Origin: Aphanocapsa sp. GSE-SYN-MK-11-07L
GTDB taxonomy: Bacteria; Cyanobacteriota; Cyanobacteriia; Thermosynechococcales; Thermosynechococcaceae
Direction: 5' to 3'
DNA length: 64,000 nt
NCBI GenBank assembly: GCA_019359715.1
Contig: JAHHGS010000076.1
Location: 1-64,000, forward strand
In this document: positions 1 to 64,000 of the stretch, in pieces
Layout: each line of letters opens with the position of its first letter
Numbering within the stretch: position 1 is the first letter of the stretch
Program-made: the position numbers and the translations under genes
The notes under the pieces: generated by a model
The model's input: only the letters and a program-made list of their open reading frames with translations
The model's database searches: none
What the model was told of the DNA's origin: nothing

Positions 1-77
1 AGTTCATCCGAGAGCGCCTGGATTTAACCCCCCATTTCCTGTCGATTTTCTCCCCTGCCAGGGGTTGCTTTTAAGAG

Positions 78-113
78 GGTGCCGAAGTTCTGACTCAAGG
101 TGCCGAAGTTCTG
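78..113. repeat. Two 15-bp direct repeats at a probable mobile-element end
   Basis: The 15-mer GGTGCCGAAGTTCTG occurs at 78-92 and again at 99-113, a period of 21 bp. The repeats stop a few bases before readable PstS homology begins near 120. Multiple short direct repeats at an end are known from transposons with several transposase-binding sites, such as IS21-type or Tn7-like elements. I read this as the end of such an element lying mostly outside the window, but no transposase is visible in the 77 bases to the left. Confidence is high for the repeat and low for the interpretation. Confidence 0.5.
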
Positions 114-119
114 TCTTTC

Positions 120-362
120 AGCACTAAAGCGGCCCAGGATAAGCCAGAACTGCGTGCTTTCGTTGAGTTTTATTTGAAGAATGCACCGAGCTTAATTGAG
201 ACCGTTGGTTACTTACCCTTACCAGACGATGCTTACCGTCTGGCAGGAATTCAGTTTACAAGGGGAAAAGTTGGCACTGCCTTTCAGGGGATTCCAGAAC
301 CAGATATTACGGTGACTGAATTGCTACGGCGGCAGACTACGTTTCAGGCTAGTAAGCCGTAG
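120..362 (+). pseudogene. C-terminal fragment of a PstS/SphX phosphate-binding protein
   Basis: The frame running from about 120 through the TAG at 360 reads STKAAQDKPELRAFVEFYL, followed by a VGYLPLPDDAY segment. This is the usual C-terminal segment of the periplasmic phosphate-binding protein of the Pst ABC transporter. Only about 80 of the roughly 350 to 400 residues expected are present. There is no signal peptide, and upstream the frame runs into the 15-bp repeats instead of PstS sequence. A TTG at 174 could start a 62-residue peptide, but that would lack the ligand-binding site. I call it a gene beheaded by insertion or recombination at the edge of the arsenic island. Confidence 0.75.
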
Positions 363-447
363 CAAGGTGCTGGCTGGTGACGCAGAAACAGTCCGAGGCT
401 TCTGCGTCACCGTGCCAGATGCAGGAGAATGCTCTAGGATGGTTTGC

Positions 448-463
448 ATCAATCAAAATTGAT
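448..463. promoter_or_regulatory. Candidate ArsR operator upstream of arsR1
   Basis: The sequence ATCAATCAAAATTGAT is a 16-bp inverted repeat of the form ATCAA-N6-TTGAT, 18 bp before the GTG start of arsR1. A second site of the same form lies at 863-878 and a shorter relative sits in the arsI/arsR2 gap. ArsR/SmtB repressors bind such AT-rich dyads and release them on binding As(III). The assignment to ArsR is inferred from position and repetition. Confidence 0.5.
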
Positions 464-481
464 AGACGGAACTGCTAAATC

Positions 482-808
482 GTGAAAACTACCTCGCTAT
501 CGCCTGAGCTGATTGTCGCTGGCTTTCATGCCCTTTCGGAGCCACTACGAGTCAAAGTTGTGGAGCTTCTACGGTCAAACGAACTCTGCGTTTGCGACCT
601 CTGCGAGACTTTAGACGTTGCCCAGTCCAAGCTATCATTCCACCTCAAGGCTTTGAAGGATGCCAACTTGCTGCGATCGCGGCAAGAAGGACGCTGGATG
701 TATTACAGCTTGAACTTGTCTCAGTTTGTAGTCTTGGAGCAGTATTTGTCAGAATTTCGTCGCCATAGCCCAATCCTGCCCGCTCGCCCCTGTAGTGAAG
801 AGGATTAA
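482..808 (+). CDS. arsR: ArsR-family arsenic-responsive repressor
   Basis: This 108-residue winged-helix protein of the ArsR/SmtB family probably represses the arsenic operon and leaves DNA when As(III) binds. The metalloid-binding signature ELCVCDLC (Cys36, Cys38, Cys41) lies at the start of the recognition region, followed by the DNA-reading helix around QSKLSFHLKALKDA and a wing ending GRWMYYSLN. The length is normal for the family. It starts at GTG 482; no in-frame ATG precedes the conserved core. A dyad 18 bp upstream is a likely autoregulatory operator. The gap-arsJ-acr3 genes follow in the same direction. Confidence 0.93.
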   Translation: MKTTSLSPELIVAGFHALSEPLRVKVVELLRSNELCVCDLCETLDVAQSKLSFHLKALKDANLLRSRQEGRWMYYSLNLSQFVVLEQYLSEFRRHSPILPARPCSEED

Positions 809-862
809 TTAAGCAAAGTCGGGAATAGGGACGGGACTGCTTAGTGTCGTTCGAGACAACAA

Positions 863-878
863 ATCAATATTTTTTGAT
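863..878. promoter_or_regulatory. Second candidate ArsR operator, between arsR1 and gap
   Basis: The sequence ATCAATATTTTTTGAT has the same ATCAA-N6-TTGAT layout as the site at 448-463. It lies in the 100-bp gap before gap, about 30 bp upstream of its ATG, so gap-arsJ may have its own As(III)-responsive promoter in addition to read-through from arsR1. Confidence 0.42.
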
Positions 879-908
879 GACATCAGTTTATTTTGAATTG
901 GAGGAATC

Positions 909-1922
909 ATGGCTATACGAGTTGGGATCAATGGATTTGGACGGATTGGGCGATTAGACCTGAGAGCCGCTTGGGGCTGGTCAGACCTGGAGTTTATTCA
1001 TATTAATGAGGTGAAGGGTGGAGCAGAAGCGGCGGCTCACCTGCTGAAGTTTGATTCGGTACACGGGCGTTGGCAGCCGGACGTGACAGCTGGGGGCGAT
1101 CGCATTTACATTGACGGCCAGCCGCTTACTTTTTCGGAACAGGCCAAGCCGGGAGATGTTGCCTGGGATGAGTTGGGTGTGGATATTGTCCTGGAATGCT
1201 CCGGCAAGTTTCGGACTCCAGAAACGCTGGCTCCCTACTTCAAGCGGGGCGTTCGCAAAGTAATTGTGGCGGCTCCGGTCAAGCAGGAAGCGTTGAATGT
1301 GGTGATGGGCGTAAATGATCACTTGTACGATCCCAGACAACACCACCTCCTGACGGCTGCTTCCTGCACCACCAACTGCCTGGCCCCGGTGGTGAAAGTG
1401 ATCCATGAGGGCATTGGTATCCAGCATGGCGTGATCACCACAATTCATGACAATACCAACACTCAAACCTTAGTCGATGCGCCGCACAAGGATCTTCGAC
1501 GGGCCCGGGCTTCTGCTCTATCTTTAATTCCGACCAGTACAGGTTCGGCAACGGCGATCGGTCTGATTTACCCCGAACTCAACGGCAAACTGAACGGCTT
1601 AGCCGTGCGGGTGCCGCTGCTGAATGCCTCTCTGACAGATTGCGTGTTTGAAGTTGTCCGTTCAACCACGATCGCAGAAGTGAATCAACTGCTGAAACAA
1701 GCATCCGAGCAAGCGCCCCTGAAGGGAATTCTGGGCTACGAGGAGCGTCCGCTGGTATCGATCGACTATCTCAACGATCCGCGATCTGCGATCGTCGATG
1801 CCCTGTCAACAATGGTGGTGAATCAAACCCAGGTCAAAATCTACGCCTGGTATGACAACGAGTGGGGCTATGCCAACCGAATGGTGGAACTGGCCAGAAA
1901 AGTCGCATCCAGCCTGAATTGA
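909..1922 (+). CDS. gap: ArsJ-associated glyceraldehyde-3-phosphate dehydrogenase
   Basis: This 337-residue type I GAPDH has the Rossmann motif [10 protein letters not shown] near the N-terminus and the active-site signature [10 protein letters not shown] with catalytic Cys153. The acidic residue in HINEVKG at the end of the second strand suggests NAD preference. Next to arsJ such enzymes are known to accept arsenate in place of phosphate. They make 1-arseno-3-phosphoglycerate, which ArsJ exports before it decays; the pair therefore confers arsenate resistance. GGAGG lies 4 bp before the ATG. The stop is 9 bp before arsJ, so the two are surely co-transcribed. It is probably a dedicated detoxification copy and not the Calvin-cycle GAPDH. 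Confidence 0.92.
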
Positions 1923-1931
1923 GGAACTACC

Positions 1932-3194
1932 ATGACTCCTACTTCTGCTGCGAACGCCAATCTGAAAAACTATGCCCTTGTCACCCTGGCCTACTGGGGC
2001 TTTACCCTCACAGACGGGGCTTTGCGAATGCTGGTATTGCTCTACTTCAACGAAATTGGCTATACCCCAATTCAGATTGCCTTTCTGTTTCTGTTCTACG
2101 AAGTATTTGGGATTGTTACCAACTTTTTGGGAGGCTGGATCGGGTCGCAGTTAGGGCTAAAAGTCACCCTCTACAGCGGAATTGGGCTTCAGGTGTTCGC
2201 CCTGATTATGCTGTCGTTTCTGAATCGGGATTGGGCCCAGTGGTTGGCGGTGCTGTACGTGATGATATCCCAGGCATTTGCGGGGATTGCCAAAGACTTA
2301 ACCAAAATGAGTTCTAAGAGTGCGATTCGGTTGGTGGTGCCCCAGGCGGCGCAATCCTCCCTCTTTAAGTGGGTTGCAGTGCTGACTGGCTCTAAAAATG
2401 CGCTGAAGGGGGTGGGCTTTTTCTTAGGCGCGTTGCTGTTGGGCACGTTTGGGTTTGTGACTTCGCTCTGGATGATGGCAGTTGGGCTAATTTTGATCCT
2501 GTTTACCAGCGTGTTGCTGCCTTCAGGGATGGGCAAGATCAAGGCGAAGGTCAAGTTCACTCAGTTATTCTCCAAGAGTCGCGAGATCAACATCCTCTCC
2601 GCCGCCCGGTTCTTTCTGTTTGGCTCCAGAGATGTCTGGTTTGTGGTCGGCTTGCCCGTTTTCCTCCGCAGTGGGTTGGGCTGGTCGTTCTATCAAGCGG
2701 GCGGATTTCTAGCTTGCTGGGTGATTGGCTACGGCATGATTCAGTTCCTCGCGCCCACTCTGCTCAGACGGTTTGGGAACGGTGAACCGCCCAAATCCAA
2801 AACAATTCAATTTTGGACAGGAGTGCTGACGGCTGTTCCTGCCAGTATCGCCCTGGCATTGCAACTGAATGCTTCGCCCAATCTGACGATCGTTGTCGGG
2901 TTGATGATCTTTGGGATTGTGTTTGCCTTTAACTCGGCAGTGCATTCCTACCTGGTGCTGGCGTTCACGGATGATGACAAAGTTGCTCTGAATGTGGGCT
3001 TTTACTACATGGCAAATTCTGGCGGCCGGCTGATTGGCACCGTGTTATCGGGAGTCATTTTTCAGCTATTTGGGTTGGTCGGTTGCCTCTGGACTTCTTC
3101 TGTGTTCGTCCTTGCCGCGTGGGTCATCTCTCGCAAACTGCCTGACCCGCAACCCAGTGAGGCGATCGCTTGGAAAGCGGGCGACGGGGACTAA
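1932..3194 (+). CDS. arsJ: ArsJ organoarsenical (1-arseno-3-phosphoglycerate) efflux permease
   Basis: This 420-residue major facilitator superfamily protein has about eleven or twelve hydrophobic helices spread over its full length. The N-terminal region LVTLAYWGFTLTDGALRML and the segments DLTKMSSKSAIR and FFLFGSRDVWFVVGLPVF are characteristic of ArsJ as I know it. It sits in the inner membrane and exports the unstable arsenate adduct produced by the neighbouring GAPDH. It begins 9 bp after the gap stop and is followed 42 bp later by acr3. The order gap-arsJ-acr3 is a strong functional context. Confidence 0.92.
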   Translation: MTPTSAANANLKNYALVTLAYWGFTLTDGALRMLVLLYFNEIGYTPIQIAFLFLFYEVFGIVTNFLGGWIGSQLGLKVTLYSGIGLQVFALIMLSFLNRDWAQWLAVLYVMISQAFAGIAKDLTKMSSKSAIRLVVPQAAQSSLFKWVAVLTGSKNALKGVGFFLGALLLGTFGFVTSLWMMAVGLILILFTSVLLPSGMGKIKAKVKFTQLFSKSREINILSAARFFLFGSRDVWFVVGLPVFLRSGLGWSFYQAGGFLACWVIGYGMIQFLAPTLLRRFGNGEPPKSKTIQFWTGVLTAVPASIALALQLNASPNLTIVVGLMIFGIVFAFNSAVHSYLVLAFTDDDKVALNVGFYYMANSGGRLIGTVLSGVIFQLFGLVGCLWTSSVFVLAAWVISRKLPDPQPSEAIAWKAGDGD

Positions 3195-3236
3195 CGCGCT
3201 TCTTTCATCTATTCCCATTTATCTTCATGGGTTCTC

Positions 3237-4391
3237 ATGGCTGCTAAACATCCTTCAATCAACTCCAAAGCTGTGCAAGCAGGCGGTTCGCTCAGTTTCT
3301 TTGAGCGGTATCTGACACTCTGGGTTTTTCTGTGTATTGGAGCCGGAATTTTACTAGGGCGAGTATTTCCAGGCGTTGCAGTCGCGCTTGATGCCATGAG
3401 CATCTACCAGGTTTCGGTTCCAATCGCCATCTGTTTGTTCTTCATGATGTACCCGATCATGGTGAAAATTGACTTTTCCCAGGCGGCACAGGCAGTCCGC
3501 ACACCGAAACCTGTGGTTCTAACGCTGGTCGTGAACTGGCTGATCAAGCCCTTTACGATGGTCGCCTTTGCTCAGTTCTTTTTGGGATGGCTGTTTCGTC
3601 CTTTGATTACGGGCACAGAAATTATTCGCGGGGTCGAAGTGCCGCTGGCAAATTCCTACATTGCGGGTGCAATTCTGCTGGGCATTGCTCCTTGTACGGC
3701 AATGGTCTTGTTGTGGGGCTACCTCTGCTACGGCAATCAAGGGCACACGCTGGTGATGGTGGCGGTGAATTCCCTGGCCATGTTATTTCTCTACGCGCCT
3801 CTCGGTCGCTGGCTGTTGGCTGCTAACGATTTAACGGTTCCCTGGCAGACGATCGCCCTCTCGGTATTAATTTATGTTGGTCTGCCCTTAATCGCAGGCA
3901 TCTATTCCCGCTACTGGATTTTTAAGCACAAGGGACGCGCCTGGTTTGAAAAAAGGTTTTTGAAGTATCTGAGTCCAGTGGCGATCGCGGCGCTGCTGAT
4001 CACGCTCATCTTGCTCTTTGCCTTCAAGGGTGAACTGATTGTCAGCAATCCACTACACATTCTGCTGATTGCAGTCCCACTGTTTTTACAGACCAATTTC
4101 ATCTTCTTGATTTCCTATGTGGCGGCTCAACGCATGAAATTGGCTTACGAAGATGCGGCACCAGCGGCATTGATTGGAGCCAGTAATCATTTTGAAGTGG
4201 CGATCGCCACAGCGGTTGTGTTGTTTGGTCTAAATTCTGGTGCGGCGTTAGCAACCGTTGTCGGAGTGCTGATCGAAGTCCCTGTGATGCTGATGCTAGT
4301 CGAGTTTTGTAAGCGTACTGCCGTTTGGTTTCCCAGAGAGCCGGAGAAGGCAACCCTGCCCGATCCGCGCTGCGTGATTCCTGATCGCTAG
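3237..4391 (+). CDS. acr3: Acr3-family arsenite efflux carrier
   Basis: This 384-residue polytopic protein of the bile/arsenite/riboflavin transporter superfamily extrudes As(III) across the inner membrane. Ten hydrophobic segments can be drawn. Family hallmarks are [13 protein letters not shown], the conserved Cys in [15 protein letters not shown], and the buried Glu in [13 protein letters not shown]. The ATG at 3237 gives the expected N-terminus. Acr3 needs arsenite, so a cell using it against arsenate also needs a reductase. The adjacent arsC homologue lacks key residues, which raises the question of which protein supplies it. Confidence 0.95.
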
Positions 4392-4417
4392 TTCACTGCA
4401 ATGAGCTACCGCTGCTT

Positions 4418-4819
4418 ATGAAGCGAGTCATGTTTATTTGCAAAACTAACGCAGTCTACTCGCAAATTGCTGAAGGGTTCGCCAAACATTTGGGAGTTGG
4501 CAGCATTCAGGTGACGAGTGCAGGTTTAGCAGCTAGCCAGGTTAATCCAATGGCGATCTCGACCATGAATGAGGCAGGAGTGAACATCAGCCGTCAAACC
4601 TCCAAGGTTTTGAGCGATTTCAACCCCCAAGATTTTGACATTGTGATTTCGCTCTGTGGAGATGCAGTAGAGTTACCTCTCGACTGGATCGCAGCAGAGA
4701 GATTTGAAAACTGGCCGTTGGCTGCTTCAGATCACCCACCGGACATCCTTTCTGAAGTACGGGATCAAATTCGAGAACGGGTGATTCACTTGATCGAGTC
4801 CCTTGACACATCACATTGA
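4418..4819 (+). CDS. Degenerate arsenate reductase-like low-molecular-weight phosphatase homologue
   Basis: This 133-residue protein aligns along its whole length with the Synechocystis-type ArsC (LMW-PTP fold, glutathione/glutaredoxin-linked). The N-terminal Cys of MFICKTNAVYSQIAEG is kept. In the family this loop reads C-K-R-N-S-C-R, with an essential Arg at the last position; here that residue is Tyr. One of the paired Cys in ISLCGCG is also replaced (here ISLCGDA). The phosphate/arsenate P-loop CX5R is therefore broken and one redox Cys is lost. It is intact as an ORF and lies in the ars operon, so it may bind or regulate instead of reducing arsenate. The family comparison is from memory. 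Confidence 0.8.
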   Translation: MKRVMFICKTNAVYSQIAEGFAKHLGVGSIQVTSAGLAASQVNPMAISTMNEAGVNISRQTSKVLSDFNPQDFDIVISLCGDAVELPLDWIAAERFENWPLAASDHPPDILSEVRDQIRERVIHLIESLDTSH

Positions 4820-4828
4820 GTGAAGATT

Positions 4829-5287
4829 ATGGAACAACCAGTCTCACAACCAATTACAGAAAATCTATGGTGGGTGATTCCTCAGCAATTGGCAGGGGTA
4901 CGGATGCCAACTGCTGAGGAATTAATTCAGTTACAAGAGGCGGGAGTTGGGGCGATCGTGTCTGTATTTCATCAGGATGCAAATCTCAGTCTTTATCAGC
5001 AAGCCAATATTCCATTTATTTGGTTGCCTATCGCCATTGATTCTGTGCCAAATCAAGTTCAACTTGAAGAATTTTGTAGTTTTATTGAATCTCAAAATCA
5101 ACTTGGTCATGCGGTTGCTGTTCATTGCAGTACGGGTAAACATCGCACTGGAACCCTGTTAGCTACCTACTTAATCAGTACGGGCTGGTCTTATCCTGAT
5201 GCGATGCAAACGATCCTAAATGCTAGTTCACAGGTTGAACTTCCTGCCTCCCAAACTCAATTTCTGCAAGCCTTTGCAGCAGCCTAA
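4829..5287 (+). CDS. Dual-specificity phosphatase-like CX5R protein, copy 1
   Basis: This protein of about 152 residues has the dual-specificity/tyrosine phosphatase fold, with the P-loop HCSTGKHRTGT (CX5R intact). I start it at ATG 4829 because the tandem copy begins identically with MEQP; a GTG at 4820 directly after the arsC stop would add three residues. The usual general-acid Asp loop reads WLPIAIDSVPN, with Asp one place away from the expected position. It shares ENLWWVIP, LAGVR and GVGAIVSV with the next gene, so the two arose by duplication. In the ars operon it could act as an arsenate reductase, as CX5R proteins of the yeast Acr2p type do, or as a protein phosphatase. Confidence 0.75.
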   Translation: MEQPVSQPITENLWWVIPQQLAGVRMPTAEELIQLQEAGVGAIVSVFHQDANLSLYQQANIPFIWLPIAIDSVPNQVQLEEFCSFIESQNQLGHAVAVHCSTGKHRTGTLLATYLISTGWSYPDAMQTILNASSQVELPASQTQFLQAFAAA

Positions 5288-5299
5288 AACAGAGGAATT

Positions 5300-5776
5300 A
5301 TGGAACAACCAATCTCTGAAAACTTATGGTGGGTGATTCCTGACAAACTGGCAGGAGTCCGAAAACCTACCGCAGATGAAATCTTGGATCTGAAAGTAGC
5401 GGGAGTGGGGGCGATCGTTTCCGTAATGGATGATCCCTCTAACTTGGACTTGTATGAGCAGGTGGGAATACCGCATCGATGGCTACCTACCAAAGGCGGT
5501 ACATCACCCAATCCAGAGCAAATTCAGGAGTTACAGACGTTTATTGATGAGCAAAATCGTCTTGGTCATGGGGTTGCTATTCACTGCACCAATGGCAGAC
5601 GACGTACCGGAACCATGCTCGCAGCTTATCTGATTCAAACAGGGCTAACTTTTGATGAAGCAATGCAACCGCTGCTTACAGCAAAACCAGATTTAGACTT
5701 ACGAGACGCTCAAGTTAGCTTTTTACAATCCCTTGCGAACGAAGCGATACGGGACGAAGCAACCCCCTCCACCTGA
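5300..5776 (+). CDS. Dual-specificity phosphatase-like CX5R protein, copy 2
   Basis: This 158-residue paralogue lies 12 bp after copy 1, with an AGAGGA ribosome binding site. The P-loop HCTNGRRRTGT keeps CX5R. The general-acid loop is WLPTKGGTSPN with no Asp, which would slow classical phosphatase turnover but need not prevent nucleophilic attack by the Cys. The C-terminus (EAIRDEATPST) extends about ten residues past copy 1. It ends the rightward ars operon and converges on arsI. The substrate is unknown; arsenate, arsenylated metabolites or phosphoproteins are all possible. Confidence 0.75.
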   Translation: MEQPISENLWWVIPDKLAGVRKPTADEILDLKVAGVGAIVSVMDDPSNLDLYEQVGIPHRWLPTKGGTSPNPEQIQELQTFIDEQNRLGHGVAIHCTNGRRRTGTMLAAYLIQTGLTFDEAMQPLLTAKPDLDLRDAQVSFLQSLANEAIRDEATPST

Positions 5777-5814
5777 ACTTAGGTGTTGCCAGGCAGCCTC
5801 GTCCCACTCACTAT

Positions 5815-6234
5815 CTAGCTACATTTCGCGCAGGCACTTGCCGGATTGCGAACTTCAGGGGTGGGTTTCTCAATATGTTCCAGAACCGTGTAAATCTCCC
5901 AAGGTGCGCCATCAGGATCAACCACCCAGGCTTTGTCTTGCAATGCATAGCAGCAATCCACTTTGTCTTCTTGATGGGGAACTAAACCTGTTTGTCGGAG
6001 GCGATCGCTGGCGACTTTCACCTCTGCTGCTGTTTCAACTTCAACCCCCAGATGATTAAGGGTTCCTGCCTTCTCAGCATTTTCAATCAACACCAGTTTC
6101 AATGCCGGTTCTGCCACAGCAAAGTTGGCATAACCAGGTTTGCGCTTAGCCGGTTCAGTACCAAATAGCTTGCCGTAAAACTCAACCGCTTGCTCGATAT
6201 TGCTCACATTCAGCGCTAATTGAACTCGTGACAT
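5815..6234 (-). CDS. arsI: ArsI C-As lyase (VOC-family dioxygenase)
   Basis: This 139-residue vicinal-oxygen-chelate protein of the ArsI/CadI group cleaves the C-As bond of trivalent organoarsenicals such as MAs(III). Predicted Fe(II) ligands are Gln in SRVQLALNV, His in LNHLGVEVE and Glu in PWEIYTV. The adjacent Cys pair in KVDCCYALQDK is the substrate-binding signature, and the tail ACAKCS adds two more Cys. I start it at the ATG whose last base is 6234, because AGGAGG lies just upstream and the protein then begins MSRVQLAL like its relatives; the longer frame adds 19 unlikely residues. It is divergent from arsR2. Confidence 0.93.
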   Translation of the reverse strand: MSRVQLALNVSNIEQAVEFYGKLFGTEPAKRKPGYANFAVAEPALKLVLIENAEKAGTLNHLGVEVETAAEVKVASDRLRQTGLVPHQEDKVDCCYALQDKAWVVDPDGAPWEIYTVLEHIEKPTPEVRNPASACAKCS

Positions 6235-6258
6235 GATGAACCTCCTTATATTAATTAT

Positions 6259-6272
6259 CATCAATATTGATG
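6259..6272. promoter_or_regulatory. 14-bp perfect palindrome between arsI and arsR2
   Basis: CATCAATATTGATG is a perfect palindrome in the AT-rich 87-bp gap between the divergent arsI and arsR2 starts. It contains the same ATCAA/TTGAT half-sites as the two candidate operators further left, but with a 2-bp spacer. Its position would allow one bound ArsR dimer to repress both genes. Confidence 0.5.
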
Positions 6273-6321
6273 TATATAAATATATTGCCAAACCATATCG
6301 ATGAATGTCAATATATAAACC

Positions 6322-6690
6322 ATGAAGATATCTAAACCCGTTTCAAGCTGTTGTGTGCCTTTACTTTCCGGGCAGCTCAATCATCAGGAAGCCGAACAGT
6401 TGGCAGCCATCTTTCGCGTATTGGGCGAACCTGCCCGGTTGCAGATCTTGAGCCTGATTGCTGCCCAGTCAACGGGTGAAGTTTGCGCTTGTGAATTGAC
6501 AGAACCGTTGGGATTATCGCAACCTACCTTAAGTCACCATCTGAAAGTGATGTATGAAGCAGGATTGCTCCATAAGGAGCGGCGTGGCACCTGGATTTAC
6601 TACCGCCTAGTGCCAGAGCGATTTGAAGTGTTGCACAGAGTCTTAGCAATCCCCACCCGTCGTCCTGATGCAGTTCATTCATCCCCTTGA
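6322..6690 (+). CDS. arsR: Second ArsR-family repressor
   Basis: This 122-residue ArsR/SmtB winged-helix protein has different thiol sites from arsR1: an N-terminal Cys pair (Cys10, Cys11 in VSSCCVPLL) and Cys55/Cys57 in GEVCACELTEPLG. Such a combination can form a three-thiolate As(III) or MAs(III) site. The recognition helix is QPTLSHHLKVMYEAGL and the wing is RRGTWIYYRL. It lies 15 bp before arsH and is divergent from arsI, so it probably controls the organoarsenical genes. The palindrome at 6259-6272 is the likely target. Confidence 0.92.
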   Translation: MKISKPVSSCCVPLLSGQLNHQEAEQLAAIFRVLGEPARLQILSLIAAQSTGEVCACELTEPLGLSQPTLSHHLKVMYEAGLLHKERRGTWIYYRLVPERFEVLHRVLAIPTRRPDAVHSSP

Positions 6691-6705
6691 ACTGACTCTA
6701 AAATT

Positions 6706-7371
6706 ATGACCAACCTTGCTCACCCGCCCAGAATTTTGTTCTTGTACGGTTCCCTACGGGAGCGTTCCTACAGCCGTTTGCTGGCAGAAGAAGCCGCGCG
6801 AATTATTCAAGAATTTGGTGCAGAAGTGATGTTTTTTGACCCGCGAGACCTTCCAATTTATGGCAGCGTCCCTGATACTCATCCCAAGGTGCAAGAGTTA
6901 CGGGAGTTGAGCCTGTGGTCGGAAGGGCAAGTCTGGTCTAGCCCAGAGATGCACGGTCAAATTTCCGGCATCATGAAGAACCAAATTGACTGGATTCCCT
7001 TGAGCATCGGAGCCGTTCGACCGACACAGGGGAGAACCTTGGCAGTGATGCAAGTCAGTGGTGGTTCCCAATCCTTCAATGCGGTGAACACGCTCCGCAT
7101 TTTGGGGCGCTGGATGCGGATGTTCACCATTCCCAACCAGTCTTCGGTTGCTAGAGCCTATCAGGAGTTCAATGAAGATGGCACCATGAAAGATTCCCCC
7201 TACCGCGATCGCGTGGTGGATGTGATGGAAGAACTCTACAAGTTCACCCTACTATTGCGTGATCAGGTGGATTATTTGTGCGATCGCTACAGCGAACGAA
7301 AAGAGAGAGTCGCAAAAGAAACTGCTGCGAAAATGCCAGGTGGTATTGAAAGGTCTGGGCGATCACCGTAA
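6706..7371 (+). CDS. arsH: ArsH NADPH-dependent FMN reductase (organoarsenical oxidase)
   Basis: This 221-residue flavodoxin-like protein carries the FMN phosphate loop [13 protein letters not shown], the conserved [19 protein letters not shown] block and [18 protein letters not shown]. ArsH oxidises trivalent methyl- or aryl-arsenicals to less toxic pentavalent forms with NADPH and FMN. The family is usually 210 to 240 residues, so it is full length. It follows arsR2 by 15 bp and is the last gene of the arsenic island. The C-terminal tail ([11 protein letters not shown] region) is charged and probably disordered. Confidence 0.93.
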
Positions 7372-7449
7372 CATTAATGGATCAGCTTCACCAAGTCAGA
7401 AGGGCTACTATAATCGTATTCATGTCTGACCAACCTGATGGTTCTATGA

Positions 7450-7743
7450 GTTTCTGGCTCAACTCAACCCCCGCTTGTTACCTGGGAAAAACTGCCAGAC
7501 AATTTTATTTTGCCTGATGCTCCTGTGGAGAATATTCAGCAGCCCTGGCTACCGGAACTGAATCTATTTCTGGGCATCTGGTATGGCGAACGCTTGAGCC
7601 AGACCACCCATTGGCTACGCTGGTGGAATCAAGCGGGCAATCTATTGTTGTGGAGTGCCGAACAGTCCCAGCAGGAGCAGCGGCGAGCTGAGGCATTAGC
7701 TGCGAAACTACGAGAGCTGGGCGTAGACCCAGAAACACTTTAA
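7450..7743 (+). pseudogene. Internally deleted Uma2-family (PD-(D/E)XK) nuclease remnant
   Basis: The frame 7450-7743 joins the usual Uma2 N-terminus (PLVTWEKLPDNF, then LPDAPVENIQQP) directly to the usual C-terminus (LNLFLGIWYGE, LRWWNQAGNLL and a coiled tail ending KLRELGVDPETL). The central part with the restriction-nuclease-fold catalytic residues, normally about 100 residues, is missing. A TGA at 7447 closes the frame upstream and no ATG or GTG is available before the conserved start; a TTG at 7510 would give a 77-residue peptide. Uma2 genes are numerous and often decayed in cyanobacteria. Confidence 0.75.
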
Positions 7744-7783
7744 GCTGCTGCACTGTCGCCACCGGTTTGGTATTGCAGACAGC

Positions 7784-10054
7784 TCAAAATCTTTTCTGAG
7801 GGCGGCGCTGGAAGCGAGAGCGCAGTTTTATCCAAGGCTGCTGAAGTTGAACACTTTGCAGGGTGCGGAGTTGGGCTTGGAGCTGGGGCAGATTGGGTTG
7901 TTGTCCGCCGTAGCGCCAGTTGACGTAGGTTTGAGAAATTTCTGTCACCACCTCAGTCCAGGTTGCCGGGGTGGTTTTGCGAATGTAGCGGGCGTACTCT
8001 AGCGGCGTTTGAGCCGGGCGCTTGTGCAGGCCACGAGTGGCTAGCCAATCCAGCATTTGGCGGTAAATTCGCTCCATCGGTGCCAAGCGGTGCAGCCAGC
8101 GCTGATAGCGCCACGCCTGCCAACTGACCCAGCCCAGCCAAATTAGCCCAGCCAAACCGGCCGCTAATACTACCGCAGTTAGCACGCCGGCTAGCCCGCC
8201 AGAAAATAGCCCTAAAAATTTAGCGATCGCCGTTTCCAAGCTCGCAAACACCCCTGCCAGTGCCCCAGTCACGGGCGAGGGCAACCAGCCCGCCACCCAA
8301 TCCCAAAACTGCCTTAAAACGCTAAAGGTCTGGTCTATTTCGACCGAGGGGGGAATTAGCGGGTGACCGGGAATCGGGTCAAAGGCATACCAGCCATTGC
8401 CCGGAAAGAAAACCTCGGTCAGGGCATGGGCATCAGTATTTTTGACCTCGTACAGCCCGGTAAACGGATTAAATTCCCCCGTGCCCAGGCCAGTTGCCAG
8501 CCGAGCTGGAATCCCAATACTGCGCAGCATCACCGTTAGGGCAGAGGCAAAGTGATCGGCATAGCCGCCCTTAAATTCAAACAAAAAGCTTTCGACTAAA
8601 TCTGCGTCGGCAGCTAACGGGGGCAACTCCGGTTGCAGGGTGTACTGCTGCTTGAGGGCTTGCCCCAGGTACAGGGCTTTTTCGTAAGGGTTAGTCAGCG
8701 GCCGTCCGGCTTTCGCCAACAGTGCTTCTGTTTGCTGGCGAATCCGATCGCGAATTTGAGCCGGGAGCTGGAGGTAAAGGCTGCGAGTGATTTTGGAATA
8801 CTGAGTGCTAGCTTTACCCAACTGGCTGCGATCGCGGTAGGGCACATCTGAAATCACCGAGTAGGTCAGTCCATCGGTCAGCGGCACCGGCGATCGCAGT
8901 CCGCCTTCCGGGTCGAGGGCAACTTCTTGGGTCGGAAAGAACAGTTGCTTCGGTTCATCCAAGGCTGGAATCAAATTCGAGAATTCCGCCACAATCGTGT
9001 AGGTCTGAATCACTTCTTTAGAAGCGGCCACCTGAGTCAACGACGGCACATTGAATTGGTACGACCAGGAGGCGCGTTTGAGCACTTCGGTTTTTTGGTT
9101 ACGAGAGAGTCGCCAGCCCCGTCCGGTGTACTGGTCAAACGCCAACACGCGCCAGAAGCCGGCCGCCTGCGATCGCACCCGCATGATTAACTTTGGTTGC
9201 ATTGCCCCGCGCAGGTTTTGGTTAATTTCGCTGTTAAACCCGTAATAAAAATTGGGGTCAAAGACCGCATTCTCCGACTGCCCGTTTCCCTTCACCTGGC
9301 CGGCTCCAGACCGGACATAGCCGGGGTTAATCACATTTTGCCCATCAAACTCGCCCTTAAATTCCACCGGAGCGCTGACGGGTAGGTTTCGGAGTTGATA
9401 GCCGGGCAAGCGGGGCGTGATCGCAAAAATCAGCAGCCCCAGCCCAACCACGCCTAGCAGCACCAGTCCCAGTTGCTTTGCAGATAGACCTAAACTCTTG
9501 AAGCGGAGAGCAATCAGCCCCAAGCGAGAACGGTAATCCAGAACTAAAACCGGCAGGGCGATCGCCAAAAACGCCAGCAGAAACACACCAAAAATTGTCG
9601 TTTGGCTGAGGGTAGCCGCCACCCCCAGCAGAATGATCCCAATCACGCTGGAATAGCCCAAGTCTTTGCGGCGGGGCAGGTCGAAGCTGTGCAGCACCTG
9701 AAGCTGAATCAATAGCTCCGTCAGCATCACCCGCGAGTCGTCGGCTTGGGAGGCTAACCGCCCTAAAAACATCGCCAAGCCCAGCACCATGCCGATCGCA
9801 ATCCCAAACTTAACCGGAATATTGCGCCGACGACGGCTAAACCAGCTCCAACTCGCGCCGACAATGCTGAGGGGAATCGCCCACAGGCTGTTCCAAGTCC
9901 CAGCCGCCACATCGGTGGCAATAATCCCCACAGTTACCAATGCCTGGACAAAAACTCGCAGCCAAAGTGAATCTTCCGCCTGGCTGTGTTCGCTCAACTC
10001 CGCTGCCGCCACTGCCGGCCAACCCAGTCTTCGGCGCAGGTCAGAATTAAACAT
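7784..10054 (-). CDS. TgpA-like transglutaminase-domain membrane protein, catalytic Cys replaced
   Basis: This 756-residue protein has the TgpA layout: about six N-terminal membrane helices (residues ~30-220, DUF3488-like), a large extracytoplasmic part with a transglutaminase-like core (~residues 450-560), another membrane helix near 640, and a cytoplasmic C-terminal DUF4129-like tail. The core reads KGGYADHFASALTVMLRS, where the family has a catalytic Cys after the Tyr/Phe; here it is Ala (codon at 8558-8560). The His in NTDAHALTEV and Asp in AFDPIPG remain. It may be a pseudo-enzyme for envelope binding or a cyanobacterial subfamily with another mechanism. It is divergent from the FHA kinase. 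Confidence 0.82.
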   Translation of the reverse strand: MFNSDLRRRLGWPAVAAAELSEHSQAEDSLWLRVFVQALVTVGIIATDVAAGTWNSLWAIPLSIVGASWSWFSRRRRNIPVKFGIAIGMVLGLAMFLGRLASQADDSRVMLTELLIQLQVLHSFDLPRRKDLGYSSVIGIILLGVAATLSQTTIFGVFLLAFLAIALPVLVLDYRSRLGLIALRFKSLGLSAKQLGLVLLGVVGLGLLIFAITPRLPGYQLRNLPVSAPVEFKGEFDGQNVINPGYVRSGAGQVKGNGQSENAVFDPNFYYGFNSEINQNLRGAMQPKLIMRVRSQAAGFWRVLAFDQYTGRGWRLSRNQKTEVLKRASWSYQFNVPSLTQVAASKEVIQTYTIVAEFSNLIPALDEPKQLFFPTQEVALDPEGGLRSPVPLTDGLTYSVISDVPYRDRSQLGKASTQYSKITRSLYLQLPAQIRDRIRQQTEALLAKAGRPLTNPYEKALYLGQALKQQYTLQPELPPLAADADLVESFLFEFKGGYADHFASALTVMLRSIGIPARLATGLGTGEFNPFTGLYEVKNTDAHALTEVFFPGNGWYAFDPIPGHPLIPPSVEIDQTFSVLRQFWDWVAGWLPSPVTGALAGVFASLETAIAKFLGLFSGGLAGVLTAVVLAAGLAGLIWLGWVSWQAWRYQRWLHRLAPMERIYRQMLDWLATRGLHKRPAQTPLEYARYIRKTTPATWTEVVTEISQTYVNWRYGGQQPNLPQLQAQLRTLQSVQLQQPWIKLRSRFQRRPQKRF

Positions 10055-10101
10055 AAGCTAAAGTTAAGTAATCAGAAAACCTGGAGTGATTCTAGCTTTT
10101 T

Positions 10102-12234
10102 ATGTTTGGTGACATTGAGAGTGAACGCCAACAAGTTCGCCATCTGCTCGTTGTGGATGACACAGAGGGACGGCGGCCGGTGCTGTTAGAGGCGGCCACC
10201 TACTCGATCGGGCGCGATGCGACCAACTCGATTGTTTTGCACTCCAAGCTGGTGTCTCGTCAACATGCGATTCTGCTGCGGGTTACGGCGCCAGAGTCTT
10301 CTGCCTATCTATTTCGGATTATTGACGGCGACTTGCAGGGCAAACGGAGTACGAATGGTTTGATTATCAATGGGCAACGCCAATACTCCCACGACCTCAA
10401 GCACTCGGATGTAATTGTGTTTGGCGGCGACGTGAAAGCTCGCTACTATGCCGTTTCCAACCTGTCAGACGAAGAATTTTATCGCTTTTCCGATACGCCT
10501 GACCTGTCTGGCATTCTCTCCAAGCAGAGCAATCCGTTTCAAACTCTGGTGCCGCTGGGTGAGCAAGACTACGCCAACTTCAGCGAGGCGGCGCTCGTTC
10601 GCTTAGCCTCCTACCCAGAGCTGACCCCCAACCCGATTTTAGAAATTGACTTGGCTGGTACCGTCACCTATCTCAATCCAGCCGCGGTGATGGAGTTTCC
10701 AAATATCCAAAAAATTGGCACTGACCACCCAATACTGGCTGGCTTATTGGGGATGGTGAGTGGACTCAGGCAGGCCCAAGAGAAATTTTTTGCCAGAGAA
10801 GTCGAAATTGACGACAAAATTTTTGAGCAATCCGTTCACTACATCTTTGAAAGTGAGCTGATTCGCAGCTATGTCAGCGATATTACCGAGCGCAAGCGAG
10901 CCGAGGAGCAACTGCGCCATCAGGCCCAGCGGGAGGCGGTGATTAACCGGATCGTGCAGGCGATGCGCGGCACTTTAGTCGCGTCTGAAGTGCTGCAAAT
11001 TACGGCCGACCTGCTGCTGCAAGCGCTGGGGTTTGATCATTGCCTAATTGTCCAGCAGGACATCCCTGGCACGATCAGCGCCCACCAACCTCAAGCTCAA
11101 CTGCCAGCGCCCCTGAATGAAATTAACCACCAACTGCTTGCTTATTACAGGCAGCAGTTGGCTTATGGCAATCAGGTGTTTGCCGTCAATACCCACCCTG
11201 ATCTTGATCTGACCCTGCAATCGCTGATGCAGCAGTACCAAATGACCACCTTGGTGATCACGCCAATGCTGTATTTGGGCAATTATCTAGGCAGCATCAG
11301 TTTGTATCACTCTGCCCCAGACACAATCTCCGACGGTTCGCTATTTGCCGATCGCGACACCTGGTCGGGCGATGAGTTCAGTTTGGTCAAAACAATTGCC
11401 GATCAGTCAGCAATCGCCATTCACCAAGCTCAGCTCTACCAGCGAGTTCAGGAGTTAAATGCCGACCTAGAGCAGCAGGTGCAGGAGCGCACCGCCCAAT
11501 TGCAGCAGAAAATGCGGGAGTTAGAGCAGCTTAATGATCTAAAAGACGACTTTTTGAGCACGGTTTCCCATGAATTGCGAACGCCGATGGCCAATATGAA
11601 AATGGCGATTCACATGATGAAGCAGTTTCCCTTAGACGAGCGGCAAGAGCGCTACATCAAAATTCTGGGCAACGAATGCGCTCGAGAAACAGAGCTGATC
11701 AACGACCTTCTAGACTTGCAGCGCCTGGAAGCGGGCACCAACCCAATTCAACTGGAGCAAATTACGCCGGGGCTGTGGCTGCCGACGGTTCTCGACCCCT
11801 TCCACACTCGAATGCAGCAGCGCAAGCAAACCCTGACGATCGCCTCTCTGGAGGGATTGCCAGTCTTCGAGTCGAATCGCTACGCTCTAGAGCGGGTGCT
11901 GGTCGAGTTGCTGAATAACGCCTGTAAATACACCCCGGCCCAAGGAGAAGTCAGCTTAAGGGTAGAAACTGCCGATCGCCCAATCCCCCGGATTCAGTTT
12001 TTGGTCAGCAATCCCTCCGAAATTCCAGCCGCCGAACTGCCGCGCATCTTTGACAAGTTCTACCGCGTTCCCAATGCTGACCCCTGGAAACAGGGAGGAA
12101 CCGGTTTAGGCCTAGCTCTGGTCAAAAAAATGGTCGAGCAGCTTAAAGGAGAGATTTCTGTCAGCAGTCAGCATGGGCAAACCACCTTTGTCGTTGCTTT
12201 GCCCCTTGCCCTCAGTCCCAATCGCAAAATTTAA
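10102..12234 (+). CDS. FHA-PAS-GAF hybrid sensor histidine kinase
   Basis: This 710-residue protein has an N-terminal FHA domain (residues ~15-125, with YSIGRDATNSIVL and LVSRQHAILL), a PAS-like region (~160-260, ending ITERKRAEEQL), a GAF domain (~280-450) and a coiled-coil linker. The kinase core follows: HisKA with phospho-acceptor His in FLSTVSHELRTPMANMK, then HATPase_c with an N box around ELLNNACKYTP and GGTGLGLALVKKM. No membrane segments are seen, so it is probably a cytoplasmic sensor; the FHA domain suggests recruitment to phosphothreonine proteins. There is no adjacent response regulator. The ligand is unknown. Confidence 0.9.
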   Translation: MFGDIESERQQVRHLLVVDDTEGRRPVLLEAATYSIGRDATNSIVLHSKLVSRQHAILLRVTAPESSAYLFRIIDGDLQGKRSTNGLIINGQRQYSHDLKHSDVIVFGGDVKARYYAVSNLSDEEFYRFSDTPDLSGILSKQSNPFQTLVPLGEQDYANFSEAALVRLASYPELTPNPILEIDLAGTVTYLNPAAVMEFPNIQKIGTDHPILAGLLGMVSGLRQAQEKFFAREVEIDDKIFEQSVHYIFESELIRSYVSDITERKRAEEQLRHQAQREAVINRIVQAMRGTLVASEVLQITADLLLQALGFDHCLIVQQDIPGTISAHQPQAQLPAPLNEINHQLLAYYRQQLAYGNQVFAVNTHPDLDLTLQSLMQQYQMTTLVITPMLYLGNYLGSISLYHSAPDTISDGSLFADRDTWSGDEFSLVKTIADQSAIAIHQAQLYQRVQELNADLEQQVQERTAQLQQKMRELEQLNDLKDDFLSTVSHELRTPMANMKMAIHMMKQFPLDERQERYIKILGNECARETELINDLLDLQRLEAGTNPIQLEQITPGLWLPTVLDPFHTRMQQRKQTLTIASLEGLPVFESNRYALERVLVELLNNACKYTPAQGEVSLRVETADRPIPRIQFLVSNPSEIPAAELPRIFDKFYRVPNADPWKQGGTGLGLALVKKMVEQLKGEISVSSQHGQTTFVVALPLALSPNRKI

Positions 12235-12276
12235 TTAATGTTGCGCTGATCAACTGGAACCCCATTGAGCCTTGAT

Positions 12277-13437
12277 ATGGAAAAACCGACAAATCGCCCT
12301 CAAAACCCTAATTTCTCTTCTGGCCCCTGTGCCAAACGACCTGGTTGGAGCGTTGAGGCTTTAGCCAATGCGCTGGTTGGGCGCTCCCATCGCTCGCGCG
12401 CGGGCAGAGAGCGACTCAAAGAAGTAATTACGCGGACTCGGTCTATTTTGGGCATGCCTGAGTCCTACGTCTGCGGGATTGTGCCAGCCTCTGACACCGG
12501 AGCGGTCGAGATGGCAATGTGGTCGCTGCTGGGGGCGCGTGGGGTCGAGATGGCGGCTTGGGAAAGCTTTGGCTCCAATTGGGTCACAGATGCCCAAAAG
12601 CAACTGAAGCTGAGCGATTGTCGGATTACCAAGGCTGACTATGGGGTGTTGCCAGATTTAAGCCAAATCGACTGCGATCGCGATCTTGTCTTGACCTGGA
12701 ACGGCACCACCTCTGGAGTGAAAGTGCCGAACGGCGATTGGATTCCCGACCAGCGGCAAGGGTTAGTGATTGCCGACGCTACCTCTGCGGTGTTTGCGAT
12801 GGAGATCCCGTGGTCAAAATTAGATGTCGTCACCTGGTCTTGGCAAAAGGTGATGGGCGGTGAAGCGGCCCACGGGATGCTGGTCTTAAGTCCCCGCGCC
12901 GTCGAGCGACTGGAGAGCTATACGCCCGCTTGGCCGCTGCCGAAAATTTTCCGGCTGACCAAGGGCGGCCAGCTAGAACAGTCGATTTTTGCGGGAGACA
13001 CGATCAATACCCCCTCAATGCTGTGCGTCGAAGATGCTTTGGATGGGCTGAAATGGGCAGCAGGATTGGGGGGCTTGCCAGCTTTAATTGCCCGATCGCA
13101 AGCCAATTTGCAGGCGATCGCAACTTGGGTTGACACCACCCCCTGGGTTGATTTTTTGGCGGTTGACCCTGCCACCCGCTCAAACACCTCAATCTGCCTG
13201 AAAATTGTCGATGCCTGGTTCAACGCTCTGCCACCCGATCAGCAAGCCCAAGGGATCAAAAAAATGGTGGCGATCTTAGAAGGGGAGCAGGTGGCCTACG
13301 ATATTGCTCACTATCGCGATGCACCGCCCGGCATCAGGATTTGGGGCGGAGCAACGGTGGAAACCGCAGATATTGAAGCGCTTCTCCCTTGGTTAGACTG
13401 GGCTTTTGCCGAGATCAAAGGTTTGCTGAAAACTTAA
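12277..13437 (+). CDS. serC: Phosphoserine aminotransferase
   Basis: This 386-residue PLP enzyme of class V aminotransferases converts 3-phosphohydroxypyruvate and glutamate to phosphoserine. The N-terminus [14 protein letters not shown], the cofactor segment [17 protein letters not shown] with the Schiff-base Lys, and [12 protein letters not shown] fit the SerC type found in cyanobacteria and alphaproteobacteria. I start it at ATG 12277; a TTG at 12265 would add four residues. It lies 42 bp after the histidine kinase in the same direction, but functional coupling is not evident. Confidence 0.92.
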
Positions 13438-13531
13438 ATTTTTCACGATCGGCAGCATAGACTTTGCTGATCCTGCTGATCAAGGGGAATCTAGCTGCGT
13501 AACTCATGCTACTACCAATTAGAGATCAGCG

Positions 13532-15100
13532 ATGATTAATAGCGATCCAACGGCTAAGGTTGCCTCTGTCTTAGCAAACGTGCCGGGCGACCCGTTAGCG
13601 AGTTTGGCTCAGGCTGATCGCCTCTGGCAGTCGATTCAGCAGGGCACCCGCCCAATATCCGAGGTGATTAATCACAGCGATCGCTGCCTTGATCAGATTG
13701 ATTGGGACGTGATCATTTGCGGCGGTACGCTGGGGGTGCTGATTGGGGCAGCCTTGGCGCAGCGGGGCTGGCGCGTGCTGCTGCTGGAGCGTGGGGTGCT
13801 GCGGGGGCGATCGCAGGAATGGAATATCTCCCGTTCAGAGCTAGACGTGTTTTTAGACTTGGGCTTGCTGACGGTCGCAGAATTAAATCAGGCGATCGCC
13901 ACCGAGTACAATCCGGCGCGAATTAGCTTTGGCGGCGGGGCTGACCTCTGGGTCAAAGATGTACTCAACATTGGGGTTGACCCGGTGTTCTTGTTAGAAA
14001 CGCTAAAGCAGAAGTTCTTGGCGGCAGGCGGGGTGCTGTCAGAGCAAACGCCGTTTAAGCAAGCGGTGGTTCACCCAAATGGAATTGCCGTCCAGGCTGG
14101 AGCGCAAACCTGGACGGGAAGATTGCTGCTAGACGCGATGGGTCACTTTTCGCCGATTGTGAGCCAAACTCGCCAAGGGCAGCGCCCGGACGGGATTTGC
14201 CTGGTTGTGGGCACCTGCGCGCAGGGCATGCCTGACAACTCTAGTGGAGATTTGCTAGTTTCTTTTACGCCCTTGCAGCGGCAATGCCAATACTTTTGGG
14301 AAGCCTTTCCAGCTAGGGAGGGGCGGACGACTTACCTGTTTACCTACGCTGACGCTGATCCGAGTCGCCCCAGCCTAACCACACTGTTCGCTGACTATCT
14401 AGACTTGCTGCCAGCCTATCAGAGTGTAGAACTATCACAATTGCAGATTCTCCGGGCCTTGTTTGGGGTGTTTCCCTGCTATCGCAACAGCCCCCTTCAG
14501 ACGCCCTGGAGTCGAATTTTACCAATTGGGGACAGCAGCAGCAGCCAATCTCCGCTCAGTTTTGGTGGCTTTGGGGCGATGGTGCGCCATCTGCACCGGC
14601 TAGATCAAGGAATTGATCAGGCGCTCCAGGCAGATACGCTCTCAGTCTCAGCTCTCAATCTGCTGCAACCCTATCAACCCAATCTTTCTGTGACTTGGCT
14701 GTTCCAGCGAGCGATGAGTGTGGGAGTTGAGCAAAAACTGCCGCCTGACCAAATCAATCAGCTCTTAGTGGCAGTGTTCGCCAGAATGGAGCAATTGGGC
14801 GACCCGGTGCTGCGTCCGTTTTTGCAGGATGTGGTGCAGTTTGCGCCGCTTAGTCAGACTTTGGCTTTAGTCGGGTTGCGCCATCCCATCCTCGTCAGCA
14901 AAATTGTCGCTCAAGTTGGTTTGCCGCCTTTAATTGACTGGCTCTATCACTACGTTAATCTGGGAATTTATGCTGGAGGCAACACTCTCGCTCCCCTGCT
15001 CAAGCCATGGGCAGAGCGATTACCACCCCAATCTCAGTATGCTTGGCAGCGCCGACTCGACGCTTGGCAGTATGGCTCTGGGGGCGATCGTCATTCCTAG
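13532..15100 (+). CDS. cruP: CruP-like FAD-dependent lycopene-cyclase paralogue
   Basis: This 522-residue flavoprotein has a dinucleotide-binding motif near residue 57 (WDVIICGGTLGVLIGAALAQ, with ERG at the end of the second strand). The conserved block RSQEWNISRSELDVF and later KDVLNIGVDPVFLLETLK match what I know of CruP, the plastid/cyanobacterial relative of lycopene cyclase CruA that has been linked to carotenoid-epoxide metabolism and not to cyclisation itself. GDSSSSQSPLSFGGFGAM is the C-terminal FAD-binding signature. The general FAD-monooxygenase fold is secure; the CruP name rests on remembered motifs. Confidence 0.75.
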   Translation: MINSDPTAKVASVLANVPGDPLASLAQADRLWQSIQQGTRPISEVINHSDRCLDQIDWDVIICGGTLGVLIGAALAQRGWRVLLLERGVLRGRSQEWNISRSELDVFLDLGLLTVAELNQAIATEYNPARISFGGGADLWVKDVLNIGVDPVFLLETLKQKFLAAGGVLSEQTPFKQAVVHPNGIAVQAGAQTWTGRLLLDAMGHFSPIVSQTRQGQRPDGICLVVGTCAQGMPDNSSGDLLVSFTPLQRQCQYFWEAFPAREGRTTYLFTYADADPSRPSLTTLFADYLDLLPAYQSVELSQLQILRALFGVFPCYRNSPLQTPWSRILPIGDSSSSQSPLSFGGFGAMVRHLHRLDQGIDQALQADTLSVSALNLLQPYQPNLSVTWLFQRAMSVGVEQKLPPDQINQLLVAVFARMEQLGDPVLRPFLQDVVQFAPLSQTLALVGLRHPILVSKIVAQVGLPPLIDWLYHYVNLGIYAGGNTLAPLLKPWAERLPPQSQYAWQRRLDAWQYGSGGDRHS

Positions 15101-15235
15101 TCAAACTAAACCAAGCTGATCTAGAGATCAAAACCACTCAGGAATTCAGGGTGGCTGTAGAACTATTGTCCCTAGCGTGAGAAACTAGAGCGATACGATG
15201 AATATCTTTCAGCCCTTGAGCTTACGTACGATCAG

Positions 15236-16483
15236 ATGATGAAGTGGGCTAGCGCCATATCCACCCAGTTTTCTTTAGAAGCAGCGGTGAACGAAGTCGT
15301 GCAACTGGCTCAGCGATCGCTAGCTGCACCGGCTGACTTGGGGCTGGTGTTTATTTCTTCGACTTTTGCGAGTGAGTATCCCCGCCTGTTGCCCCTGCTT
15401 CAGCAGCAGTTGGCGGTGCCAAATCTGATTGGCTGCGGTGGCGGTGGGATTATCGGGCTCGACTCCGCCGGTCGACCAGAAGAAGTGGAAGGAGAACCGG
15501 CTTTAACCTTGATGCTGGGTCATTTGCCAGGGGTAGACATTCAAACCTTTGACCTGGAAGCAGAAGACCTGCCTGACCTAGATAGCTCCCCAGATGACTG
15601 GATTGACCTGATTGGCGTTGCTCCGGCCGATCATCCCCAATTTATTCTGTTGGCAGATTCTTTTTCTTCTAAGATTAAGGATTTGCTGCAAGGACTAGAC
15701 TACGCCTATCCGGGGTCGGTCAAATTAGGTGGTCTAACCAGCGGCAGCAGCTTTAGCGGCTGTGGTCTGTTTTGCGACGGCCAACTCTACCGTGAGGGCA
15801 CAGTTGGGGTAGCCCTCAGCGGCAATATTACGGTTGAAACAATTGTCGCTCAAGGCTGTCGCCCGATTGGTCAGCCCTATCGGATTGCTGAGTCCGATAA
15901 AAACGTGCTGCTGAAGCTGGAGCAGCAGGTGGTCAGTAATCCTGCGGCTAGCTACAGCCAAAATCCTGAGCTGCAAACGCCCCTGGAAGCACTGCAAGAA
16001 CTAATTCAAGACCTGAGTGAAGATGACCGGCTGTTAGCCCAAGATTCCCTGTTTGTCGGGATTGTCCGGGATGAATTTAAACAGAGCGTCGAGCAAGGCG
16101 ATTTTCTGATTCGGAATCTGATTGGGGTTGACCCCAGAATTGGGGCGATCGCGATTGGCGATCGGGTGCGCCCAGGCCAACGAATTCAGTTTCATCTCCG
16201 AGATGCCGATACCTCCGCCGAAGACCTGGAAATGCTGCTGAAGCGCTACCGCAAATCTTTGCCTCCCCAGACAGCATCACCCACCGGGGCGCTCCTGTTT
16301 TCTTGCTTAGGGCGAGGCGTCGGTCTGTACGGTGAAGATAACTTTGACTCAGAGTTATTTAACCGCTATTTTCACCATGTGCCCCTCAGCGGCTTCTTTT
16401 GCCACGGTGAAATTGGCCCAGTGGGTTCAGAAACCTTTCTGCACGGCTACACTTCTGTGTTTGGCATTTTTCGCCCCAGTTAG
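15236..16483 (+). CDS. FIST N/C-domain sensor protein
   Basis: This 415-residue protein has the FIST_N domain (residues ~10-210: DLGLVFISSTFASEYPRLL, LIGCGGGGIIG, VKLGGLTSGSSF) followed by FIST_C (~220-400, ending LSGFFCHGEIGPVG, LHGYTSVFGIF). FIST domains are thought to bind small ligands such as amino acids and occur alone or fused to signalling domains; this is the stand-alone form. It starts at the first of two adjacent ATGs (15236, 15239). The family is about 380 to 420 residues. It stands between cruP and prk with no operon evidence. Confidence 0.85.
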   Translation: MMKWASAISTQFSLEAAVNEVVQLAQRSLAAPADLGLVFISSTFASEYPRLLPLLQQQLAVPNLIGCGGGGIIGLDSAGRPEEVEGEPALTLMLGHLPGVDIQTFDLEAEDLPDLDSSPDDWIDLIGVAPADHPQFILLADSFSSKIKDLLQGLDYAYPGSVKLGGLTSGSSFSGCGLFCDGQLYREGTVGVALSGNITVETIVAQGCRPIGQPYRIAESDKNVLLKLEQQVVSNPAASYSQNPELQTPLEALQELIQDLSEDDRLLAQDSLFVGIVRDEFKQSVEQGDFLIRNLIGVDPRIGAIAIGDRVRPGQRIQFHLRDADTSAEDLEMLLKRYRKSLPPQTASPTGALLFSCLGRGVGLYGEDNFDSELFNRYFHHVPLSGFFCHGEIGPVGSETFLHGYTSVFGIFRPS

Positions 16484-16717
16484 TCTAGCCCCACCCAGCC
16501 GATCTAGATCAACTAAATGGAGACGATCGCCATCTATGTCTGACCCGATGTCTGAGCAGCCGACTGAGCATGATTACGGATAGGATTATCCATAGGGGAC
16601 AATCCCCCTGTAATATCAATAGAGGGATCAGCTACCCCGCCATCAGACCCCTGAACTCAAAATTCACGTCTGAGATTGTTGCTGTAGACATAAGTGAAAC
16701 TAAAGGGAAGCTTGGAT

Positions 16718-17722
16718 ATGAGCAGTAAGCCAGACCGTGTGGTTGTAATCGGCGTCGCCGGAGATTCCGGGTGTGGTAAATCTACCTTTTTGCGCCGACT
16801 GGCAGACCTGTTCGGTGAAGAGTTCATGACGGTGATTTGTCTGGATGACTATCACTCGCTGGATCGCAAGCAGCGCAAAGAAACCGGCATTACCGCCCTT
16901 GATCCGAGAGCCAACAACTTTGACCTGATGTATGAACAGGTGAAGGCGCTCAAGCATGGGCGGGCGATCGACAAGCCAATTTACAATCACGAAACCGGGG
17001 AACTTGACCCGCCAGAACGGGTTGAACCGAATCATGTGTTGGTGATTGAGGGACTGCATCCCCTCCATGATGAGCGCGTGCGAGGTTTAATTGACTTCAG
17101 CGTTTACCTCGACATTAGCGATGAAGTCAAAATTGCCTGGAAGATTCAGCGCGATATGGCAGAGCGGGGTCACTCCTACGACGATGTCTTGGCCTCGATC
17201 AATGCTCGTCGCCCCGACTTTGATGCCTACATCGACCCCCAAAAACAACACGCAGACGTTGTGATTCAAATTTTGCCAACCCAGTTGGTCAAAGAAGAGA
17301 AAATTGGCAATATCCTGCGGGTGCGCCTCTTGCAACGAGACGGCATTGAAGGCTTCGAGCCGGTCTTTCTGTTTGACGAAGGCTCAACGATTAACTGGAT
17401 TCCCTGCGGGCGCAAGCTGACCTGCTCTTACCCTGGCATCAAGATGTTCTACGGGCCGGATGAATACTATGGGCACAGCGTTTCAGTCCTAGAGGTAGAC
17501 GGGCGGTTCGATCGCCTGGATGAAGTGATTTACATTGAAAGCCATCTCAGCAATACTTCGACCAAATACTCTGGTGAGATGACTCATCTGTTGCTCAAGC
17601 ACCGCGATTCTCCTGGTTCAGACAATGGGTCTGGGCTATTCCAAGTCCTGACTGGACTGAAAATGCGGGCCACCTACGAGCGCCTGACGGCCAAAGAAAC
17701 TCAGGCTAAGGCAGCGGTGTAA
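16718..17722 (+). CDS. prk: Phosphoribulokinase
   Basis: This 334-residue Calvin-cycle enzyme phosphorylates ribulose 5-phosphate to RuBP. It has the P-loop GVAGDSGCGKSTF, with the redox Cys19 inside the P-loop and its partner Cys41 in VICLDDYHS; this is the thioredoxin-regulated pair of photosynthetic PRKs. The C-terminal pair in WIPCGRKLTC is the second disulphide used in the CP12 complex. I start it at ATG 16718, which gives MSSKPDRVV; a GTG at 16694 is in frame but adds non-conserved residues. The 234-bp upstream gap is AT-rich and holds short dyads (GGATTATCC; GGGGACAATCCCC) but no clear promoter. A strong terminator follows. Confidence 0.96.
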   Translation: MSSKPDRVVVIGVAGDSGCGKSTFLRRLADLFGEEFMTVICLDDYHSLDRKQRKETGITALDPRANNFDLMYEQVKALKHGRAIDKPIYNHETGELDPPERVEPNHVLVIEGLHPLHDERVRGLIDFSVYLDISDEVKIAWKIQRDMAERGHSYDDVLASINARRPDFDAYIDPQKQHADVVIQILPTQLVKEEKIGNILRVRLLQRDGIEGFEPVFLFDEGSTINWIPCGRKLTCSYPGIKMFYGPDEYYGHSVSVLEVDGRFDRLDEVIYIESHLSNTSTKYSGEMTHLLLKHRDSPGSDNGSGLFQVLTGLKMRATYERLTAKETQAKAAV

Positions 17723-17736
17723 TTACCACAGTCTGC

Positions 17737-17776
17737 AACCAAAAAGCAGGGTCTGCCTAGACCCTGCTTTTTGGTT
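17737..17776. terminator. Bidirectional intrinsic terminator after prk
   Basis: An 18-bp perfect stem (17737-17754 with 17759-17776) encloses a GCCT loop. The arms carry A and T runs (AAAAAGCAGGG / CCCTGCTTTTT), so it can terminate both the rightward prk transcript and leftward transcription arriving from the opposite side. The methyltransferase stop is 33 bp further right. Confidence 0.92.
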
Positions 17777-17808
17777 GAAAATAATTTGAGCCAACAATCA
17801 TATCGAGA

Positions 17809-18438
17809 CTATCCGGCTAACCTGGAGCTGATCACAGCGTAAAAGGGATCGCTGCTGAGCGGCCACCACCCGGAATTAGCGGTCATGACTTCTGGTTGAC
17901 TAAAACCTGGCACCGACTGGAAATAGCCCTTGACCAGTTGAAGGCGATCGCCCTCGGAGCTATCTCGCCAAGCCTGAATTGCCTTTTGGTAAAACATCCG
18001 GTTAGAAAAGCTGACAATTGCCAGCCCACCTGGCTGGAGGACGCGGTGAATTTCGTTAAAAATCGCCTCCGGGTACTGGAGATATTGCACGGAAACCGTA
18101 TTCAGCACCGCATCAAACGATTGGTCTGGCAGCGGCAGCTTCGGGTCTAAGTTCAGATTCTGAACAAAATAATGGTCTAAGCGAGAGTTTTTAGCTAACT
18201 CTTCGCCATTTAGCCCGTGACCTTCAACATGGGCAAATTCCAGCTCGGCGGGCAGATGCGACACCCAGCTACTCATCAGATCCAAAATCCGAGCTTGGGA
18301 CTGGAGTCGCTGAGCGTACAGTTGGGTTAGCCGCTGAATAAAGCCCGGATCGACATGGGTGACAAAGCGGGGATAGTCGTAAAACAGCGCATCGTCTGTC
18401 GCGTCAAGCTTAACGCGCTGATCAGGTCGGAGCAGCAT
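17809..18438 (-). CDS. Class I SAM-dependent methyltransferase (type 11)
   Basis: This 209-residue protein has a Rossmann-like methyltransferase core: ARILDLMSSWVSHLP (motif I region without the classic GxGxG), PDQSFDAVLNTVSVQYL (motif IV) and IHRVLQPGGLAIVSFSN (post-motif). This arrangement recurs in a cyanobacterial/plant UbiE-like group of unknown substrate. It lies 24 bp downstream of ycf4 on the same strand and probably forms an operon with it. The substrate is not predictable. Confidence 0.82.
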   Translation of the reverse strand: MLLRPDQRVKLDATDDALFYDYPRFVTHVDPGFIQRLTQLYAQRLQSQARILDLMSSWVSHLPAELEFAHVEGHGLNGEELAKNSRLDHYFVQNLNLDPKLPLPDQSFDAVLNTVSVQYLQYPEAIFNEIHRVLQPGGLAIVSFSNRMFYQKAIQAWRDSSEGDRLQLVKGYFQSVPGFSQPEVMTANSGWWPLSSDPFYAVISSRLAG

Positions 18439-18462
18439 AGATTCAGTTCTAATCTAAAAGTT

Positions 18463-19029
18463 TCAAAGCCCTTCAATTGGGACGCCCAAGAAGCTGGCGA
18501 TCGCCGCCCCTTGATTTTCGAGTTCTGCCAGCGGCAGCGGTTGCCCCACTCGCGTCAGGGGAATATCGCCTCGTCCTTTAATTTTGAGATAAACCGCCCG
18601 CTTGGGGTTAAAGCCTTCTCGCAACACAATTCGGACGGATTGGACATCGGCGACTCGGCAAGAAATATCAATCCGGCGATTTTTGCCCGGAAAGCCCCAG
18701 CGAAACACCTTTACCATGCCCGCTTCTTTGTCGAACTCGTTAAAGCCTGCCCCCACATCCCAAGCAATCACCAGCCAAAGGTAGGTGGCCAACAGCAGCG
18801 CCGCCACGCCATAAAACCCGATCGCAATTCCCTGTGGAATAAACACGAGGCTTACTGAGTCGCCAAAGGGCAACAGGTTAGCGCCCAAATAGCTGGACAG
18901 TCCGGCCAGAAAAAAGCCAATTCCACCGATGGTCACGACGGTCGCCCACCAATAGTTGCTGAATCGGCGGGAGCCAATCACCTCATAGCGCAACACTGAC
19001 TTGCCTGTGGAAACAGATTGTGTGGCCAT
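18463..19029 (-). CDS. ycf4: Photosystem I assembly protein Ycf4
   Basis: This 188-residue thylakoid protein has two N-terminal transmembrane helices (residues ~27-48 and ~65-90) and a soluble domain with the family blocks GSRRFSNYWWATVV, FPGKNRRIDISC and DVQSVRIVLREGFNPKR. It acts as a scaffold for PSI assembly. The length is typical (about 185). Its upstream region runs into the IS110 element 180 bp away, so the promoter must lie within about 19030-19150. Confidence 0.96.
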   Translation of the reverse strand: MATQSVSTGKSVLRYEVIGSRRFSNYWWATVVTIGGIGFFLAGLSSYLGANLLPFGDSVSLVFIPQGIAIGFYGVAALLLATYLWLVIAWDVGAGFNEFDKEAGMVKVFRWGFPGKNRRIDISCRVADVQSVRIVLREGFNPKRAVYLKIKGRGDIPLTRVGQPLPLAELENQGAAIASFLGVPIEGL

Positions 19030-19210
19030 TTCTGCTAAAAAATTTAATCGTTATTCTTTAGAGTATAAGCCAGCCCGGTTTGGCTCAGCCGATCTTTAAA
19101 ATCGTCAAATTTGCTTGACTTTGCCCAGTTCTTAGTTAAATAGGTCAACTAATTCACTGTAGATGTTTTACCTTGACTGCGATGATTTTATCGCAGCGCA
19201 AAGCTAGGGT

Positions 19211-20431
19211 TTATTTCACCCCTGCCTCTACCAGTTCCCGAAACAGCGCTTTCACCGTCTTAGCGCAGAGTCTTGACCGCGCTAACTTAATGTTGGTTTT
19301 TGCACCTTTCAAATACTCAAAATACTCTTTCAGCGTCCCCTCTACCCTCACGCCGTCTATCTCCCAGCCCGTAGAGGGCAAATTCTTAGGGGTGGCTTGC
19401 TTTGTCTCTATTCGAGTAAAAACCCATTGCCAGAGCGCAGTTCTCACCTGACCTGAGCCAGCCAACCGCGATTGCTTCATCCCTGACTGTTTTTTACCTG
19501 ACCATTCACGGGTTGGACTGCAACCGAGCACCTTTAAGAACCGCCGTTCTGAAAGATGTTTATCCGTCTGCTTGTCAGGGTTCTTCTTACTGCGAGTTCT
19601 GACGACCATCGGTAGCCCATCCTCCCCTAAGAAGTTGCTCAAGGGATAAATGTGACTGAGCAAGATTGCCTCTAGCTTCTGCCCAAATCCAAACCGTGCA
19701 AACACCTTCCGGTAGGGCAAGAATCGAGCGTCTGAAAGCAGGTCTAGCATTTCCCGCGTTAGCTTCTCTTCATGGGGCCAGAGTTGAATTAACAGCGATG
19801 CCATTTCCCTTGTATAGTCAGTGATTCCTGAGCCAATTGTTTCGGCTGCCACCTTGTCATACAGAGCGCTCTTTCGCTCTCCGGCCAGCCAGCCCCAGAA
19901 GACGACCGCGTTTAGTCCTTTGCTTGCCAACTCTGGACACTGCCAAGCTAAATCCTGCCTGATTCGGTTCACTTGGGGGGACTGCATTCGGTTCAAGTGG
20001 TCTAACCGATGGCAGAGTTCCCGCAGCCGTTCCGCAATGGGGTCACGATTTCGCAAAAAGGCCCCAATTTGCCCTTCAAACTGTGCTCCATAGTAGGCCA
20101 GCGCTAGCGCATCCCCTTCATCGTCTTTATTCTCAGACAGGATGGTTTCACGGTAGCGTCTCACCTTGGAGTGAGACACCAGCAGCAGACGGATTCCCGC
20201 TTCTTTCAGCTTGTGACACCAAAATCGGCTGTAGTTGGTTCCGGTCGGTTCCAGAACGCAAGCATCCGGCTTCATTGCCAGCAGAGTTTTCAAGCCCTGC
20301 ACATCCGTCTTTAGCCGCGGAAAGTCGCTCTCAATATAAAGTTTTCCAGGTTCGGGTAAGGGCAATGCTGTATCAATTAAGCAGACAACAACATCAGCCT
20401 TAGAAACATCTAATCCAGCAATTAACGTCAT
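19211..20431 (-). CDS. IS110-family DEDD transposase
   Basis: This 406-residue recombinase starts LIAGLDVSKADVVVCLID, the RuvC-like first Asp of the DEDD domain. It continues with DACVLEPTGTNYSRFW (Glu) and the ETILSENKDDEGDALALA stretch (paired Asp). The C-terminal transposase_20-like part holds KVFARFGFGQKLEAIL and LKVLGCSP; the Ser nucleophile usual in this domain is probably around REWSGKKQSG. The length is a little above the common 330-400. The frame is intact, so it may be active. In characterised IS110 elements the protein works with a bridge RNA transcribed from the non-coding end. Confidence 0.92.
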   Translation of the reverse strand: MTLIAGLDVSKADVVVCLIDTALPLPEPGKLYIESDFPRLKTDVQGLKTLLAMKPDACVLEPTGTNYSRFWCHKLKEAGIRLLLVSHSKVRRYRETILSENKDDEGDALALAYYGAQFEGQIGAFLRNRDPIAERLRELCHRLDHLNRMQSPQVNRIRQDLAWQCPELASKGLNAVVFWGWLAGERKSALYDKVAAETIGSGITDYTREMASLLIQLWPHEEKLTREMLDLLSDARFLPYRKVFARFGFGQKLEAILLSHIYPLSNFLGEDGLPMVVRTRSKKNPDKQTDKHLSERRFLKVLGCSPTREWSGKKQSGMKQSRLAGSGQVRTALWQWVFTRIETKQATPKNLPSTGWEIDGVRVEGTLKEYFEYLKGAKTNIKLARSRLCAKTVKALFRELVEAGVK

Positions 20432-20437
20432 TTAATT

Positions 20438-20640
20438 TGAGTGGGTTGGTTTACGTCGCGACCGGGATATCAGCTTGCGAATCACCCATAAGGACTACTT
20501 ACTTCACTGTCAAAGCTGCCGGTAAAAGGGGTAAAATGCCTACGAATTAGTAAAGGCTCGCGCCAACTTCTTCTCCAAGGCACCCCTACGGATAGGTAGC
20601 GATCCTGTCCGCGAACCCATCAGTTTACTGGTGGGTTTTC
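20438..20640 (-). ncRNA. Candidate IS110 bridge-RNA region
   Basis: This is the non-coding stretch upstream of the transposase start. Read leftward, it opens with a 10-bp hairpin (20628-20637 with 20614-20623, TAAA loop, one wobble). A second imperfect stem with internal loop follows (the CGGACAGG/CCTATCCG region near 20588-20610), and more GC-rich arms continue to about 20540. IS110 members encode a structured bridge RNA in this position that pairs with target and donor DNA. No loop-target pairing could be established by eye, so this is inference from position and structure. Confidence 0.4.
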
Positions 20641-20650
20641 GCTTGCTGGA

Positions 20651-20899
20651 TCAGGCAAGCTCATCAGGCGGTAAAACACTATCCATCAGTTGCCAAAGGC
20701 TTTGTAAAAGCTCGACTTTCTCTTGTGATGAAGCAATGCTGGCAAACTCATTTGCCCTCCGCAACAATGAGGCTTGGACTTGAACTAACGGAACATCCAG
20801 TAAGCGCGCATTTTCTTTGCAGACTTGATTGAAGGCGATCGCCAACAAAATCACCGCATCCTTATGTTTGGCAGTTTCCGCTTGCGATGATCGGCTCAT
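20651..20899 (-). CDS. Small hypothetical protein, leftward operon gene 4
   Basis: This 82-residue protein is predicted mostly helical, with no signal peptide or membrane helix. It overlaps the preceding gene by 4 bp (ATGA), so it is translationally coupled. Not recognised. The stop is about 10 bp from the hairpin that begins the IS110 region, so the operon's terminator may have been displaced by the insertion. Confidence 0.6.
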   Translation of the reverse strand: MSRSSQAETAKHKDAVILLAIAFNQVCKENARLLDVPLVQVQASLLRRANEFASIASSQEKVELLQSLWQLMDSVLPPDELA

Positions 20900-21111
20900 G
20901 GTTCAGCGTCCTCCATCGCGGCCTGAATTTGCCCGATGATTTGCGCTAAAAAGCAGTGTGTCTGCTCTGGTGTAGCTAATTTCATCAGAGAATTGGCTTC
21001 ATCAATGCAAGCTTTCATCACCCCGGCGCTGGGTTGGTCGGTTTTTTCAGCCAGCCGCCCTAGAGCAACTCCCAACGTCACCAGCAGTAAGGCATCATTC
21101 CGGTTCATCAT
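20896..21111 (-). CDS. Small hypothetical protein, leftward operon gene 3
   Basis: This 71-residue helical protein starts MMNRNDALLLVTLGVALGRL. It overlaps both its neighbours by 4 bp. It resembles gene 4 in length and helical character (both have a short hydrophobic first helix and an acidic end), so the two might form a complex, but no family is recognised. Confidence 0.6.
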   Translation of the reverse strand: MMNRNDALLLVTLGVALGRLAEKTDQPSAGVMKACIDEANSLMKLATPEQTHCFLAQIIGQIQAAMEDAEP

Positions 21112-21476
21112 CCGTTTGCCCCCTGGTCTTGAGAAGTGCTTGAGCGGTATTCGCTCATGATGGCTAGCAGATGATGCAACGCCATATAAATCGGCAAGGG
21201 ACAGGTATGCTCTGCCCGAATCGCAATCACATAAGAGGAAATCTCGCCATCGCCATCGCTCATCAGAAAGTCTACTGTCATTGCGTAGTCTTCATCATCA
21301 CCACAGACCACATTGACGGCCTCAATCAGAGCATTGAAAATTTCAAGTTTGGTGACGACGGCATGATAGTCACCGTCACTTTCTCGGATAAATTTTGATT
21401 TTACAAACTGTTTGATCTCGGCCGTCAAATCAAGCGCCTGGGCCTGCTCTAGCTGATTCAGTTCATTTTCATTCAT
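21108..21476 (-). CDS. Hypothetical acidic protein, leftward operon gene 2
   Basis: This 122-residue protein is acidic in its middle (VCGDDEDYAMTVDFLMSDGDGE) and has a hydrophobic segment around CPLPIYMALHHLLAIM that is too short and polar to be clearly transmembrane. It overlaps genes 1 and 3 by 4 bp each. Not recognised. An acidic small protein in an early phage-like operon could be a DNA mimic or an anti-host factor, but nothing here proves it. Confidence 0.6.
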   Translation of the reverse strand: MNENELNQLEQAQALDLTAEIKQFVKSKFIRESDGDYHAVVTKLEIFNALIEAVNVVCGDDEDYAMTVDFLMSDGDGEISSYVIAIRAEHTCPLPIYMALHHLLAIMSEYRSSTSQDQGANG

Positions 21477-21715
21477 GCTGATTTCCTCTTAGTGTGTGAT
21501 TTACGAAAGCGATCGGCGCTGGGACAGATTGACCAGTGAGGCGACCCGTCAGAGTGAACGGGCATCCACCGATCGTTTTGAGTTTTGACCCAGAAGATCC
21601 AACTTCTGCAATCCTTGCATTGTGTTGGCTGAGTCCCTGATGGAATGCGATAGGAGGTCATAGGCGGCATGGGATAATGGGGGCAAATTAAAGAGCAGCT
21701 CTTTGGCGGGTACAC
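21473..21715 (-). CDS. Small zinc-ribbon-like protein, leftward operon gene 1
   Basis: This protein of up to 80 residues has a CxxC knuckle in QCKDCRSWIFWVKTQN and a second Cys after HWSICPSADRF, with an intervening His. Similar small Cys-rich proteins are common on cyanobacterial plasmids and phages. The start is uncertain: ATG at 21715 is the longest, and an ATG at 21670 would still include the whole motif. It is divergent from the repressor-like gene, with the operator cluster between them. Confidence 0.6.
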   Translation of the reverse strand: MYPPKSCSLICPHYPMPPMTSYRIPSGTQPTQCKDCRSWIFWVKTQNDRWMPVHSDGSPHWSICPSADRFRKSHTKRKSA

Positions 21716-21751
21716 CTAGCGGTGTGCCCGTCATTCGTATGCCTATCAAAC

Positions 21752-21778
21752 GTACAACAAATTGTACCTAAAGTACAA
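21752..21778. promoter_or_regulatory. Operator-like cluster of three GTACAA half-sites
   Basis: GTACAA at 21752-21757, its complement TTGTAC at 21762-21767 and GTACAA again at 21773-21778 form two overlapping inverted repeats. The second, ATTGTAC-N5-GTACAAT, has perfect 7-bp arms. The cluster lies in the 78-bp gap between the leftward operon and the rightward helix-turn-helix gene, where a phage-type repressor would bind. Confidence 0.55.
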
Positions 21779-21793
21779 TCAATTATACTTATA

Positions 21794-22048
21794 ATGGTCA
21801 GAAAGACTCAATCACCCCTAGTTCCCCTTATGGCAGTTCGAGGAATTACACAACAGCAAATCGCTGATCACTTAGGCGTTCATGTTCAAACCGTCAAAAA
21901 TTGGATGACTGGTAGAACACAATGTAGGCTGACGCTTGATGAATGGGAATCCTTAGCCCAACTGATGGGCACAAAAGTAGAGCATTTACCCCGCAGTTTT
22001 GCACCACAACCCATCCACGACACCAGCCCTAACCATGAATCAAACTGA
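21794..22048 (+). CDS. XRE-type helix-turn-helix repressor-like protein
   Basis: This 84-residue protein has a clear lambda-repressor-like domain: MAVRGITQQQIADHLGVHV (helices 1-2) then QTVKNWMTGRTQC (recognition helix) and LDEWESLAQLMG. I start it at ATG 21794; the longer frame from 21722 would run through the operator cluster. It is likely the master switch of the element, repressing its own and the divergent promoter. There is no peptidase domain, so induction would not be by RecA-type self-cleavage. Confidence 0.8.
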   Translation: MVRKTQSPLVPLMAVRGITQQQIADHLGVHVQTVKNWMTGRTQCRLTLDEWESLAQLMGTKVEHLPRSFAPQPIHDTSPNHESN

Positions 22049-22295
22049 CATTCAGTTAGGCGACGCGGTAGAGGTGAGATGGCGCGATAGTGAACCGATT
22101 CAAGGCATTGTTGAATGGGTTGGCGGTGCTACTCTCCAAATAGCTGGCCGCTACTACAGCATCCATGACTGTGAGTTGGTGGGCAACCCCTTAAATTTGC
22201 CCACCAACTGCATCCATGATCGCCCCTTTGATCCGGCGATCGCCCTTCTGTGCCCCCTGGTCTTCAACACCCCTGAAACCCTTACCGAGTCATGA
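22035..22295 (+). CDS. Small SH3-like barrel protein, copy 1
   Basis: This 86-residue protein overlaps the repressor gene by 14 bp. The pattern GDAVEVRWRDSEPIQGIVEWVGGATLQIAGRYYSI is a short beta-rich unit; ELVGNPLNLPTN follows. The next gene repeats this whole unit, so the two are a duplication. The unit could be a nucleic-acid-binding barrel, but no family is recognised. Confidence 0.6.
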   Translation: MNQTDIQLGDAVEVRWRDSEPIQGIVEWVGGATLQIAGRYYSIHDCELVGNPLNLPTNCIHDRPFDPAIALLCPLVFNTPETLTES

Positions 22296-22705
22296 TTGGC
22301 AAATGCAACATTGAAGAGGGGGATTGGGTCGAGTTTGACATCGTTCCTGGCAAACCCTATCGGGGCATTGTCACTCAGATCGGCATTGACATGCTGCAAA
22401 TCGATAGCAAGTATTGGATCAAGAGTGGCTTGATGTTGGTGGGCAAACAATTGAGTTTGCCCACCAACTCTCATCCCGATCGCAGCGCCCAGGGGGACAA
22501 GAAAAAATCCCTACCCGCAGGCATACCCGGCGATGCATGGCTTGAACACAAGAAAGTCAACGGTCAAGTTTATCTGCAATACCGCTGGCGTGACCCAGAG
22601 ACGGGTAAAAAGCGATCGCGCTACCTGGGCCGGGCAGATGGCTCAGGTTTAGGAGCAGCCCGCAGCTGCGGCAGCTCACCAGCCAAACCCTCAAAACCTG
22701 GCTGA
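22292..22705 (+). CDS. Small SH3-like barrel protein, copy 2, with C-terminal DUF6788-like tail
   Basis: This 137-residue protein overlaps copy 1 by 4 bp. Residues ~7-60 repeat the barrel unit (GDWVEFDIVPGKPYRGIVTQIG, abbreviated, then LMLVGKQLSLPTN). The remainder, AWLEHKKVNGQVYLQYRW then DPETGKKRSRYLGRA, resembles a short basic motif common on cyanobacterial mobile elements. It ends 10 bp from the recombinase stop, with the two genes converging. Confidence 0.6.
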   Translation: MIGKCNIEEGDWVEFDIVPGKPYRGIVTQIGIDMLQIDSKYWIKSGLMLVGKQLSLPTNSHPDRSAQGDKKKSLPAGIPGDAWLEHKKVNGQVYLQYRWRDPETGKKRSRYLGRADGSGLGAARSCGSSPAKPSKPG

Positions 22706-22715
22706 AACCGGAGGG

Positions 22716-23288
22716 CTACAGAGTATTTACAGCAGCGAGTACCTGCTTATCTGTCACTTCAATGTATTCATCTAGGGATGAGCGATCGCGATGGCCGCTA
22801 ATTTTTTGCAGCACCCATGGGCTGATCGCGTTGTTGGCCAGCCGGGTTAAAAACGTCCGTCTAAAGCTATGAGTGGTAAACCCGCGCTTATCCAGCCCTG
22901 CCCTAACTAATGTGCTACGTAGATTGCTATCAATCGTCCGATGGTCTAGGCAATCCATTGCATCTCGGCCCGGAAACAGATAGCCAGCCACCGGTGGCGA
23001 GTAGGCCTTTAATGCCCGGGCCAAGCTGGGATGGATCGGGACTTGTCGATCGTCAATCTGCCCCTTGCGGGTTTCCTTAGCGTAAAAGATATACTCATGG
23101 GGGATTCTGGCGATTGGATCGCGGTAAACAGACTCAACCCGCAGCTGCCGGATTGCCCCCATCCGTTCACCTGTCCAGTAGGCAATTTCCCAGATCAGCC
23201 GTTGCGACTCTGAGCGAGTCGCCTTCAGTAACCGCTGCCACTCGCTATCAGTAAAAATGCTGGCCTTGCCGCGTCGATTTAACTTCAC
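22716..23288 (-). CDS. Minimal tyrosine recombinase (catalytic domain only)
   Basis: This 190-residue integrase shows all catalytic residues: Arg in TGERMGAIRQLRVE, Lys around YAKETRKGQ, HSFRRTF (H-x-x-R), ISGHRDRSS (second His) and Tyr in DEYIEVTD. The N-terminal core-binding domain of normal phage integrases (about 100-150 residues) is absent, and the ORF begins directly with the catalytic domain (ASIFTDSEWQRLL). Such short integrases occur in cyanobacterial elements. It presumably moves or resolves this element. The palindrome at 23392-23421 lies 100 bp upstream of its start. Confidence 0.85.
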   Translation of the reverse strand: MKLNRRGKASIFTDSEWQRLLKATRSESQRLIWEIAYWTGERMGAIRQLRVESVYRDPIARIPHEYIFYAKETRKGQIDDRQVPIHPSLARALKAYSPPVAGYLFPGRDAMDCLDHRTIDSNLRSTLVRAGLDKRGFTTHSFRRTFLTRLANNAISPWVLQKISGHRDRSSLDEYIEVTDKQVLAAVNTL

Positions 23289-23360
23289 ATCTTTTTCCTA
23301 ACTGACAGGATTAATTACTCATATCCAGCCATAAAATTCAGATTGAATCGTTTGGAATGC

Positions 23361-23421
23361 TTGACAGTCTTATCTTACGCCAATTTTAACTAATGGGATA
23401 TTTTCCGCAAAATATCCCATT
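23361..23421 (+). promoter_or_regulatory. Candidate late promoter with a 13-bp palindromic operator
   Basis: TTGACA at 23361-23366 has a weak -10 (TTTTAA) 17 bp later. It is followed immediately by a perfect 13-bp inverted repeat (23392-23404 with 23409-23421, loop CCGC, core ATGGGATATTTT). The location is right for a promoter of the rightward operon starting at 23486, with an operator over the transcription start. The dyad could instead be a recombination site for the adjacent integrase. Confidence 0.45.
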
Positions 23422-23485
23422 GTCAAAGCTCAGAAAACGTAGGTTAATGAACTTAATTCAGTTCTAAAACCATCCTTTTCTATCC

Positions 23486-24547
23486 ATGCCTTGGGAACTG
23501 TTGAGCGAAAAATTATTGGTGAATGATGTCTGGACAATTAGCGACAGTCCGATCGACACCGAATATTTAAAGCTTGAGTTTGAAGACCCAGACCAAACCG
23601 AGCGAGTCGGTGTGGCCGCCTTTAGTCTGAACGGTGAGCGGGCCTTAACTCAGATTGTCAGAGCCAGCCTTGAGCCGCAAGTGCTGGAATTTAAGCGATT
23701 CGGTATCCTGACTCAGCAAAAAATTGGCTTTCGGCCCTGGAACCCAAGCGCTCAATCCCTCCGAATCAAGGTCTATTGGTGGAACTCGCTTAACGCTGCA
23801 ACCTCTGCCTTATTTGCCCGGTTTACGGGCACGTATTTAGCTGCCCGCAACCTGGCGATTAATCAGCTCATTGAAACCCTAACAACTAAACTGATCTGGC
23901 AAAAATTTGATTGCTTTTACGTTTTTGCCGCTCCCAATGCTGCCGATAGCCTGCTCAACTGGAAAGCTAATTCCTTTAACTGCACCCCGGTCAATAATCC
24001 TACCTTTGCGATTGATCGAGGCTACACCGGCAATACCACCACGTCTTATCTCAATACCAACTTTATCCCGACCGCAGGCACTAATAATTTCACCCGGTTC
24101 AACGCTGGCTTTGGGATTTATTCCCGCACCAATAACGCCTCTGGCACTTGGGCAGATATCGGCAATAGTGGCACGAATATTAGTGAAATTCGTGCGCGCC
24201 GCGTCACTGGAATATCCTATGGCGTCAATAGTAACAATCGCCCAGAAGCAGCCACGGCAATCCCAGACTCTCTAGGGCTGATTTCTGTGTCTCGTTTAAC
24301 CGAAGGCTCTATCTCAGCCTATCGAAATGGCGTTTTAAATGACACGCAAACCTCGAATAATGCCCTAGCTTTGGAACCCAATAGCTTTTTAATTGGGGCC
24401 ACCCGGAATACTACCGTAGCGCCTCAATGGTTTTCGGGTAGACAAATTGCGATGGCGTTTATTGGGGCTGGACTGAGCGCCCAAGAACACAGCGACCTCT
24501 ACGCGGCTGTCCAACTGTACTTGTCCACAATCGGAGCAAGTGTTTAA
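23486..24547 (+). CDS. Virion-surface-like protein with C-terminal lectin/LamG-like region
   Basis: This 353-residue protein has no signal peptide. Residues 1-100 are beta-rich (MPWELLSEKLLVNDVWTI; RVGVAAFSLNGERAL). The second half is Asn/Thr-rich with the concanavalin-like pattern GFGIYSRTN, SVSRLTEGSISAYRNGVL, FLIGATRN, ending MAFIGAGLSAQEHSDLYAAV. That ending is familiar from phage tail and receptor-binding proteins. I infer a host-recognition spike or fibre. It is the first gene of the late-like operon. Confidence 0.65.
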   Translation: MPWELLSEKLLVNDVWTISDSPIDTEYLKLEFEDPDQTERVGVAAFSLNGERALTQIVRASLEPQVLEFKRFGILTQQKIGFRPWNPSAQSLRIKVYWWNSLNAATSALFARFTGTYLAARNLAINQLIETLTTKLIWQKFDCFYVFAAPNAADSLLNWKANSFNCTPVNNPTFAIDRGYTGNTTTSYLNTNFIPTAGTNNFTRFNAGFGIYSRTNNASGTWADIGNSGTNISEIRARRVTGISYGVNSNNRPEAATAIPDSLGLISVSRLTEGSISAYRNGVLNDTQTSNNALALEPNSFLIGATRNTTVAPQWFSGRQIAMAFIGAGLSAQEHSDLYAAVQLYLSTIGASV

Positions 24548-24564
24548 CCTCTAGGAGACTCGTT

Positions 24565-24873
24565 ATGACTGCATTTGTGAAGTCACAATTACCCGATGCG
24601 ATTAACACCGTTGAAGAGTTACTGGTCTGGGCATCCTCAATCCTGGCCGAGCTTAACGCAGGCACTAAAGTCCAAGTTGACCGCTCCAATGTCTTGCGGG
24701 CTGTAGATGCCCGGCCCGCCCTACTCGAAAACGAACCCGTCGATCCTGAGCGGTTTGGGATTGCTGCCTACATCCCCCTAGAACCAACTTGGCGCGGCAG
24801 AAAACCCTGGTTTAACGGAGTGAAAGAACTCTCTACAGATGCGATTCCGAGTGCCTATACCAGTAACTCTTAA
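24565..24873 (+). CDS. Small hypothetical structural-module protein
   Basis: This 102-residue protein starts MTAFVKSQLPDAINTVEELL, 17 bp after the previous gene, with AGGAG upstream. It is soluble, with one helix followed by Pro/Trp-rich sequence (LEPTWRGRKPWFNGVKEL). No family recognised. Its place between the fibre-like gene and the 892-residue gene suggests a virion accessory or chaperone. Confidence 0.65.
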   Translation: MTAFVKSQLPDAINTVEELLVWASSILAELNAGTKVQVDRSNVLRAVDARPALLENEPVDPERFGIAAYIPLEPTWRGRKPWFNGVKELSTDAIPSAYTSNS

Positions 24874-24955
24874 GGCATTACCGCCTCAATTCTGAATCAC
24901 CTCAGACCAGGGATTGATCTCTGTCATCTCTTGTCTCTTCCCTCGCTAATTTGCA

Positions 24956-27634
24956 ATGTCTCTGCCTTGGATGAAGCCACCGCCGGGTTACACCAGTAAC
25001 CCGTTTACCGGGCCACGGGCCACGGTCAAAGCACCGATCGCAGATAATGCCCCGAAGCCGTTCGCTGAACCAACAACGAATGCGCCCAAACCCGCCCCCA
25101 ATCTCCAACCCCCCAAACCCGCCCCGGCCCCGGCCGCTCCGCCGACAGTTCCCTATAATAGTGCGCCTGGTTATACCTCGCCAACACCTCCGAATGGGGT
25201 GCCTACCAGTACCGGAGGGACACCTTTACAGCCTAATCCCCAGTGGACGCACCCCGGCAATCAACCCGCTAAACCCCCTGGCGTGGTTTCTCAGCCACCC
25301 AAAACACCCAGTATCCCAACTCAGCCCGTTACCACCCCCCAAACCCCTAGCGTTCCTGGGATTCCTGCATCTGCTCCAGCCGTTGCCCCGTTGATTAACC
25401 CGCTGTGGGTGATTCCGGCGATCATCATTCCTGCTGTTGTTTTAACCCCCAACGGTAAGCTTTCCGATGGAACGGCCTTGCCGGGTTCACCCGTTAATAC
25501 CCCTCCCAAACCGCAGGGATTTAAGTTTGACCCCGTGCGGCCCGGTACGACTGGCAAGGTTGAAATCAGGATCGTCCAAAAGGGCAACTATACCGTTGGC
25601 AATCCAGATAACCCAGAGTCCCCAATCAAAAAAGACTTTTCCTATCGGCTCACCGTCTGGGCTGATGCGGCGGTTGATTCAGTCACTCTCAACCCTGAAT
25701 CAAATTTTTTGGTGCATAGCTACGCGATGTTTGGGGTTCAGATTCGGAATGGCAATAACCAAGTCGGTTGGACACTGAAAGACGTTAGGGTTTCTCCCAG
25801 CCCCGATCCGTTTCGGTATTCCACCAATCGCAAAATAACCAGCGTTTCGGTTACCCCGCTCAACAGTCCAGATCTCACCCCGTTTCCGACCACCGATCCA
25901 GATCCAGACGATCAGCCAGGGATTGCCCCGTTTGCCGGGCCACAGCCAACCCCCATTCCCCCCCCTGGCACGGCTGCCCCAACGCCCCAGCCGGATAATC
26001 CCCCTGGCACAACGCCGACCGGATCGCCTGTAAAAACGCCTACCCCTGGTGAAACCCCGACGCCTGAGAGTCCAAATATCCCTTCTACTCCAGACACAGG
26101 CTCAGGATCAGGATCAGGCACAGGCGCAACCAATACGCCCAGTACCACTCCCCCAACTCAAGAGGAGTTAGAGACACCCAGCACAGAGAGTACGTCGATA
26201 ACTGACCTCACGACTAAGGTCACGGAACTGACCAACCGAGTCGATCAACTCGACAAAAAACAAAATACGGTTTGCAAATTCCAAACCACCGATCTTGCTG
26301 CTGTCAATGCCAAGCTAGACGAAATTTTAGAGATTCTCAAACAGAAAGAAGACACAGACAACGAAGATCCGAATCTTTATGACTCGATTGAGTTGCCGCT
26401 AGCCGTTAAAACGGGCGATCGGCAGGGCGAAATTCAAACCAGAAACCTGCTAGTCAAGAAAGGGCAAGGCGGTATTGCCTCCCAATTTGCCACCAGCGCC
26501 GGTTGGGCAGTGCTCGGTTTTCAAGCCCCCCTCCTCACAACGATCGCCAAAATTCTCAACTGGCAGTCAGTTTTTGACGATGAGGGCCGGGCAGCCGTGA
26601 ATCCCAAGCAGGTCGTAGAAGAAGCTGGTCAAGCCCAAACCCAAGATGATGGGGCCACCTTTAACGCCGTGCCTGTTGTTGGGGCGATGGGTCTACTCGC
26701 TGCCTTTGGCGGTGCCGCCTGGATTCGGCAAGGGTTGCACACCCTGCCTAGACAGGTAACGCAATCGACCCTAGACCCGGTTAGAAATGTGGTTGAGACA
26801 ACCACAGGCACGGCCACGAATGCCGTGGATGTGACCATGACCTCGACCAGCCAGGGCAACGCCATCATGACGGGTTTAAGGGGTGTTAATCGGTTTCTGA
26901 AACGGGCCAATGAGCAGCTTAAGCTAGACCGAATCCTCAACATCCTCACCCTGATCACAACGATTCACAATGCCGCCATGCTTAGCAACTCGATTAAGGA
27001 CACCCTGGTCAGTGCTGTAGACAATGCGATCGCTACACTCGGCTGGCTGCCCAAGGATGAAGAAGGGCGCGAGATCGCCCTCTCGGAGATGGTCAACGAC
27101 ACGATCGAGAACACGATCATCTCGATCATTGGCAGAGACAATTACCAGGGCATCACGACAACCTGGAAAAAGGCCAACCGGATTTATCAAGCGGCGGCTA
27201 ACATCCTCTACTCGCTGCAAAGCATGATGAGCAGCGTCATTAATGCCCTGGAAGTTGGGTTTGGCTGGGTGGCCTGGATCGGTAACGCTTTGAAAAAATG
27301 GGGAGTCGTGACCGAGAAGGCCTATGCCTGGATGAACCCGTCGCCTAACTTCCAGAACAAGTTTTTTACCGCTTTAAACAAGGGGGAGGAAATCGCCAGC
27401 AACCTAGAGGAAGTCACCTCAGAGGTCAGAGAGACAGGCGAAACCTTTAACAACCTGGATGAGTTGAAGAAAGAGCTAGACAAATCGCTTGAAGAAGGTC
27501 TGGCTCAACCCCAGATCTCTAACACTGAACAAATCGACATTGCAGAGCTTGCTTCAACCGCTAGCGCAGCGCCCCCGATCGCCCCGACTGACTTAGATAA
27601 ACCGGAAGCAGGCCCAGAGCAAGGAGGTTCCTAA
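24956..27634 (+). CDS. Large Pro-rich, coiled-coil and multi-helix membrane-active protein, function unknown
   Basis: This 892-residue protein has distinct parts. Residues 1-150 are Pro/Ala/Thr-rich low complexity. One hydrophobic stretch (~148-165, PLWVIPAIIIPAVVL) precedes a beta domain (~180-300). A second Pro/Thr/Gly-rich linker (~305-415) follows, then a short coiled coil (~420-470, LTTKVTELTNRVDQLDKK). The C-terminal half has hydrophobic or amphipathic helices (PVVGAMGLLAAFGGAAW; RILNILTLITTIHNAAML) and ends in an acidic coil. Its architecture suits a trans-envelope spike or injection protein. No ATPase or protease motif is seen. The next gene begins directly after the stop. Confidence 0.7.
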   Translation: MSLPWMKPPPGYTSNPFTGPRATVKAPIADNAPKPFAEPTTNAPKPAPNLQPPKPAPAPAAPPTVPYNSAPGYTSPTPPNGVPTSTGGTPLQPNPQWTHPGNQPAKPPGVVSQPPKTPSIPTQPVTTPQTPSVPGIPASAPAVAPLINPLWVIPAIIIPAVVLTPNGKLSDGTALPGSPVNTPPKPQGFKFDPVRPGTTGKVEIRIVQKGNYTVGNPDNPESPIKKDFSYRLTVWADAAVDSVTLNPESNFLVHSYAMFGVQIRNGNNQVGWTLKDVRVSPSPDPFRYSTNRKITSVSVTPLNSPDLTPFPTTDPDPDDQPGIAPFAGPQPTPIPPPGTAAPTPQPDNPPGTTPTGSPVKTPTPGETPTPESPNIPSTPDTGSGSGSGTGATNTPSTTPPTQEELETPSTESTSITDLTTKVTELTNRVDQLDKKQNTVCKFQTTDLAAVNAKLDEILEILKQKEDTDNEDPNLYDSIELPLAVKTGDRQGEIQTRNLLVKKGQGGIASQFATSAGWAVLGFQAPLLTTIAKILNWQSVFDDEGRAAVNPKQVVEEAGQAQTQDDGATFNAVPVVGAMGLLAAFGGAAWIRQGLHTLPRQVTQSTLDPVRNVVETTTGTATNAVDVTMTSTSQGNAIMTGLRGVNRFLKRANEQLKLDRILNILTLITTIHNAAMLSNSIKDTLVSAVDNAIATLGWLPKDEEGREIALSEMVNDTIENTIISIIGRDNYQGITTTWKKANRIYQAAANILYSLQSMMSSVINALEVGFGWVAWIGNALKKWGVVTEKAYAWMNPSPNFQNKFFTALNKGEEIASNLEEVTSEVRETGETFNNLDELKKELDKSLEEGLAQPQISNTEQIDIAELASTASAAPPIAPTDLDKPEAGPEQGGS

Positions 27635-28453
27635 ATGCCATTACCAGAAGGGTTTAGCGAATGGGAGCATTTACAAAGCACTGTGTTACGGATTCACAAT
27701 CGCTTTGTCAGAGATGAATTTTCAGACATTGGAGCTGATGATGAAATCGCTGGGGCCCGTGGCTCATTGCGCCATGCCAGCCTGATCAAGGATGACGATT
27801 CCGCGATCATGGTCATGAACCGAATGCTGTTGTTTTATGTCTTGTGTCGGAAAGCCAGCGACTTGCAGGCCCCCCTCTATGGCACTCCTATATCTGACTT
27901 TGATGAGCGAGTGATCTATCGCCCCCAAGTTCATCTCTATTTTCGCCAAGATGCTGATTCTGTGCCTGCCAATAAGCAGCCGGTACGCGCTCAGATTAGC
28001 TTTCGGCTCAACGAGTCTCCCCAGACGATCACCGAGGCAGACTTGCGGCAAATTGGCACTCGCATCCGGTCTGAATTTGGCACGAGTGGGCGCTATCGCT
28101 GGAGTCGGGGCAAAATTCTCGTCACCTATAAAGATCCTCCAAACGGGCTGAACTTCCAAATTTACGCCCTGAATGAGGCAGAGGGCCGCCAAGTGATCCA
28201 AAAGTCGCTGGATGTGGCCAACCGCACCTATGACCCTGATTTATTGGTTGTGCATACCCCGGCTAGCGGTGCCTATCCTACTAGCCCAGGCAATCAGACA
28301 ATCTTGGGCAAGTCCCGGTCTAAACCCGTGCGACGGTCTAGAGCCTACGTTAGATTCAGCCATGCGACGGCTCACATTTGGGGTTTGCAATTGCCGATTA
28401 TTCTTTGCGGTTCCCCCTATCGTTATCCCAATGTCTTGGTGCCCTTAGATTAA
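27635..28453 (+). CDS. Hypothetical late-operon protein
   Basis: This 272-residue soluble protein starts at the base after the 892-residue gene's stop, with GGAGG 8 bp upstream. It has an alpha-rich first third (ALRHASL-type helix, MVMNRMLLFYVLCRK), a charged middle with YRPQVHLYFRQDAD and RAQISFRLNESPQTIT, and a basic stretch KSRSKPVRRSRAYVRF. No family recognised. Tight coupling suggests a partner of the 892-residue protein. Confidence 0.65.
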   Translation: MPLPEGFSEWEHLQSTVLRIHNRFVRDEFSDIGADDEIAGARGSLRHASLIKDDDSAIMVMNRMLLFYVLCRKASDLQAPLYGTPISDFDERVIYRPQVHLYFRQDADSVPANKQPVRAQISFRLNESPQTITEADLRQIGTRIRSEFGTSGRYRWSRGKILVTYKDPPNGLNFQIYALNEAEGRQVIQKSLDVANRTYDPDLLVVHTPASGAYPTSPGNQTILGKSRSKPVRRSRAYVRFSHATAHIWGLQLPIILCGSPYRYPNVLVPLD

Positions 28454-28548
28454 ATTCGCTCTCCTCTAACCCTCTAAGCGTTGAAGCTTTTCGATCAGGC
28501 TGAAATCCTTTTACAGTAGGGATTAACACTAGTTTAGAGAGAAAAATT

Positions 28549-29088
28549 ATGGCACGCAGAGGATCGCGGTATTTGGGAATTTTGCGGGGCACCGATAATG
28601 AGGCGGCCACCAAAACAATCGCCTATTTACGGGGGACTCGCAAAGTCACCTATGAAGGCCGCCGGGGCAACCGGCCCGCCCTGCGCCGGGTAAAAGTGCG
28701 TCTGTTTGACATGCCGATCGCTGATACCAAGTTTCTCTTAGAAAATGTCAATCAAAGCAGATGGGCGACGGTGAAACCGTTTGTGAATACGTTTACGTTT
28801 GAGGTTGAGTCAGGAGACAGCCCCGATGATCTGCTAGACATTCCCCTCTTAAACGCGCCCAGAGCCTTAATCGTGCTCGATCGTTCAGACATTGGCACTC
28901 GCAAAGTTTCTGAAATCAGTGGACTTGAGTATAAGTCTTACGGCGGAACCAGCGTTTCTGTCCCCTTTGGCAAAAGTACCGCTTCTGGCAGCAACGTCAA
29001 TACTGCTTTTTCGGCGATTCGGACGGCGGTCAAAAATGCCGATGTCAGAAATATGTGTTCTTTAGTGCCAGGCACCTATGTTGGTTGA
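28549..29088 (+). CDS. Basic small protein with its own leader; coat-protein candidate
   Basis: This 179-residue protein is preceded by a 95-bp gap, the largest in the operon, with a TTTACA-like box and a purine-rich AGAGAGAAAAA ribosome site, so it may be expressed separately and strongly. Its N-terminus is Arg-rich (MARRGSRYLGILRG; RRGNRPALRRVKVRLF); the rest is predicted beta-rich. An Arg-rich arm followed by a beta domain is seen in several small viral coat proteins, but there is no detectable family match, so this is a hypothesis only. Confidence 0.6.
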   Translation: MARRGSRYLGILRGTDNEAATKTIAYLRGTRKVTYEGRRGNRPALRRVKVRLFDMPIADTKFLLENVNQSRWATVKPFVNTFTFEVESGDSPDDLLDIPLLNAPRALIVLDRSDIGTRKVSEISGLEYKSYGGTSVSVPFGKSTASGSNVNTAFSAIRTAVKNADVRNMCSLVPGTYVG

Positions 29089-29323
29089 GGAACGGATTTG
29101 GCTAGCGCTGTCCACCCCGCAGGATCAAGCGGCCCTGCGGGGTGAACGGGACTGGACACCAGAGCAGGAATGGAAGCGCTACGTTCAGCGCCAAACCCTC
29201 TTGCAGCAGGTGATATTCGGCAATATGCACCCAGATGATTTGCTCGATTGCCTGCTTGACCATGACCTCAGCCCCGATGATTATCTTGACCAGGTAGATG
29301 ATGGTTTACGCCCACTATGCTAG
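29078..29323 (+). CDS. Small hypothetical protein
   Basis: This 81-residue protein overlaps the preceding gene by 11 bp and the next by 7 bp. It is acidic, with DWTPEQEWKRYVQRQTLLQ and a C-terminal DDLLDCLLDHDLSPDDYLD. The pattern recalls small DUF-type proteins with short acidic repeats, but none is recognised. Confidence 0.55.
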   Translation: MLVEERIWLALSTPQDQAALRGERDWTPEQEWKRYVQRQTLLQQVIFGNMHPDDLLDCLLDHDLSPDDYLDQVDDGLRPLC

Positions 29324-29793
29324 ACGGCTCAGTCAAACTAGTTGGCCCGTTGTCTATACCGGGGGAATGGACGCGGGAACTACAGGTCAGTGCTGACCTG
29401 GTGGCTGTCCAGATTGGCAATGGCCGCTATGTTCCGATTCCCCCGCTGGTCAAACTCACCCCGCATCGGGTGCTGATGATTGGTTGCCGTAACCCATTAG
29501 CCAAACCGAGTTGGTTCTTAGGGTGCTGGCTGAGTGTTGAGTTACTTTGCTCCCCCAGCAGCACATCCCAACTGGCTGGCTTAGCTGAACTGCAACATCA
29601 CGCCATCCCCTTGCAGCGTTACAAGCTGATTGTGATCCCTGAGATTGAGACTGAATCACCCTATCGACTCAGGTTCAGGATTCCCTACTGGCATCAAGAA
29701 ATCAGGATTGAAGCGTTCTACCTTGATAACACATTGACGACGGATATACAGGCTTCCCTGGAACGGCTTGAAGCTGCTGTTAACACCTTGTAG
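29317..29793 (+). CDS. Hypothetical protein of the late operon
   Basis: This 158-residue protein starts MLDGSVKLVGPLSIPG. It is beta-rich (VAVQIGNGRYVPIPPLVKL; YRLRFRIPYWHQEIRIEAFYL) and ends in a helix. No signal peptide and no recognised family. It is coupled to its neighbours by overlap upstream and a 2-bp gap downstream. Confidence 0.6.
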   Translation: MLDGSVKLVGPLSIPGEWTRELQVSADLVAVQIGNGRYVPIPPLVKLTPHRVLMIGCRNPLAKPSWFLGCWLSVELLCSPSSTSQLAGLAELQHHAIPLQRYKLIVIPEIETESPYRLRFRIPYWHQEIRIEAFYLDNTLTTDIQASLERLEAAVNTL

Positions 29794-29795
29794 CC

Positions 29796-30065
29796 ATGAC
29801 TCAACCGCCCGATCGCTCAAAAATTACCCTGACCCCAAACAAAGAGCGGATCTCGCTCAGTTATGCCTCCCTTGCCCTGCTGGGGACAATGACTGCTGCT
29901 TTGGGAGGAGCATTTATGCATTTCTACAGCCAGGTTTGCACCCCCCAGGTTTTGACGGCCCAGTCTGAGAAAAAAGAGCTGTTAACGGTACTGAATCAGC
30001 TTAGCCTGCAAATCCAAACCAACACCAAAGCGATTGAAGACCTGCACGATCGCCAGCCAAAATAA
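29796..30065 (+). CDS. Holin-like single-helix membrane protein
   Basis: This 89-residue protein has a polar N-terminus (MTQPPDRSKITLTPNKERI), one hydrophobic helix (residues ~26-48, SYASLALLGTMTAALGGAFM), then a coiled, charged C-terminus (LLTVLNQLSLQIQTNTKAI). It resembles small phage holin or spanin-type proteins in size and topology. It directly precedes the YkuD-like gene by 29 bp, as holins precede endolysins. Assignment is by context. Confidence 0.55.
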   Translation: MTQPPDRSKITLTPNKERISLSYASLALLGTMTAALGGAFMHFYSQVCTPQVLTAQSEKKELLTVLNQLSLQIQTNTKAIEDLHDRQPK

Positions 30066-30094
30066 GCAACTCATCACCCCACACTCTGGAGGAA

Positions 30095-30616
30095 ATGATC
30101 ATGTGCGCCCTCTATGGCCCCAAGCGCCGCCCCCAAGAATTTGGCTTTGGCCCCCCCGATACGCACCTGGTCGCTAACGATGCCACCGAGACAATTAAGG
30201 GCTATGCCTTTGGCGGTCAACTGCTGTTTGAGATTCCCGCCCTCTGTAAGGGCACCGGCGGCGATGACTGGCGCTTCAACAGCGCTGACACGCCCCCCGG
30301 CTTATACAAGCTGGGCGCAATTTACAACGACATCGTTAAGGTGGGCATGAACCCAGAGTTCGATCGCACCCTGAGAAGCTTTGGCTGGATTAGCTACGAC
30401 ATGATCGAGTTAGAAAGCCAGGAAATTAAGCATGGTCGGGCTGGGATTATGCTGCATGGCGGCGGCTCAGGGTGTGGTTGGCCCGGCGCTTGGCAACCCC
30501 GTCAGCGGCTTTACGCGACCTTTGGCTGTGTTCGCTGCCACAACATTGATTTAAGAGACAAAATTTTACCCCGCTACAAGCAGGGCACGGTTTACTTATC
30601 GGTCTACCAAGATTGA
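30095..30616 (+). CDS. YkuD-type L,D-transpeptidase/endolysin candidate
   Basis: This 173-residue protein has the YkuD catalytic pattern: His in IMLHGGGSGCGWPG, then about 21 residues later the Cys motif ATFGCVRCHNIDL. YkuD enzymes act on L,D bonds of peptidoglycan stem peptides. No signal peptide is present, so export would need the adjacent holin-like protein, as for phage endolysins. It starts MIMC at ATG 30095, with GGAGG upstream. Next to ndhF but unrelated to it; it closes the element. Confidence 0.7.
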   Translation: MIMCALYGPKRRPQEFGFGPPDTHLVANDATETIKGYAFGGQLLFEIPALCKGTGGDDWRFNSADTPPGLYKLGAIYNDIVKVGMNPEFDRTLRSFGWISYDMIELESQEIKHGRAGIMLHGGGSGCGWPGAWQPRQRLYATFGCVRCHNIDLRDKILPRYKQGTVYLSVYQD

Positions 30617-30756
30617 AGTGGTAGAGCGATCGCAAATTATCCGCTGGGGATTCTTCTCAGACCTGTGGCACAATGTTAGCGGTCAAAGCCGATGGCCGCA
30701 TTGTCCTTATGGACAACTCGACGGAGACTATCGCACACTCAATGGATGCTCAAATC

Positions 30757-32802
30757 ATGGAACCGCTTTATCAATATGCCTGGCTGATTCCGGTTTTACC
30801 ATTGGCCACAGCGATGGTGATTGGGTTAGGTCTGATTTCTTTTAACCAAGTTACGAATCAATTGCGACGGGCAAACGCGATTTTTGTGATTGCTGGCTTG
30901 GCAGCCGCGATGGCTTACTCCCTGGCAATCCTGTGGAGCCAGTATCATGGGCATGCTCCTTACCTGCAAACCTTTGAGTGGGCCTCGGCGGGGACATTTC
31001 ACTTGACGATGGGGTTCACGATTGACCACCTGTCAGCCTTGATGCTGACGATCGTGACCACGGTAGCGCTGCTGGTAATGATCTACACCGATGGCTACAT
31101 GGCCCATGATCCTGGCTATGTCCGGTTTTATGCCTATTTGAGCCTGTTCAGCTCCTCCATGCTGGGGCTGGTGGTCAGCATCAACCTAGTGCAGATTTAT
31201 GTGTTTTGGGAACTGGTCGGGATGTGCTCCTACCTGCTGGTTGGGTTTTGGTTCGACCGCAAATCAGCCGCTGATGCTGCCCAAAAAGCGTTTGTTACTA
31301 ACCGGGTCGGTGACTTTGGTTTACTTCTAGGAATTTTGGGCTTGTTTTGGGCCACGGGCAGCTTTGACTTTCAAACGATTGGCGATCGGCTCCAGCAGTT
31401 GGTCAGTTCTGGGGCCTTGAGCAGCGGCGTGGCGATTCTGCTGGCCATTTTGGTCTTTTTGGGCCCCGTCGCCAAGTCGGCCCAGTTTCCGCTCCATGTT
31501 TGGCTACCGGACGCGATGGAAGGCCCGACCCCCATCTCGGCTCTGATTCATGCCGCCACGATGGTGGCAGCCGGAGTATTCCTAATTGCCCGCATGTTCC
31601 CGGTCTTTTCGGGCATGCCAGAGGTGATGAATGTGATTGCTTGGACAGGCGCATTTACGGCTTTTTTGGGCGCTTCGATCGCGATTACTCAAAACGACAT
31701 CAAAAAAGGCTTGGCCTATTCCACCATTTCTCAGTTGGGCTACATGGTGATGGCAATGGGCGTAGGTGCCTATTCCGCTGGCTTATTTCACCTGATGACC
31801 CACGCTTATTTCAAAGCGATGTTGTTCTTGGGTTCAGGCTCCGTCATTCACGGCATGGAAGGAGTAGTCGGACACGATCCGGTGCTGGCCCAAGACATGC
31901 GCTTGATGGGCGGCTTGCGGAAGTATATGCCGCTGACTTCCCTCACTTTTTTGGTTGGCTGCTTGGCGATTTCGGGGATTCCGCCCTTTGCTGGCTTCTG
32001 GTCGAAGGATGAAATTTTAGGCTCTGTCTTTGCCAGCAATCCGGCCATGTGGATGGTGGGTTGGCTAACGGCGGGGATTACTGCTTTCTACATGTTTCGG
32101 ATGTATTTTTCCACCTTTGAAGGCAGCTTTCGGGGCCACCAAACGGATGTCCGCCAGCAGCTAAAAGCCGCCGCTGGTGAGCCAGAACTGGCCATGGCCT
32201 TTGGCCCCGGTGCGATGGATCCAAAAGAGCTAGACCAGGATCATCACCACAGCGACTCGCCCCACGAGTCGCCGCTGACGATGACCTTACCGCTACTGAT
32301 CTTGGCGGTGCCCTCACTGCTGATTGGCCTGGTTGGTACGCCCTTTAATAATTACTTTGAAGCGTTTATTCATCCCGCAGGCGACGCGATCGCTGAAGTA
32401 GCTGAGGTTGCCCACGAGTTCGACTGGACAGAGTTCCTAGTCATGGGCGGTAGCTCAATCGGGATTGCCCTAATTGGCATCACCCTGGCTTCGCTAATGT
32501 ACCTCCAACGCAAGCTTGATCCAGGCGCGATCGCGGCTAAAATCAAGCCGCTCTATGAGTTTTCGCTGCACAAGTGGTACATTGACGACCTCTACAACAC
32601 GGTTTTCGTCCAAGGCTGTCGCCGCTTGGCTCGCCAAGTTCTAGAGGTAGACTACAACGTCGTCGATGGCGTCGTCAACCTGACTGGCTTCGTGACGATG
32701 ATCAGCGGTGAAGGGCTGAAATACTTTGAGAGTGGACGAGTCCAGTTCTACGCTCTAATTGTCTTTCTCGCCGTTCTCGGCTTTGTGATCATTTCGGCGT
32801 AG
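30757..32802 (+). CDS. ndhF: NAD(P)H-quinone oxidoreductase subunit 5 (NdhF)
   Basis: This 681-residue antiporter-like subunit of the thylakoid NDH-1 complex pumps protons during cyclic/respiratory electron flow. It has fourteen or more hydrophobic helices and conserved blocks VGMCSYLLVGFWFDR, HVWLPDAMEGPTPISALIHAATMV (abbreviated) and AFTAFLGASIAITQNDIKK with the key Lys. I start it at ATG 30757 (MEPLYQYAWLIPVLPL), the conserved NdhF beginning; ATGs at 30709 and 30742 are also in frame. No ndhD follows, so the usual ndhF-ndhD pairing is broken here. Confidence 0.95.
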   Translation: MEPLYQYAWLIPVLPLATAMVIGLGLISFNQVTNQLRRANAIFVIAGLAAAMAYSLAILWSQYHGHAPYLQTFEWASAGTFHLTMGFTIDHLSALMLTIVTTVALLVMIYTDGYMAHDPGYVRFYAYLSLFSSSMLGLVVSINLVQIYVFWELVGMCSYLLVGFWFDRKSAADAAQKAFVTNRVGDFGLLLGILGLFWATGSFDFQTIGDRLQQLVSSGALSSGVAILLAILVFLGPVAKSAQFPLHVWLPDAMEGPTPISALIHAATMVAAGVFLIARMFPVFSGMPEVMNVIAWTGAFTAFLGASIAITQNDIKKGLAYSTISQLGYMVMAMGVGAYSAGLFHLMTHAYFKAMLFLGSGSVIHGMEGVVGHDPVLAQDMRLMGGLRKYMPLTSLTFLVGCLAISGIPPFAGFWSKDEILGSVFASNPAMWMVGWLTAGITAFYMFRMYFSTFEGSFRGHQTDVRQQLKAAAGEPELAMAFGPGAMDPKELDQDHHHSDSPHESPLTMTLPLLILAVPSLLIGLVGTPFNNYFEAFIHPAGDAIAEVAEVAHEFDWTEFLVMGGSSIGIALIGITLASLMYLQRKLDPGAIAAKIKPLYEFSLHKWYIDDLYNTVFVQGCRRLARQVLEVDYNVVDGVVNLTGFVTMISGEGLKYFESGRVQFYALIVFLAVLGFVIISA

Positions 32803-32815
32803 TCAGGCACAGACC

Positions 32816-32848
32816 GTTGGGTGGGAATGCTGCAAACTTCCACCCAAC
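32816..32848 (+). terminator. Possible terminator hairpin after ndhF
   Basis: GTTGGGTGG pairs with CCACCCAAC (32816-32824 with 32840-32848), 14 bp after the ndhF stop. No strong U-run follows, so termination would be weak or factor-assisted. Confidence 0.4.
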
Positions 32849-33379
32849 TGCCCTCAAAGCGATGGTGATTCCGCTAGCCTTGCCTTGATGAAAGACCGAT
32901 TTGACTTTTTTTGGCTGCTGGCGATCGCCGTCAATGGAATCAATGAATTATTCTCTGGAGACTTGCACAGCCTTATATCCAGCACAATCCAGCCTTGAGA
33001 TCGGGATACATGAAGCTGATCCGGGGCTTCTTGGTGGGGATGAGTCTACCAGTGGATAGTGATGGGGATTGGACTCGTCGGGGGTGGGATTGCTGCGATC
33101 TCAGACTACTTGCATCCCCTGATCATGGTGCAGCAAGAGGGCGAAAACCGAAGCGATGCGCAGCATTATCCTCAATCCGAATGCCAAAGATCTGCGCGCT
33201 AGGATGACGCTTCAGCAATTGCTTGGCAGCAGTCAAACTATCATTGGCCACTTCAAATGCTCTGGTTTCAATATTTCACAAAGTGTTGCGATAGCAAATC
33301 GCCACAATTCTGCCGTAGTTGCCTGTCTCGACTTGGGAGCGCGATCGCCCTTTAAAGCTGGTTGTCATAAGTCAAGAAA
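32849..33379. other. Gene-poor region with no confident feature
   Basis: About 530 bp between ndhF and the next gene hold only short broken frames on both strands. On the plus strand there is a 36-codon frame from 32888 (MKDRFDFFWLLAIAV) and hydrophobic pieces later (GIGLVGGGIAAISDYL); on the minus strand a piece reads AFEVANDSLTAAKQLL between stops. They look like decayed coding sequence but I cannot name a parent family. No RNA gene or repeat is obvious. Confidence 0.4.
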
Positions 33380-35569
33380 TCAGGAGGCTATATCAGCAGA
33401 ATAGGTGGCTTCTACCCAGGGTAAGAGTGGGCCCATCTGTTCTTGGCCGGTGACTGATAAATCGCTGTGACAGAGGTAAATCCGATCGCGGGTGCGGTGG
33501 CATAAATCTAACAGTAAGCGCCGCAGTTGGTCATCATCAGCTTGGGTTTGGGTCTGCAAGGTTTGGGGTTGTCCATCAGACTGCTTTAGAAATAGCGGCG
33601 CGCCCCATAGGATTACCGCTCCACCCCCCTGCCAAAGCCGCCCGCCGACATCCAGCCAAAATTGCCAGCGATGGCTGGGACGGGCGCTGCGATACTGAAA
33701 CGCAGATGCCAAAGTCACGGCTGGCTCCGTTCGACCAGGACGAATCGGGAACGGGTTGGCGGTAATCGTGCCGGCTCGCAGCAATTCAATAAACTGCCCG
33801 ACGGTTTCTCCGATCGTGAGCGGCTGAGGATTGGTTTGCTGGAGGCGATCGCTAACGGCCCAGTAATGTTGAGCCGTTTCCATCAGTTCTCGCAGGGCGA
33901 CGATCTGGTCGCTGGCGATATGATTTGGCCACAAAAATTGCTGAATCGCCCGATCCAGGACAAACACAGGGCTAAGGGTCAGGTAGGGCTGCCCCGGTTG
34001 GGCAAAGCTGGTTCGCTGCTGCTCTAGCCACTGCCAGAGTTCACCGTAGGCTTGGCTGGCCTCGTGACCCAGCCGATCCCAGCGGGCAAAGCTGTCGGCT
34101 GGCAACAGTCGCGGCTGCTGGGGGTGGGGTTGAAAGCAGTAATCCGCTAAGAGTCCGGCCCGAACCGGGTCAATTCGGGGAGCAAAGGCTGAGGAGCGGA
34201 GCGGTTGACCGTCTTGACCGGCGGTGGGGGCAATTCCGGCTGGGCCGGCCAAGCCGCAGGCTGAGCGGCCGCTCAGCACGACCAGCATTTCTGCCACTTG
34301 ATCAGGTTCCATGAGTCGTCCGCAGCCGGGGTAAGCCAGGGTCAGGAGCGTTAGTAATCCCCGCACTAAGGCAGAACTAATCAGCGGGCGTTGGTCATTC
34401 AGGGTTGTGACCGGAATATTTTGGCGACTGAGAATTTCAATCAAGGTATAGCGGGCGATCGCATCAAAGCCTGGCCCAATCACGGCAATCTCTTGCGGTT
34501 GAATTTCGCCCGCTTGGACAGCTTTGCTAATGGTGTTAGCCACTTGACGCAGCAACTGCGATCGAGAAACGGTTTGCAGGGAAGGCAAACTGTCTGGCAA
34601 GCTTAACCCTGGGGTTTGCAGCAGTTCATCTACCGTCAAATCGCCCAGAGCAGAGGTGGGTTGCTCGGTGATGGTTTCGGACTGGCAGCGCCGACTCAAC
34701 TCCAGCAGGTATACCGGATCGGCTCCCAACCCCAACCGAATTGACCCGTTCGGATTGTAGGTGAACAGCCCGACTGCCCCTTGGTCAAGCAGGAGGTCAA
34801 ACAGGTCTTTGGCGATCGCCGGATAGTTGTCCACATCGTCGGCCAGCACGCCCCGGTAGCGGCGTTGCAGATGGTGCTGATATTCTGGCAGCGGCAGCAA
34901 ATAGCGCCAGTACAGCTCGGTTAAAATGCCGTAGGTCAGCAATCCGCGCTGCCAGCACCACTGCCGCCAGTCCAGCAGGAGTTGGCTTAAACACTCCCAG
35001 TCGGCTGACTCTAACTCTGGCGCCACTAAGCCTGCTTCTAGCCGGGGGGCAATCTGTTCGACTGGAGTGCCGCTAAAAGCAGCGATTTGCAGCACATCTA
35101 AACACTGGCGGACTAAGCGCGATCGCGACACTCCGGGCAACCGCAACTGCCCGGCATCAAGGGCAGACTGCCACAGCCGACTGGCCAACTGCTGTTCATT
35201 TTCGGGGCGCAGCCGCAGTGGAAAGGTGGCGGTCAGCCCTAAAGACTGCACCAGCAGCGGCCAGAATAAGCTAACTTCGTCCTCAAAGAAGCTGAGCGGC
35301 GTCGTGGTGTGAATTGGGTACTGGCTGTTGCTGGCCACCAAGAGGCGATCGGTGAGCTGGAGTCGATTATCGCCGCTATCAGCAAACACAAGCATGGCCT
35401 GGGCCCGGCGGGTAGCCAGCGCTCTAGCAGTAGGGACTGGCATCCCAGGTTTGGGGATGGCTGCGATCGGAAAACCAGTGCCGCTGTTTGCCCAGATTTG
35501 AAATTGCTCGATCAGGCGGGTGGTTTTGCCAGTCAGGACTTCACCACTGATCCAAAAAGACAGAGACAC
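33380..35569 (-). CDS. RecB/AddB-like helicase-fold protein with degenerate DExx box
   Basis: This 729-residue protein opens with a P-loop, SGEVLTGKTTRLIEQF, as in UvrD-type helicases. It continues with a region where a DExx box is expected but reads GVLADDVDNYP, then TYNPNGSIR, and a middle LLTLLTLAYPGCGRL region. The C-terminal part (RDRIYLCHSDL) resembles helicase motif VI surroundings. No PD-(D/E)XK nuclease signature is visible. It matches a cyanobacterial family annotated only as recombinase-like. A canonical UvrD-like helicase lies 2.4 kb away, so an AddAB-like pair is possible. Confidence 0.65.
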   Translation of the reverse strand: MSLSFWISGEVLTGKTTRLIEQFQIWANSGTGFPIAAIPKPGMPVPTARALATRRAQAMLVFADSGDNRLQLTDRLLVASNSQYPIHTTTPLSFFEDEVSLFWPLLVQSLGLTATFPLRLRPENEQQLASRLWQSALDAGQLRLPGVSRSRLVRQCLDVLQIAAFSGTPVEQIAPRLEAGLVAPELESADWECLSQLLLDWRQWCWQRGLLTYGILTELYWRYLLPLPEYQHHLQRRYRGVLADDVDNYPAIAKDLFDLLLDQGAVGLFTYNPNGSIRLGLGADPVYLLELSRRCQSETITEQPTSALGDLTVDELLQTPGLSLPDSLPSLQTVSRSQLLRQVANTISKAVQAGEIQPQEIAVIGPGFDAIARYTLIEILSRQNIPVTTLNDQRPLISSALVRGLLTLLTLAYPGCGRLMEPDQVAEMLVVLSGRSACGLAGPAGIAPTAGQDGQPLRSSAFAPRIDPVRAGLLADYCFQPHPQQPRLLPADSFARWDRLGHEASQAYGELWQWLEQQRTSFAQPGQPYLTLSPVFVLDRAIQQFLWPNHIASDQIVALRELMETAQHYWAVSDRLQQTNPQPLTIGETVGQFIELLRAGTITANPFPIRPGRTEPAVTLASAFQYRSARPSHRWQFWLDVGGRLWQGGGAVILWGAPLFLKQSDGQPQTLQTQTQADDDQLRRLLLDLCHRTRDRIYLCHSDLSVTGQEQMGPLLPWVEATYSADIAS

Positions 35570-35820
35570 TACAAATCACCCAGAGATGGATTTGTTACGA
35601 TACTACCTATTGCCAACTACTCTAGCGCAGGCAGGCTTGATCTCCTTGAGCGTTTTCAGGCAGTGTGGTAAAACTCAACATCATCCACTTCTCTTTCAGC
35701 GTTGTTGATAGCGATCCACTGTCATGGTTGTAGGCTTGGGGGCATCAAGTGTCTCCCCCGGCAGGATGACGATGCAGAGCTATCCGCTTTATTTAGTCGC
35801 ATGCTATTTTCCTTGGCGCC

Positions 35821-37197
35821 ATGAAACCATCGGCTTTCAATCGACTCAGGCAATACATCGCTTCCGCAGAGCAGTGGTACTTAACAACCCCCGATCGGGC
35901 CTTGGAGCAAGCCTACCAAGCTGCCCTCAGAATCAAAAAAATTGAAGATGAGCACTTTGCTGGCAATAAAATTGCGGCCGGCTATGGGCACAGCGACACG
36001 GTGATGGCCTACTTCCAGACCGAGCTGAAGAAGCACCTCAAGACCTGCCGGATGCGGCTGACGGAATTTAGAGCCAGTAATCGCTTGCTGGATGTGGCGC
36101 AGCCTGGGGTCAAGAGCACAACCCGCAGAATCAGCCAAGATGAGTTGCCCTACACGCTTGAGACCGACGAAAACGCCGCCGAGTTAATCACGCGGGTACC
36201 GGTAGCCAGCTTGCTGGAAAAAATTAAGCTGGTTGATGCGACGATCGCCCGCTACCAACCGAATATTGTCAACACATCGGCGGGTCTAGCTCGGAATGCA
36301 GCAGCGAATGGGCGATCGGCAGATGAAATCAACGCCAATTCTTTTTACAGGAGCGAATACATCAACGACGACTTGAGCAATCCTGACTCCAAACTCGACA
36401 GCAGCAGCTTTATTCCGCGCTCAATTTTAAGAACCGCCGATCGGTTCCGCAAAGAACTTGACCCAGCCGAAGATACGGAAGAAGAAATTGTCAAAGACTT
36501 TCGGGCCTCCAAAGCTCGCACCCGCACCGCCATTCGCTTCTTACTGCTGCTGATTGTGGTGCCACTGCTGACTCAGCAAATTTCTAAGACCTTTGTGATT
36601 AGCCCATTGATTGAACACTTTCGGCTGGGCGGACAGCTTGAGCAGGTGATTAACACCGACATTGAAGAAAAAATCTTCCGACAACTCAACCAGTTTGAAG
36701 AGCGCCTGAGGTTCCAAAATCTGGTGATGCAAGCGCCGGCCCTCTCGACGGAGCAAATTGAAACGCAGTTGCGAGGCAAAGCGCTAGAACTCTCAGAAGA
36801 ATATCAGTGGGAGCTGACTGAGCCGCTCAAAAATATCCTCTCGGATATTTTGGCATTGGCGGCATTTACGATCTTGCTGCTGACGGGGCAACGACAAATC
36901 GCCATCCTGAAGGGGTTTATGGATGAGGTCGTCTATGGGCTGAGTGACAGCGCCAAGGCCTTTATGATCATTCTGTTTACGGATGTGTTTGTCGGGTTTC
37001 ACTCTCCCCACGGCTGGACGGTGCTGATGGAGAATGTCCTAGAGCACTTTGGCTTGCCCCAGAATGAAGATTTTATTGATATGTTCATCGCCACTTTCCC
37101 GGTCATGCTCGACACAGTGTTTAAGTATTGGATTTTCCGCTACTTAAATCAGATTTCTCCCTCTGCGGTCGCCACTTATAAGAATATGAATGAGTAG
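35821..37197 (+). CDS. pxcA: Proton extrusion protein PxcA (CemA-like)
   Basis: This 458-residue inner-membrane protein is required for light-induced proton extrusion and pH balance. The long N-terminal soluble region starts NRLRQYIASAEQWYLTTPDRALEQ (abbreviated) and carries a charged coil. Three or four membrane helices follow: TAIRFLLLLIVVPLLT (~235-255), ILSDILALAAFTILLL (~350-365), SAKAFMIILFTDVFVG and a C-terminal LDTVFKYWIFRYLN. The residues FHSPHGWTVLMENVLEHFG match CemA. It starts at ATG 35821. The 250-bp gap to the left shows no clear promoter. Confidence 0.92.
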   Translation: MKPSAFNRLRQYIASAEQWYLTTPDRALEQAYQAALRIKKIEDEHFAGNKIAAGYGHSDTVMAYFQTELKKHLKTCRMRLTEFRASNRLLDVAQPGVKSTTRRISQDELPYTLETDENAAELITRVPVASLLEKIKLVDATIARYQPNIVNTSAGLARNAAANGRSADEINANSFYRSEYINDDLSNPDSKLDSSSFIPRSILRTADRFRKELDPAEDTEEEIVKDFRASKARTRTAIRFLLLLIVVPLLTQQISKTFVISPLIEHFRLGGQLEQVINTDIEEKIFRQLNQFEERLRFQNLVMQAPALSTEQIETQLRGKALELSEEYQWELTEPLKNILSDILALAAFTILLLTGQRQIAILKGFMDEVVYGLSDSAKAFMIILFTDVFVGFHSPHGWTVLMENVLEHFGLPQNEDFIDMFIATFPVMLDTVFKYWIFRYLNQISPSAVATYKNMNE

Positions 37198-37215
37198 GCC
37201 GAGCAGAATACCACC

Positions 37216-37908
37216 ATGCATTTACTGATTCCGGCAGCAGGCGTTGGGCGACGAATGGGCAGCGATCGCAATAAGCTGCTGCTGACCGTCCAAGGATTAC
37301 CCTTGCTAGCTTGGACGCTGTTGGCAATCCAAGCGGCCGATCAGATTAGCTGGATTGGGATCATTGGTCAGCCAGAAGACTTTGCCGACTGGCGATCGCT
37401 AGTTACCCAGCTTGCAATCAGCAAACCCGTCGAGTTAATCAAGGGCGGTACAACTCGCCAAGAGTCTGTATTCAATGGCTTACAGGCGCTTCGCACGCAA
37501 GCAGAGCGGGTGCTGATCCACGATGGGGCCAGGTGCCTGGCCACGGCAGACTTATTTGATCGCTGTGCGACAGCACTGCACAAGGTTCCAGGCTTAATTG
37601 CCGCCGTGCCGGTCAAAGACACAATTAAAATTGTCGATTCGACCGGCATGGTCAGTGCCACGCCCGATCGCAGCCAGCTTTGGGCCGCCCAAACCCCCCA
37701 AGGCTTTGGGGTCGAAAAACTGAAAGCCTGCCATGCCGAAGGTCGCCGCCAAGGCTGGGAGGTGACGGATGATGCGGCCCTGTTTGAGCGGTTTAATCTG
37801 CCGGTGCAGATTGTGGCTGGCGAAGAGACTAACTTGAAAATTACCACTCCGGCTGATTTGGCGATCGCTGAGTTAATCTTGCAGCAGCGCCAGAATTCAC
37901 CCGCCTAA
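37216..37908 (+). CDS. ispD: 2-C-methyl-D-erythritol 4-phosphate cytidylyltransferase
   Basis: This 230-residue MEP-pathway enzyme forms CDP-ME for isoprenoid, carotenoid and chlorophyll side-chain synthesis. It has the nucleotide loop LIPAAGVGRRMGSDRNKLLL, GGTTRQESVFNGLQAL, RVLIHDGARCLAT and VPVKDTIK. The length is typical. It starts 18 bp after pxcA and may be co-transcribed, with the helicase gene 32 bp further on. No sign of fusion to IspF. Confidence 0.95.
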   Translation: MHLLIPAAGVGRRMGSDRNKLLLTVQGLPLLAWTLLAIQAADQISWIGIIGQPEDFADWRSLVTQLAISKPVELIKGGTTRQESVFNGLQALRTQAERVLIHDGARCLATADLFDRCATALHKVPGLIAAVPVKDTIKIVDSTGMVSATPDRSQLWAAQTPQGFGVEKLKACHAEGRRQGWEVTDDAALFERFNLPVQIVAGEETNLKITTPADLAIAELILQQRQNSPA

Positions 37909-37940
37909 AATAGCTAAAGTCAAATCACTCTAAATCTGCC

Positions 37941-40379
37941 ATGACCTGTTCGCCAATCGAGTCCAGCCTAGAAGCTCTAAGGGCAACTTTGCGACCAGGG
38001 CAGAGAGAACTGGCAGATTGGCAGTCTGGCCCGTTGGCGGTATCAGCCGTGCCAGGGGCAGGCAAGTCGCATGGAATGGCGGTGGCGGCGGCGATCGCCG
38101 TTGCCCGGCATCAAAATACAGCCCAGTCCAAACATCAGCGATTCCCTACGGGACAGCAGAGCCGAACGCGGCAACTGCTGGTGGTGACATTCACGCGATC
38201 GGCGGCGGCCAATATCAAAGGGCAAATTCGCCAGCACCTGAAGGACTTGGGCTTGCCCCAAATCGGCTTTGCGGTTCACACCCTGCACGGTTTGGCCTTG
38301 AACATTGCCCGCAATAGCCAGTTATCGGGACTAAATTTAGACCAATCAATCTTGATTTCGCCTTACCAGAACCACCGTCTGATTCGCACCTGCGTTGAGC
38401 GCTGGATTGCCGATTATCCTCACCTCTATCAGCAGCTCTTGGCCGGTCAACACTTTGATGGCGAACAGACCGAGCACCTGCGCCGCCAGTCTGTGCTCAG
38501 AACCGAAATTTTGCCCAGCTTAGCCCAAACGGCGGTTCGGGAGGCCAAGAGTTCCGGGCTGTTGCCTGAGCACCTGTGGCGGATGGCAGGGCGGGAAGAA
38601 CTGCCAATTTTGGAAGCCGCAGCGGGGCTGTATGAGCGCTACCAAAAATTGCTCAGCGATCGCAATTTTATTGATTACGACGAAATGATTTTGGCGGCGC
38701 TGCGAGTGCTGAGCGATCAGAGTGCCCGCCACTGGTGGCAAAGCCAAATCTTGGCGGTGTTTGAAGACGAAGCCCAAGACTCTACCCCGCTGCAAACTCA
38801 ACTGCTGACGATTCTGGCCACCGATCCTGAGCAGCCAGAGCAGGTCAACTTGGTGCGAGTGGGCGACTCCAACCAGGCGATTAACTCCACCTTTACGCCG
38901 GCTGACCCGTTTTTCTTTCGGCAGTTTTGCCAGCAGTGCCAAGCCCAAGGGCGACTGTTTGAAATGGTGCAAGCCGGGCGAAGCGCGCCTGTAATTATGG
39001 CGGCCGCCAATTTTAGCTTGGACTGGCTCAATCAGGCAGGATTAGCTGGCTCGGAGCAGCCGTTTCGCCCCCAGACCATTCAGCCCGTCGCCAGCACCGA
39101 CCCCCAGGCCGATGCCAATCCGCTGCCGGTTGGGCAAGGGCTAGAAATTTGGGCGCCCCGCGATGTGTTTGAGACGGTGGCTTTAATCGGGCAGCGCTTA
39201 GGGGACTTATTCAGCGCTAACCCTGCCGCCACCGCTGCTATTTTAGTCAGAGAAAATAAACAGGGGCGGTTTATGGCTGAGGTACTGGCGGAACCACAGC
39301 GGTACGGCTTGACGCTCGATTTGAGCCAGTGCCCATTTCAGGTCTATGACGTGGGCAGTGGCGATCGCCGCAGCCATGTCCCGCAAGAGATGCTAAAGCT
39401 GTTGCAGTTTCTAGAGCGTCCCCATTCCCCCGATTACCTGAAAGCGGCCCTGACCGTGCTCAGCGATCGCCAGTTGATTCCAGCTCAAGATTTAAATCTG
39501 CTGGTCAGCCAGCCAGAGCAGTTTCTTTACCCCGACCCGCTAGAGCCAACTCAGCCAGAGCCAATCCGGCTAGCGCGTCAGCTTTGTACTCAGTTATTGC
39601 GATCGCGAATTGAACTGCCCCACTACGAGCTAATGACCTTTCTGGCTCTCACCCTCAACTATGACCGGGCCGAGTTGGCCACGACTGACAAGCTGGCGGC
39701 TCGATTAGGGCAACAGACCTTCGAGCAGCCCAGTCTGGGGGCAATGTTGCCTGTGCTGCAAGAGTTGGTTGGCTCTGAGCAATTTGAAGCGGTCGATGTG
39801 GAAGCCAGCCAAGATCGCTACGTTCGTCCTGGCCAACTGACGATCATTACCATGCACAAGGCGAAAGGGCTGGACTGGGACTATGTGTTTATTCCGTTCT
39901 TAAATCAGAACATGATTCCCGGTCAACTGCGGGTACCACCGCAGGCCCAGTTTTTAGGCAATTTTACGCTAGCCGAGGTGGCCAGGGCCCAAATTCGGGC
40001 TGGGCTGCATCAACAGCATCTAGCTGATCATCAGGCCCAGGCCAGACCAAACAGTCTGACTGAGATCCCAGACATTGCAACCGCTTGGCAGCGGGCGCAA
40101 GACCTCAAGATTGCCGAAGAATTTCGCTTACTCTACGTGGCAATGACCCGCGCCAAGCGGCTGCTCTGGTTGGCTTCGGCCCAGCAAGCTCCCTTTAGCT
40201 GGGGCAGTTTTAACTGGCAAAAGCGCGATCGCCTGGACGAAAAAGCTGCCTGCCCAATTTTGCCGCCGCTCCAGCAGCAATTTCCAAGCAGCATTGTTGC
40301 AAATCAAGCTCGCAAGTCGCCCGTTTCTAAATCAGTCTCGCGGACAGTTGCCCGATCGTCGCGCTCGACAAACGAGTAG
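37941..40379 (+). CDS. UvrD/Rep-type SF1A DNA helicase
   Basis: This 812-residue helicase has motif I SAVPGAGKSHGM, motif Ia VTFTRSAAANIKGQI, motif II VFEDEAQDSTPLQ, motif III VRVGDSNQAINSTF, motif V TIITMHKAKGLDWDYVF and motif VI EFRLLYVAMTRAKRLLWL. All are intact, so it should be an active 3'-5' translocase. It is not UvrD proper: the insertion between motifs IV and V is long and the C-terminus is basic. Its last 76 bp overlap the tail of the convergent coiled-coil gene. It may pair with the helicase-fold protein at 33380-35569. Confidence 0.9.
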   Translation: MTCSPIESSLEALRATLRPGQRELADWQSGPLAVSAVPGAGKSHGMAVAAAIAVARHQNTAQSKHQRFPTGQQSRTRQLLVVTFTRSAAANIKGQIRQHLKDLGLPQIGFAVHTLHGLALNIARNSQLSGLNLDQSILISPYQNHRLIRTCVERWIADYPHLYQQLLAGQHFDGEQTEHLRRQSVLRTEILPSLAQTAVREAKSSGLLPEHLWRMAGREELPILEAAAGLYERYQKLLSDRNFIDYDEMILAALRVLSDQSARHWWQSQILAVFEDEAQDSTPLQTQLLTILATDPEQPEQVNLVRVGDSNQAINSTFTPADPFFFRQFCQQCQAQGRLFEMVQAGRSAPVIMAAANFSLDWLNQAGLAGSEQPFRPQTIQPVASTDPQADANPLPVGQGLEIWAPRDVFETVALIGQRLGDLFSANPAATAAILVRENKQGRFMAEVLAEPQRYGLTLDLSQCPFQVYDVGSGDRRSHVPQEMLKLLQFLERPHSPDYLKAALTVLSDRQLIPAQDLNLLVSQPEQFLYPDPLEPTQPEPIRLARQLCTQLLRSRIELPHYELMTFLALTLNYDRAELATTDKLAARLGQQTFEQPSLGAMLPVLQELVGSEQFEAVDVEASQDRYVRPGQLTIITMHKAKGLDWDYVFIPFLNQNMIPGQLRVPPQAQFLGNFTLAEVARAQIRAGLHQQHLADHQAQARPNSLTEIPDIATAWQRAQDLKIAEEFRLLYVAMTRAKRLLWLASAQQAPFSWGSFNWQKRDRLDEKAACPILPPLQQQFPSSIVANQARKSPVSKSVSRTVARSSRSTNE

Positions 40380-40807
40380 TCACAAACCCGCTCTTGATCC
40401 GCCAGACTTTGCGTATCCCGTTCTGAGAAGTGGGGCGGTCTGGTTTGCCGAGCTATCAAGGCTTCGATCGCCTCTAAGCGATCGCGCAGGTCTTGGATTA
40501 GCCCAGAATGGCTCAATCGGACTGTCGCTACCTGCTCCCGCAGGCGATCGTAGTTATTCGGCAACTCTTGCCGCAAAATTAGCACTTCACGCGTCAGGCT
40601 CATTAGCCGCTTTTCTAAATCTTGAATCTGACCCGACGCTGACTCGGACTGGGTGGACTTTGCTGCCAAACTGTCAAAATAAGTTTGCAGGACATCCGTT
40701 AAGGCTTCTATAACACTGGCATGACCTTGCTGCTGCTGATAAAGCTTAAGCCGCTGGTAGAGATGATTTGGAATCACTTTGACCAAGCTAGGTTCCTGGT
40801 TAATCAT
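40304..40807 (-). CDS. Coiled-coil hypothetical protein
   Basis: This 167-residue protein starts MINQEPSLVKVIPNHLYQRL. It has a ribbon-helix-helix-like N-terminus (QGHASVIEALTDVLQTYFDSL) followed by a long coiled coil (~residues 58-125, IQDLEKRLMSLTREVLILRQEL). Such proteins may be DNA-binding dimers. The C-terminal 25 residues are encoded opposite the end of the helicase gene, so both stops are constrained. No family name is secure. Confidence 0.65.
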   Translation of the reverse strand: MINQEPSLVKVIPNHLYQRLKLYQQQQGHASVIEALTDVLQTYFDSLAAKSTQSESASGQIQDLEKRLMSLTREVLILRQELPNNYDRLREQVATVRLSHSGLIQDLRDRLEAIEALIARQTRPPHFSERDTQSLADQERVCDYSFVERDDRATVRETDLETGDLRA

Positions 40808-41071
40808 GGCAACAGTAGGTAATTGATATGGCCAAACAGGGAGCTGATCTAATACTCAATTTCTGGATGTTTGAGCATAGTAATTCATAGACTAAGGCTT
40901 GACAGTGATCTGACCCAACCGTGAAATTACCGAAACTTGAATCGCCCCCACCGCTTAGACTGATCAAATTTTAGGTTTTGGGTCGTCAGACCTAGCTTAA
41001 GACTGACATTGACTAGTCATATGAGCCACGACCATAAGTTAGAACTTGCTGCACAGATTGATATTGACAAC

Positions 41072-42847
41072 TTAAGTTCCCGTCTGGCTGCCTGTTCTTG
41101 CTCGCCAGGCTTGAATTAAAGATTGAGCCTCACTGTAGGCACTGCTGAAGCTGGGAATCTGCTTGGCAATGGCGATCGCGGCTGGCAAACTAGTTTCTGC
41201 CTGAGTTCTGGCCAGGGCTAGCATCTGCTCTCCCCACTGGCTGATTAACTGGTCTGCGTCTGCCCGCTGAGCGGACTGGAGGGGGACTTGGTTAATAATT
41301 TGGATCGCTGTTGTCAAAGCTTGCGGCGTTCCTTGCTGCGCGAAAGTGTTGGCTCGTTCTACCCATTGTTGCTCCGGCAGTGTTTCTTCGATCGGAGTCG
41401 GGGTAGGCTGGGGAAGCGTCGCCACCTGGAGCATTTGGTTCCAGAGTTGAATCCGGGTTTGCGCTTCCACATACAGCGGTCGTCCCGGCAGAATTTGGAG
41501 GGCTTGCCCAATCGCATTTCGCAAATCGCTGAGGCTGCCGGTGGCGGCCAGTTGTTCGGCTCGATCCAGTAACGGCTGATCTTGCAGGGTTTGCAATTGC
41601 TCAGTCCAAGCTTGCAGGTCTTTTCGGGCCGATTTGCGCCGAACATCGCTGGCGGTGGCTGGCACCTGCTGGGCTTGGGAAATTGCAACTTGCAGATTTT
41701 GGGTTCCACCCGCCTCAGCGTAGCGGTGGGCCAGGGCTAATAGTTGCACGGTTTGAATATCTGCCTGCCAGCGCTGGATCAGGGTTTGGGCTTTGGCATA
41801 CAGCGGTCGATCGGGCGGCATTGCCCGGACGCGGGCGATCGCAACTTCTAAATCAGCAACATTATCTGTCCAGGTGCTTGCTTCAACGTTGGCCAGTTCA
41901 ATGTAATCCTGGGCCGCATTCCACAGCGGCGTCTCGGCTGGGATTTCTTGGGCGGCGACCAAAGCCAACTGTAGATCCTGATTCGCCAGCGCCGTGTCTG
42001 CCAGATCGAGCAGGGTCTGGGAAACATCTTTGACTAAATCTTGCGCCCCCGGATAAAAATCGCTGCTGTCGGGAATGCCACGGGCAATTTTCATCGCCTC
42101 CTTCAGGTTGTCTAAGCCCTCTCGGCGGAGCAAACTCCTAGCCCGATTCAATTTGCTGTCATCCATCTGAGCGATGATAATTCGCTGGTTGATGGCTTGG
42201 AATTTATCCCTAGCCCAGTAGCGATTATCGACATCCACCAGCCGGATGGCGATCGAAAAGGCTTTTCGCCAGTCTTGCTCCCGCAGGGCAGCTTCAACTT
42301 TCTGGTAGATTGCTTCTCCTTCTGCCCAAACTTTTCGCCAGTGGGCAACTCGCTTTTGCACCAGCGGGTAGGCTGAGGTTTGGGCAGGGATTTGCTGCAC
42401 GACTTTAATCGCCCGCTCGATCTCGCCCTGATTAACGCTCAGCTCTGCCAGATCCAGAACTTGGGTGGACCAGGCTTCAATCCGCCGGCTAATTTCTGGG
42501 TTGAGGGGGTGGTCTTTACCCAGACCATCAATCAGTTGAATGGCCGTCAGCAGGTCTTCTAAGGTTCCCTGATTGGCGCTGGTTTCAGCGCAGTAGAGCC
42601 GAAAGGAAGCCGAGGCAAACGGCCAAAACACCTGCTGGCAGTTACTTCCTTGCACCGAAGGTTGCCGCAGCATCAAACCAAAGCTGACGACCCCAATTGT
42701 GGTCGAAACGGCGATCGCCACCCCTCCCCAAAACTGCCAACGCAAGGGCAATTTCAGCTTGACTGCTGCCTGCTCCAAGGACATTCCCAGGTGGGTGGCC
42801 GAGGTGACAGAAGCAGCGATCGTTTTGTCAATCCATTTTTTCTCCAT
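41072..42847 (-). CDS. Membrane-anchored helical-repeat protein, unknown function
   Basis: This 591-residue protein has one transmembrane helix near residue 38-60 (FWGGVAIAVSTTIGVVSFGLM), then a long run of roughly 55-60-residue helical repeats. Each is recognised by an AL..A...I..IP or P-L-Y-A-A-Q-T-I-W pattern (IPAETPLWNAAQDYI, MPPDRPLYAKAQTLIQRW, LPGRPLYVEAQTRIQLW, IPSFSSAYSEAQSLIQAW). Similar cyanobacterial proteins are often labelled chromosome-segregation ATPase, but no Walker motif is visible here. It is probably an envelope scaffold. Start at ATG 42847. Confidence 0.72.
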   Translation of the reverse strand: MEKKWIDKTIAASVTSATHLGMSLEQAAVKLKLPLRWQFWGGVAIAVSTTIGVVSFGLMLRQPSVQGSNCQQVFWPFASASFRLYCAETSANQGTLEDLLTAIQLIDGLGKDHPLNPEISRRIEAWSTQVLDLAELSVNQGEIERAIKVVQQIPAQTSAYPLVQKRVAHWRKVWAEGEAIYQKVEAALREQDWRKAFSIAIRLVDVDNRYWARDKFQAINQRIIIAQMDDSKLNRARSLLRREGLDNLKEAMKIARGIPDSSDFYPGAQDLVKDVSQTLLDLADTALANQDLQLALVAAQEIPAETPLWNAAQDYIELANVEASTWTDNVADLEVAIARVRAMPPDRPLYAKAQTLIQRWQADIQTVQLLALAHRYAEAGGTQNLQVAISQAQQVPATASDVRRKSARKDLQAWTEQLQTLQDQPLLDRAEQLAATGSLSDLRNAIGQALQILPGRPLYVEAQTRIQLWNQMLQVATLPQPTPTPIEETLPEQQWVERANTFAQQGTPQALTTAIQIINQVPLQSAQRADADQLISQWGEQMLALARTQAETSLPAAIAIAKQIPSFSSAYSEAQSLIQAWRARTGSQTGT

Positions 42848-43076
42848 CGCGGTTTAGGTTTGACGCTAGGAGCTATGATACCTTGCAACTTTGTCGCTTC
42901 TCATACCTCAAATTGCCGATCGCCTTGCTCAGTCAGGATAATTTGGCATAAACATTGGCGAACCCAGCTAAGCTGCTCCAGCTAAAAAATCTTCTCGAAC
43001 CCTGGTTCAGTCAGCGATTTCAACGCAAGTGATAAGGTGTATCTACCCGTTTCAATCCGCCTACAGATGGATTTTC

Positions 43077-43934
43077 ATGTCTACACCTCCAATCCAGTGG
43101 TATCCAGGACACATTGCTAAGGCAGAAAAAGCGCTGCTAGAGCAGTTAAAGCGGGTTGATGTTGTCTTAGAAGTGCGGGATGCTCGAATTCCCAGGGCCA
43201 GCCATCACCCCCAAATTCAGCACTGGATCGGGACAAAACCGAGAGTTCTGGTGCTGAACCGGGTTGATGCCATTTCTAGCTTGGCCCGGCAGCGGTGGCA
43301 AGAGCGCCTGCAAGCGGAAGGAGAAACTCCCTACTTCACCAATGCGCAAAAGGGGCAGGGAATCGCCACAGTGGCAGAATTTACCCAAAGTGCGGGCTGG
43401 CAGATTAATCAACGTCGCCGCGATCGCGGCATGCAGCCCCGCCCGGTCAGAGCGGTTGTGATTGGCTTTCCGAACGTCGGTAAGTCAGCTTTGATTAATC
43501 GGCTGCTCAATCGTCGCGTCGTCGAAAGCGCTCGCCGCCCTGGCGTAACGCGCCAGCTCCGCTGGGTGAGAATTTCCGACCAGCTCGATTTATTGGATGC
43601 CCCCGGCGTACTGCCGCCGCTCCTGACTGATCAGCAAGCCGCCCTCAAGCTGGCGATCTGTGACGATATTGGCGAAGCCGCCTACGACACGCAGCGAGTG
43701 GCCGCCGCCATGATTGACTTGCTCAAACAACTGGAGGGACAAGCGCCAGGCTTGCTGCCACCTCAACCCCTGACCGCCCGCTATCGCCTTGATCCTGGCC
43801 CATTTAGCGGCGAAGCTTACTTGGCTGAGTTAGCCGTCCAGCGCTATCAAGGCGATGTTGAGCGAGCGGCCCGCCAGTCTTTAAATGACTTTCGGAAAGG
43901 GCTACTGGGGGCGATCGCCCTAGAGCTACCCTAA
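43077..43934 (+). CDS. rbgA: Ribosome biogenesis GTPase YlqF/RbgA
   Basis: This 285-residue circularly permuted GTPase takes part in 50S subunit maturation. Its motif order is G4 LVLNRVDAI, then G1 VIGFPNVGKSALINRL, G2/G3 PGVTRQLRWV and LLDAPGVLPP, the permuted arrangement diagnostic for this family. I start it at ATG 43077 (MSTPPIQWYPGHIAKAEK), because WYPGHIAKA is the conserved family N-terminus; the frame extends 16 codons further upstream without conservation. Confidence 0.95.
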   Translation: MSTPPIQWYPGHIAKAEKALLEQLKRVDVVLEVRDARIPRASHHPQIQHWIGTKPRVLVLNRVDAISSLARQRWQERLQAEGETPYFTNAQKGQGIATVAEFTQSAGWQINQRRRDRGMQPRPVRAVVIGFPNVGKSALINRLLNRRVVESARRPGVTRQLRWVRISDQLDLLDAPGVLPPLLTDQQAALKLAICDDIGEAAYDTQRVAAAMIDLLKQLEGQAPGLLPPQPLTARYRLDPGPFSGEAYLAELAVQRYQGDVERAARQSLNDFRKGLLGAIALELP

Positions 43935-44054
43935 GACCTGGATCAAGAACTGAGTGTGATTGATGCATGGCGATCGCCATTGCTCCGAAAGCTAATCAAT
44001 CTGCTTGGTGATTGGGAAAGAAGTAGGCACTATCTCTGAAAAAACTAGCGGTAG

Positions 44055-44063
44055 TGATATAAT
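44055..44063 (+). promoter_or_regulatory. Extended -10 promoter upstream of dnaE
   Basis: TGATATAAT at 44055-44063 is a perfect extended -10 element (TGn plus TATAAT), 71 bp before the dnaE ATG. No good -35 hexamer is seen at the right distance, as is common for extended -10 promoters. Confidence 0.55.
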
Positions 44064-44133
44064 CCCGCTCAAGCCCCTGTTTTATGCTAGATATAGCGGT
44101 AGAGTTTCCAAGTCGTTCTTCAGCCCTCAGCTC

Positions 44134-47100
44134 ATGTCTTTTGTTGGTCTGCATATCCACAGTGACTACAGCCTGCTCGACGGGGCTAGCCAATTGCCGG
44201 AACTGATTGAGCGAGCGATGGCTTTAGACATGCCAGCGATCGCCCTCACCGATCATGGGGTGATGTATGGGGCGGTGGAACTGCTCAAAACCTGCCGGGG
44301 CAAAGAAATTAAGCCAATCATTGGCAATGAAATGTATGTGATCAACGGCGACATTGAAAAACAAGAGCGTCGTCCTCGCTACCATCAGGTTGTCTTGGCA
44401 AAAAATACGCAAGGCTACAAAAATCTGGTCAAACTAACCAGCATTTCTAACCTGAAGGGCGTTCAGGGCAAGGGGATTTTTTCCCGGCCCTGCATTAATA
44501 AAGAATTATTGACCCAGTACCACGAAGGGCTGATTGTCACCAGCGCTTGCCTGGGAGGCGAAATTCCGCAGGCAATTATCCAGGGCAAGCCAGAAATCGC
44601 CCGCCGAATTGCCCAGTGGTACAAAGACTTATTTGGGGATGATTTTTACTTAGAAATTCAAGACCACGGCTCGCAAGAAGACCGGGTGGTGAATGTCGAG
44701 ATTGTCCGGATTGTCAGGGAAATGGAGATTAAAATCATTGCTACTAATGATTCTCACTATATTTCCTGCTATGACGTAGAAGCCCACGATGCTCTGCTCT
44801 GCATTCAAACCGGCAAGCTGATCACCGAAGACAAACGGCTGCGCTACAGCGGCACCGAGTACCTAAAATCTGCCGAGGAAATGGCCCGCCTGTTCCGCGA
44901 TCACCTGACCGATGACGTAATTGCGGAGGCGATCGCCACCACCCTGGAAGTGGCGGGCAAAATTGAACCCTACGAGGTGTTTCGCGACCCGCAAAGCCCT
45001 AACTTTGACGTGCCGCCGGAATTCACCCCCGATACCTATCTGGAAGAAATCACCTGGCAGGGCTTACTCAAACGCCTCAACTGCCAAACTCGCCCCGAAA
45101 TTGAGGCTCAATATCCTGGCTACCGAGAACGGCTGGAGTACGAGCTAGCCATGCTCCAGCAGATGGGCTTTTCCACCTACTTTTTGGTCGTCTGGGACTA
45201 CATCAAATACGCCAGAGACAACGGGATTCCGGTTGGGCCAGGACGGGGTTCTGCCGCTGGCTCCCTGGTCGCCTATGCGCTGGGAATTACCAACATTGAC
45301 CCGGTGCACCACGGCTTGCTGTTTGAGCGCTTCCTGAACCCAGAACGCAAGTCAATGCCAGACGTTGACACCGACTTCTGCATTGAGCGGCGGGATGAGG
45401 TAATCAAATACGTCACCGAAAAATACGGCGAAGATCGGGTAGCCCAGATCATTACCTTCAACCGGATGACCTCAAAAGCGGTTCTAAAAGATGTGGCCCG
45501 GGTGCTGGATATTCCCTACGGCGAGAGCGATCGCATGGCCAAGCTGATCCCGATTTCCCGCGGTAAGCCGACCAAGCTAAAGGTGATGATTTCCGATCAG
45601 ACCCCTTGCCCTGAATTCAAAGAAAAATACGACAAAGACCCGAAAGTCCGCCACTGGCTTGATATGGCGATCCGGATTGAAGGCACCAACAAAACCTATG
45701 GCGTACATGCAGCCGGAGTTGTGATTGCTTCTGAACCCTTAGATCAAATTGTCCCGCTCCAGCGCAACAACGATGGGGCCGTGATTACCCAGTATTTCAT
45801 GGAAGACCTAGAATCCCTGGGTCTGTTGAAAATGGACTTTCTCGGCTTAAGAAACCTGACCATGATCGAAAAAACGATTGATTTGGTTAAGTCCAATCAA
45901 AACGTCAGTCTGGATGTCGATCGCTTGCCAGAGCTTGACCCGAAAACCTATCAGCTTCTGGCCAAAGGTGAACTGGAAGGAATCTTTCAATTAGAGTCTT
46001 CCGGGATGCGGCAGATTGTCAAGGAACTAAAGCCCTCTAACCTGGAGGATATTTCTTCCATTTTGGCCCTGTATCGACCTGGCCCATTGGATGCGGGGCT
46101 GATTCCCAAGTTCATTAACCGCAAGCACGGGCGAGAAGTGATTGACTACCCGCATGAAATTCTGAAACCAATCTTGAATGAGACCTACGGAATTATGGTC
46201 TATCAAGAACAAATCATGAAAATTGCTCAGGATATGGGCGGCTACTCCCTGGGGCAAGCCGACCTGCTGCGGCGGGCAATGGGTAAAAAGAAAGTAGCTG
46301 AAATGCAGAAGCACCAAGCCGCCTTTGTCGAAGGCGCAACGGGCAATGGGGTGAAAGCAAAAGTCGCCGAAGACCTGTTTGACCAAATGGTCATGTTTGC
46401 TGAGTATTGCTTTAATAAATCCCACTCCACAGCCTACGGGTATGTTACCTATCAGACTGCTTTTCTGAAAGCCAATTATCCGGTTGAATACATGGCAGCC
46501 CTGCTGACGGCCAACAGCGGCGACCAGGACAAGGTGCAAAAGTACATTGCTACCTGCATGACGATGGGAATTGAGGTCGAGCCGCCGGACATCAACCGCT
46601 CTGGGGTAGACTTTACTCCCACCAGGGAGAAGATTTTGTTTGGCTTGTCCGCTGTCCGCCATGTCGGGGAAGGGGCGATCGCCGATATCTTGAAGGCGCG
46701 TCAGGCGGGCGGGCCGTTTAAGTCCCTGGCCGACTTGTGCGATCGGATCGACCCCCGCACCGTCAACAAGCGGGCCTTAGAATCGCTGATTTACTCCGGC
46801 GGCTTTGATGCCCTAGAAGCCAACCGGAATCAACTGGTGCATGATCTGGAGCTAATTTTAGAGTGGTCGCAGTCGCGAGCCAAAGATCGGGCGATCGGGC
46901 AGGGCAACCTGTTTGATATGTTAGGCGGCAGCAGCCCGGTCGCAGAAGCCCCCGCCAGCTTCGAGTCAGCTCCCAAGGCCCCACCGATGCCAGACCTTGA
47001 TCCAACCGAAAAACTGCGCCTGGAAAAAGAACTGCTGGGGTTTTACATTTCTGACCATCCCCTGAAAGCGGTTCAGGAATCTTCCCGCGTGTTAGCACCG

Positions 47101-47637
47101 ATTAACTTGGCCAATCTGGAAGAGCAGCGAGATGACATGATGCTGAGCGCGATTGTGATGCTGAGTGAAGTAAAACCGATTGTAACTAAAAAGGGCGATA
47201 ACATGGCGATCGTTCAGCTTGAAGACCTGACCGGCAAGGCGGAAGCGGTGGTCTTCCCGAAAAGCTTCGAGCGGATTGGCACCTATATCCAGACCGATCG
47301 CCGCTTGATGATTTGGGGCAAGCTGGATCGCAAAGACGATCGGATGCAGTTCATTATTGAAGACGCTGAGCCAGTCGAAGAGGTGCGGATTGTGATGGTA
47401 GACCTGACTCCTGAAATGGCGACCAGCATTCACCAGCAGCATCAACTGCGCGAAATTTTGCAGCAGCAAACCCGCGAAGGCTCCAAAGTGCCGATCATTG
47501 CCAAAATCACCCAAAATGGCCAAACTCAATTCGTCCGGTTAGGGGCCCAATTTCGAGTCCAGGACGATCGCCAAACCGTGCAGGCATTGATTCGAGCCGG
47601 GTTTCAGGCCAAGTCTTCCGCGCTTCTAACTGCTTAG
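44134..47637 (+). CDS. dnaE: DNA polymerase III alpha subunit, contiguous (intein-free)
   Basis: This 1167-residue replicative polymerase has an N-terminal PHP domain ([19 protein letters not shown]), the polymerase core with the catalytic Asp pair in [15 protein letters not shown], a helix-hairpin-helix region and a C-terminal OB fold ([20 protein letters not shown]). I start it at ATG 44134, the conserved MSFVGLHIH; the ORF runs 43 codons further upstream. Many cyanobacteria split DnaE with a trans-splicing intein between FAEY and CFNKS; here [11 protein letters not shown] is continuous (junction 46407/46408). Full length, single gene. Confidence 0.97.
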
Positions 47638-47698
47638 GACTTTTAAAATCAGCAAGAAAAATCCCTTTGATCGGACAAAACTAAAACAAATCAAAACT

Positions 47699-48250
47699 AT
47701 GAAACTTAAGACTATTTTTCTAGGCACATTTGTCGGCCTTTCCCTTCTTGCGATTAACCCTGTAAAAGCTGAAATACCTGGTGACATCCGATTATTCTCT
47801 CAAGTCCAGACCACAAAGATTTTCAATCCTCAAACTCCAGAAGAATTAATCCAAAAAATTTATCAGGTTCATCAACCGTGGGCAAATCAGGAAATCGACT
47901 TAGAGCAGGAGTCAGTTCTGTCACAATATTTCGACGAGGAGTTGACTCGTCTAATCATTAAGGACAACGAATGCGAAAAGAAGTCTCGTAGCATTTGTAA
48001 TTTAGACTTTGATCCGTTTGTAGAGGCCCAAAACTACGATAAGAAAGTTGGATACTCGAATCTTAAACTCCGGAGACTAAAGTCTGAACCCGATGCTGTG
48101 ATTGAAGTAGCGTTTGAAAATATAGAGCCAAGAAAAATTGTATATCAGGCCAGAATGACAGAAGCAGGCTGGCGAATTAGTGACATTGTCTATCAAGATG
48201 GTCAGTTTTCCCTCAAATCCCTGCTTTCTCAACCGATACCACTTAGGTAG
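47699..48250 (+). CDS. Secreted DUF3828-like hypothetical protein
   Basis: This 183-residue protein has an N-terminal signal peptide (MKLKTIFLGTFVGLSLLAIN, cleavage near VKA-E). The mature part has PEELIQKIYQVHQPW, YFDEELTRLIIKDN, LDFDPFVEAQNYD and a beta strand VEVAFEN-type ending; this matches the general pattern of DUF3828 (NTF2-like) proteins. Function unknown. The coding style is AT-richer than its neighbours and no HIP1 octamer occurs across this and the next gene. Confidence 0.7.
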   Translation: MKLKTIFLGTFVGLSLLAINPVKAEIPGDIRLFSQVQTTKIFNPQTPEELIQKIYQVHQPWANQEIDLEQESVLSQYFDEELTRLIIKDNECEKKSRSICNLDFDPFVEAQNYDKKVGYSNLKLRRLKSEPDAVIEVAFENIEPRKIVYQARMTEAGWRISDIVYQDGQFSLKSLLSQPIPLR

Positions 48251-48423
48251 TTGCTCGTACTTGCATAAGACGATTGAGTGATGACTTTTCCCCTTTATTG
48301 GACAAATTTAGCGAACATTTGCAGCGAAACGGCTCATCGCACGATGTTTGCGCTTAACCGCATCGCCATCCGCTCAAATGCAAGCCGTTATTTTGCAACG
48401 CGTTATTTTCCACAAAGATTCAC

Positions 48424-49194
48424 ATGAAACGATTCGTAAAGGCCGCCGCAAAATCGCTTGGGTTTGAAATTCATCGAATTAGCCCAAACGCAACTAACGT
48501 CACAGATCCGTATGCCGTCATGCGGCGTCTGATCGACAATCCTCAACCCATCATCTTCGATGTAGGAGCGAATGTAGGCCGCACCGCGAAACGATTTCGA
48601 TCGCTTTTTCCAGAGGCGAACATCTTTTGCTTTGAACCCTTCCCATCATCATTTGAACGCCTATCCTCAGCTTTCACCAACGACCCAGCGATCGAATGCC
48701 ATCAATTAGCACTTGCTGACGTACCTGGGATCTCAAGATTGACCGTTAATCAAAGCTCTGCAACGAACTCTCTTTTAACCAGTGATGCTCGTGCTGCAAA
48801 CTATTGGGGGCCGAATCTGCTCGACACGCAAGCTGAAATTGAGGTAAAAACGGAGACTGTTGACCGGTTCTGCGAACGCAAGGGACTCAAGCATCTCGAC
48901 ATCCTGAAACTCGACGTTCAAGGTGCTGAGTTCTCCGTTCTTGAAGGTGCCCGCGAATTGCTTCAGAACCAGTGTATTGACCTGATCTACATGGAAATGA
49001 TCACAGCGCCAACCTACGTTGGACAGCGCAAGCTGCATGAATACTTAGGACTATTTGATACTTGGAAATACGAGGTATTCGACTTCTATAACCTATGCCG
49101 TAAAGATGCTCGCTTAATTCAGACTGATAACATCATGATCAGTTCAAGGTTTCTAAGTCGCTACGAACAGTCTGGTGCAGCAAATGCAACCTAA
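48424..49194 (+). CDS. FkbM-family SAM-dependent methyltransferase
   Basis: This 256-residue protein has the FkbM core: PIIFDVGANVGRTAKRF (SAM motif I), IFCFEPFPSSFERL, HLDILKLDVQGAEFSVLEGA and LIYMEMITAPTYVGQ. FkbM enzymes O-methylate sugars or polyketides, and often sit in glycan loci. It stands alone here. AT-rich and without HIP1 like its left neighbour, so it may have been acquired. The 173-bp gap upstream holds no clear promoter. Confidence 0.88.
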   Translation: MKRFVKAAAKSLGFEIHRISPNATNVTDPYAVMRRLIDNPQPIIFDVGANVGRTAKRFRSLFPEANIFCFEPFPSSFERLSSAFTNDPAIECHQLALADVPGISRLTVNQSSATNSLLTSDARAANYWGPNLLDTQAEIEVKTETVDRFCERKGLKHLDILKLDVQGAEFSVLEGARELLQNQCIDLIYMEMITAPTYVGQRKLHEYLGLFDTWKYEVFDFYNLCRKDARLIQTDNIMISSRFLSRYEQSGAANAT

Positions 49195-49291
49195 CCCCTA
49201 CCCCCAAATAACGGTGAGATTTAAATCAATCGATGAGAAATTGCTTCAGTTCTTGAGTTAATCTGGGCAGAAACATTCAGAAACTACAGCA

Positions 49292-50353
49292 ATGACCCTT
49301 CCTACTCACGTCTATCCGGTGGTTTGGCAAGACGACCACGTGCGCTTGATTGATCAAACTCGGCTCCCGGCTGAATATTCCATCGTTGAAATTCATCGCT
49401 GCGAGGATATGGCAGTGGCGATTCAAACCATGATTGTGCGGGGGGCACCGGCGATCGGGGTGGCGGCAGGCTTCGGCATGTATTTGGGGGCAAGGGAAAG
49501 CCAGGCTGGCGATCGGGCTGCTTTTTTAAGCGATTTGGAAACGGTGGCTGAGACGCTCCGGGCGACGCGCCCAACCGCGGTCAATCTATTTTGGGCGATT
49601 GGCAGAATGCTCAAAACAGCCTACGAAACCACAGGTTCACTGACTGACACAAAACAGGTGCTGCTAGAAACGGCGCAGGCGATCGCCGCTGAAGACTTGC
49701 AAACCTGCTTGGCTATTGGTGTGCACGGGCTGCAAGCGTTGCCAGCTAGCCCAACCAAACTGCGGATTCTGACCCACTGCAATGCGGGGGCGCTGGCCAC
49801 CGCTGGTTACGGCACAGCCCTGGGTGTCATTCGCTCGGCTTGGGGGAGCGATCGGCTAGAGCGGGTTTACGCTGATGAAACTCGTCCGCGCCTGCAAGGA
49901 GCCAAGCTCACCGCTTGGGAGTGCGTTCAGGAAGAGATTCCCGTCACCCTGATTACAGACAGCATGGCAGCCCACTGTATGCAACAGGGCATGATTGACG
50001 TGGTTGTGGTTGGAGCAGACCGGATTGCTGCCAATGGCGATACGGCCAACAAAATTGGCACCTACAGTCTGGCGCTGTGCGCCAAAGCCCATCATATTCC
50101 GTTCTTTGTCGCGGCTCCTTTATCGACGATTGACTGGCAATTAAGCAATGGGTCTGGGATTCCAATTGAGCAACGTGACCCGATCGAAGTCTACCAAGTT
50201 GGCAATACCCGCCTCTGTCCGCTAGGAGTTGAGTTCTACAACCCTGCCTTTGATGTCACCCCTGCCGATTTGATTGCTGGCATTATCACCGAACATGGCG
50301 TTTTTGCCCCTAACCAGTTGCAGGTTAGCTTGAGTAAGCTGGAAGCTGGCTAA
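49292..50353 (+). CDS. mtnA: S-methyl-5-thioribose-1-phosphate isomerase
   Basis: This 353-residue methionine-salvage enzyme isomerises MTR-1-P to MTRu-1-P. Signatures are [17 protein letters not shown], the catalytic Cys in [19 protein letters not shown] and the catalytic Asp in [19 protein letters not shown]. Length and order fit the aIF2B-like MtnA family. No other met-salvage gene is adjacent. Confidence 0.95.
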
Positions 50354-50416
50354 GTGGCTCAGCCGGAAGCAACATTTAGTTTGATCCTGAAGGGTTCATC
50401 CCGTCCAGATTCAGGG

Positions 50417-50434
50417 TTTTTGACTAGTCAAAAA
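50417..50434. repeat. 18-bp perfect palindrome in the mtnA-regulator gap
   Basis: TTTTTGACTAGTCAAAAA is perfectly self-complementary. Its core TGACTAGTCA also occurs at 41010-41019 in another intergenic gap, and both places have CCCACCGCTTAGA within about 70 bp (50451-50463 and 40947-40959). It may be a regulator site or a terminator; function is unknown. Confidence 0.4.
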
Positions 50435-50571
50435 AAATTGGTTGATAGCGCCCACCGCTTAGATCGATTAGGATTATTTTTTAAGACCCGGCAAGGATTT
50501 TAAAGAATAATCTGTCCTAACCTTTGTAGCGATCGCGATCTCAAATAGCCACCGTATATTGATCAATTTTT

Positions 50572-51852
50572 ATGCCCAAAATATTAGTTGTAGAAGACGA
50601 GCGAGTTGTCGCTTGGGATGTTCAAGAAGCTTTAGAAAAAACAGGCTATCAAGTTGTAGCAACCGTCGCTTCAGCCGCTGCTGCCTTAGCCGCCGTGCGG
50701 GAGCACCAGCCTGATTTGGTGTTAATGGATATTCGCCTGGCCGGAAAACAAGACGGCGTCACCGCAGCCGAGAATATTTACCAGCGCTTCGGAACGCCAA
50801 TTATTTTTCTGACCGCCCATGCCGATCAAGAAACTTTGACTCGCGCCACAGCCGCTAGCCCATTTGGCTATTTGGTCAAACCCTTCCAGGCTGAACAGAT
50901 CCATACGGCGATTCAAGTTGCTTTACAGCGATATCGGCTCGAACAGGAGACTAAAACTGCCAAAGATCAAGTCACAGACACCCTGAGAAGCTTAGGTGAA
51001 GCCACGATCGCCATTGACTTGGCAGGGCGGATCACGTTTATGAACCCGGTGGCTGAAACGTTGACGGGCTGGCAACAAGCAGATGCGATTGGCCAATCGG
51101 TGGATCAAGTTTTGAGCCTGCTGGATGGAGAAACCTTAGCCTCCGTAGACTATTCCTTGGTGGGAGCATTAGAGCAGAATGCCCTAGTCAAATTACCTGA
51201 AAATTGCCTCCTGCTCGACAAAAATGGGATTGCTCGCTACATCGGTGATACCGCTACTCCGATCACCAATCAAGCTGGGGAAGTCACCGGCAGCGTGATG
51301 GTATTTCAAGACATTAGCGATCGCAAGCGAGTTGAAGACGAACTGAGCCGCAATGCTTTCTATGATGGCTTGACCGGACTCCCGAATCGATCGCTGTTTT
51401 TAGACCGCCTCAACCAGTCCCTGAAATTTTATAAGCAGCGGGGGATTGGCGTCTTTGCCGTCGTCTACCTTGATTTAGACGAGTTTAAGGAAATTAATGC
51501 TTCCCTAGGGCATTTACTCGGCGATCGCTTGCTGGTCGAAGTGGGTCAACGCTTCACAAGCAGTTTGCGCTCTTGTGATACTATCGCTCGCTTGGGGAGC
51601 AATCAGTTTGCCGTCCTGCTGCAAAACATTCGAGATTTGAGCGAAGCCGAACTGTGTACCCAGCGTCTGCAAGCGCAGTTGATTGAATCTTTTGTCCTAG
51701 ATGAACAAACAATTCAAGTCACAGCTAGCATTGGGATTGCTTTGGGGCAACGAGGCTACAAACGTAGCGAAGAAGTGCTGCGGGATGCTGATGCCATGAT
51801 GTACCAAGCGAAGCAAGCAGGCGGCAACTGCTATCGAACTGTGGCAACTTAG
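50572..51852 (+). CDS. Response regulator with PAS and degenerate GGDEF domain
   Basis: This 426-residue protein has a receiver domain (residues ~3-120, phospho-acceptor Asp in DLVLMDIRL, Lys in YLVKPFQ), a PAS domain (~135-250, GEATIAIDLAGRITFMNPVA, VFQDISDRKRVEDEL) and a GGDEF-type domain (~255-425, DGLTGLPNRSLFLDRL; YLDLDEFKEINASLGH). The active-site loop that should read GG(D/E)EF is GSNQF (in ARLGSNQFAVLL), so c-di-GMP synthesis is unlikely; it may bind GTP or serve as a regulatory module. No partner kinase is adjacent. Confidence 0.9.
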   Translation: MPKILVVEDERVVAWDVQEALEKTGYQVVATVASAAAALAAVREHQPDLVLMDIRLAGKQDGVTAAENIYQRFGTPIIFLTAHADQETLTRATAASPFGYLVKPFQAEQIHTAIQVALQRYRLEQETKTAKDQVTDTLRSLGEATIAIDLAGRITFMNPVAETLTGWQQADAIGQSVDQVLSLLDGETLASVDYSLVGALEQNALVKLPENCLLLDKNGIARYIGDTATPITNQAGEVTGSVMVFQDISDRKRVEDELSRNAFYDGLTGLPNRSLFLDRLNQSLKFYKQRGIGVFAVVYLDLDEFKEINASLGHLLGDRLLVEVGQRFTSSLRSCDTIARLGSNQFAVLLQNIRDLSEAELCTQRLQAQLIESFVLDEQTIQVTASIGIALGQRGYKRSEEVLRDADAMMYQAKQAGGNCYRTVAT

Positions 51853-51918
51853 CCAGACCCGTCCCAGCGAGTGCGTTAAAATCGAGTCGAACTTGCAATT
51901 ACGCCACTACCGCGCCGC

Positions 51919-51950
51919 TAGCCCCCTTTTTAAGGGGGTTGGGGGATCAA
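51919..51950. repeat. Cyanobacterial CCCCCTT...AAGGGGG dispersed repeat
   Basis: CCCCCTT (51922-51928) and AAGGGGG (51932-51938) form a 7-bp stem with a TTT loop, followed by TTGGGGGATC. This motif is very abundant in intergenic regions of many cyanobacteria (from general knowledge) and is likely a relic of a small repeat family or a terminator-like element. Here it separates the regulator gene from prfB. Confidence 0.6.
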
Positions 51951-52028
51951 GCCCCAAGCTAACAGGCAGACAAAACCTGATCCATGTCAGAAATCTCAGC
52001 CATATCCCATTCGAGTCAGAACTGCCAA

Positions 52029-53160
52029 ATGATTGAAACCTTAGACCTGAAACGAGAAATTGACCTGTTGTCTGAGCGCCTGGGTAAAACTCAGGACTAT
52101 CTTTGACCTGCCTGCCCTGCAAGCCAAAATTGACGATTTAGAGCAACTGGCGGCTCAGCCTGGTTTTTGGGATGATCAAACCACGGCTCAAAAGCATCTC
52201 CAGGAACTGAATGATCTGAAATCTCATTTAGAGCAATTTGAGCGCTGGCAAACCACGATCGCCGATGCCTCAACCGCACTAGAACTGCTAGAACTAGAAT
52301 CGGATCATGGACTCCTGCAAGAAGCCGTCTCCAATCTGGAGCAGCTTGATCAGCAGCTTGACCAGTGGGAATTGCAGCAATTATTGGCTGGCGAGTACGA
52401 TAAACTGGGAGCCGTATTGACAATTAACGCCGGGGCCGGCGGCACCGATGCCCAAGACTGGGCCGAAATGCTGCTGCGAATGTACACCCGTTGGGGTGAG
52501 CAACACGGCTATAAAGTCCATCTGGCTGAAATTTCAGAGGGAGATGAGGCAGGGCTGAAATCTGCCACCTTGGAAATCGAAGGGCGCTATGCCTATGGCT
52601 ATCTGCGATCGGAAAAAGGCACCCATCGCTTAGTGCGAATTTCGCCCTTTAACGCCAACGACAAGCGCCAAACCAGCTTTGCTGGGGTTGAGGTGATGCC
52701 GCAAATTGATCACAGTGTTGAACTAGACATTCCCGACAAAGATTTAGAGATCACCACGACTAGGGCCGGCGGCAAGGGCGGCCAGAACGTCAATAAAGTT
52801 GAGACAGCCGTGCGGATTGTCCATTTGCCCACTGGCGTGGCGGTGCGCTGTACCCAAGAGCGATCGCAGCTTCAGAACAAAGAAAAGGCAATGGCAATCT
52901 TAAAAGCCAAGCTGTTGATCATTGCCCAAGAGCAAAAGACAAAGGAAATTTCCGATATTCGGGGCGATATTGTCGAAGCCGCCTGGGGCAACCAAATTCG
53001 CAACTATGTTTTCCATCCTTATCAAATGGTGAAAGACCTCAGAACTAGCGTTGAAACAACCGCGATTACCGATGTGATGAATGGCGAGCTTGACCCGTTT
53101 ATTCAGGCTTATCTGCGGCAAGAGAACCAACTGGTCAGCCAAACTAATCAACTCCAGTGA
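52029..53160 (+). CDS. prfB: Peptide chain release factor 2, programmed +1 frameshift
   Basis: The coding sequence is 52029-52103 joined to 52105-53160, about 376 residues. The first 25 codons ([14 protein letters not shown]...) end at CTT, followed by an in-frame TGA at 52104-52106 in the context CAGGACTATCTTTGAC, the classic RF2 slip site. A +1 shift continues [15 protein letters not shown]. The rest shows [15 protein letters not shown] (the GGQ catalytic loop) and the SPF anticodon-like motif in [12 protein letters not shown]2 recognises UGA, so the level of RF2 controls its own translation. The longer frame starting at 52060 is not the real start. Confidence 0.95.
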
Positions 53161-53283
53161 TGGTCTCGAAAGCTTCTACACTCCCCAGACCAAGCAACTA
53201 GCGGCCGGGCCACCCGCAATCGCCAGCTCAGGCCAATACAATAGTAAATCAACTCCAGATCTCTAATTTTTTCAGTCATAAGG

Positions 53284-54456
53284 ATGATGTGCATGCCTCT
53301 TACCCCCTGGTTACAATTCCTGAATCGCCTCTGCAAGTTTGGGCTAGGGTGTTTACTGGTGCTCGGATTGCTGCTGGGTCGTCCAGCTCTGGCGGATGAG
53401 CTGGTGACTCCCCCCAGTTCTCCTGCCAGCCGACTGGGGCAAAAAAGCTTTGTCGCGGAGGCGGTTAAAAAAGTTGGGCAAGCTGTGGTGCGGATTGACA
53501 CTGAGCGGACAATTGTTCGCCCCTCTGATCCAATCATGAGTGACCCCTTCTTTCGGCAGTTTTTTGGTGAAGGGTTTGCGCCACCCAACAGTCGGCAGCG
53601 CGGTCAAGGTTCAGGCTTTATTATTGATGGCTCTGGCATTGTCCTGACCAATGCCCACGTCGTAGATGATGCCGATACTGTGACTGTCACCCTCAAGGAT
53701 GGGCGCAGCTTTGAAGGCGAAGTGCGAGGCTCTGATCAAGTCTCTGACCTAGCCGTCGTGAAGCTAAAAGGGGTAACGGGCAGCCTGCCGATCGCAACTT
53801 TAGGCGACTCGAATCAGGTCGAGGTGGGGGACTGGGCGATCGCCGTTGGCAACCCGCTGGGCTTAGACAATACGGTGACGCTAGGGATTGTGAGCACTCT
53901 GCACCGCTCTAGCGCTCAGGTCGGGATTCCCAATAAGCGGCTGGATTTTATTCAAACCGATGCGGCAATCAACCCCGGTAATTCTGGCGGGCCGTTGCTC
54001 AGCGATCGCGGTGAGGTAATTGGGATTAACACCGCCATTCGAGCCGATGCGATGGGGATTGGGTTTGCGATTCCGATCAACAAAGTCAAGTCACTGAAAG
54101 CCCAACTGATTCGCGGTGAGCAAATCAGCCATCCCTACATTGGGGTGCAAATGACCAACCTCACCCCCAAAATCGCTCAGGAGAATAATCTGAATCCAAA
54201 CTCGCCAATTACCCTGCCGGAAGTGACAGGGGTATTAGTGGTACAGGTGTTTGCCAATACGCCAGCCGCCAAATCGGGGATTCGCTGGGGAGATGTGATT
54301 GTCGATGTAGACGGGCAGCCTGTTAGCTCGGCTGGCGAACTGCAAGCGATCGTTGATAGCAGCAGAGTGGGGCAAGTTTTACAAATGAAAGTCAAGCGAG
54401 GCGGGCAAATTCAGCAGCTTGCCATCCGCACGGCTGAACTGAAGGATGCAGCCTAA
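53284..54456 (+). CDS. HtrA/Deg-family serine protease with PDZ domain
   Basis: This 390-residue protein is exported: hydrophobic FGLGCLLVLGLLLGRPALADE is a signal or anchor. The trypsin-like triad is His125 (VLTNAHVVDD), Asp155 (SDLAVVK) and Ser234 (INPGNSGGPLLS). A single PDZ domain (~285-385) follows, with GVLVVQVFANTPAAKSGI. This is the HhoA/HhoB/HtrA layout of cyanobacteria, important in envelope stress. Starts at ATG 53284; the ATG at 53293 is also possible. It lies 20 bp before the glycosyltransferase. Confidence 0.93.
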   Translation: MMCMPLTPWLQFLNRLCKFGLGCLLVLGLLLGRPALADELVTPPSSPASRLGQKSFVAEAVKKVGQAVVRIDTERTIVRPSDPIMSDPFFRQFFGEGFAPPNSRQRGQGSGFIIDGSGIVLTNAHVVDDADTVTVTLKDGRSFEGEVRGSDQVSDLAVVKLKGVTGSLPIATLGDSNQVEVGDWAIAVGNPLGLDNTVTLGIVSTLHRSSAQVGIPNKRLDFIQTDAAINPGNSGGPLLSDRGEVIGINTAIRADAMGIGFAIPINKVKSLKAQLIRGEQISHPYIGVQMTNLTPKIAQENNLNPNSPITLPEVTGVLVVQVFANTPAAKSGIRWGDVIVDVDGQPVSSAGELQAIVDSSRVGQVLQMKVKRGGQIQQLAIRTAELKDAA

Positions 54457-54475
54457 CGGCTAAATGTAATGGCTA

Positions 54476-55960
54476 ATGCAATTGTTCAACCGTCATAAGC
54501 TTTTTTGGCTGGGGCTGCTGGCGATTTGGCTGCTCTCTTTGGGGCTAAGGTTTTGGGGCTTGAGCCGCTTTAATACCCTCGTATTTGACGAGGTTTACTT
54601 TGCCCGCTTCGGCAATGATTATGTGGCTAATCGCCCTTTTTTTGATGCTCATCCGCCCTTGGGCAAGTACCTAATTGGGCTGGGGATTTGGCTGCACGGT
54701 CAGTTTGAACCCTTTGGCTATCGCTGGCTGAATGCCCTGGTTGGTTCTTGGCTACCTTTGCTGGTGGCAGGAATTGCCTACCAACTGAGTCGGCGGCGCA
54801 GCCATGCCCTGATTGCGGGCTTACTAGCGGCGGCCGATGGGCTACTGCTGGTGGAGTCCCGCTACGCCCTGATTAATGTTTACCTGCTGCTGTTTGGCCT
54901 GTTGGGACACTGGCTGTTTTTGATTGGGCTAGGTCAAAAAGGTCTGCCCCGCTGGCGATTTCCTTTGGGACGGCAAAGCCGAACGCTAAGTTTGTCCGCA
55001 ATTTGTTTCGGCGGCGCGATCGCCGTTAAATGGAGCGGGCTCGGCTTTTTGCTGGGGTTGTATCTGACCTGGCTAGCCGCGATCGCGCTTGGTTACTTGG
55101 ACCGCCGCTCGAACCGGGACGAGCTGGCTCGCCCGCCTCTGCTTAACCTCCGGCAGCTCAATCCCCTGTTCATGCTGCTGGGCATACCGGCGATCGCGGC
55201 GGCGGTCTACGGGCTGGTTGCGATTCCCCACTTGCAGCAAAATCCCGGCATCGGGTTTTGGGAGCTGCAAAAGCAAATGCTGGGCTATCACGAAGCGATT
55301 GGCCCGAAGGCCCATCCTTACTGCTCACCCTGGTATAGCTGGCCGCTGCTGCTGCGTCCGATCAGCTATTTTTACCAGCAGGCCCGCAGCTTGGCTGAAC
55401 CCATGCCAGTGCTTGGCCCACCCTTGCCGAGCGGGGCAGCCAAGCTTGTCTACGGCGTTTACGCCACCGGCAATCCAGTCCTTTGGTGGTGTTCAACCCT
55501 GGTCATGCTGGGCTTGTTAGTTTTCTTGCTCAGACAGATTTGGCAGAGACTCAAAAATGGGTCTGAGGTAGTTGAGCGATCGGCTTTGCCGTCCCAAAGG
55601 GAATCGCCCGCCGACCTTTGGATTCCGCTGTATTTAGTCCTCAACTATGCCGCCAATTTACTGCCGTGGGCGAAGGTGGGCCGCTGTTTGTTTTTGTATC
55701 ACTATATGCCAGCGGCGATTTTTAGCTTTTTGGGCTTGGCTTGGGTTTGCGATCGCGCCCTCAGCAGCCCCCGCTCCTGGCAGCGAGGCTTGGGAATAAC
55801 GGTAATTTTTGCCGCCTTAATTGCTTTTGTGTTTTGGTTGCCTGTTTATCTGGGATTACCGATTTCACCGCAGCAATTTTCGTGGCGAGTGTTGTTCTAC
55901 CCAGCAGCGCAGAAGGAGTTTCCGACCTGGCTGCAAAATTGGATTCCTAACTGGCTCTAG
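54476..55960 (+). CDS. PMT-family glycosyltransferase (GT39)
   Basis: This 494-residue polytopic membrane protein has about eleven helices and the first-loop acidic motif VFDEVYFARFGNDY, followed by HPPLGKYLIG, as in protein O-mannosyltransferases. AVKWSGLGFLLGLY and CLFLYHYMPAAIFSFLGLAW (abbreviated) are family blocks. Such proteins transfer lipid-linked sugars to extracytoplasmic acceptors; the cyanobacterial acceptor is unknown. Its stop is 4 bp from the TnpB element's right end. Confidence 0.88.
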   Translation: MQLFNRHKLFWLGLLAIWLLSLGLRFWGLSRFNTLVFDEVYFARFGNDYVANRPFFDAHPPLGKYLIGLGIWLHGQFEPFGYRWLNALVGSWLPLLVAGIAYQLSRRRSHALIAGLLAAADGLLLVESRYALINVYLLLFGLLGHWLFLIGLGQKGLPRWRFPLGRQSRTLSLSAICFGGAIAVKWSGLGFLLGLYLTWLAAIALGYLDRRSNRDELARPPLLNLRQLNPLFMLLGIPAIAAAVYGLVAIPHLQQNPGIGFWELQKQMLGYHEAIGPKAHPYCSPWYSWPLLLRPISYFYQQARSLAEPMPVLGPPLPSGAAKLVYGVYATGNPVLWWCSTLVMLGLLVFLLRQIWQRLKNGSEVVERSALPSQRESPADLWIPLYLVLNYAANLLPWAKVGRCLFLYHYMPAAIFSFLGLAWVCDRALSSPRSWQRGLGITVIFAALIAFVFWLPVYLGLPISPQQFSWRVLFYPAAQKEFPTWLQNWIPNWL

Positions 55961-55963
55961 GCA

Positions 55964-57309
55964 TTGACACTCCGACGGTTCCGCTACGCTAAAACCGTGG
56001 GATTCTTGGCTCTACGAGACAACTTGCTGAGGCAGGATTGCTCCAGCCTCGGTAGAGGTCGTTTCTCCCCAAGCGTTGCACGGTTCAAGACCGTAGCTTC
56101 CTGTGTGCCCCACAGTAGCCAATCCCCGACCGAGAATGATCTGAGCGGCTGCGTAGTCTCTTGGCAAGACACACCCACACTGACAGGCATGGGTACGAGT
56201 GCTAAGAGACTTTTTGACAATCGCATGACACTCAGGACATTCTTGGCTTGTTCCTGCCGCTGGAACAGCAATCGTGATCTTCCCGAACACGTTGCCAAAA
56301 TATTCCAACCACACTCGGAACTGATACCAAGATGCATCGTTAATCGATTTGGCAAGACAATGATTTTTCACCATATTTTTGATTCTCAAATCTTCGTAGG
56401 CGACTACATCGTTGGATGTGATTACGCACCGTGCCATCTTTACGGCATGGTCTTTACGCTGCCTACTTATTTTAAGATGGCGCTTACCGAGAATCTGCCT
56501 CGCCCTTCGTCTGTTATTTGATCCTTTCACACGCTTTGATACGCGCTTTTGAGCCATTTTTAATCTGCGCTCACCCTTGCGGAGAAAACGCGGGTTGTCT
56601 TCTGTCTGGTTATTGCTATCGGTGTAGAAGTCATTCAATCCGACATCCAACCCGATAGCGGTTCCAGAGGGTTTTACCAATTCGGAGCGGTCAACTGAAA
56701 TACAGAACTGAACATAGTAGCCATCTGCACGTTTAACCAGCCTTACCCGTTTAATTTGGTCAGATTGGTAGAAGTGCAAATCGCGAGTCCCTTTCAGCTT
56801 TAGCCTTCCAATCCCTTTCTTATCCGTGAATATGATGCTTTTTCGATTCTCCGCTAGTTTCCATCCAGACGTTTTGTACTCCACAGAGCGGCAATCTTTC
56901 TGGAATTTAGGGAACCCTTTTTTACCGGGAAGACCTTTCTTGCAGTTCTCGAAAAAGCGATTAATCGATGACCATGCTCGTTCTGCGCTGGCTTGTCTTG
57001 CCATACTATTGAGTTCATCAGCAAACGGAAACTCTTTCGCCAATACTGCACAGTATTTCTGCAAGTCGTTTTTACCCGTTCCCAATTCATCCATCCACAG
57101 TCGAATACACTTGTTACGGATGAATTGGGCAGTCCGAATTGCCTCGTCTACCGCTTTGAATTGGATTGGTTTTCCGTATGTTTTGAATTCTAAAACAAGC
57201 ATCGTTTCGACCCATCCACGATACTCTTGTACTAGCACAGCGGGTATAAAGACGGCACTTAAAAGTGCAAAGCGCTACATCCCACCCATGAAAGTGGTGG
57301 GCTTTGCTT
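55964..57309 (-). mobile_element. TnpB-only IS200/IS605-type element
   Basis: The element carries one leftward orfB/tnpB gene and no tnpA. On the minus strand the left end starts AAGCAAAGCCCACCAC, with a hairpin (CCCACCACTTTCATGGGTGGG), directly after TTAC (57310-57313 complement), a plausible target/TAM motif. The right end finishes with GGAGTGTCAA (complement of 55964-55973), typical of this family. It is inserted between the glycosyltransferase stop and the next GTPase. Ends are inferred by pattern, not by comparison with an empty site. Confidence 0.65.
56012..57202 (-). CDS. tnpB: TnpB/OrfB RNA-guided nuclease
   Basis: This 396-residue protein (start at the ATG ending 57202, MLVLEFKTYG; 12 upstream codons are unlikely) has the RuvC-type catalytic residues: Asp in GTAIGLDVGLNDF, Glu in VVAYEDLRIKNM and Asp in CVLPRDYAAAQII. 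A four-Cys zinc ribbon lies between (CPECHAIV, CQCGC). All are intact, so nuclease activity is possible with an omega-RNA from the 3' end. Without TnpA it cannot transpose alone. Confidence 0.92.
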   Translation of the reverse strand: MLVLEFKTYGKPIQFKAVDEAIRTAQFIRNKCIRLWMDELGTGKNDLQKYCAVLAKEFPFADELNSMARQASAERAWSSINRFFENCKKGLPGKKGFPKFQKDCRSVEYKTSGWKLAENRKSIIFTDKKGIGRLKLKGTRDLHFYQSDQIKRVRLVKRADGYYVQFCISVDRSELVKPSGTAIGLDVGLNDFYTDSNNQTEDNPRFLRKGERRLKMAQKRVSKRVKGSNNRRRARQILGKRHLKISRQRKDHAVKMARCVITSNDVVAYEDLRIKNMVKNHCLAKSINDASWYQFRVWLEYFGNVFGKITIAVPAAGTSQECPECHAIVKKSLSTRTHACQCGCVLPRDYAAAQIILGRGLATVGHTGSYGLEPCNAWGETTSTEAGAILPQQVVS

Positions 57310-57350
57310 GTAAGTTCTGTAAAATCGGTCTAAATAGACTCGGTTTGCCC

Positions 57351-58694
57351 GTGACTGCTCAGCCTCCTCCTGTACCTGAACCCGCGCTCGACTTTGCCGT
57401 CCCCCAGGGGGTCGCGCGATCGGTTCAGTATTCAGACCAAACCCGGACTAGCCTCCAGCAGCTTTTAGAGTGGCACCAGCAGCACCACAGCCAGTTTCAG
57501 GGCGAGCTGCAATCTCAGTTAGAAGAGTTGGAGCGCTTAAACAGCCAGCTCAAGCGGGGCTTAGTCCAGATTGTCGGGTTTGGACTGGTCAGTCGGGGTA
57601 AATCGGCGGTGCTGAATGCTTTGTGTGGCGAAAAAGTGTTTCCGACCGGAGCACTGCATGGGGTGACGCAGTGGCCGCGCTCCTATCGCTGGCTTGGCTC
57701 GCCCGACCTAGAAGTCGAACTGATTGATACTCCTGGCTTAGAAGAAGTCGATGGGCAGCTCAGAGCAGAGATGGCGAAGGCGATCACCCAGGAAGCTGAC
57801 CTGATCTTGTTCATTATGGCGGGAGAGCCGACCCCTGTTGATATTGCCATTTTGCTGGAAATTTATAAGCTAGAAAAGCCAGTGATTGTGGTCGTCAACA
57901 AAATAGACCTGTTTCCCGATCTGACCCCGATCGCGATCTACCAGCAGCTTGATCGCCCCCTGATCAAACAGCGCCTCCAACCGGAAGATATTGTCTTGAC
58001 TGCGGCTGCGCCTGCCCCCGTCCAAGTCCGGTTAGAGTGGCCGAATGGTCGCACCAGTTATCGCTGGGAAACCCCACCGCCAGAGATTGAATCGCTCCAG
58101 CAAAAGCTCCAGCAAATGATTGCCCAGGACGGAGAACTGCTGCTGGCAACCCGCGTATTGGTGCAAGCGCAAGCGATTGAGCAGGCGATCGCCATTCAAA
58201 TTAGCCAAATCAGTGCGGAGCCAGCCCAAGCCTTAATCTGGAATTTTCTCCGCTTGAAGTCTGTGGCAGTGGCAATCAGTCCCTTCGGAGCAGCCGATCT
58301 TTGGGTTGGGTTGATCATCGATTTACTTCTAGTGCGGGCGTTGTCGAAGCTCTACGGGTTGCCAATTACTCGCCATCAGGCTAGTAAGCTTTGGCAGACG
58401 CTACTCTCTAGCACGATCGCCCTGTTGCTGAGTCTATTTGGCAGTGGCATTATCAATGGGGATGGCTCTGGCTTAACAGGATTCGTCGGTGGGGCGATCG
58501 CTCAGGCTGCTCTAGCCGGTTATGGAGCCTATACCGTCGGGCGATCGGCCCAAGCCTTCCTAGTAAATGGGGCAACTTGGGGGCCGCTTGGCCCCAGTAC
58601 GCTCTTGCAGGCAATCTTAGACAACCTGCCGCCCCACAGCCTGCTCTATCGGCTCCGGCAGCAATTACACCAGCATTTGTATCCCCCGGATTAA
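57351..58694 (+). CDS. GTPase with C-terminal DUF697-like membrane region
   Basis: This 447-residue protein starts at GTG 57351 (VTAQPPPVPEP); a longer frame continues into the antisense of tnpB and is not real. Era-like G domain: G1 GLVSRGKSAVLNAL, G3 ELIDTPGLEEVDG, G4 VVVNKIDLFPD. The C-terminal third has membrane-active helices (LWVGLIIDLLLVRALSKLYG; TLLSSTIALLLSLFGSG; GFVGGAIAQAALAGYGAYTVG), as in DUF697 proteins. It probably acts at the envelope or thylakoid. The TnpB element ends 41 bp upstream, so its native promoter may be displaced. Confidence 0.82.
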   Translation: MTAQPPPVPEPALDFAVPQGVARSVQYSDQTRTSLQQLLEWHQQHHSQFQGELQSQLEELERLNSQLKRGLVQIVGFGLVSRGKSAVLNALCGEKVFPTGALHGVTQWPRSYRWLGSPDLEVELIDTPGLEEVDGQLRAEMAKAITQEADLILFIMAGEPTPVDIAILLEIYKLEKPVIVVVNKIDLFPDLTPIAIYQQLDRPLIKQRLQPEDIVLTAAAPAPVQVRLEWPNGRTSYRWETPPPEIESLQQKLQQMIAQDGELLLATRVLVQAQAIEQAIAIQISQISAEPAQALIWNFLRLKSVAVAISPFGAADLWVGLIIDLLLVRALSKLYGLPITRHQASKLWQTLLSSTIALLLSLFGSGIINGDGSGLTGFVGGAIAQAALAGYGAYTVGRSAQAFLVNGATWGPLGPSTLLQAILDNLPPHSLLYRLRQQLHQHLYPPD

Positions 58695-58794
58695 CGGGCT
58701 GCGATCGCTGAAGCATAGAGATTATTTTATGATTGAGAGATGAATGATTTTACAGATACTTTGATTACGACTTGGCTGTTGATGGGTAAAAATT

Positions 58795-59763
58795 GTGGAC
58801 TTTGTTGATGACCCCCAGTTGCCAGGCGATGCCGCATTGACCAGCTTAGAGTCTACCAGCCTGATTCCGATCGCCCCTGCCAACTTCAAGTCTGGGTTTG
58901 TGGCGATCATTGGGCGCACCAACGTTGGCAAGTCTACGCTGATGAACCAATTGATTGGGCAAAAGGTTGCAATTACCTCACCAGTCTCCCAGACCACCCG
59001 CAATCGACTGCGGGGAATTCTGACCACTGCAGAGGCGCAAATTATTTTTGTGGATACGCCCGGCATTCATAAACCCCATCACCAACTGGGGGAAGTTTTG
59101 GTCAAAAATGCCCGAATTGCGATTGATGCCGTCGATTTGATCTTGTTTGTCGTTGATGGGTCGCTGCCAGCCGGGGGCGGCGATCGCTACGTCGCCAACT
59201 TGCTTAGCCAAACCAAAACGCCTGTTGTGTTGGGTCTTAACAAAGCCGATCAGCAATCTGACCCAGGCTTAGACCAAGCCTATCAAGAGATGATTGGCGA
59301 TCGCCCCGGCTGTAAATTCTCTGCTCTCACCGGCGAGGGAATTGAGAGTCTGCAAGCCCTGCTGCTAGAGCATTTAGAACCTGGGCCTTACTACTATCCG
59401 CCCGATTTAATCACCGATCAGCCGGAGCGATTCATTATGGGGGAATTAATTCGTGAGCAAATTTTGCTGCTCACCCGCGAAGAGATTCCCCATTCGGTGG
59501 CGATCGCGATCGAGCAAGTCACTGAGGAACCAACGATCACCAGAATTTTTGCCACGATCAACGTGGAGCGCTCTTCTCAGAAAGGCATTTTAATTGGCAA
59601 GGGCGGCACAATGCTCAAAGAAATTGGCAGCGCCGCCCGCCAGCAGATCCAAAAATTAATTGCCGGCAAGGTCTACCTGGAACTGTTTGTGAAGGTGCAG
59701 CCCAAGTGGCGGCAATCTCGGCTCCGGTTGGCAGAATTGGGCTATCGAGTAGAAGAAAGCTAA
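58795..59763 (+). CDS. era: GTPase Era
   Basis: This 322-residue ribosome-assembly GTPase has G1 AIIGRTNVGKSTLMNQL, G3 IFVDTPGIHKPHHQL and G4 VVLGLNKADQQ, followed by a C-terminal KH domain with the RNA-binding loop GILIGKGGTMLKEIGSAAR. It matures the 16S rRNA 3' end. Starts with GTG at 58795; a short non-conserved N-terminal extension of about 30 residues precedes the G domain. It lies 100 bp after the DUF697-like GTPase. Confidence 0.96.
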   Translation: MDFVDDPQLPGDAALTSLESTSLIPIAPANFKSGFVAIIGRTNVGKSTLMNQLIGQKVAITSPVSQTTRNRLRGILTTAEAQIIFVDTPGIHKPHHQLGEVLVKNARIAIDAVDLILFVVDGSLPAGGGDRYVANLLSQTKTPVVLGLNKADQQSDPGLDQAYQEMIGDRPGCKFSALTGEGIESLQALLLEHLEPGPYYYPPDLITDQPERFIMGELIREQILLLTREEIPHSVAIAIEQVTEEPTITRIFATINVERSSQKGILIGKGGTMLKEIGSAARQQIQKLIAGKVYLELFVKVQPKWRQSRLRLAELGYRVEES

Positions 59764-59792
59764 GAATTCTGCAAAGCTAGGAGTGTTGTCTA

Positions 59793-61232
59793 TTGCCAAG
59801 TGCCATGACCAGTGGTGATCTGTCAAATCAGAATTCAACTCCTGCTCTAGTCAGACCCAAGCTCAGCCTGTTAACCATGTTTCGGCTGGGCTTATTTCAA
59901 ACCGGACTGGGGATTATGTCTTTGCTGACGCTGGGGGTGCTCAACCGGGTCATGATCAAGGAACTGGCAATCCCCGCCACGATTGTTGGCCTAACGATCG
60001 CCATGAACCAGTTTGTCTCCCCCGTCCGAATCTGGTTTGGGCAAATGTCTGACGCTCGCCCGATTCAAGGTCTGCATCGGACGGGCTATGTCTGGGCAGG
60101 GGGATTGGCGCTCGTGATCACGGCTTTGATTGCCGTCCAGGTCATTTGGCAACTCGGCGATAGCTTTACCAGTCAAGGCTGGAGCGCCACGACGAGCGCT
60201 TGGGCTGCTTTACTGGGCTTGGTGTTTGCCCTGTATGGGGTTGCAATCAGCGCTAGTTCTACCCCGTTTACGGCTTTATTGGTCGATATTTCAGACGAAG
60301 ACGATCGCTCGAAGCTGGTCGGGATTGTCTGGTCAATGCTGATGGTCGGAATTATTATTGGGGCGATCGTCACTAGTATTCTGCTCAGAACGATCGACTC
60401 CGATGCCCCAATAGAAGTTGTCAGGGCTGCCATTAACCGCGTGTTTATTCTAGTGCCAGCCGCTGTGTTGGGACTGATTCTAATTGCAACGCTGGGGGTT
60501 GAGAAAAAATATTCTCGCTACGCCGATCGGGCGAATCTAGACAACGCCGAAAATAGGATTACCCTCGGCAAAGCCTTAAAGGTGCTAACCGCCAGCCGCC
60601 AAACCGGGCTCTTCTTTTTGTTTTTGGTGATTATGACCCTCAGCCTGTTCTTGCAGGAGCCAGTCTTGGAACCCTACGGCGGCGAAGTGTTTGGGATGAC
60701 GATCGCCCAAACCACGCGCTTAAATGCTTATTGGGGCACCGGCACCCTAATTGGTCTAGCAGCTACAGGCTTTCTAGTTGTGCCACGACTGGGGAAATTC
60801 AACACCACTCGCCTTGGCTGTATCCTTGTGGCTGCCTGCTTTATTTTGATTTTGCTGGCTGGGTTTACAGCCAATCCACTGGTTTTGTTTGGGGCTTTAT
60901 TTTTGTTCGGCCTAGCCTCTGGCATTACCACCACGGGCGCTCTCAACCTAATGCTCGATCTGACGGCGGCTGAAACCGCTGGTACTTTCGTGGGAGCGTG
61001 GGGGCTATCCCAGGCGATCGCCCGTGGGAGTGCAGTTGTTCTGGGCGGCTCAGCTTTAGATGTGGGACGACGACTGTTTGAGACTCCTGTTATGGCCTAT
61101 GGCTTGGTATTTTGTCTGCCCGTAGTTGGCATGAGCATCGCCATTTGGGTTTTGGGCAAAGTGAATGTGGAAGAGTTTCAAGCTGAAGCGAAAGTGGCGA
61201 TCGCCCAAATCTTGAGCGAAGAAATTAGCTGA
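59793..61232 (+). CDS. PucC/BCD-family MFS transporter
   Basis: This 479-residue membrane protein has twelve predicted helices. The conserved FRLGLFQTGLGIMSLLTLGVLNRVM (abbreviated) and QFVSPVRIWFGQMSDARPI identify the PucC/LhaA group, implicated in delivering or recycling (bacterio)chlorophyll for pigment proteins. The start is uncertain: TTG 59793 has AGGAG 9 bp upstream; ATG 59805 would shorten it by four residues. It starts 30 bp after era and its end overlaps the convergent PEP-CTERM remnant by 8 bp. Confidence 0.88.
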   Translation: MPSAMTSGDLSNQNSTPALVRPKLSLLTMFRLGLFQTGLGIMSLLTLGVLNRVMIKELAIPATIVGLTIAMNQFVSPVRIWFGQMSDARPIQGLHRTGYVWAGGLALVITALIAVQVIWQLGDSFTSQGWSATTSAWAALLGLVFALYGVAISASSTPFTALLVDISDEDDRSKLVGIVWSMLMVGIIIGAIVTSILLRTIDSDAPIEVVRAAINRVFILVPAAVLGLILIATLGVEKKYSRYADRANLDNAENRITLGKALKVLTASRQTGLFFLFLVIMTLSLFLQEPVLEPYGGEVFGMTIAQTTRLNAYWGTGTLIGLAATGFLVVPRLGKFNTTRLGCILVAACFILILLAGFTANPLVLFGALFLFGLASGITTTGALNLMLDLTAAETAGTFVGAWGLSQAIARGSAVVLGGSALDVGRRLFETPVMAYGLVFCLPVVGMSIAIWVLGKVNVEEFQAEAKVAIAQILSEEIS

Positions 61233-61584
61233 GCTGTTGCCGCTTGCGCCAGCGCGAGCCTAACCCTAATACCCCAGCCACCAGTGTCCCCACTAGGGCG
61301 GGTGGAGCGGGCACCTCCACCACATCAATATTTTCCTCTACCTGCGATGGCCGAAATGTAGAAGGAGTGCCGAGAACGGCATAACAGGAGCCGCCGGCAA
61401 TGCAGCTTGCAGTCCCACTGTTCGGGCCAGGAATTAAACCAATAGAATCAGGTGGAGTTAAATTCGTTAGAGAATCAAAAAAGTACAGAGAAAGATTAGC
61501 ACTTACGGGTGATTTTTGAACCAGCAAGAACATTGAGTTGCCAACAACAGGATCAGTAGGCGTAAAGATCACACCATCACTCAT
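61225..61584 (-). pseudogene. C-terminal fragment of a PEP-CTERM sorted protein
   Basis: The last part, VVEVPAPPALVGTLVAGVLGL then SRWRKRQQ, is a PEP-CTERM-like sorting signal: a short Pro motif, a transmembrane helix and a basic tail. Such proteins need an N-terminal signal peptide. Here the frame starts at an internal ATG (MSDGVIFTPT) with no hydrophobic leader, and upstream there are 24 open codons without a start before a TGA. I call it a decayed or truncated gene; a frameshift upstream is also possible. No clear N-terminal half was found up to 61885. Confidence 0.55.
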
Positions 61585-61885
61585 CGTAATGTTGATGTTG
61601 CTGTAGATGTTGGCAACCGTGTTTGAAAATCTTTGATCCCCTAATACCGATTCTCAAATAAGCTACTCAGCCTCTTACCTAGATGCCCTGCTGAGAAGCT
61701 AAGACTTTGGCAAAATTTGTAAGTAGTAGTATTTCATAAAGGATGGAGAATAAAGAATAATCAGCAACTTCAGAAGTCTTGCTAAGCAATACTCCCAGAA
61801 TTGGTCTTTTTTCTCCATCCTTTACGTAAAGTGCACTACCAATTTGCGACTTTAAGCTTCAATTTTGACTGAAACAATTGCGACT
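61585..61885. other. Short gap with a long inverted repeat
   Basis: About 300 bp separate the PEP-CTERM remnant from the cyclophilin gene. TAAAGGATGGAGAA at 61737-61750 and its exact complement at 61811-61824 form a 14-bp inverted repeat. It extends imperfectly to about 22 bp and spans 88 bp in all. It could be a small non-autonomous element or a large terminator hairpin for the leftward cyclophilin gene. Nothing else is recognised. Confidence 0.5.
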
Positions 61886-61913
61886 TTAAGCTTCAATTTT
61901 GACTGAAACAATT
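61846..61913. repeat. 34-bp perfect tandem duplication at the cyclophilin 3' end
   Basis: The 34-mer beginning GCGACTTTAAGCTTC occurs at 61846-61879 and again at 61880-61913. The right copy contains the last codons and stop of the cyclophilin gene; the left copy repeats them untranslated. Period and identity are exact, with two more matching bases before each copy. It is a recent replication-slippage duplication. Confidence 0.9.
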
Positions 61914-62305
61914 TTGTCGCCCTGCCGAATGGCGTTAACAACATCCATGTCTTTGGTTTGACCAAAGGTGGTGTGTTTGCCGTCTAAGTGAGACTGCGGA
62001 GAATGGCAAATAAAGAACTGACTGCCACCCGTGTCCCGCCCAGCATGAGCCATCGATAATGTACCGGCTTGGTGCTTGTTGTTATTGATTTCGCACTTGA
62101 TTTTGTAGCCAGGCCCACCCGTGCCAGTCCCCAAGGGGCAACCACCCTGAATCATAAAATTAGGGATGACGCGATGAAAACTTAGTCCATCGTAAAAGCC
62201 TTTATTAGCTAGATCTACAAAGTTTTTAACCGTGTTAGGAGCGTCCTGGTCAAACAGTTCCAGGTTAATGGTGCCTTTGGCAGTTTCCATGATGGCCCGA
62301 GTCAT
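61886..62305 (-). CDS. Cyclophilin-type peptidyl-prolyl isomerase (PpiB)
   Basis: This 139-residue protein has the cyclophilin signature [20 protein letters not shown], then [32 protein letters not shown] (Arg, Gln and Phe of the active site) and [15 protein letters not shown] start it at the ATG ending 62305 ([11 protein letters not shown]), which has GAAGGAG just upstream. No signal peptide, so cytoplasmic. The length is a little short for PpiB but complete. Confidence 0.93.
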
Positions 62306-62393
62306 AATTGCTCCTTCAGAAAAATGGCTATCCTGAGAAAAGCATACCATTCAGCCACAGTCCAGGTTGCTCAGCCGTCGTTTGAGCAAAAAG

Positions 62394-63683
62394 CTACAGG
62401 TTTTTGTGAGTGAAGGGTTTTGCGTTTGTCCCAGAGTAGTCCGCCACGATTTGCCCTTGGCCGGTGAGCTGATATTTATAGGTGACTAGTCCTTCTAGCC
62501 CAACCGGGCCGCGGGGTGGCATTTTTTGGGTACTGATGCCAACTTCGGCGCCAAACCCGTACCGGAAGCCATCGGCAAAGCGGGTCGAGCAATTGTGAAA
62601 CACACCGGCCGCATCGACCTCAGCCAAGAAAGTGGCAGCAGTTTGAGAGTTGCTGGTGACGATCGCCTCAGTATGACCTGAACCATAGGCATTAATATGC
62701 GAGATCGCCGCTTCTATGGAATCCACGACTCGAATCGCCAAAATTAAATCGCTGTACTCGGTCGCCCAGTCGGCTTCGCAGGCGGCGGTAATGCTGAGAA
62801 TTTGCCTGGTTTGGGCATCTCCGCGCAGCTCGACTTGGGGCATCGCTGCCGCGACGAGGGGTAAAAATTGGGCGGCGATCGCCTGATGCACTAGCAGGGT
62901 TTCAATCGCATTGCAGGCGGCGGGATACTCAGTTTTGGCGTCAACCGCGATCGCCACCGCTTGGGCTAGGTCGGCGGCTTGGTCAACATAAAGATGACAA
63001 ATCCCCTCAGCATGTCCCAGGACTGGAATCCGCGTATTGTCCTGGACAAACCGGACAAAGCTGTTAGAACCTCTGGGAATAATCAAATCCACCAGCCGAT
63101 CTAGCTCTAGCAAAGCCAAGGTTTCTTCGCGATTGGTCAGCAGGGCAATGGTTTCTGGCGGCAGCCCAGCCGCTTCTAAACCTTGATGAATCGCGTGGAC
63201 AATCGCCCGGCAAGAATGAATCGCTTCCTGCCCCCCCTTCAGAATCACCCCATTCCCAGACTTGATGCCCAGAGCAGAAATTTGCATGACTGCATCGGGA
63301 CGGGCTTCAAAGATCACCCCCAGCACCCCCAGCGGACAGGTGACGCGCTTCAGAATCAGCCCCGCGTCTAATTCCCGATTGATGTGCAGCCGGCCCAGCG
63401 GGTCGGGCAACTCGGCCACGCTCAGCACGCCCGCGATCGCCGCCTCTAGCTTACTGGCATCCAATTTTAGTCTTGCCAGCAGGGCGGTCGCCAAACCTGT
63501 AGCTTCAGCTTGTCGGCAGTCTGCCTGGTTCGCCGCCAAAATCTCGGCGGCTGAGTCCTTCAAAGCCTCGGCCACTGTGACCAAAGCCTGATTTCTAGCT
63601 TCGCCCGGCCAACTGGCTAAAGTTTGAGCGGCTTGGCGAGTGCTTTGGGCAGTTTCAATCAACGTAGCAGCGGTCAGCGTCAC
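62394..63683 (-). CDS. proA: Gamma-glutamyl phosphate reductase
   Basis: This 429-residue proline-biosynthesis enzyme reduces gamma-glutamyl phosphate to glutamate semialdehyde. It belongs to the aldehyde dehydrogenase superfamily; the catalytic Cys lies in [15 protein letters not shown], and [30 protein letters not shown] and HVYG-type [15 protein letters not shown] are family blocks. The length is typical (about 420). Start at ATG 63683. No proB is adjacent. Confidence 0.96.
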
Positions 63684-63723
63684 AGCGGTCTAAAGTGCTC
63701 CTGTTAAGCGAGTTAAACTAGTA

Positions 63724-64000
63724 TTAGTATTCTTCTGGCTCATACTCGGCAACTTTGCGCTTCTGGGGGAGGTTGATTTGAGGCGCTTCATAGTTGTCAT
63801 CGCCATCGGCCCAAGGGTCTTCCTTGAGATCTTCTTTCAGATCTTCGTACTTTGACTCGCGGGCTGGTTCGACTGGCTCATCGTCCCAGTTTTCCGCTTC
63901 ATCTTCATAGTCGTCATACTCGTCGTAAACGGGTTCTGGCTCCGGCGCATAGCGGCGCTTCGGCTGCTGGCGGGCAACTGGTTGCTGCCAATCCTCCTCT
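63724..64000 (-). CDS. Acidic C-terminus of an unidentified protein (cut by the window edge)
   Basis: The minus-strand frame is open from the window end to the TAA at 63724-63726, about 91 codons. It is strongly acidic and Tyr/Pro/Glu-rich (PEPEPVYDEYDDYEDEAENW; EPARESKYEDLKED), with RQQPKRRYA as a basic patch, ending QKRKVAEYEPEEY. It looks like a disordered tail; the folded part is outside the window, so no function can be given. Confidence 0.65.
   Translation of the reverse strand, partial: EEDWQQPVARQQPKRRYAPEPEPVYDEYDDYEDEAENWDDEPVEPARESKYEDLKEDLKEDPWADGDDNYEAPQINLPQKRKVAEYEPEEY

Follow-up and report, generated by a model that had tools for sequence, protein, structure and literature searches.

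A degenerate ArsC and a family of phosphatase-like proteins lacking the usual general acid in cyanobacterial arsenic operons

What becomes of arsenate in a bacterium whose ArsC has lost its active-site residues? This question is raised by an arsenic gene cluster at the start of the window, that is, the stretch of 64,000 nucleotides of the cyanobacterium Aphanocapsa sp. GSE-SYN-MK-11-07L (contig JAHHGS010000076.1) analysed here. The genes follow one another in the order ArsR, ArsJ-type GAPDH, ArsJ, ACR3, an ArsC homologue and two dual-specificity-phosphatase-like (DSP-like) proteins; beyond these lie ArsI on the opposite strand, a second ArsR and ArsH (Table 1). The initial annotation, whose coordinates and reading frames for 4418–5776 are correct, suggested that the two DSP-like proteins replace ArsC as arsenate reductases of the Acr2p type.

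Table 1. Genes of the arsenic cluster in the window and the evidence for each assignment
Feature	Coordinates	Strand	Evidence
ArsR/SmtB repressor 1	482..808	+	NF033788 92 bits, cut-off 55
ArsJ-associated GAPDH	909..1922	+	NF033735 571.9 bits, cut-off 450
ArsJ transporter	1932..3194	+	NF033734 584.6 bits, cut-off 400
ACR3 arsenite efflux transporter	3237..4391	+	TIGR00832 420.3 bits, cut-off 282.8
Degenerate ArsC (R14Y, C82D, D103A, P104S; Cys8 and Cys80 kept)	4418..4819	+	alignment, TIGR02689, tree
DSP1, CX5R protein	4829..5287	+	acid loop PIAIDSVP (Asp one residue late), P-loop HCSTGKHRTG; ATG start at 4829 picked by homology, GTG at 4820 a possible alternative
DSP2, CX5R protein	5300..5776	+	acid loop PTKGGTSP (no Asp), P-loop HCTNGRRRTG
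ArsI/CadI-type VOC protein	5815..6234	-	NF041414 182.3 bits, cut-off 116; start at MSRVQ inferred
ArsR/SmtB repressor 2	6322..6690	+	NF033788 96.9 bits
ArsH	6706..7371	+	TIGR02690 389.4 bits, cut-off 292

The ArsC homologue matches Synechocystis-type ArsC (TIGR02689; PDB 2l17, 2l18 and 2l19) over nearly its full length, with about 131–133 bits, and shares its Cys8 and Cys80. Unlike this enzyme, it reads CKTNAVYSQ in the P-loop instead of the usual CKKNSARSQ, which turns Arg14 into Tyr, and ISLCGDAV in the redox stretch instead of ISLCGCGV, which turns Cys82 into Asp. The alignment thus agrees with the initial annotation that the P-loop Arg and one redox Cys are gone, and it adds a further loss, D103A-P104S. 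Against TIGR02689, the model of the glutathione/glutaredoxin-type ArsC, the protein scores 151.4 bits, below the cut-off of 157.6. A leave-one-out comparison of 50 distinct ArsC proteins sets it apart, with departures at 9 of 49 near-invariant columns (next worst 3, median 0), and its terminal branch, at 1.87 changes per column, is the longest in the tree (next 0.74, median 0.14). Relative to intact relatives, its differences are shifted to codon positions 1 and 2. To judge from its residues, the window ArsC is catalytically dead, most likely as part of an ongoing decay under relaxed selection. The reading frame is intact. Neutral drift allows this, as the frame survives in 157–279 of 1000 simulations at 80–85% identity; the intact frame does not prove drift.

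An intact ArsC elsewhere in the genome, which the initial annotation had raised as a possible source of resistance, was not found. A search across the genome (5.1 Mb, 99.5% complete) for a second low-molecular-weight ArsC returned none, leaving the window homologue as the sole one, and an above-cut-off ArsC of either usual type is absent. The only PF03960 match (L001) was rejected as an ordinary ArsC; it is of the Spx/MgsR type, with 118.7 bits for TIGR01617, above its cut-off, and 52.4 bits for TIGR00014, where the cut-off is 106.05. The same genome contains a further ArsR-GAPDH-ArsJ cluster, broken off at a contig end (G000:C91, L135), and another ArsJ fragment on a separate contig (G000:C48, L136).

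GAPDH and ArsJ constitute a route that disposes of arsenate without reducing it. Across a draw of 386 cyanobacterial genomes we detected ACR3 in 121, ArsC in 98 (86 above cut-off) and ArsJ in 95. Among the 121 genomes with ACR3, above-cut-off ArsC occurs in 9 of 54 that contain ArsJ vs 55 of 67 that do not (Fisher p = 4e-13; p = 2.8e-7 without family f19, the counts being per genome and kinship being handled by that omission alone). Within this ACR3-bearing set, ArsJ and an ArsC above its cut-off come close to excluding each other. The P-loop Arg is lost in 3 of the 14 ArsJ-containing panel genomes with any ArsC match (the window's genome, G187 and G276) and in none of 7 controls without ArsJ; nine ArsJ-containing genomes with above-cut-off ArsC have kept it. 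Nodularia spumigena agrees with this pattern: according to passages of an earlier report it lacks ArsC, and its ars cluster includes genes for GAPDH and an MFS permease (PMC3610870). The ArsC-like proteins of G187 and G276, which belong to one genus (L165 5245–5640 and L166 222–617), are devoid of a redox Cys as well as of the P-loop Arg; their genes adjoin a gene that we read as aspartyl-tRNA synthetase, and both genomes have ArsJ.

The initial annotation characterized the two proteins downstream of ArsC as DSP-like, with intact CX5R motifs and a missing or shifted general-acid Asp, and the alignment is in line with this description. DSP1 carries HCSTGKHRT and DSP2 HCTNGRRRT. At the position three past the conserved Pro, where the Asp is expected, DSP2 has Gly and DSP1 has Ile, followed in DSP1 by an Asp one residue on. 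The two proteins are 53% identical. A recent tandem duplication is rejected by the tree, where DSP1 clusters with the DSP of a Calothrix plasmid and with a single member of a tandem DSP pair in a Leptolyngbyaceae MAG. The assignment to the Acr2p type is not supported. An AlphaFold2 model of DSP2 (pLDDT 91.5) adopts the DSP fold, and we found no rhodanese or Cdc25 match for the DSPs in Pfam or among the 50 fold matches listed. Acr2p, by contrast, has a Cdc25/rhodanese fold, so that Acr2p and LmACR2 share the CX5R P-loop with DSP1 and DSP2 but not the fold. The nearest solved folds to the DSP2 model are DUSP23/VHZ, Tk-PTP and SsoPTP (TM 0.76–0.80 on the query, 23–30% identity), for which we know of no link to arsenic. 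Unlike the window proteins, these three are described in passages of PMC12848742 as true phosphatases with general acids.

Cyanobacteria possess a family of DSP-fold CX5R proteins that is tied to arsenic operons, and DSP1 and DSP2 genuinely belong to it. We assembled 46 DSP loci, 34 from a genome_contigs scan that covers close relatives only, 11 from the genome draw, and the window itself; an orthologue is present in 12 of the 386 genomes drawn, that of the window included. The scan loci are labelled cyanobacterial in 33 of 34 cases. The other one (L007), labelled as a Candidatus Gracilibacteria MAG, shows a cyanobacterial-type ars operon with a DSP, and the MAG is probably mislabelled or mixed. 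In 45 of the 46 loci the DSP has one or more ars genes within 5.5 kb; the exception (L033) is situated near a contig end. Within this distance we found ArsH at 38 loci, ArsC at 33, ArsR at 32 and ACR3 at 29; ArsC and ArsH each occur on the same strand within 200 bp in 25 of 46. PstS-like and aquaporin-like genes, named from sequences and plasmid annotation, recur as well. An open frame of 413 residues at L031 (7284–8525) contains both ArsH and DSP; its linker resembles translated intergenic sequence, so that the frame may reflect a lost stop and the fusion is doubtful.

The active site was compared over 53 distinct cyanobacterial sequences, with rows trimmed at stops and with L035 excluded because its contig ends inside the P-loop. 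Asp does not occur at the acid position in any of them: 50 have Gly there and 3 have Ile, and in two of the latter (window DSP1 and its counterpart at L015) an Asp follows at the next position. The P-loop Arg is preceded by Arg in 49 sequences, His in 3, Lys in 1 and Gly in none, and 45 of the 53 contain a single Cys. The P-loop Cys and Arg are present in all 53, for which CX5R was a selection criterion, and are invariant also in a separate 32-row alignment; the P-loop is strongly conserved and positive across the family. As far as the aligned residues tell, the missing general acid is a trait of the family and not particular to the window.

The literature that we searched, which represents a part only and includes few subscription journals, yielded no description of DSPs encoded in ars operons of cyanobacteria, and the passages of PMC12848742 returned by a search for dual specificity phosphatase, arsenate reductase and cyanobacteria do not treat arsenic operons. 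The best-studied case is VarH (VC1070) of Vibrio cholerae, a DSP encoded in the var operon together with ArsR, GAPDH and ArsJ. According to passages of the original report, VarH is a weak phosphatase that depends on its Cys and Arg and is needed for arsenate resistance; 1-arseno-3-phosphoglycerate (1As3PG) accumulates in the VarH mutant, and VarH was proposed to be an arsenatase acting on this compound, which is unstable and on which its authors did not confirm in vitro activity (PMC9601151). The ArsC of V. cholerae is inactive (PMC9601151), as the residues indicate for that of the window. In the same passages VarH is described as rather exclusive to Vibrionaceae. We found VarH-like genes beside ars genes on plasmids of Methylophaga, Pseudomonas nitroreducens, P. 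putida, Pseudoalteromonas, Shewanella and Citrobacter. Across these plasmids the neighbours are GAPDH-ArsJ or ArsC-ACR3, and the Shewanella and Citrobacter loci showed no ArsJ in the stretch examined. Two other relatives, in Thauera and Roseomonas, lie outside ars loci, and a DSP is missing next to one GAPDH-ArsJ pair of Pseudoalteromonas. On a Citrobacter amalonaticus plasmid (L141) the VarH-like protein follows arsA-arsC-ACR3-trxB, and the matches listed for similar proteins include many Klebsiella and Citrobacter plasmids. A gene of this kind beside GAPDH-ArsJ is also mentioned in published work (passages of PMC6947025 and PMC10138600).

The VarH-like proteins ("CDKN3 family") resemble the cyanobacterial DSPs in being DSP-superfamily CX5R proteins inside arsenic operons, often by GAPDH-ArsJ and sometimes adjoining ArsC-ACR3 without ArsJ. 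They differ in the active site: in an alignment from which eleven rows with a stop in the extracted stretch were dropped, 7 of 7 VarH-like sequences bear the acid Asp and have Gly immediately preceding the P-loop Arg, as against 0 of 53 cyanobacterial DSPs for either residue. Their identity to DSP2 is about 27–31%. In the trees, the VarH-like proteins group with CDKN3-family proteins, away from the cyanobacterial clade. A shared arsenic ancestor was rejected, the joint clade giving p-AU 0.026, a moderate value obtained with long branches. V. cholerae VarH is represented in the alignments by a Photobacterium protein of the same gene order; the second tree contains 17 of the 53 cyanobacterial rows and omits the own-genome paralogue rows og_L039 (badly extracted) and og_L114. 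The separate clades suggest that a DSP was acquired by arsenic operons on two or more occasions. Together with the acid and Gly differences, this separation means that the function of VarH can be carried over to the cyanobacterial DSPs by analogy only.

The explanation that we prefer, with a confidence just short of even, is a joint one: ArsC decayed as GAPDH-ArsJ covers arsenate, and the DSPs act on an arsenate adduct. ArsC would be dispensable because GAPDH-ArsJ in the same operon, along with the further ArsR-GAPDH-ArsJ cluster, handles arsenate unreduced. The P-loop Cys and Arg of the DSP would attack an activated arsenate adduct, for example 1-arseno-3-phosphoglycerate, at its arsenyl group. 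Free arsenate would then be returned to whichever disposal route is available, export by ArsJ or reduction by ArsC. The leaving group would be a carboxylate and would need no general acid, and this would explain why the acid is absent throughout the family. We observed the sequences, operon association, residue losses and genome content and predicted the fold; substrate and reaction we infer. In 41 of the 43 DSP genomes no ArsJ exceeds its cut-off, so the link of the DSP to GAPDH-ArsJ is not a specific one. We also count against this explanation the nine ArsJ-containing genomes with an above-cut-off, Arg-bearing ArsC.

The replacement of ArsC proposed in the initial annotation can be reformulated for an arsenate reductase of DSP fold, in which the one Cys of the P-loop would attack arsenate and GSH/glutaredoxin would finish the reaction. 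A CX5R motif without acid Asp and without Gly before Arg in 53 of 53 sequences is consistent with this idea, and so are the 45 sequences with one Cys only, as is possible for a GSH-dependent enzyme. The proteins do belong to an arsenic-operon family, and the window's genome is indeed without an intact ArsC. However, 40 of the 43 DSP genomes have an ArsC match, above cut-off in 39, and in the genome G117 ArsC, its motifs intact, and DSP are even joined in a single 276-residue open frame (L092 6388–7218), an odd arrangement for two redundant reductases. The retention of ArsC in 39 of 43 genomes and its frequent same-strand position within 200 bp point to the DSP as a companion of ArsC rather than a substitute. 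Intact ArsC is missing from four DSP genomes (G000, that of the window, G062, G395 and G415). ArsJ exceeds its cut-off in 2 of the 43, and these are G000 and G062 (p = 0.0066); G403 has a partial ArsJ match. Both high-completeness genomes without intact ArsC possess GAPDH-ArsJ, the gene order in G062 being ArsR, PstS-like, ACR3, DSP, GAPDH, ArsJ, ArsI, ArsH. G395 and G415, genomes without a completeness figure, have ACR3 and DSP, with neither ArsC nor ArsJ found, and provide the main remaining support for replacement. On plasmids, GAPDH, ArsJ, ACR3 and DSP stand in a row in Leptolyngbya boryana, with no ArsC within the 12 kb examined, and GAPDH-ArsJ, DSP and an annotated arsenate reductase occur all together in Calothrix. 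Finally, intact ArsC proteins retain their own acid-loop Asp-Pro, so arsenate reduction alone does not favour loss of the acid. We therefore regard a DSP-fold reductase that took over from ArsC as quite unlikely, and replacement as weaker than the reading in which GAPDH-ArsJ makes ArsC dispensable and the DSPs perform another step.

A pseudophosphatase that binds arsenate or phosphate with no or very slow turnover, either to buffer arsenate or to dock on ArsC or ArsH as a regulatory subunit, would fit the family-wide loss of the acid, the conserved positive P-loop, one fusion to ArsC and a less certain one to ArsH; we consider it unlikely, as the Cys and Arg preserved in every sequence are unneeded for binding alone. 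The DSPs might instead be ordinary phosphatases that use an alternative acid and whose substrate is a phosphoprotein or phosphometabolite arising under arsenate stress. Such a role is suggested by the proximity to the VHZ/DUSP23 fold, by the late Asp of DSP1 and by alternate acids documented for VHZ and SsoPTP in passages of PMC12848742. It seems very unlikely given that 51 of the 53 sequences lack Asp at both the usual loop position and the following one and that the DSPs are tightly confined to ars loci. In a broader formulation, it is possible, if doubtful, that the cyanobacterial clade forms a new class of DSP-fold, acid-less and mostly single-Cys arsenic enzymes, either arsenate reductases or acyl-arsenate hydrolases, that was recruited to arsenic operons independently of VarH and is able to continue after the loss of ArsC.

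A phosphatase-like gene is usually overlooked in the arsenic operons of two phyla, and VarH, as the best-studied case, points to an enzyme that acts on an arsenate adduct. The cyanobacterial DSPs have discarded the residue that defines a phosphatase and kept the nucleophile, and so offer a clean test of whether a PTP fold can become an arsenic-specific enzyme. The near-exclusive occurrence of ArsC and GAPDH-ArsJ, together with the decaying ArsC of the window, suggests how one strategy against arsenate may displace another.

Follow-up and report, generated by a model that had tools for sequence, protein, structure and literature searches.

In a 64,000-nucleotide stretch of cyanobacterial DNA (hereafter the window), the initial annotation described a prophage-like element of about 10 kb at 20641-30660 that has a repressor, an integrase and lysis-type genes and is devoid of readable packaging and capsid genes. 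This raises the question of what such an element is, and whether it should be regarded as a phage satellite, a new small virus or a domesticated particle. The element is real, conserved and mobile, and it is unrecognised in the phage collections that we searched; on balance, it is probably one integrated member of a family of small, temperate, virus-like cyanobacterial elements that would make their own particle or adsorption apparatus.

Gene content and boundaries of the element

The early-like region comprises four small reverse-strand genes at 20651-21715, all with open frames: g01 (20651..20899, 82 aa) and g03 (21108..21476, 122 aa), neither with a family; g02 (20896..21111, 71 aa), with a weak relative adjoining the IS110 gene in locus L132 (phmmer E 0.024); and g04 (21473..21715, 80 aa), with no significant family. 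An operator-like pair of near-palindromes (21752-21790), made up of 21752-21767 (GTACAACAAATTGTAC) and 21771-21790, lies directly 5' of the forward-strand gene g05 (21794..22048, ATG at 21794), which encodes a Cro/C1-type HTH repressor (Pfam HTH_31, E 1.5e-7) with relatives in L035, L043, L055 and other loci. It is followed by the paralogues g06 (21999..22295, +) and g07 (22292..22705, +), which share one cluster (c46) and of which g07 has a relative at the same place in genome G069 (phmmer E 2.7e-7). Next comes INT (22716..23288, reverse strand, 190 aa), a minimal Xer-like tyrosine recombinase (PF00589, E 3.8e-20) that consists of the catalytic part only (NCBIfam XerA-like E 6.3e-15, below cut-off) and is a possible resolvase, invertase or integrase. 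The repressor, operator cluster, minimal integrase and divergent arrangement of early-like genes and a rightward operon thus proved to be as first described.

All nine frames of the rightward operon (23486-30616, forward strand) are likewise open. The fibre-like character of g09 (23486..24547) held up, with a match to PHROG_18498 (E 1.9e-21), a family of unknown function; we tentatively read this protein as an anchor domain plus an adhesin region, and it is weakly similar (E 0.058) to an anchor domain that, in relatives, is shared (E 1.8e-7 to 1.1e-3) between the c6 proteins, which stand alone, and c14 proteins, which have it in their N-terminal parts. Six module genes follow: G10 (24565..24873, 102 aa), G11 (24956..27634, 892 aa), G12 (27635..28453, 272 aa), the most conserved of the module proteins, G13 (28549..29088, 179 aa, 37 relatives aligned), G14 (29078..29323, 81 aa, small and acidic) and G15 (29317..29793, 158 aa). 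G11 has a hypervariable N-terminal part, collagen-like and Pro-rich, and a conserved C-terminal domain at about residues 600-884. Its earlier label of an envelope-type protein found no support; its matches were Pfam NPV_P10 (E 0.018) and Pro-rich low-complexity PDB entries, and one to P14 (6ncl) was discarded as confined to the Pro-rich part.

The last two genes occupy lysis-type positions, and their assignment to lysis in the window itself is weak. The holin-like reading of g16 (29796..30065) is weak: the protein has a hydrophobic segment and a coiled coil, its position is holin- or spanin-like and is taken by similar genes in relatives, and its family match is poor (PHROG_214, Rz-like spanin, E 0.044). 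For g17 (30095..30616), the YkuD-like (L,D-transpeptidase) reading agrees with an H...GCVR motif at residues 121 and 144 and with the gene at the same place in L035 (YkuD E 4.3e-4), while its own PF03734 score (E 0.016) lies below the cut-off. The late genes of another relative, L045, include a GH19 endolysin (E 3.2e-11; PHROG endolysin E 1.1e-56).

As originally reported, no terminase, portal, capsid or tape-measure family was matched by the element's proteins in Pfam, PHROGs or NCBIfam, and no Walker-A protein was seen in the window element. The structure predictions that the initial annotation had called for gave confident models of G12 (pLDDT 90.5) and G13 (pLDDT 88.7, pTM 0.75), neither of which had a PDB match at E 0.001, so that an HK97 or jelly-roll fold can be recognised in neither protein. 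One viral Foldseek match to G12, the unnamed protein A0A510E869, was set aside as too weak (E 8e-4, prob 1.00, but TM just 0.36). So was a match in Gordonia phage GMA6 (prob 0.57), where the gene probably concerned (324 aa) sits among unnamed genes that separate terminase from capsid genes. The window copy holds no replication gene, and PADLOC found no defence system.

The extent of the element had to be revised. Because an IS110-family gene at 19211-20431 belongs to it, the left end moves out to 19211, and the integrated element spans about 11.4 kb, from about 19,200 to 30,640. On the right, a CACAATGTTA-type motif is conserved 5' of ndhF1 in relatives (window copy 30667-30682), so the approximate right end was placed to its left, at 30617-30640, ahead of the conserved ndhF1 promoter region. 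The flanks are a gene at 18463-19029, which from its sequence we take to be ycf4-like, and an ndhF1-like gene at about 30.7 kb. No att direct repeats longer than 12 bp were found at the window copy. An empty site was sought through ycf4-ndhF1 adjacency; none could be cleanly defined, because the two genes are not adjacent in the relatives checked.

A conserved and mobile module in cyanobacteria

G12 is a single-copy gene in this genome and has relatives in 56/390 cyanobacterial genomes of the class, distributed over 31 of 160 genera; in a sample of the phylum, a G12 profile recovered relatives in 27/386 genomes, and the gene is absent from the listed same-family genomes of 2.1-2.8 Mb. The gene-order search of cyanobacterial genomes proposed at the outset was carried out on the surroundings of 41 relatives (one of which came from a single-sequence query against genome contigs) plus the window, giving 42 loci whose 920 called genes were clustered. 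A syntenic module was found in all 42, associated with several integrase types: G12 occurs in 42 loci, G11 in 41, G14 in 30, G13 in 28 (with 10 further loci in the related cluster c11), G10 in 24 (with 11 further loci carrying cluster c7 at the same position) and G15 in 23. G11 and G12 are adjacent in 41/42 loci and the remaining module genes keep one order, so the module is a unit. In close pairs, G12 to G15 have dN/dS values of 0.00-0.35, and the module is therefore under purifying selection. Two outcomes had been named beforehand as fatal to the idea, one being that the genes come from an established phage family equipped with standard capsid genes and the other that they are a scatter of unlinked chromosomal genes; neither was found.

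The genes around the module are far more variable. Relatives carry various integrases (c8, c51), repressors and AAA_25 helicases, one of the latter with a Toprim-like part, and their remaining late genes also differ (e.g., laminin-G-like in L043, Gly-rich in L048). A supposed SSV-like split integrase in L065 was rejected; its pieces overlap in the C-terminal part and thus represent a duplicated fragment rather than a clean split. Since helicases, full-length integrases, fibres of modular build and, in L045, the GH19 endolysin accompany the module in relatives, we regard the locus as a temperate virus-like element rather than as scattered genes. Within G11 itself, near-identical element pairs rise from about 20% identity in the N-terminal blocks to 80-100% in the C-terminal blocks, with a switch from about 20% to about 98%, and the divergence of G10 goes with that of the G11 N-terminal part; one distant pair (L040/L065) has the opposite G11 pattern. 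The sequences suggest that G11 combines an exchangeable specificity part with a conserved base.

In the strain Nostocales cyanobacterium HT-58-2, the module resides on two complete plasmids, pHT582-1 (37 kb) and pHT582-2 (15.6 kb), the latter of which also encodes ParA, ParB and an integrase. Genome G494 contains two copies, located at 1.06 and 6.17 Mb, that are 98.0% identical over 12.5 kb and differ in their right-hand neighbours, a near-identity from which recent movement of the element follows.

Searches of virus collections returned little. With two G12 proteins and one G11 as tblastn queries, 50,697 phage records gave no match, or E 0.3 at best. The 2.9 million contigs of IMG/VR, scanned with three patterns, yielded no credible relative, a weak negative given that the patterns are short peptides. 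The alignment of all 40 G12 rows was too diverse for such scans, and sub-alignments of it gave no IMG/VR match. The open-licence papers searched contain no description of the family.

The terminal IS110-family recombinase

The left terminal gene (19211..20431, reverse strand), transcribed outwards, encodes a 406-aa IS110-family DEDD recombinase that matches both PF01548 (E 3.5e-13) and PF02371. It is present in one copy in the genome, and it has both features of the family, the DEDD residues and the catalytic Ser, with D8, E61, D104, D107 and S311 invariant in 8 relatives. INT and IS110 genes co-occur in 20-kb windows (7/10 vs 2/31, Fisher p 1.6e-4), and wider flanks revealed an IS110 gene just outside two of the windows earlier scored negative. 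For the loci G494c and G598b, an IS110 gene was forecast past their ends; it was found in both, each time as the sole genomic copy. Altogether, the gene is outermost and transcribed outwards in 21/21 elements of one subgroup, a count that comes from genomes chosen for carrying the module (the window, G340, G191, G197 (two elements), G050, G019, G069, G293, G196, G336, G024, G576, G494c, G598b, G523 (two), G205 (two), G574 and G334). In 5 of the 21, the stretch seen yielded c7/G10-type or G11-type genes and no G12, and both G205 stretches end at contig or fetched ends.

Several observations bear on which recombinase moves the element. In the two G197 copies, homology stops at the IS110 stop codon. 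Elements occur in two types, A and B, between which the orientation of the INT-late block is reversed with respect to the IS110-early block, so that the IS110 end stays constant while INT moves. The INT locus L069, in a genome with no IS110 homologue, has a full-length integrase instead, and INT homologues exist on other, probably plasmid, contigs. The constant position alone is no proof that the IS110 protein integrates the element; taken together with the intact catalytic residues, the moving INT and the full-length integrase of L069, it argues that the terminal IS110 gene is probably the integrase of this subgroup and that INT may serve there as a resolvase or invertase.

That the gene is instead an independent insertion sequence with a preference for the element's end, a reading that concerns only IS110 and is compatible with any view of the element as a whole, strikes us as improbable. 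IS110 elements do target specific sites, and each of these genes is preceded by a non-coding region of about 220-600 bp, but an independent insertion would have to account for the same position and direction in all 21 elements, for genes that are mostly single-copy and 28-62% identical to one another, for the positions correctly forecast in G494 and G598, and for the genomes G097, G018 and G025, which contain no homologue and whose elements use integrases of other kinds. In the window, the 219-nt non-coding region 5' of the gene (20432..20650, reverse strand) is a possible bridge-RNA region; no bridge RNA was detected in it by folding (z-score -1.09) or by an Rfam match.

Relation to known systems and biological significance

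The terminal recombinase has precedents. IS110-family transposases lie at the provirus end in inoviruses of Neisseria (Nf) and Thermus (phiOH16/Zuza), a further gene occurs in the Acinetobacter inovirus Af1, and these proteins are thought to be the integrases of the phages (PMC11437467, PMC11209303, PMC4471427). The cyanobacterial elements share with them an IS110-family gene at the end of a small provirus, and in that part work like a known system from filamentous phages. In contrast to inoviruses, they have fibre and lysis-type genes, and their structural proteins are unrelated by the searches made. Membership in the Inoviridae fails on the ATPase: no Zot family was matched in the window element, and a c64 protein of L046/L050/L060 had no Pfam or NCBIfam match. 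On inspection of the frames, no candidate stood out for an inoviral-type short coat protein with a signal peptide and one membrane segment. Membership among the tailed phages fails on all hallmarks tested, with no family match to a Caudoviricetes HK97 capsid, portal or terminase and no PDB fold for the G12 and G13 models; these two models, the only ones so compared, likewise matched no jelly-roll major capsid. Pleolipoviruses and fuselloviruses have small circular genomes, integrated or plasmid-like states and no recognised packaging terminase; they infect archaea, no sequence relation to them was found, and the cyanobacterial element differs in having lysis-type genes.

The first reading is supported in so far as it proposed a mobile element of virus-like type whose structural proteins are unknown; sequence does not separate a satellite from a new virus or a domesticated particle. 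A phage satellite that encodes the adsorption, fibre and lysis module itself and relies on an infecting helper for the capsid that packages it is in our view a rather unlikely though serious alternative. It would suit the size of 10-16 kb, the AAA_25/Toprim helicase-primase type genes of relatives and the lack of recognised packaging or capsid genes, and cryoconite is the described source of satellite phage-plasmids that are smaller than 16 kb and carry prim-pol and ParB (PMC4490671). These, as group G8 of Bellas et al. 2015, were described without structural genes (PMC4490671), and the present family resembles them in size, integrase and, in some members, primase-type replication and partition genes, but is set apart, on G8's description, by its conserved structural-type module. 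P4, PICI and PICMI satellites and tycheposons are also small integrative elements with a repressor and an integrase and without terminase; a difference is that PHROGs contain no relatives of the module genes. The module itself looks structural, no gene for capsid remodelling or for redirecting packaging was recognised beside it, and no resident helper is constant. Terminase_6N, the sole terminase family checked, and one that reports on resident prophages rather than infecting helpers, matched in 3/16 element-bearing genomes, one of them this genome, weakly; the case for dependence on a resident tailed prophage is thereby weakened, though a helper that infects may still serve.

An integrative element or plasmid whose structure serves the host or mediates contact (adhesion, surface fibre, secretion) instead of forming a virion would explain the plasmid forms with ParA/ParB, the collagen-like and Pro-rich G11 N-terminal parts and the lack of a free virus in phage records or IMG/VR. 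We hold it to be distinctly improbable, given that the repressor and operators, the endolysin of a relative, the modularity of the fibres and the exchange of modules are phage-like and that the window copy has no secretion or conjugation ATPase. Least credible, and very improbable indeed, is a decayed tailed prophage that lost its head and packaging genes; the gene order is like a tail-to-lysis region, yet this compact gene set is found again in dozens of other genomes, where purifying selection maintains it, and has no credible relative in phage records. A virus-type particle is favoured because the variable fibres, the anchor domain, the exchange in G11 and the endolysin are built like phage adhesion and release modules.

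For the temperate virus-like element that we prefer, we infer a life cycle in which autonomy is presumed. The repressor would hold the element silent, and upon release it would circularise; chromosomal integration and excision would most likely be carried out, in this subgroup, by the terminal IS110-type recombinase, and the small Xer-like recombinase would probably resolve multimers or invert a segment. The late operon products would form a particle or adsorption apparatus, with G12 and G13 as putative conserved structural proteins, G11 as a long protein whose conserved base would bear the exchangeable specificity part, and fibre proteins attached through their common anchor domain, and the lysis-type genes would serve release. 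A bolder reading, which we offer tentatively, is that of an unrecognised cyanobacterial virus group with virion folds new to solved structures, integrated and plasmid forms and a subgroup using IS110, possibly in an RNA-guided manner.

If particles are made, then about one in seven of the cyanobacterial genomes sampled would carry a virus group that has been overlooked, because detection relies on known hallmark genes. The G12 and G13 models provide a direct way into virion folds that may be new. Recombinases of the IS110 type have been studied mainly in simple insertion sequences, and the terminal gene described here offers a natural test of whether they can also integrate an 11-kb lysogenic element.

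Sequence features in and near the window element

Copies of the palindrome GTTGGTGGGCAA...TTGCCCACCAAC are located at 22170-22208 and 22435-22473 of the window, within the coding frames of the paralogous genes g06 and g07, respectively. Within the ndhF1-like gene to the right of the element, a sub-threshold Rfam match to SgrS (31702-31792, minus strand) scored 22 bits, with a cut-off of 37, and was regarded as a chance match. The genome that contains the window holds a single weak match to the tailed-phage terminase family Terminase_6N, on a contig other than that of the window (G000:C107:11675-12355), possibly representing a tailed-phage relic or helper.

Integrase and MACPF genes of related elements

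The related element L065 bears a near-complete integrase at one end (L065:265-1122) and a copy of the C-terminal 100 residues of this integrase at the opposite end (14106-14432); this duplication suggests that an attachment site lies inside the integrase gene. Plasmid pHT582-2 encodes a 1664-residue protein (L072:9827-14821) in which Pfam recognises a perforin-like MACPF domain (E 2.1e-6), and this protein and the conserved module are carried on one replicon.

A Walker-A-like protein of three elements

One protein of three module-bearing elements (L046:3899-5362, L050:3116-4561, and L060:12373-13728), encoded within a separate leftward operon, contains the Walker-A-like motif GSREGKS and an apparent membrane segment. 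Searches of Pfam and NCBIfam returned no matches for this protein, and it may be an assembly or packaging ATPase of a sub-branch.
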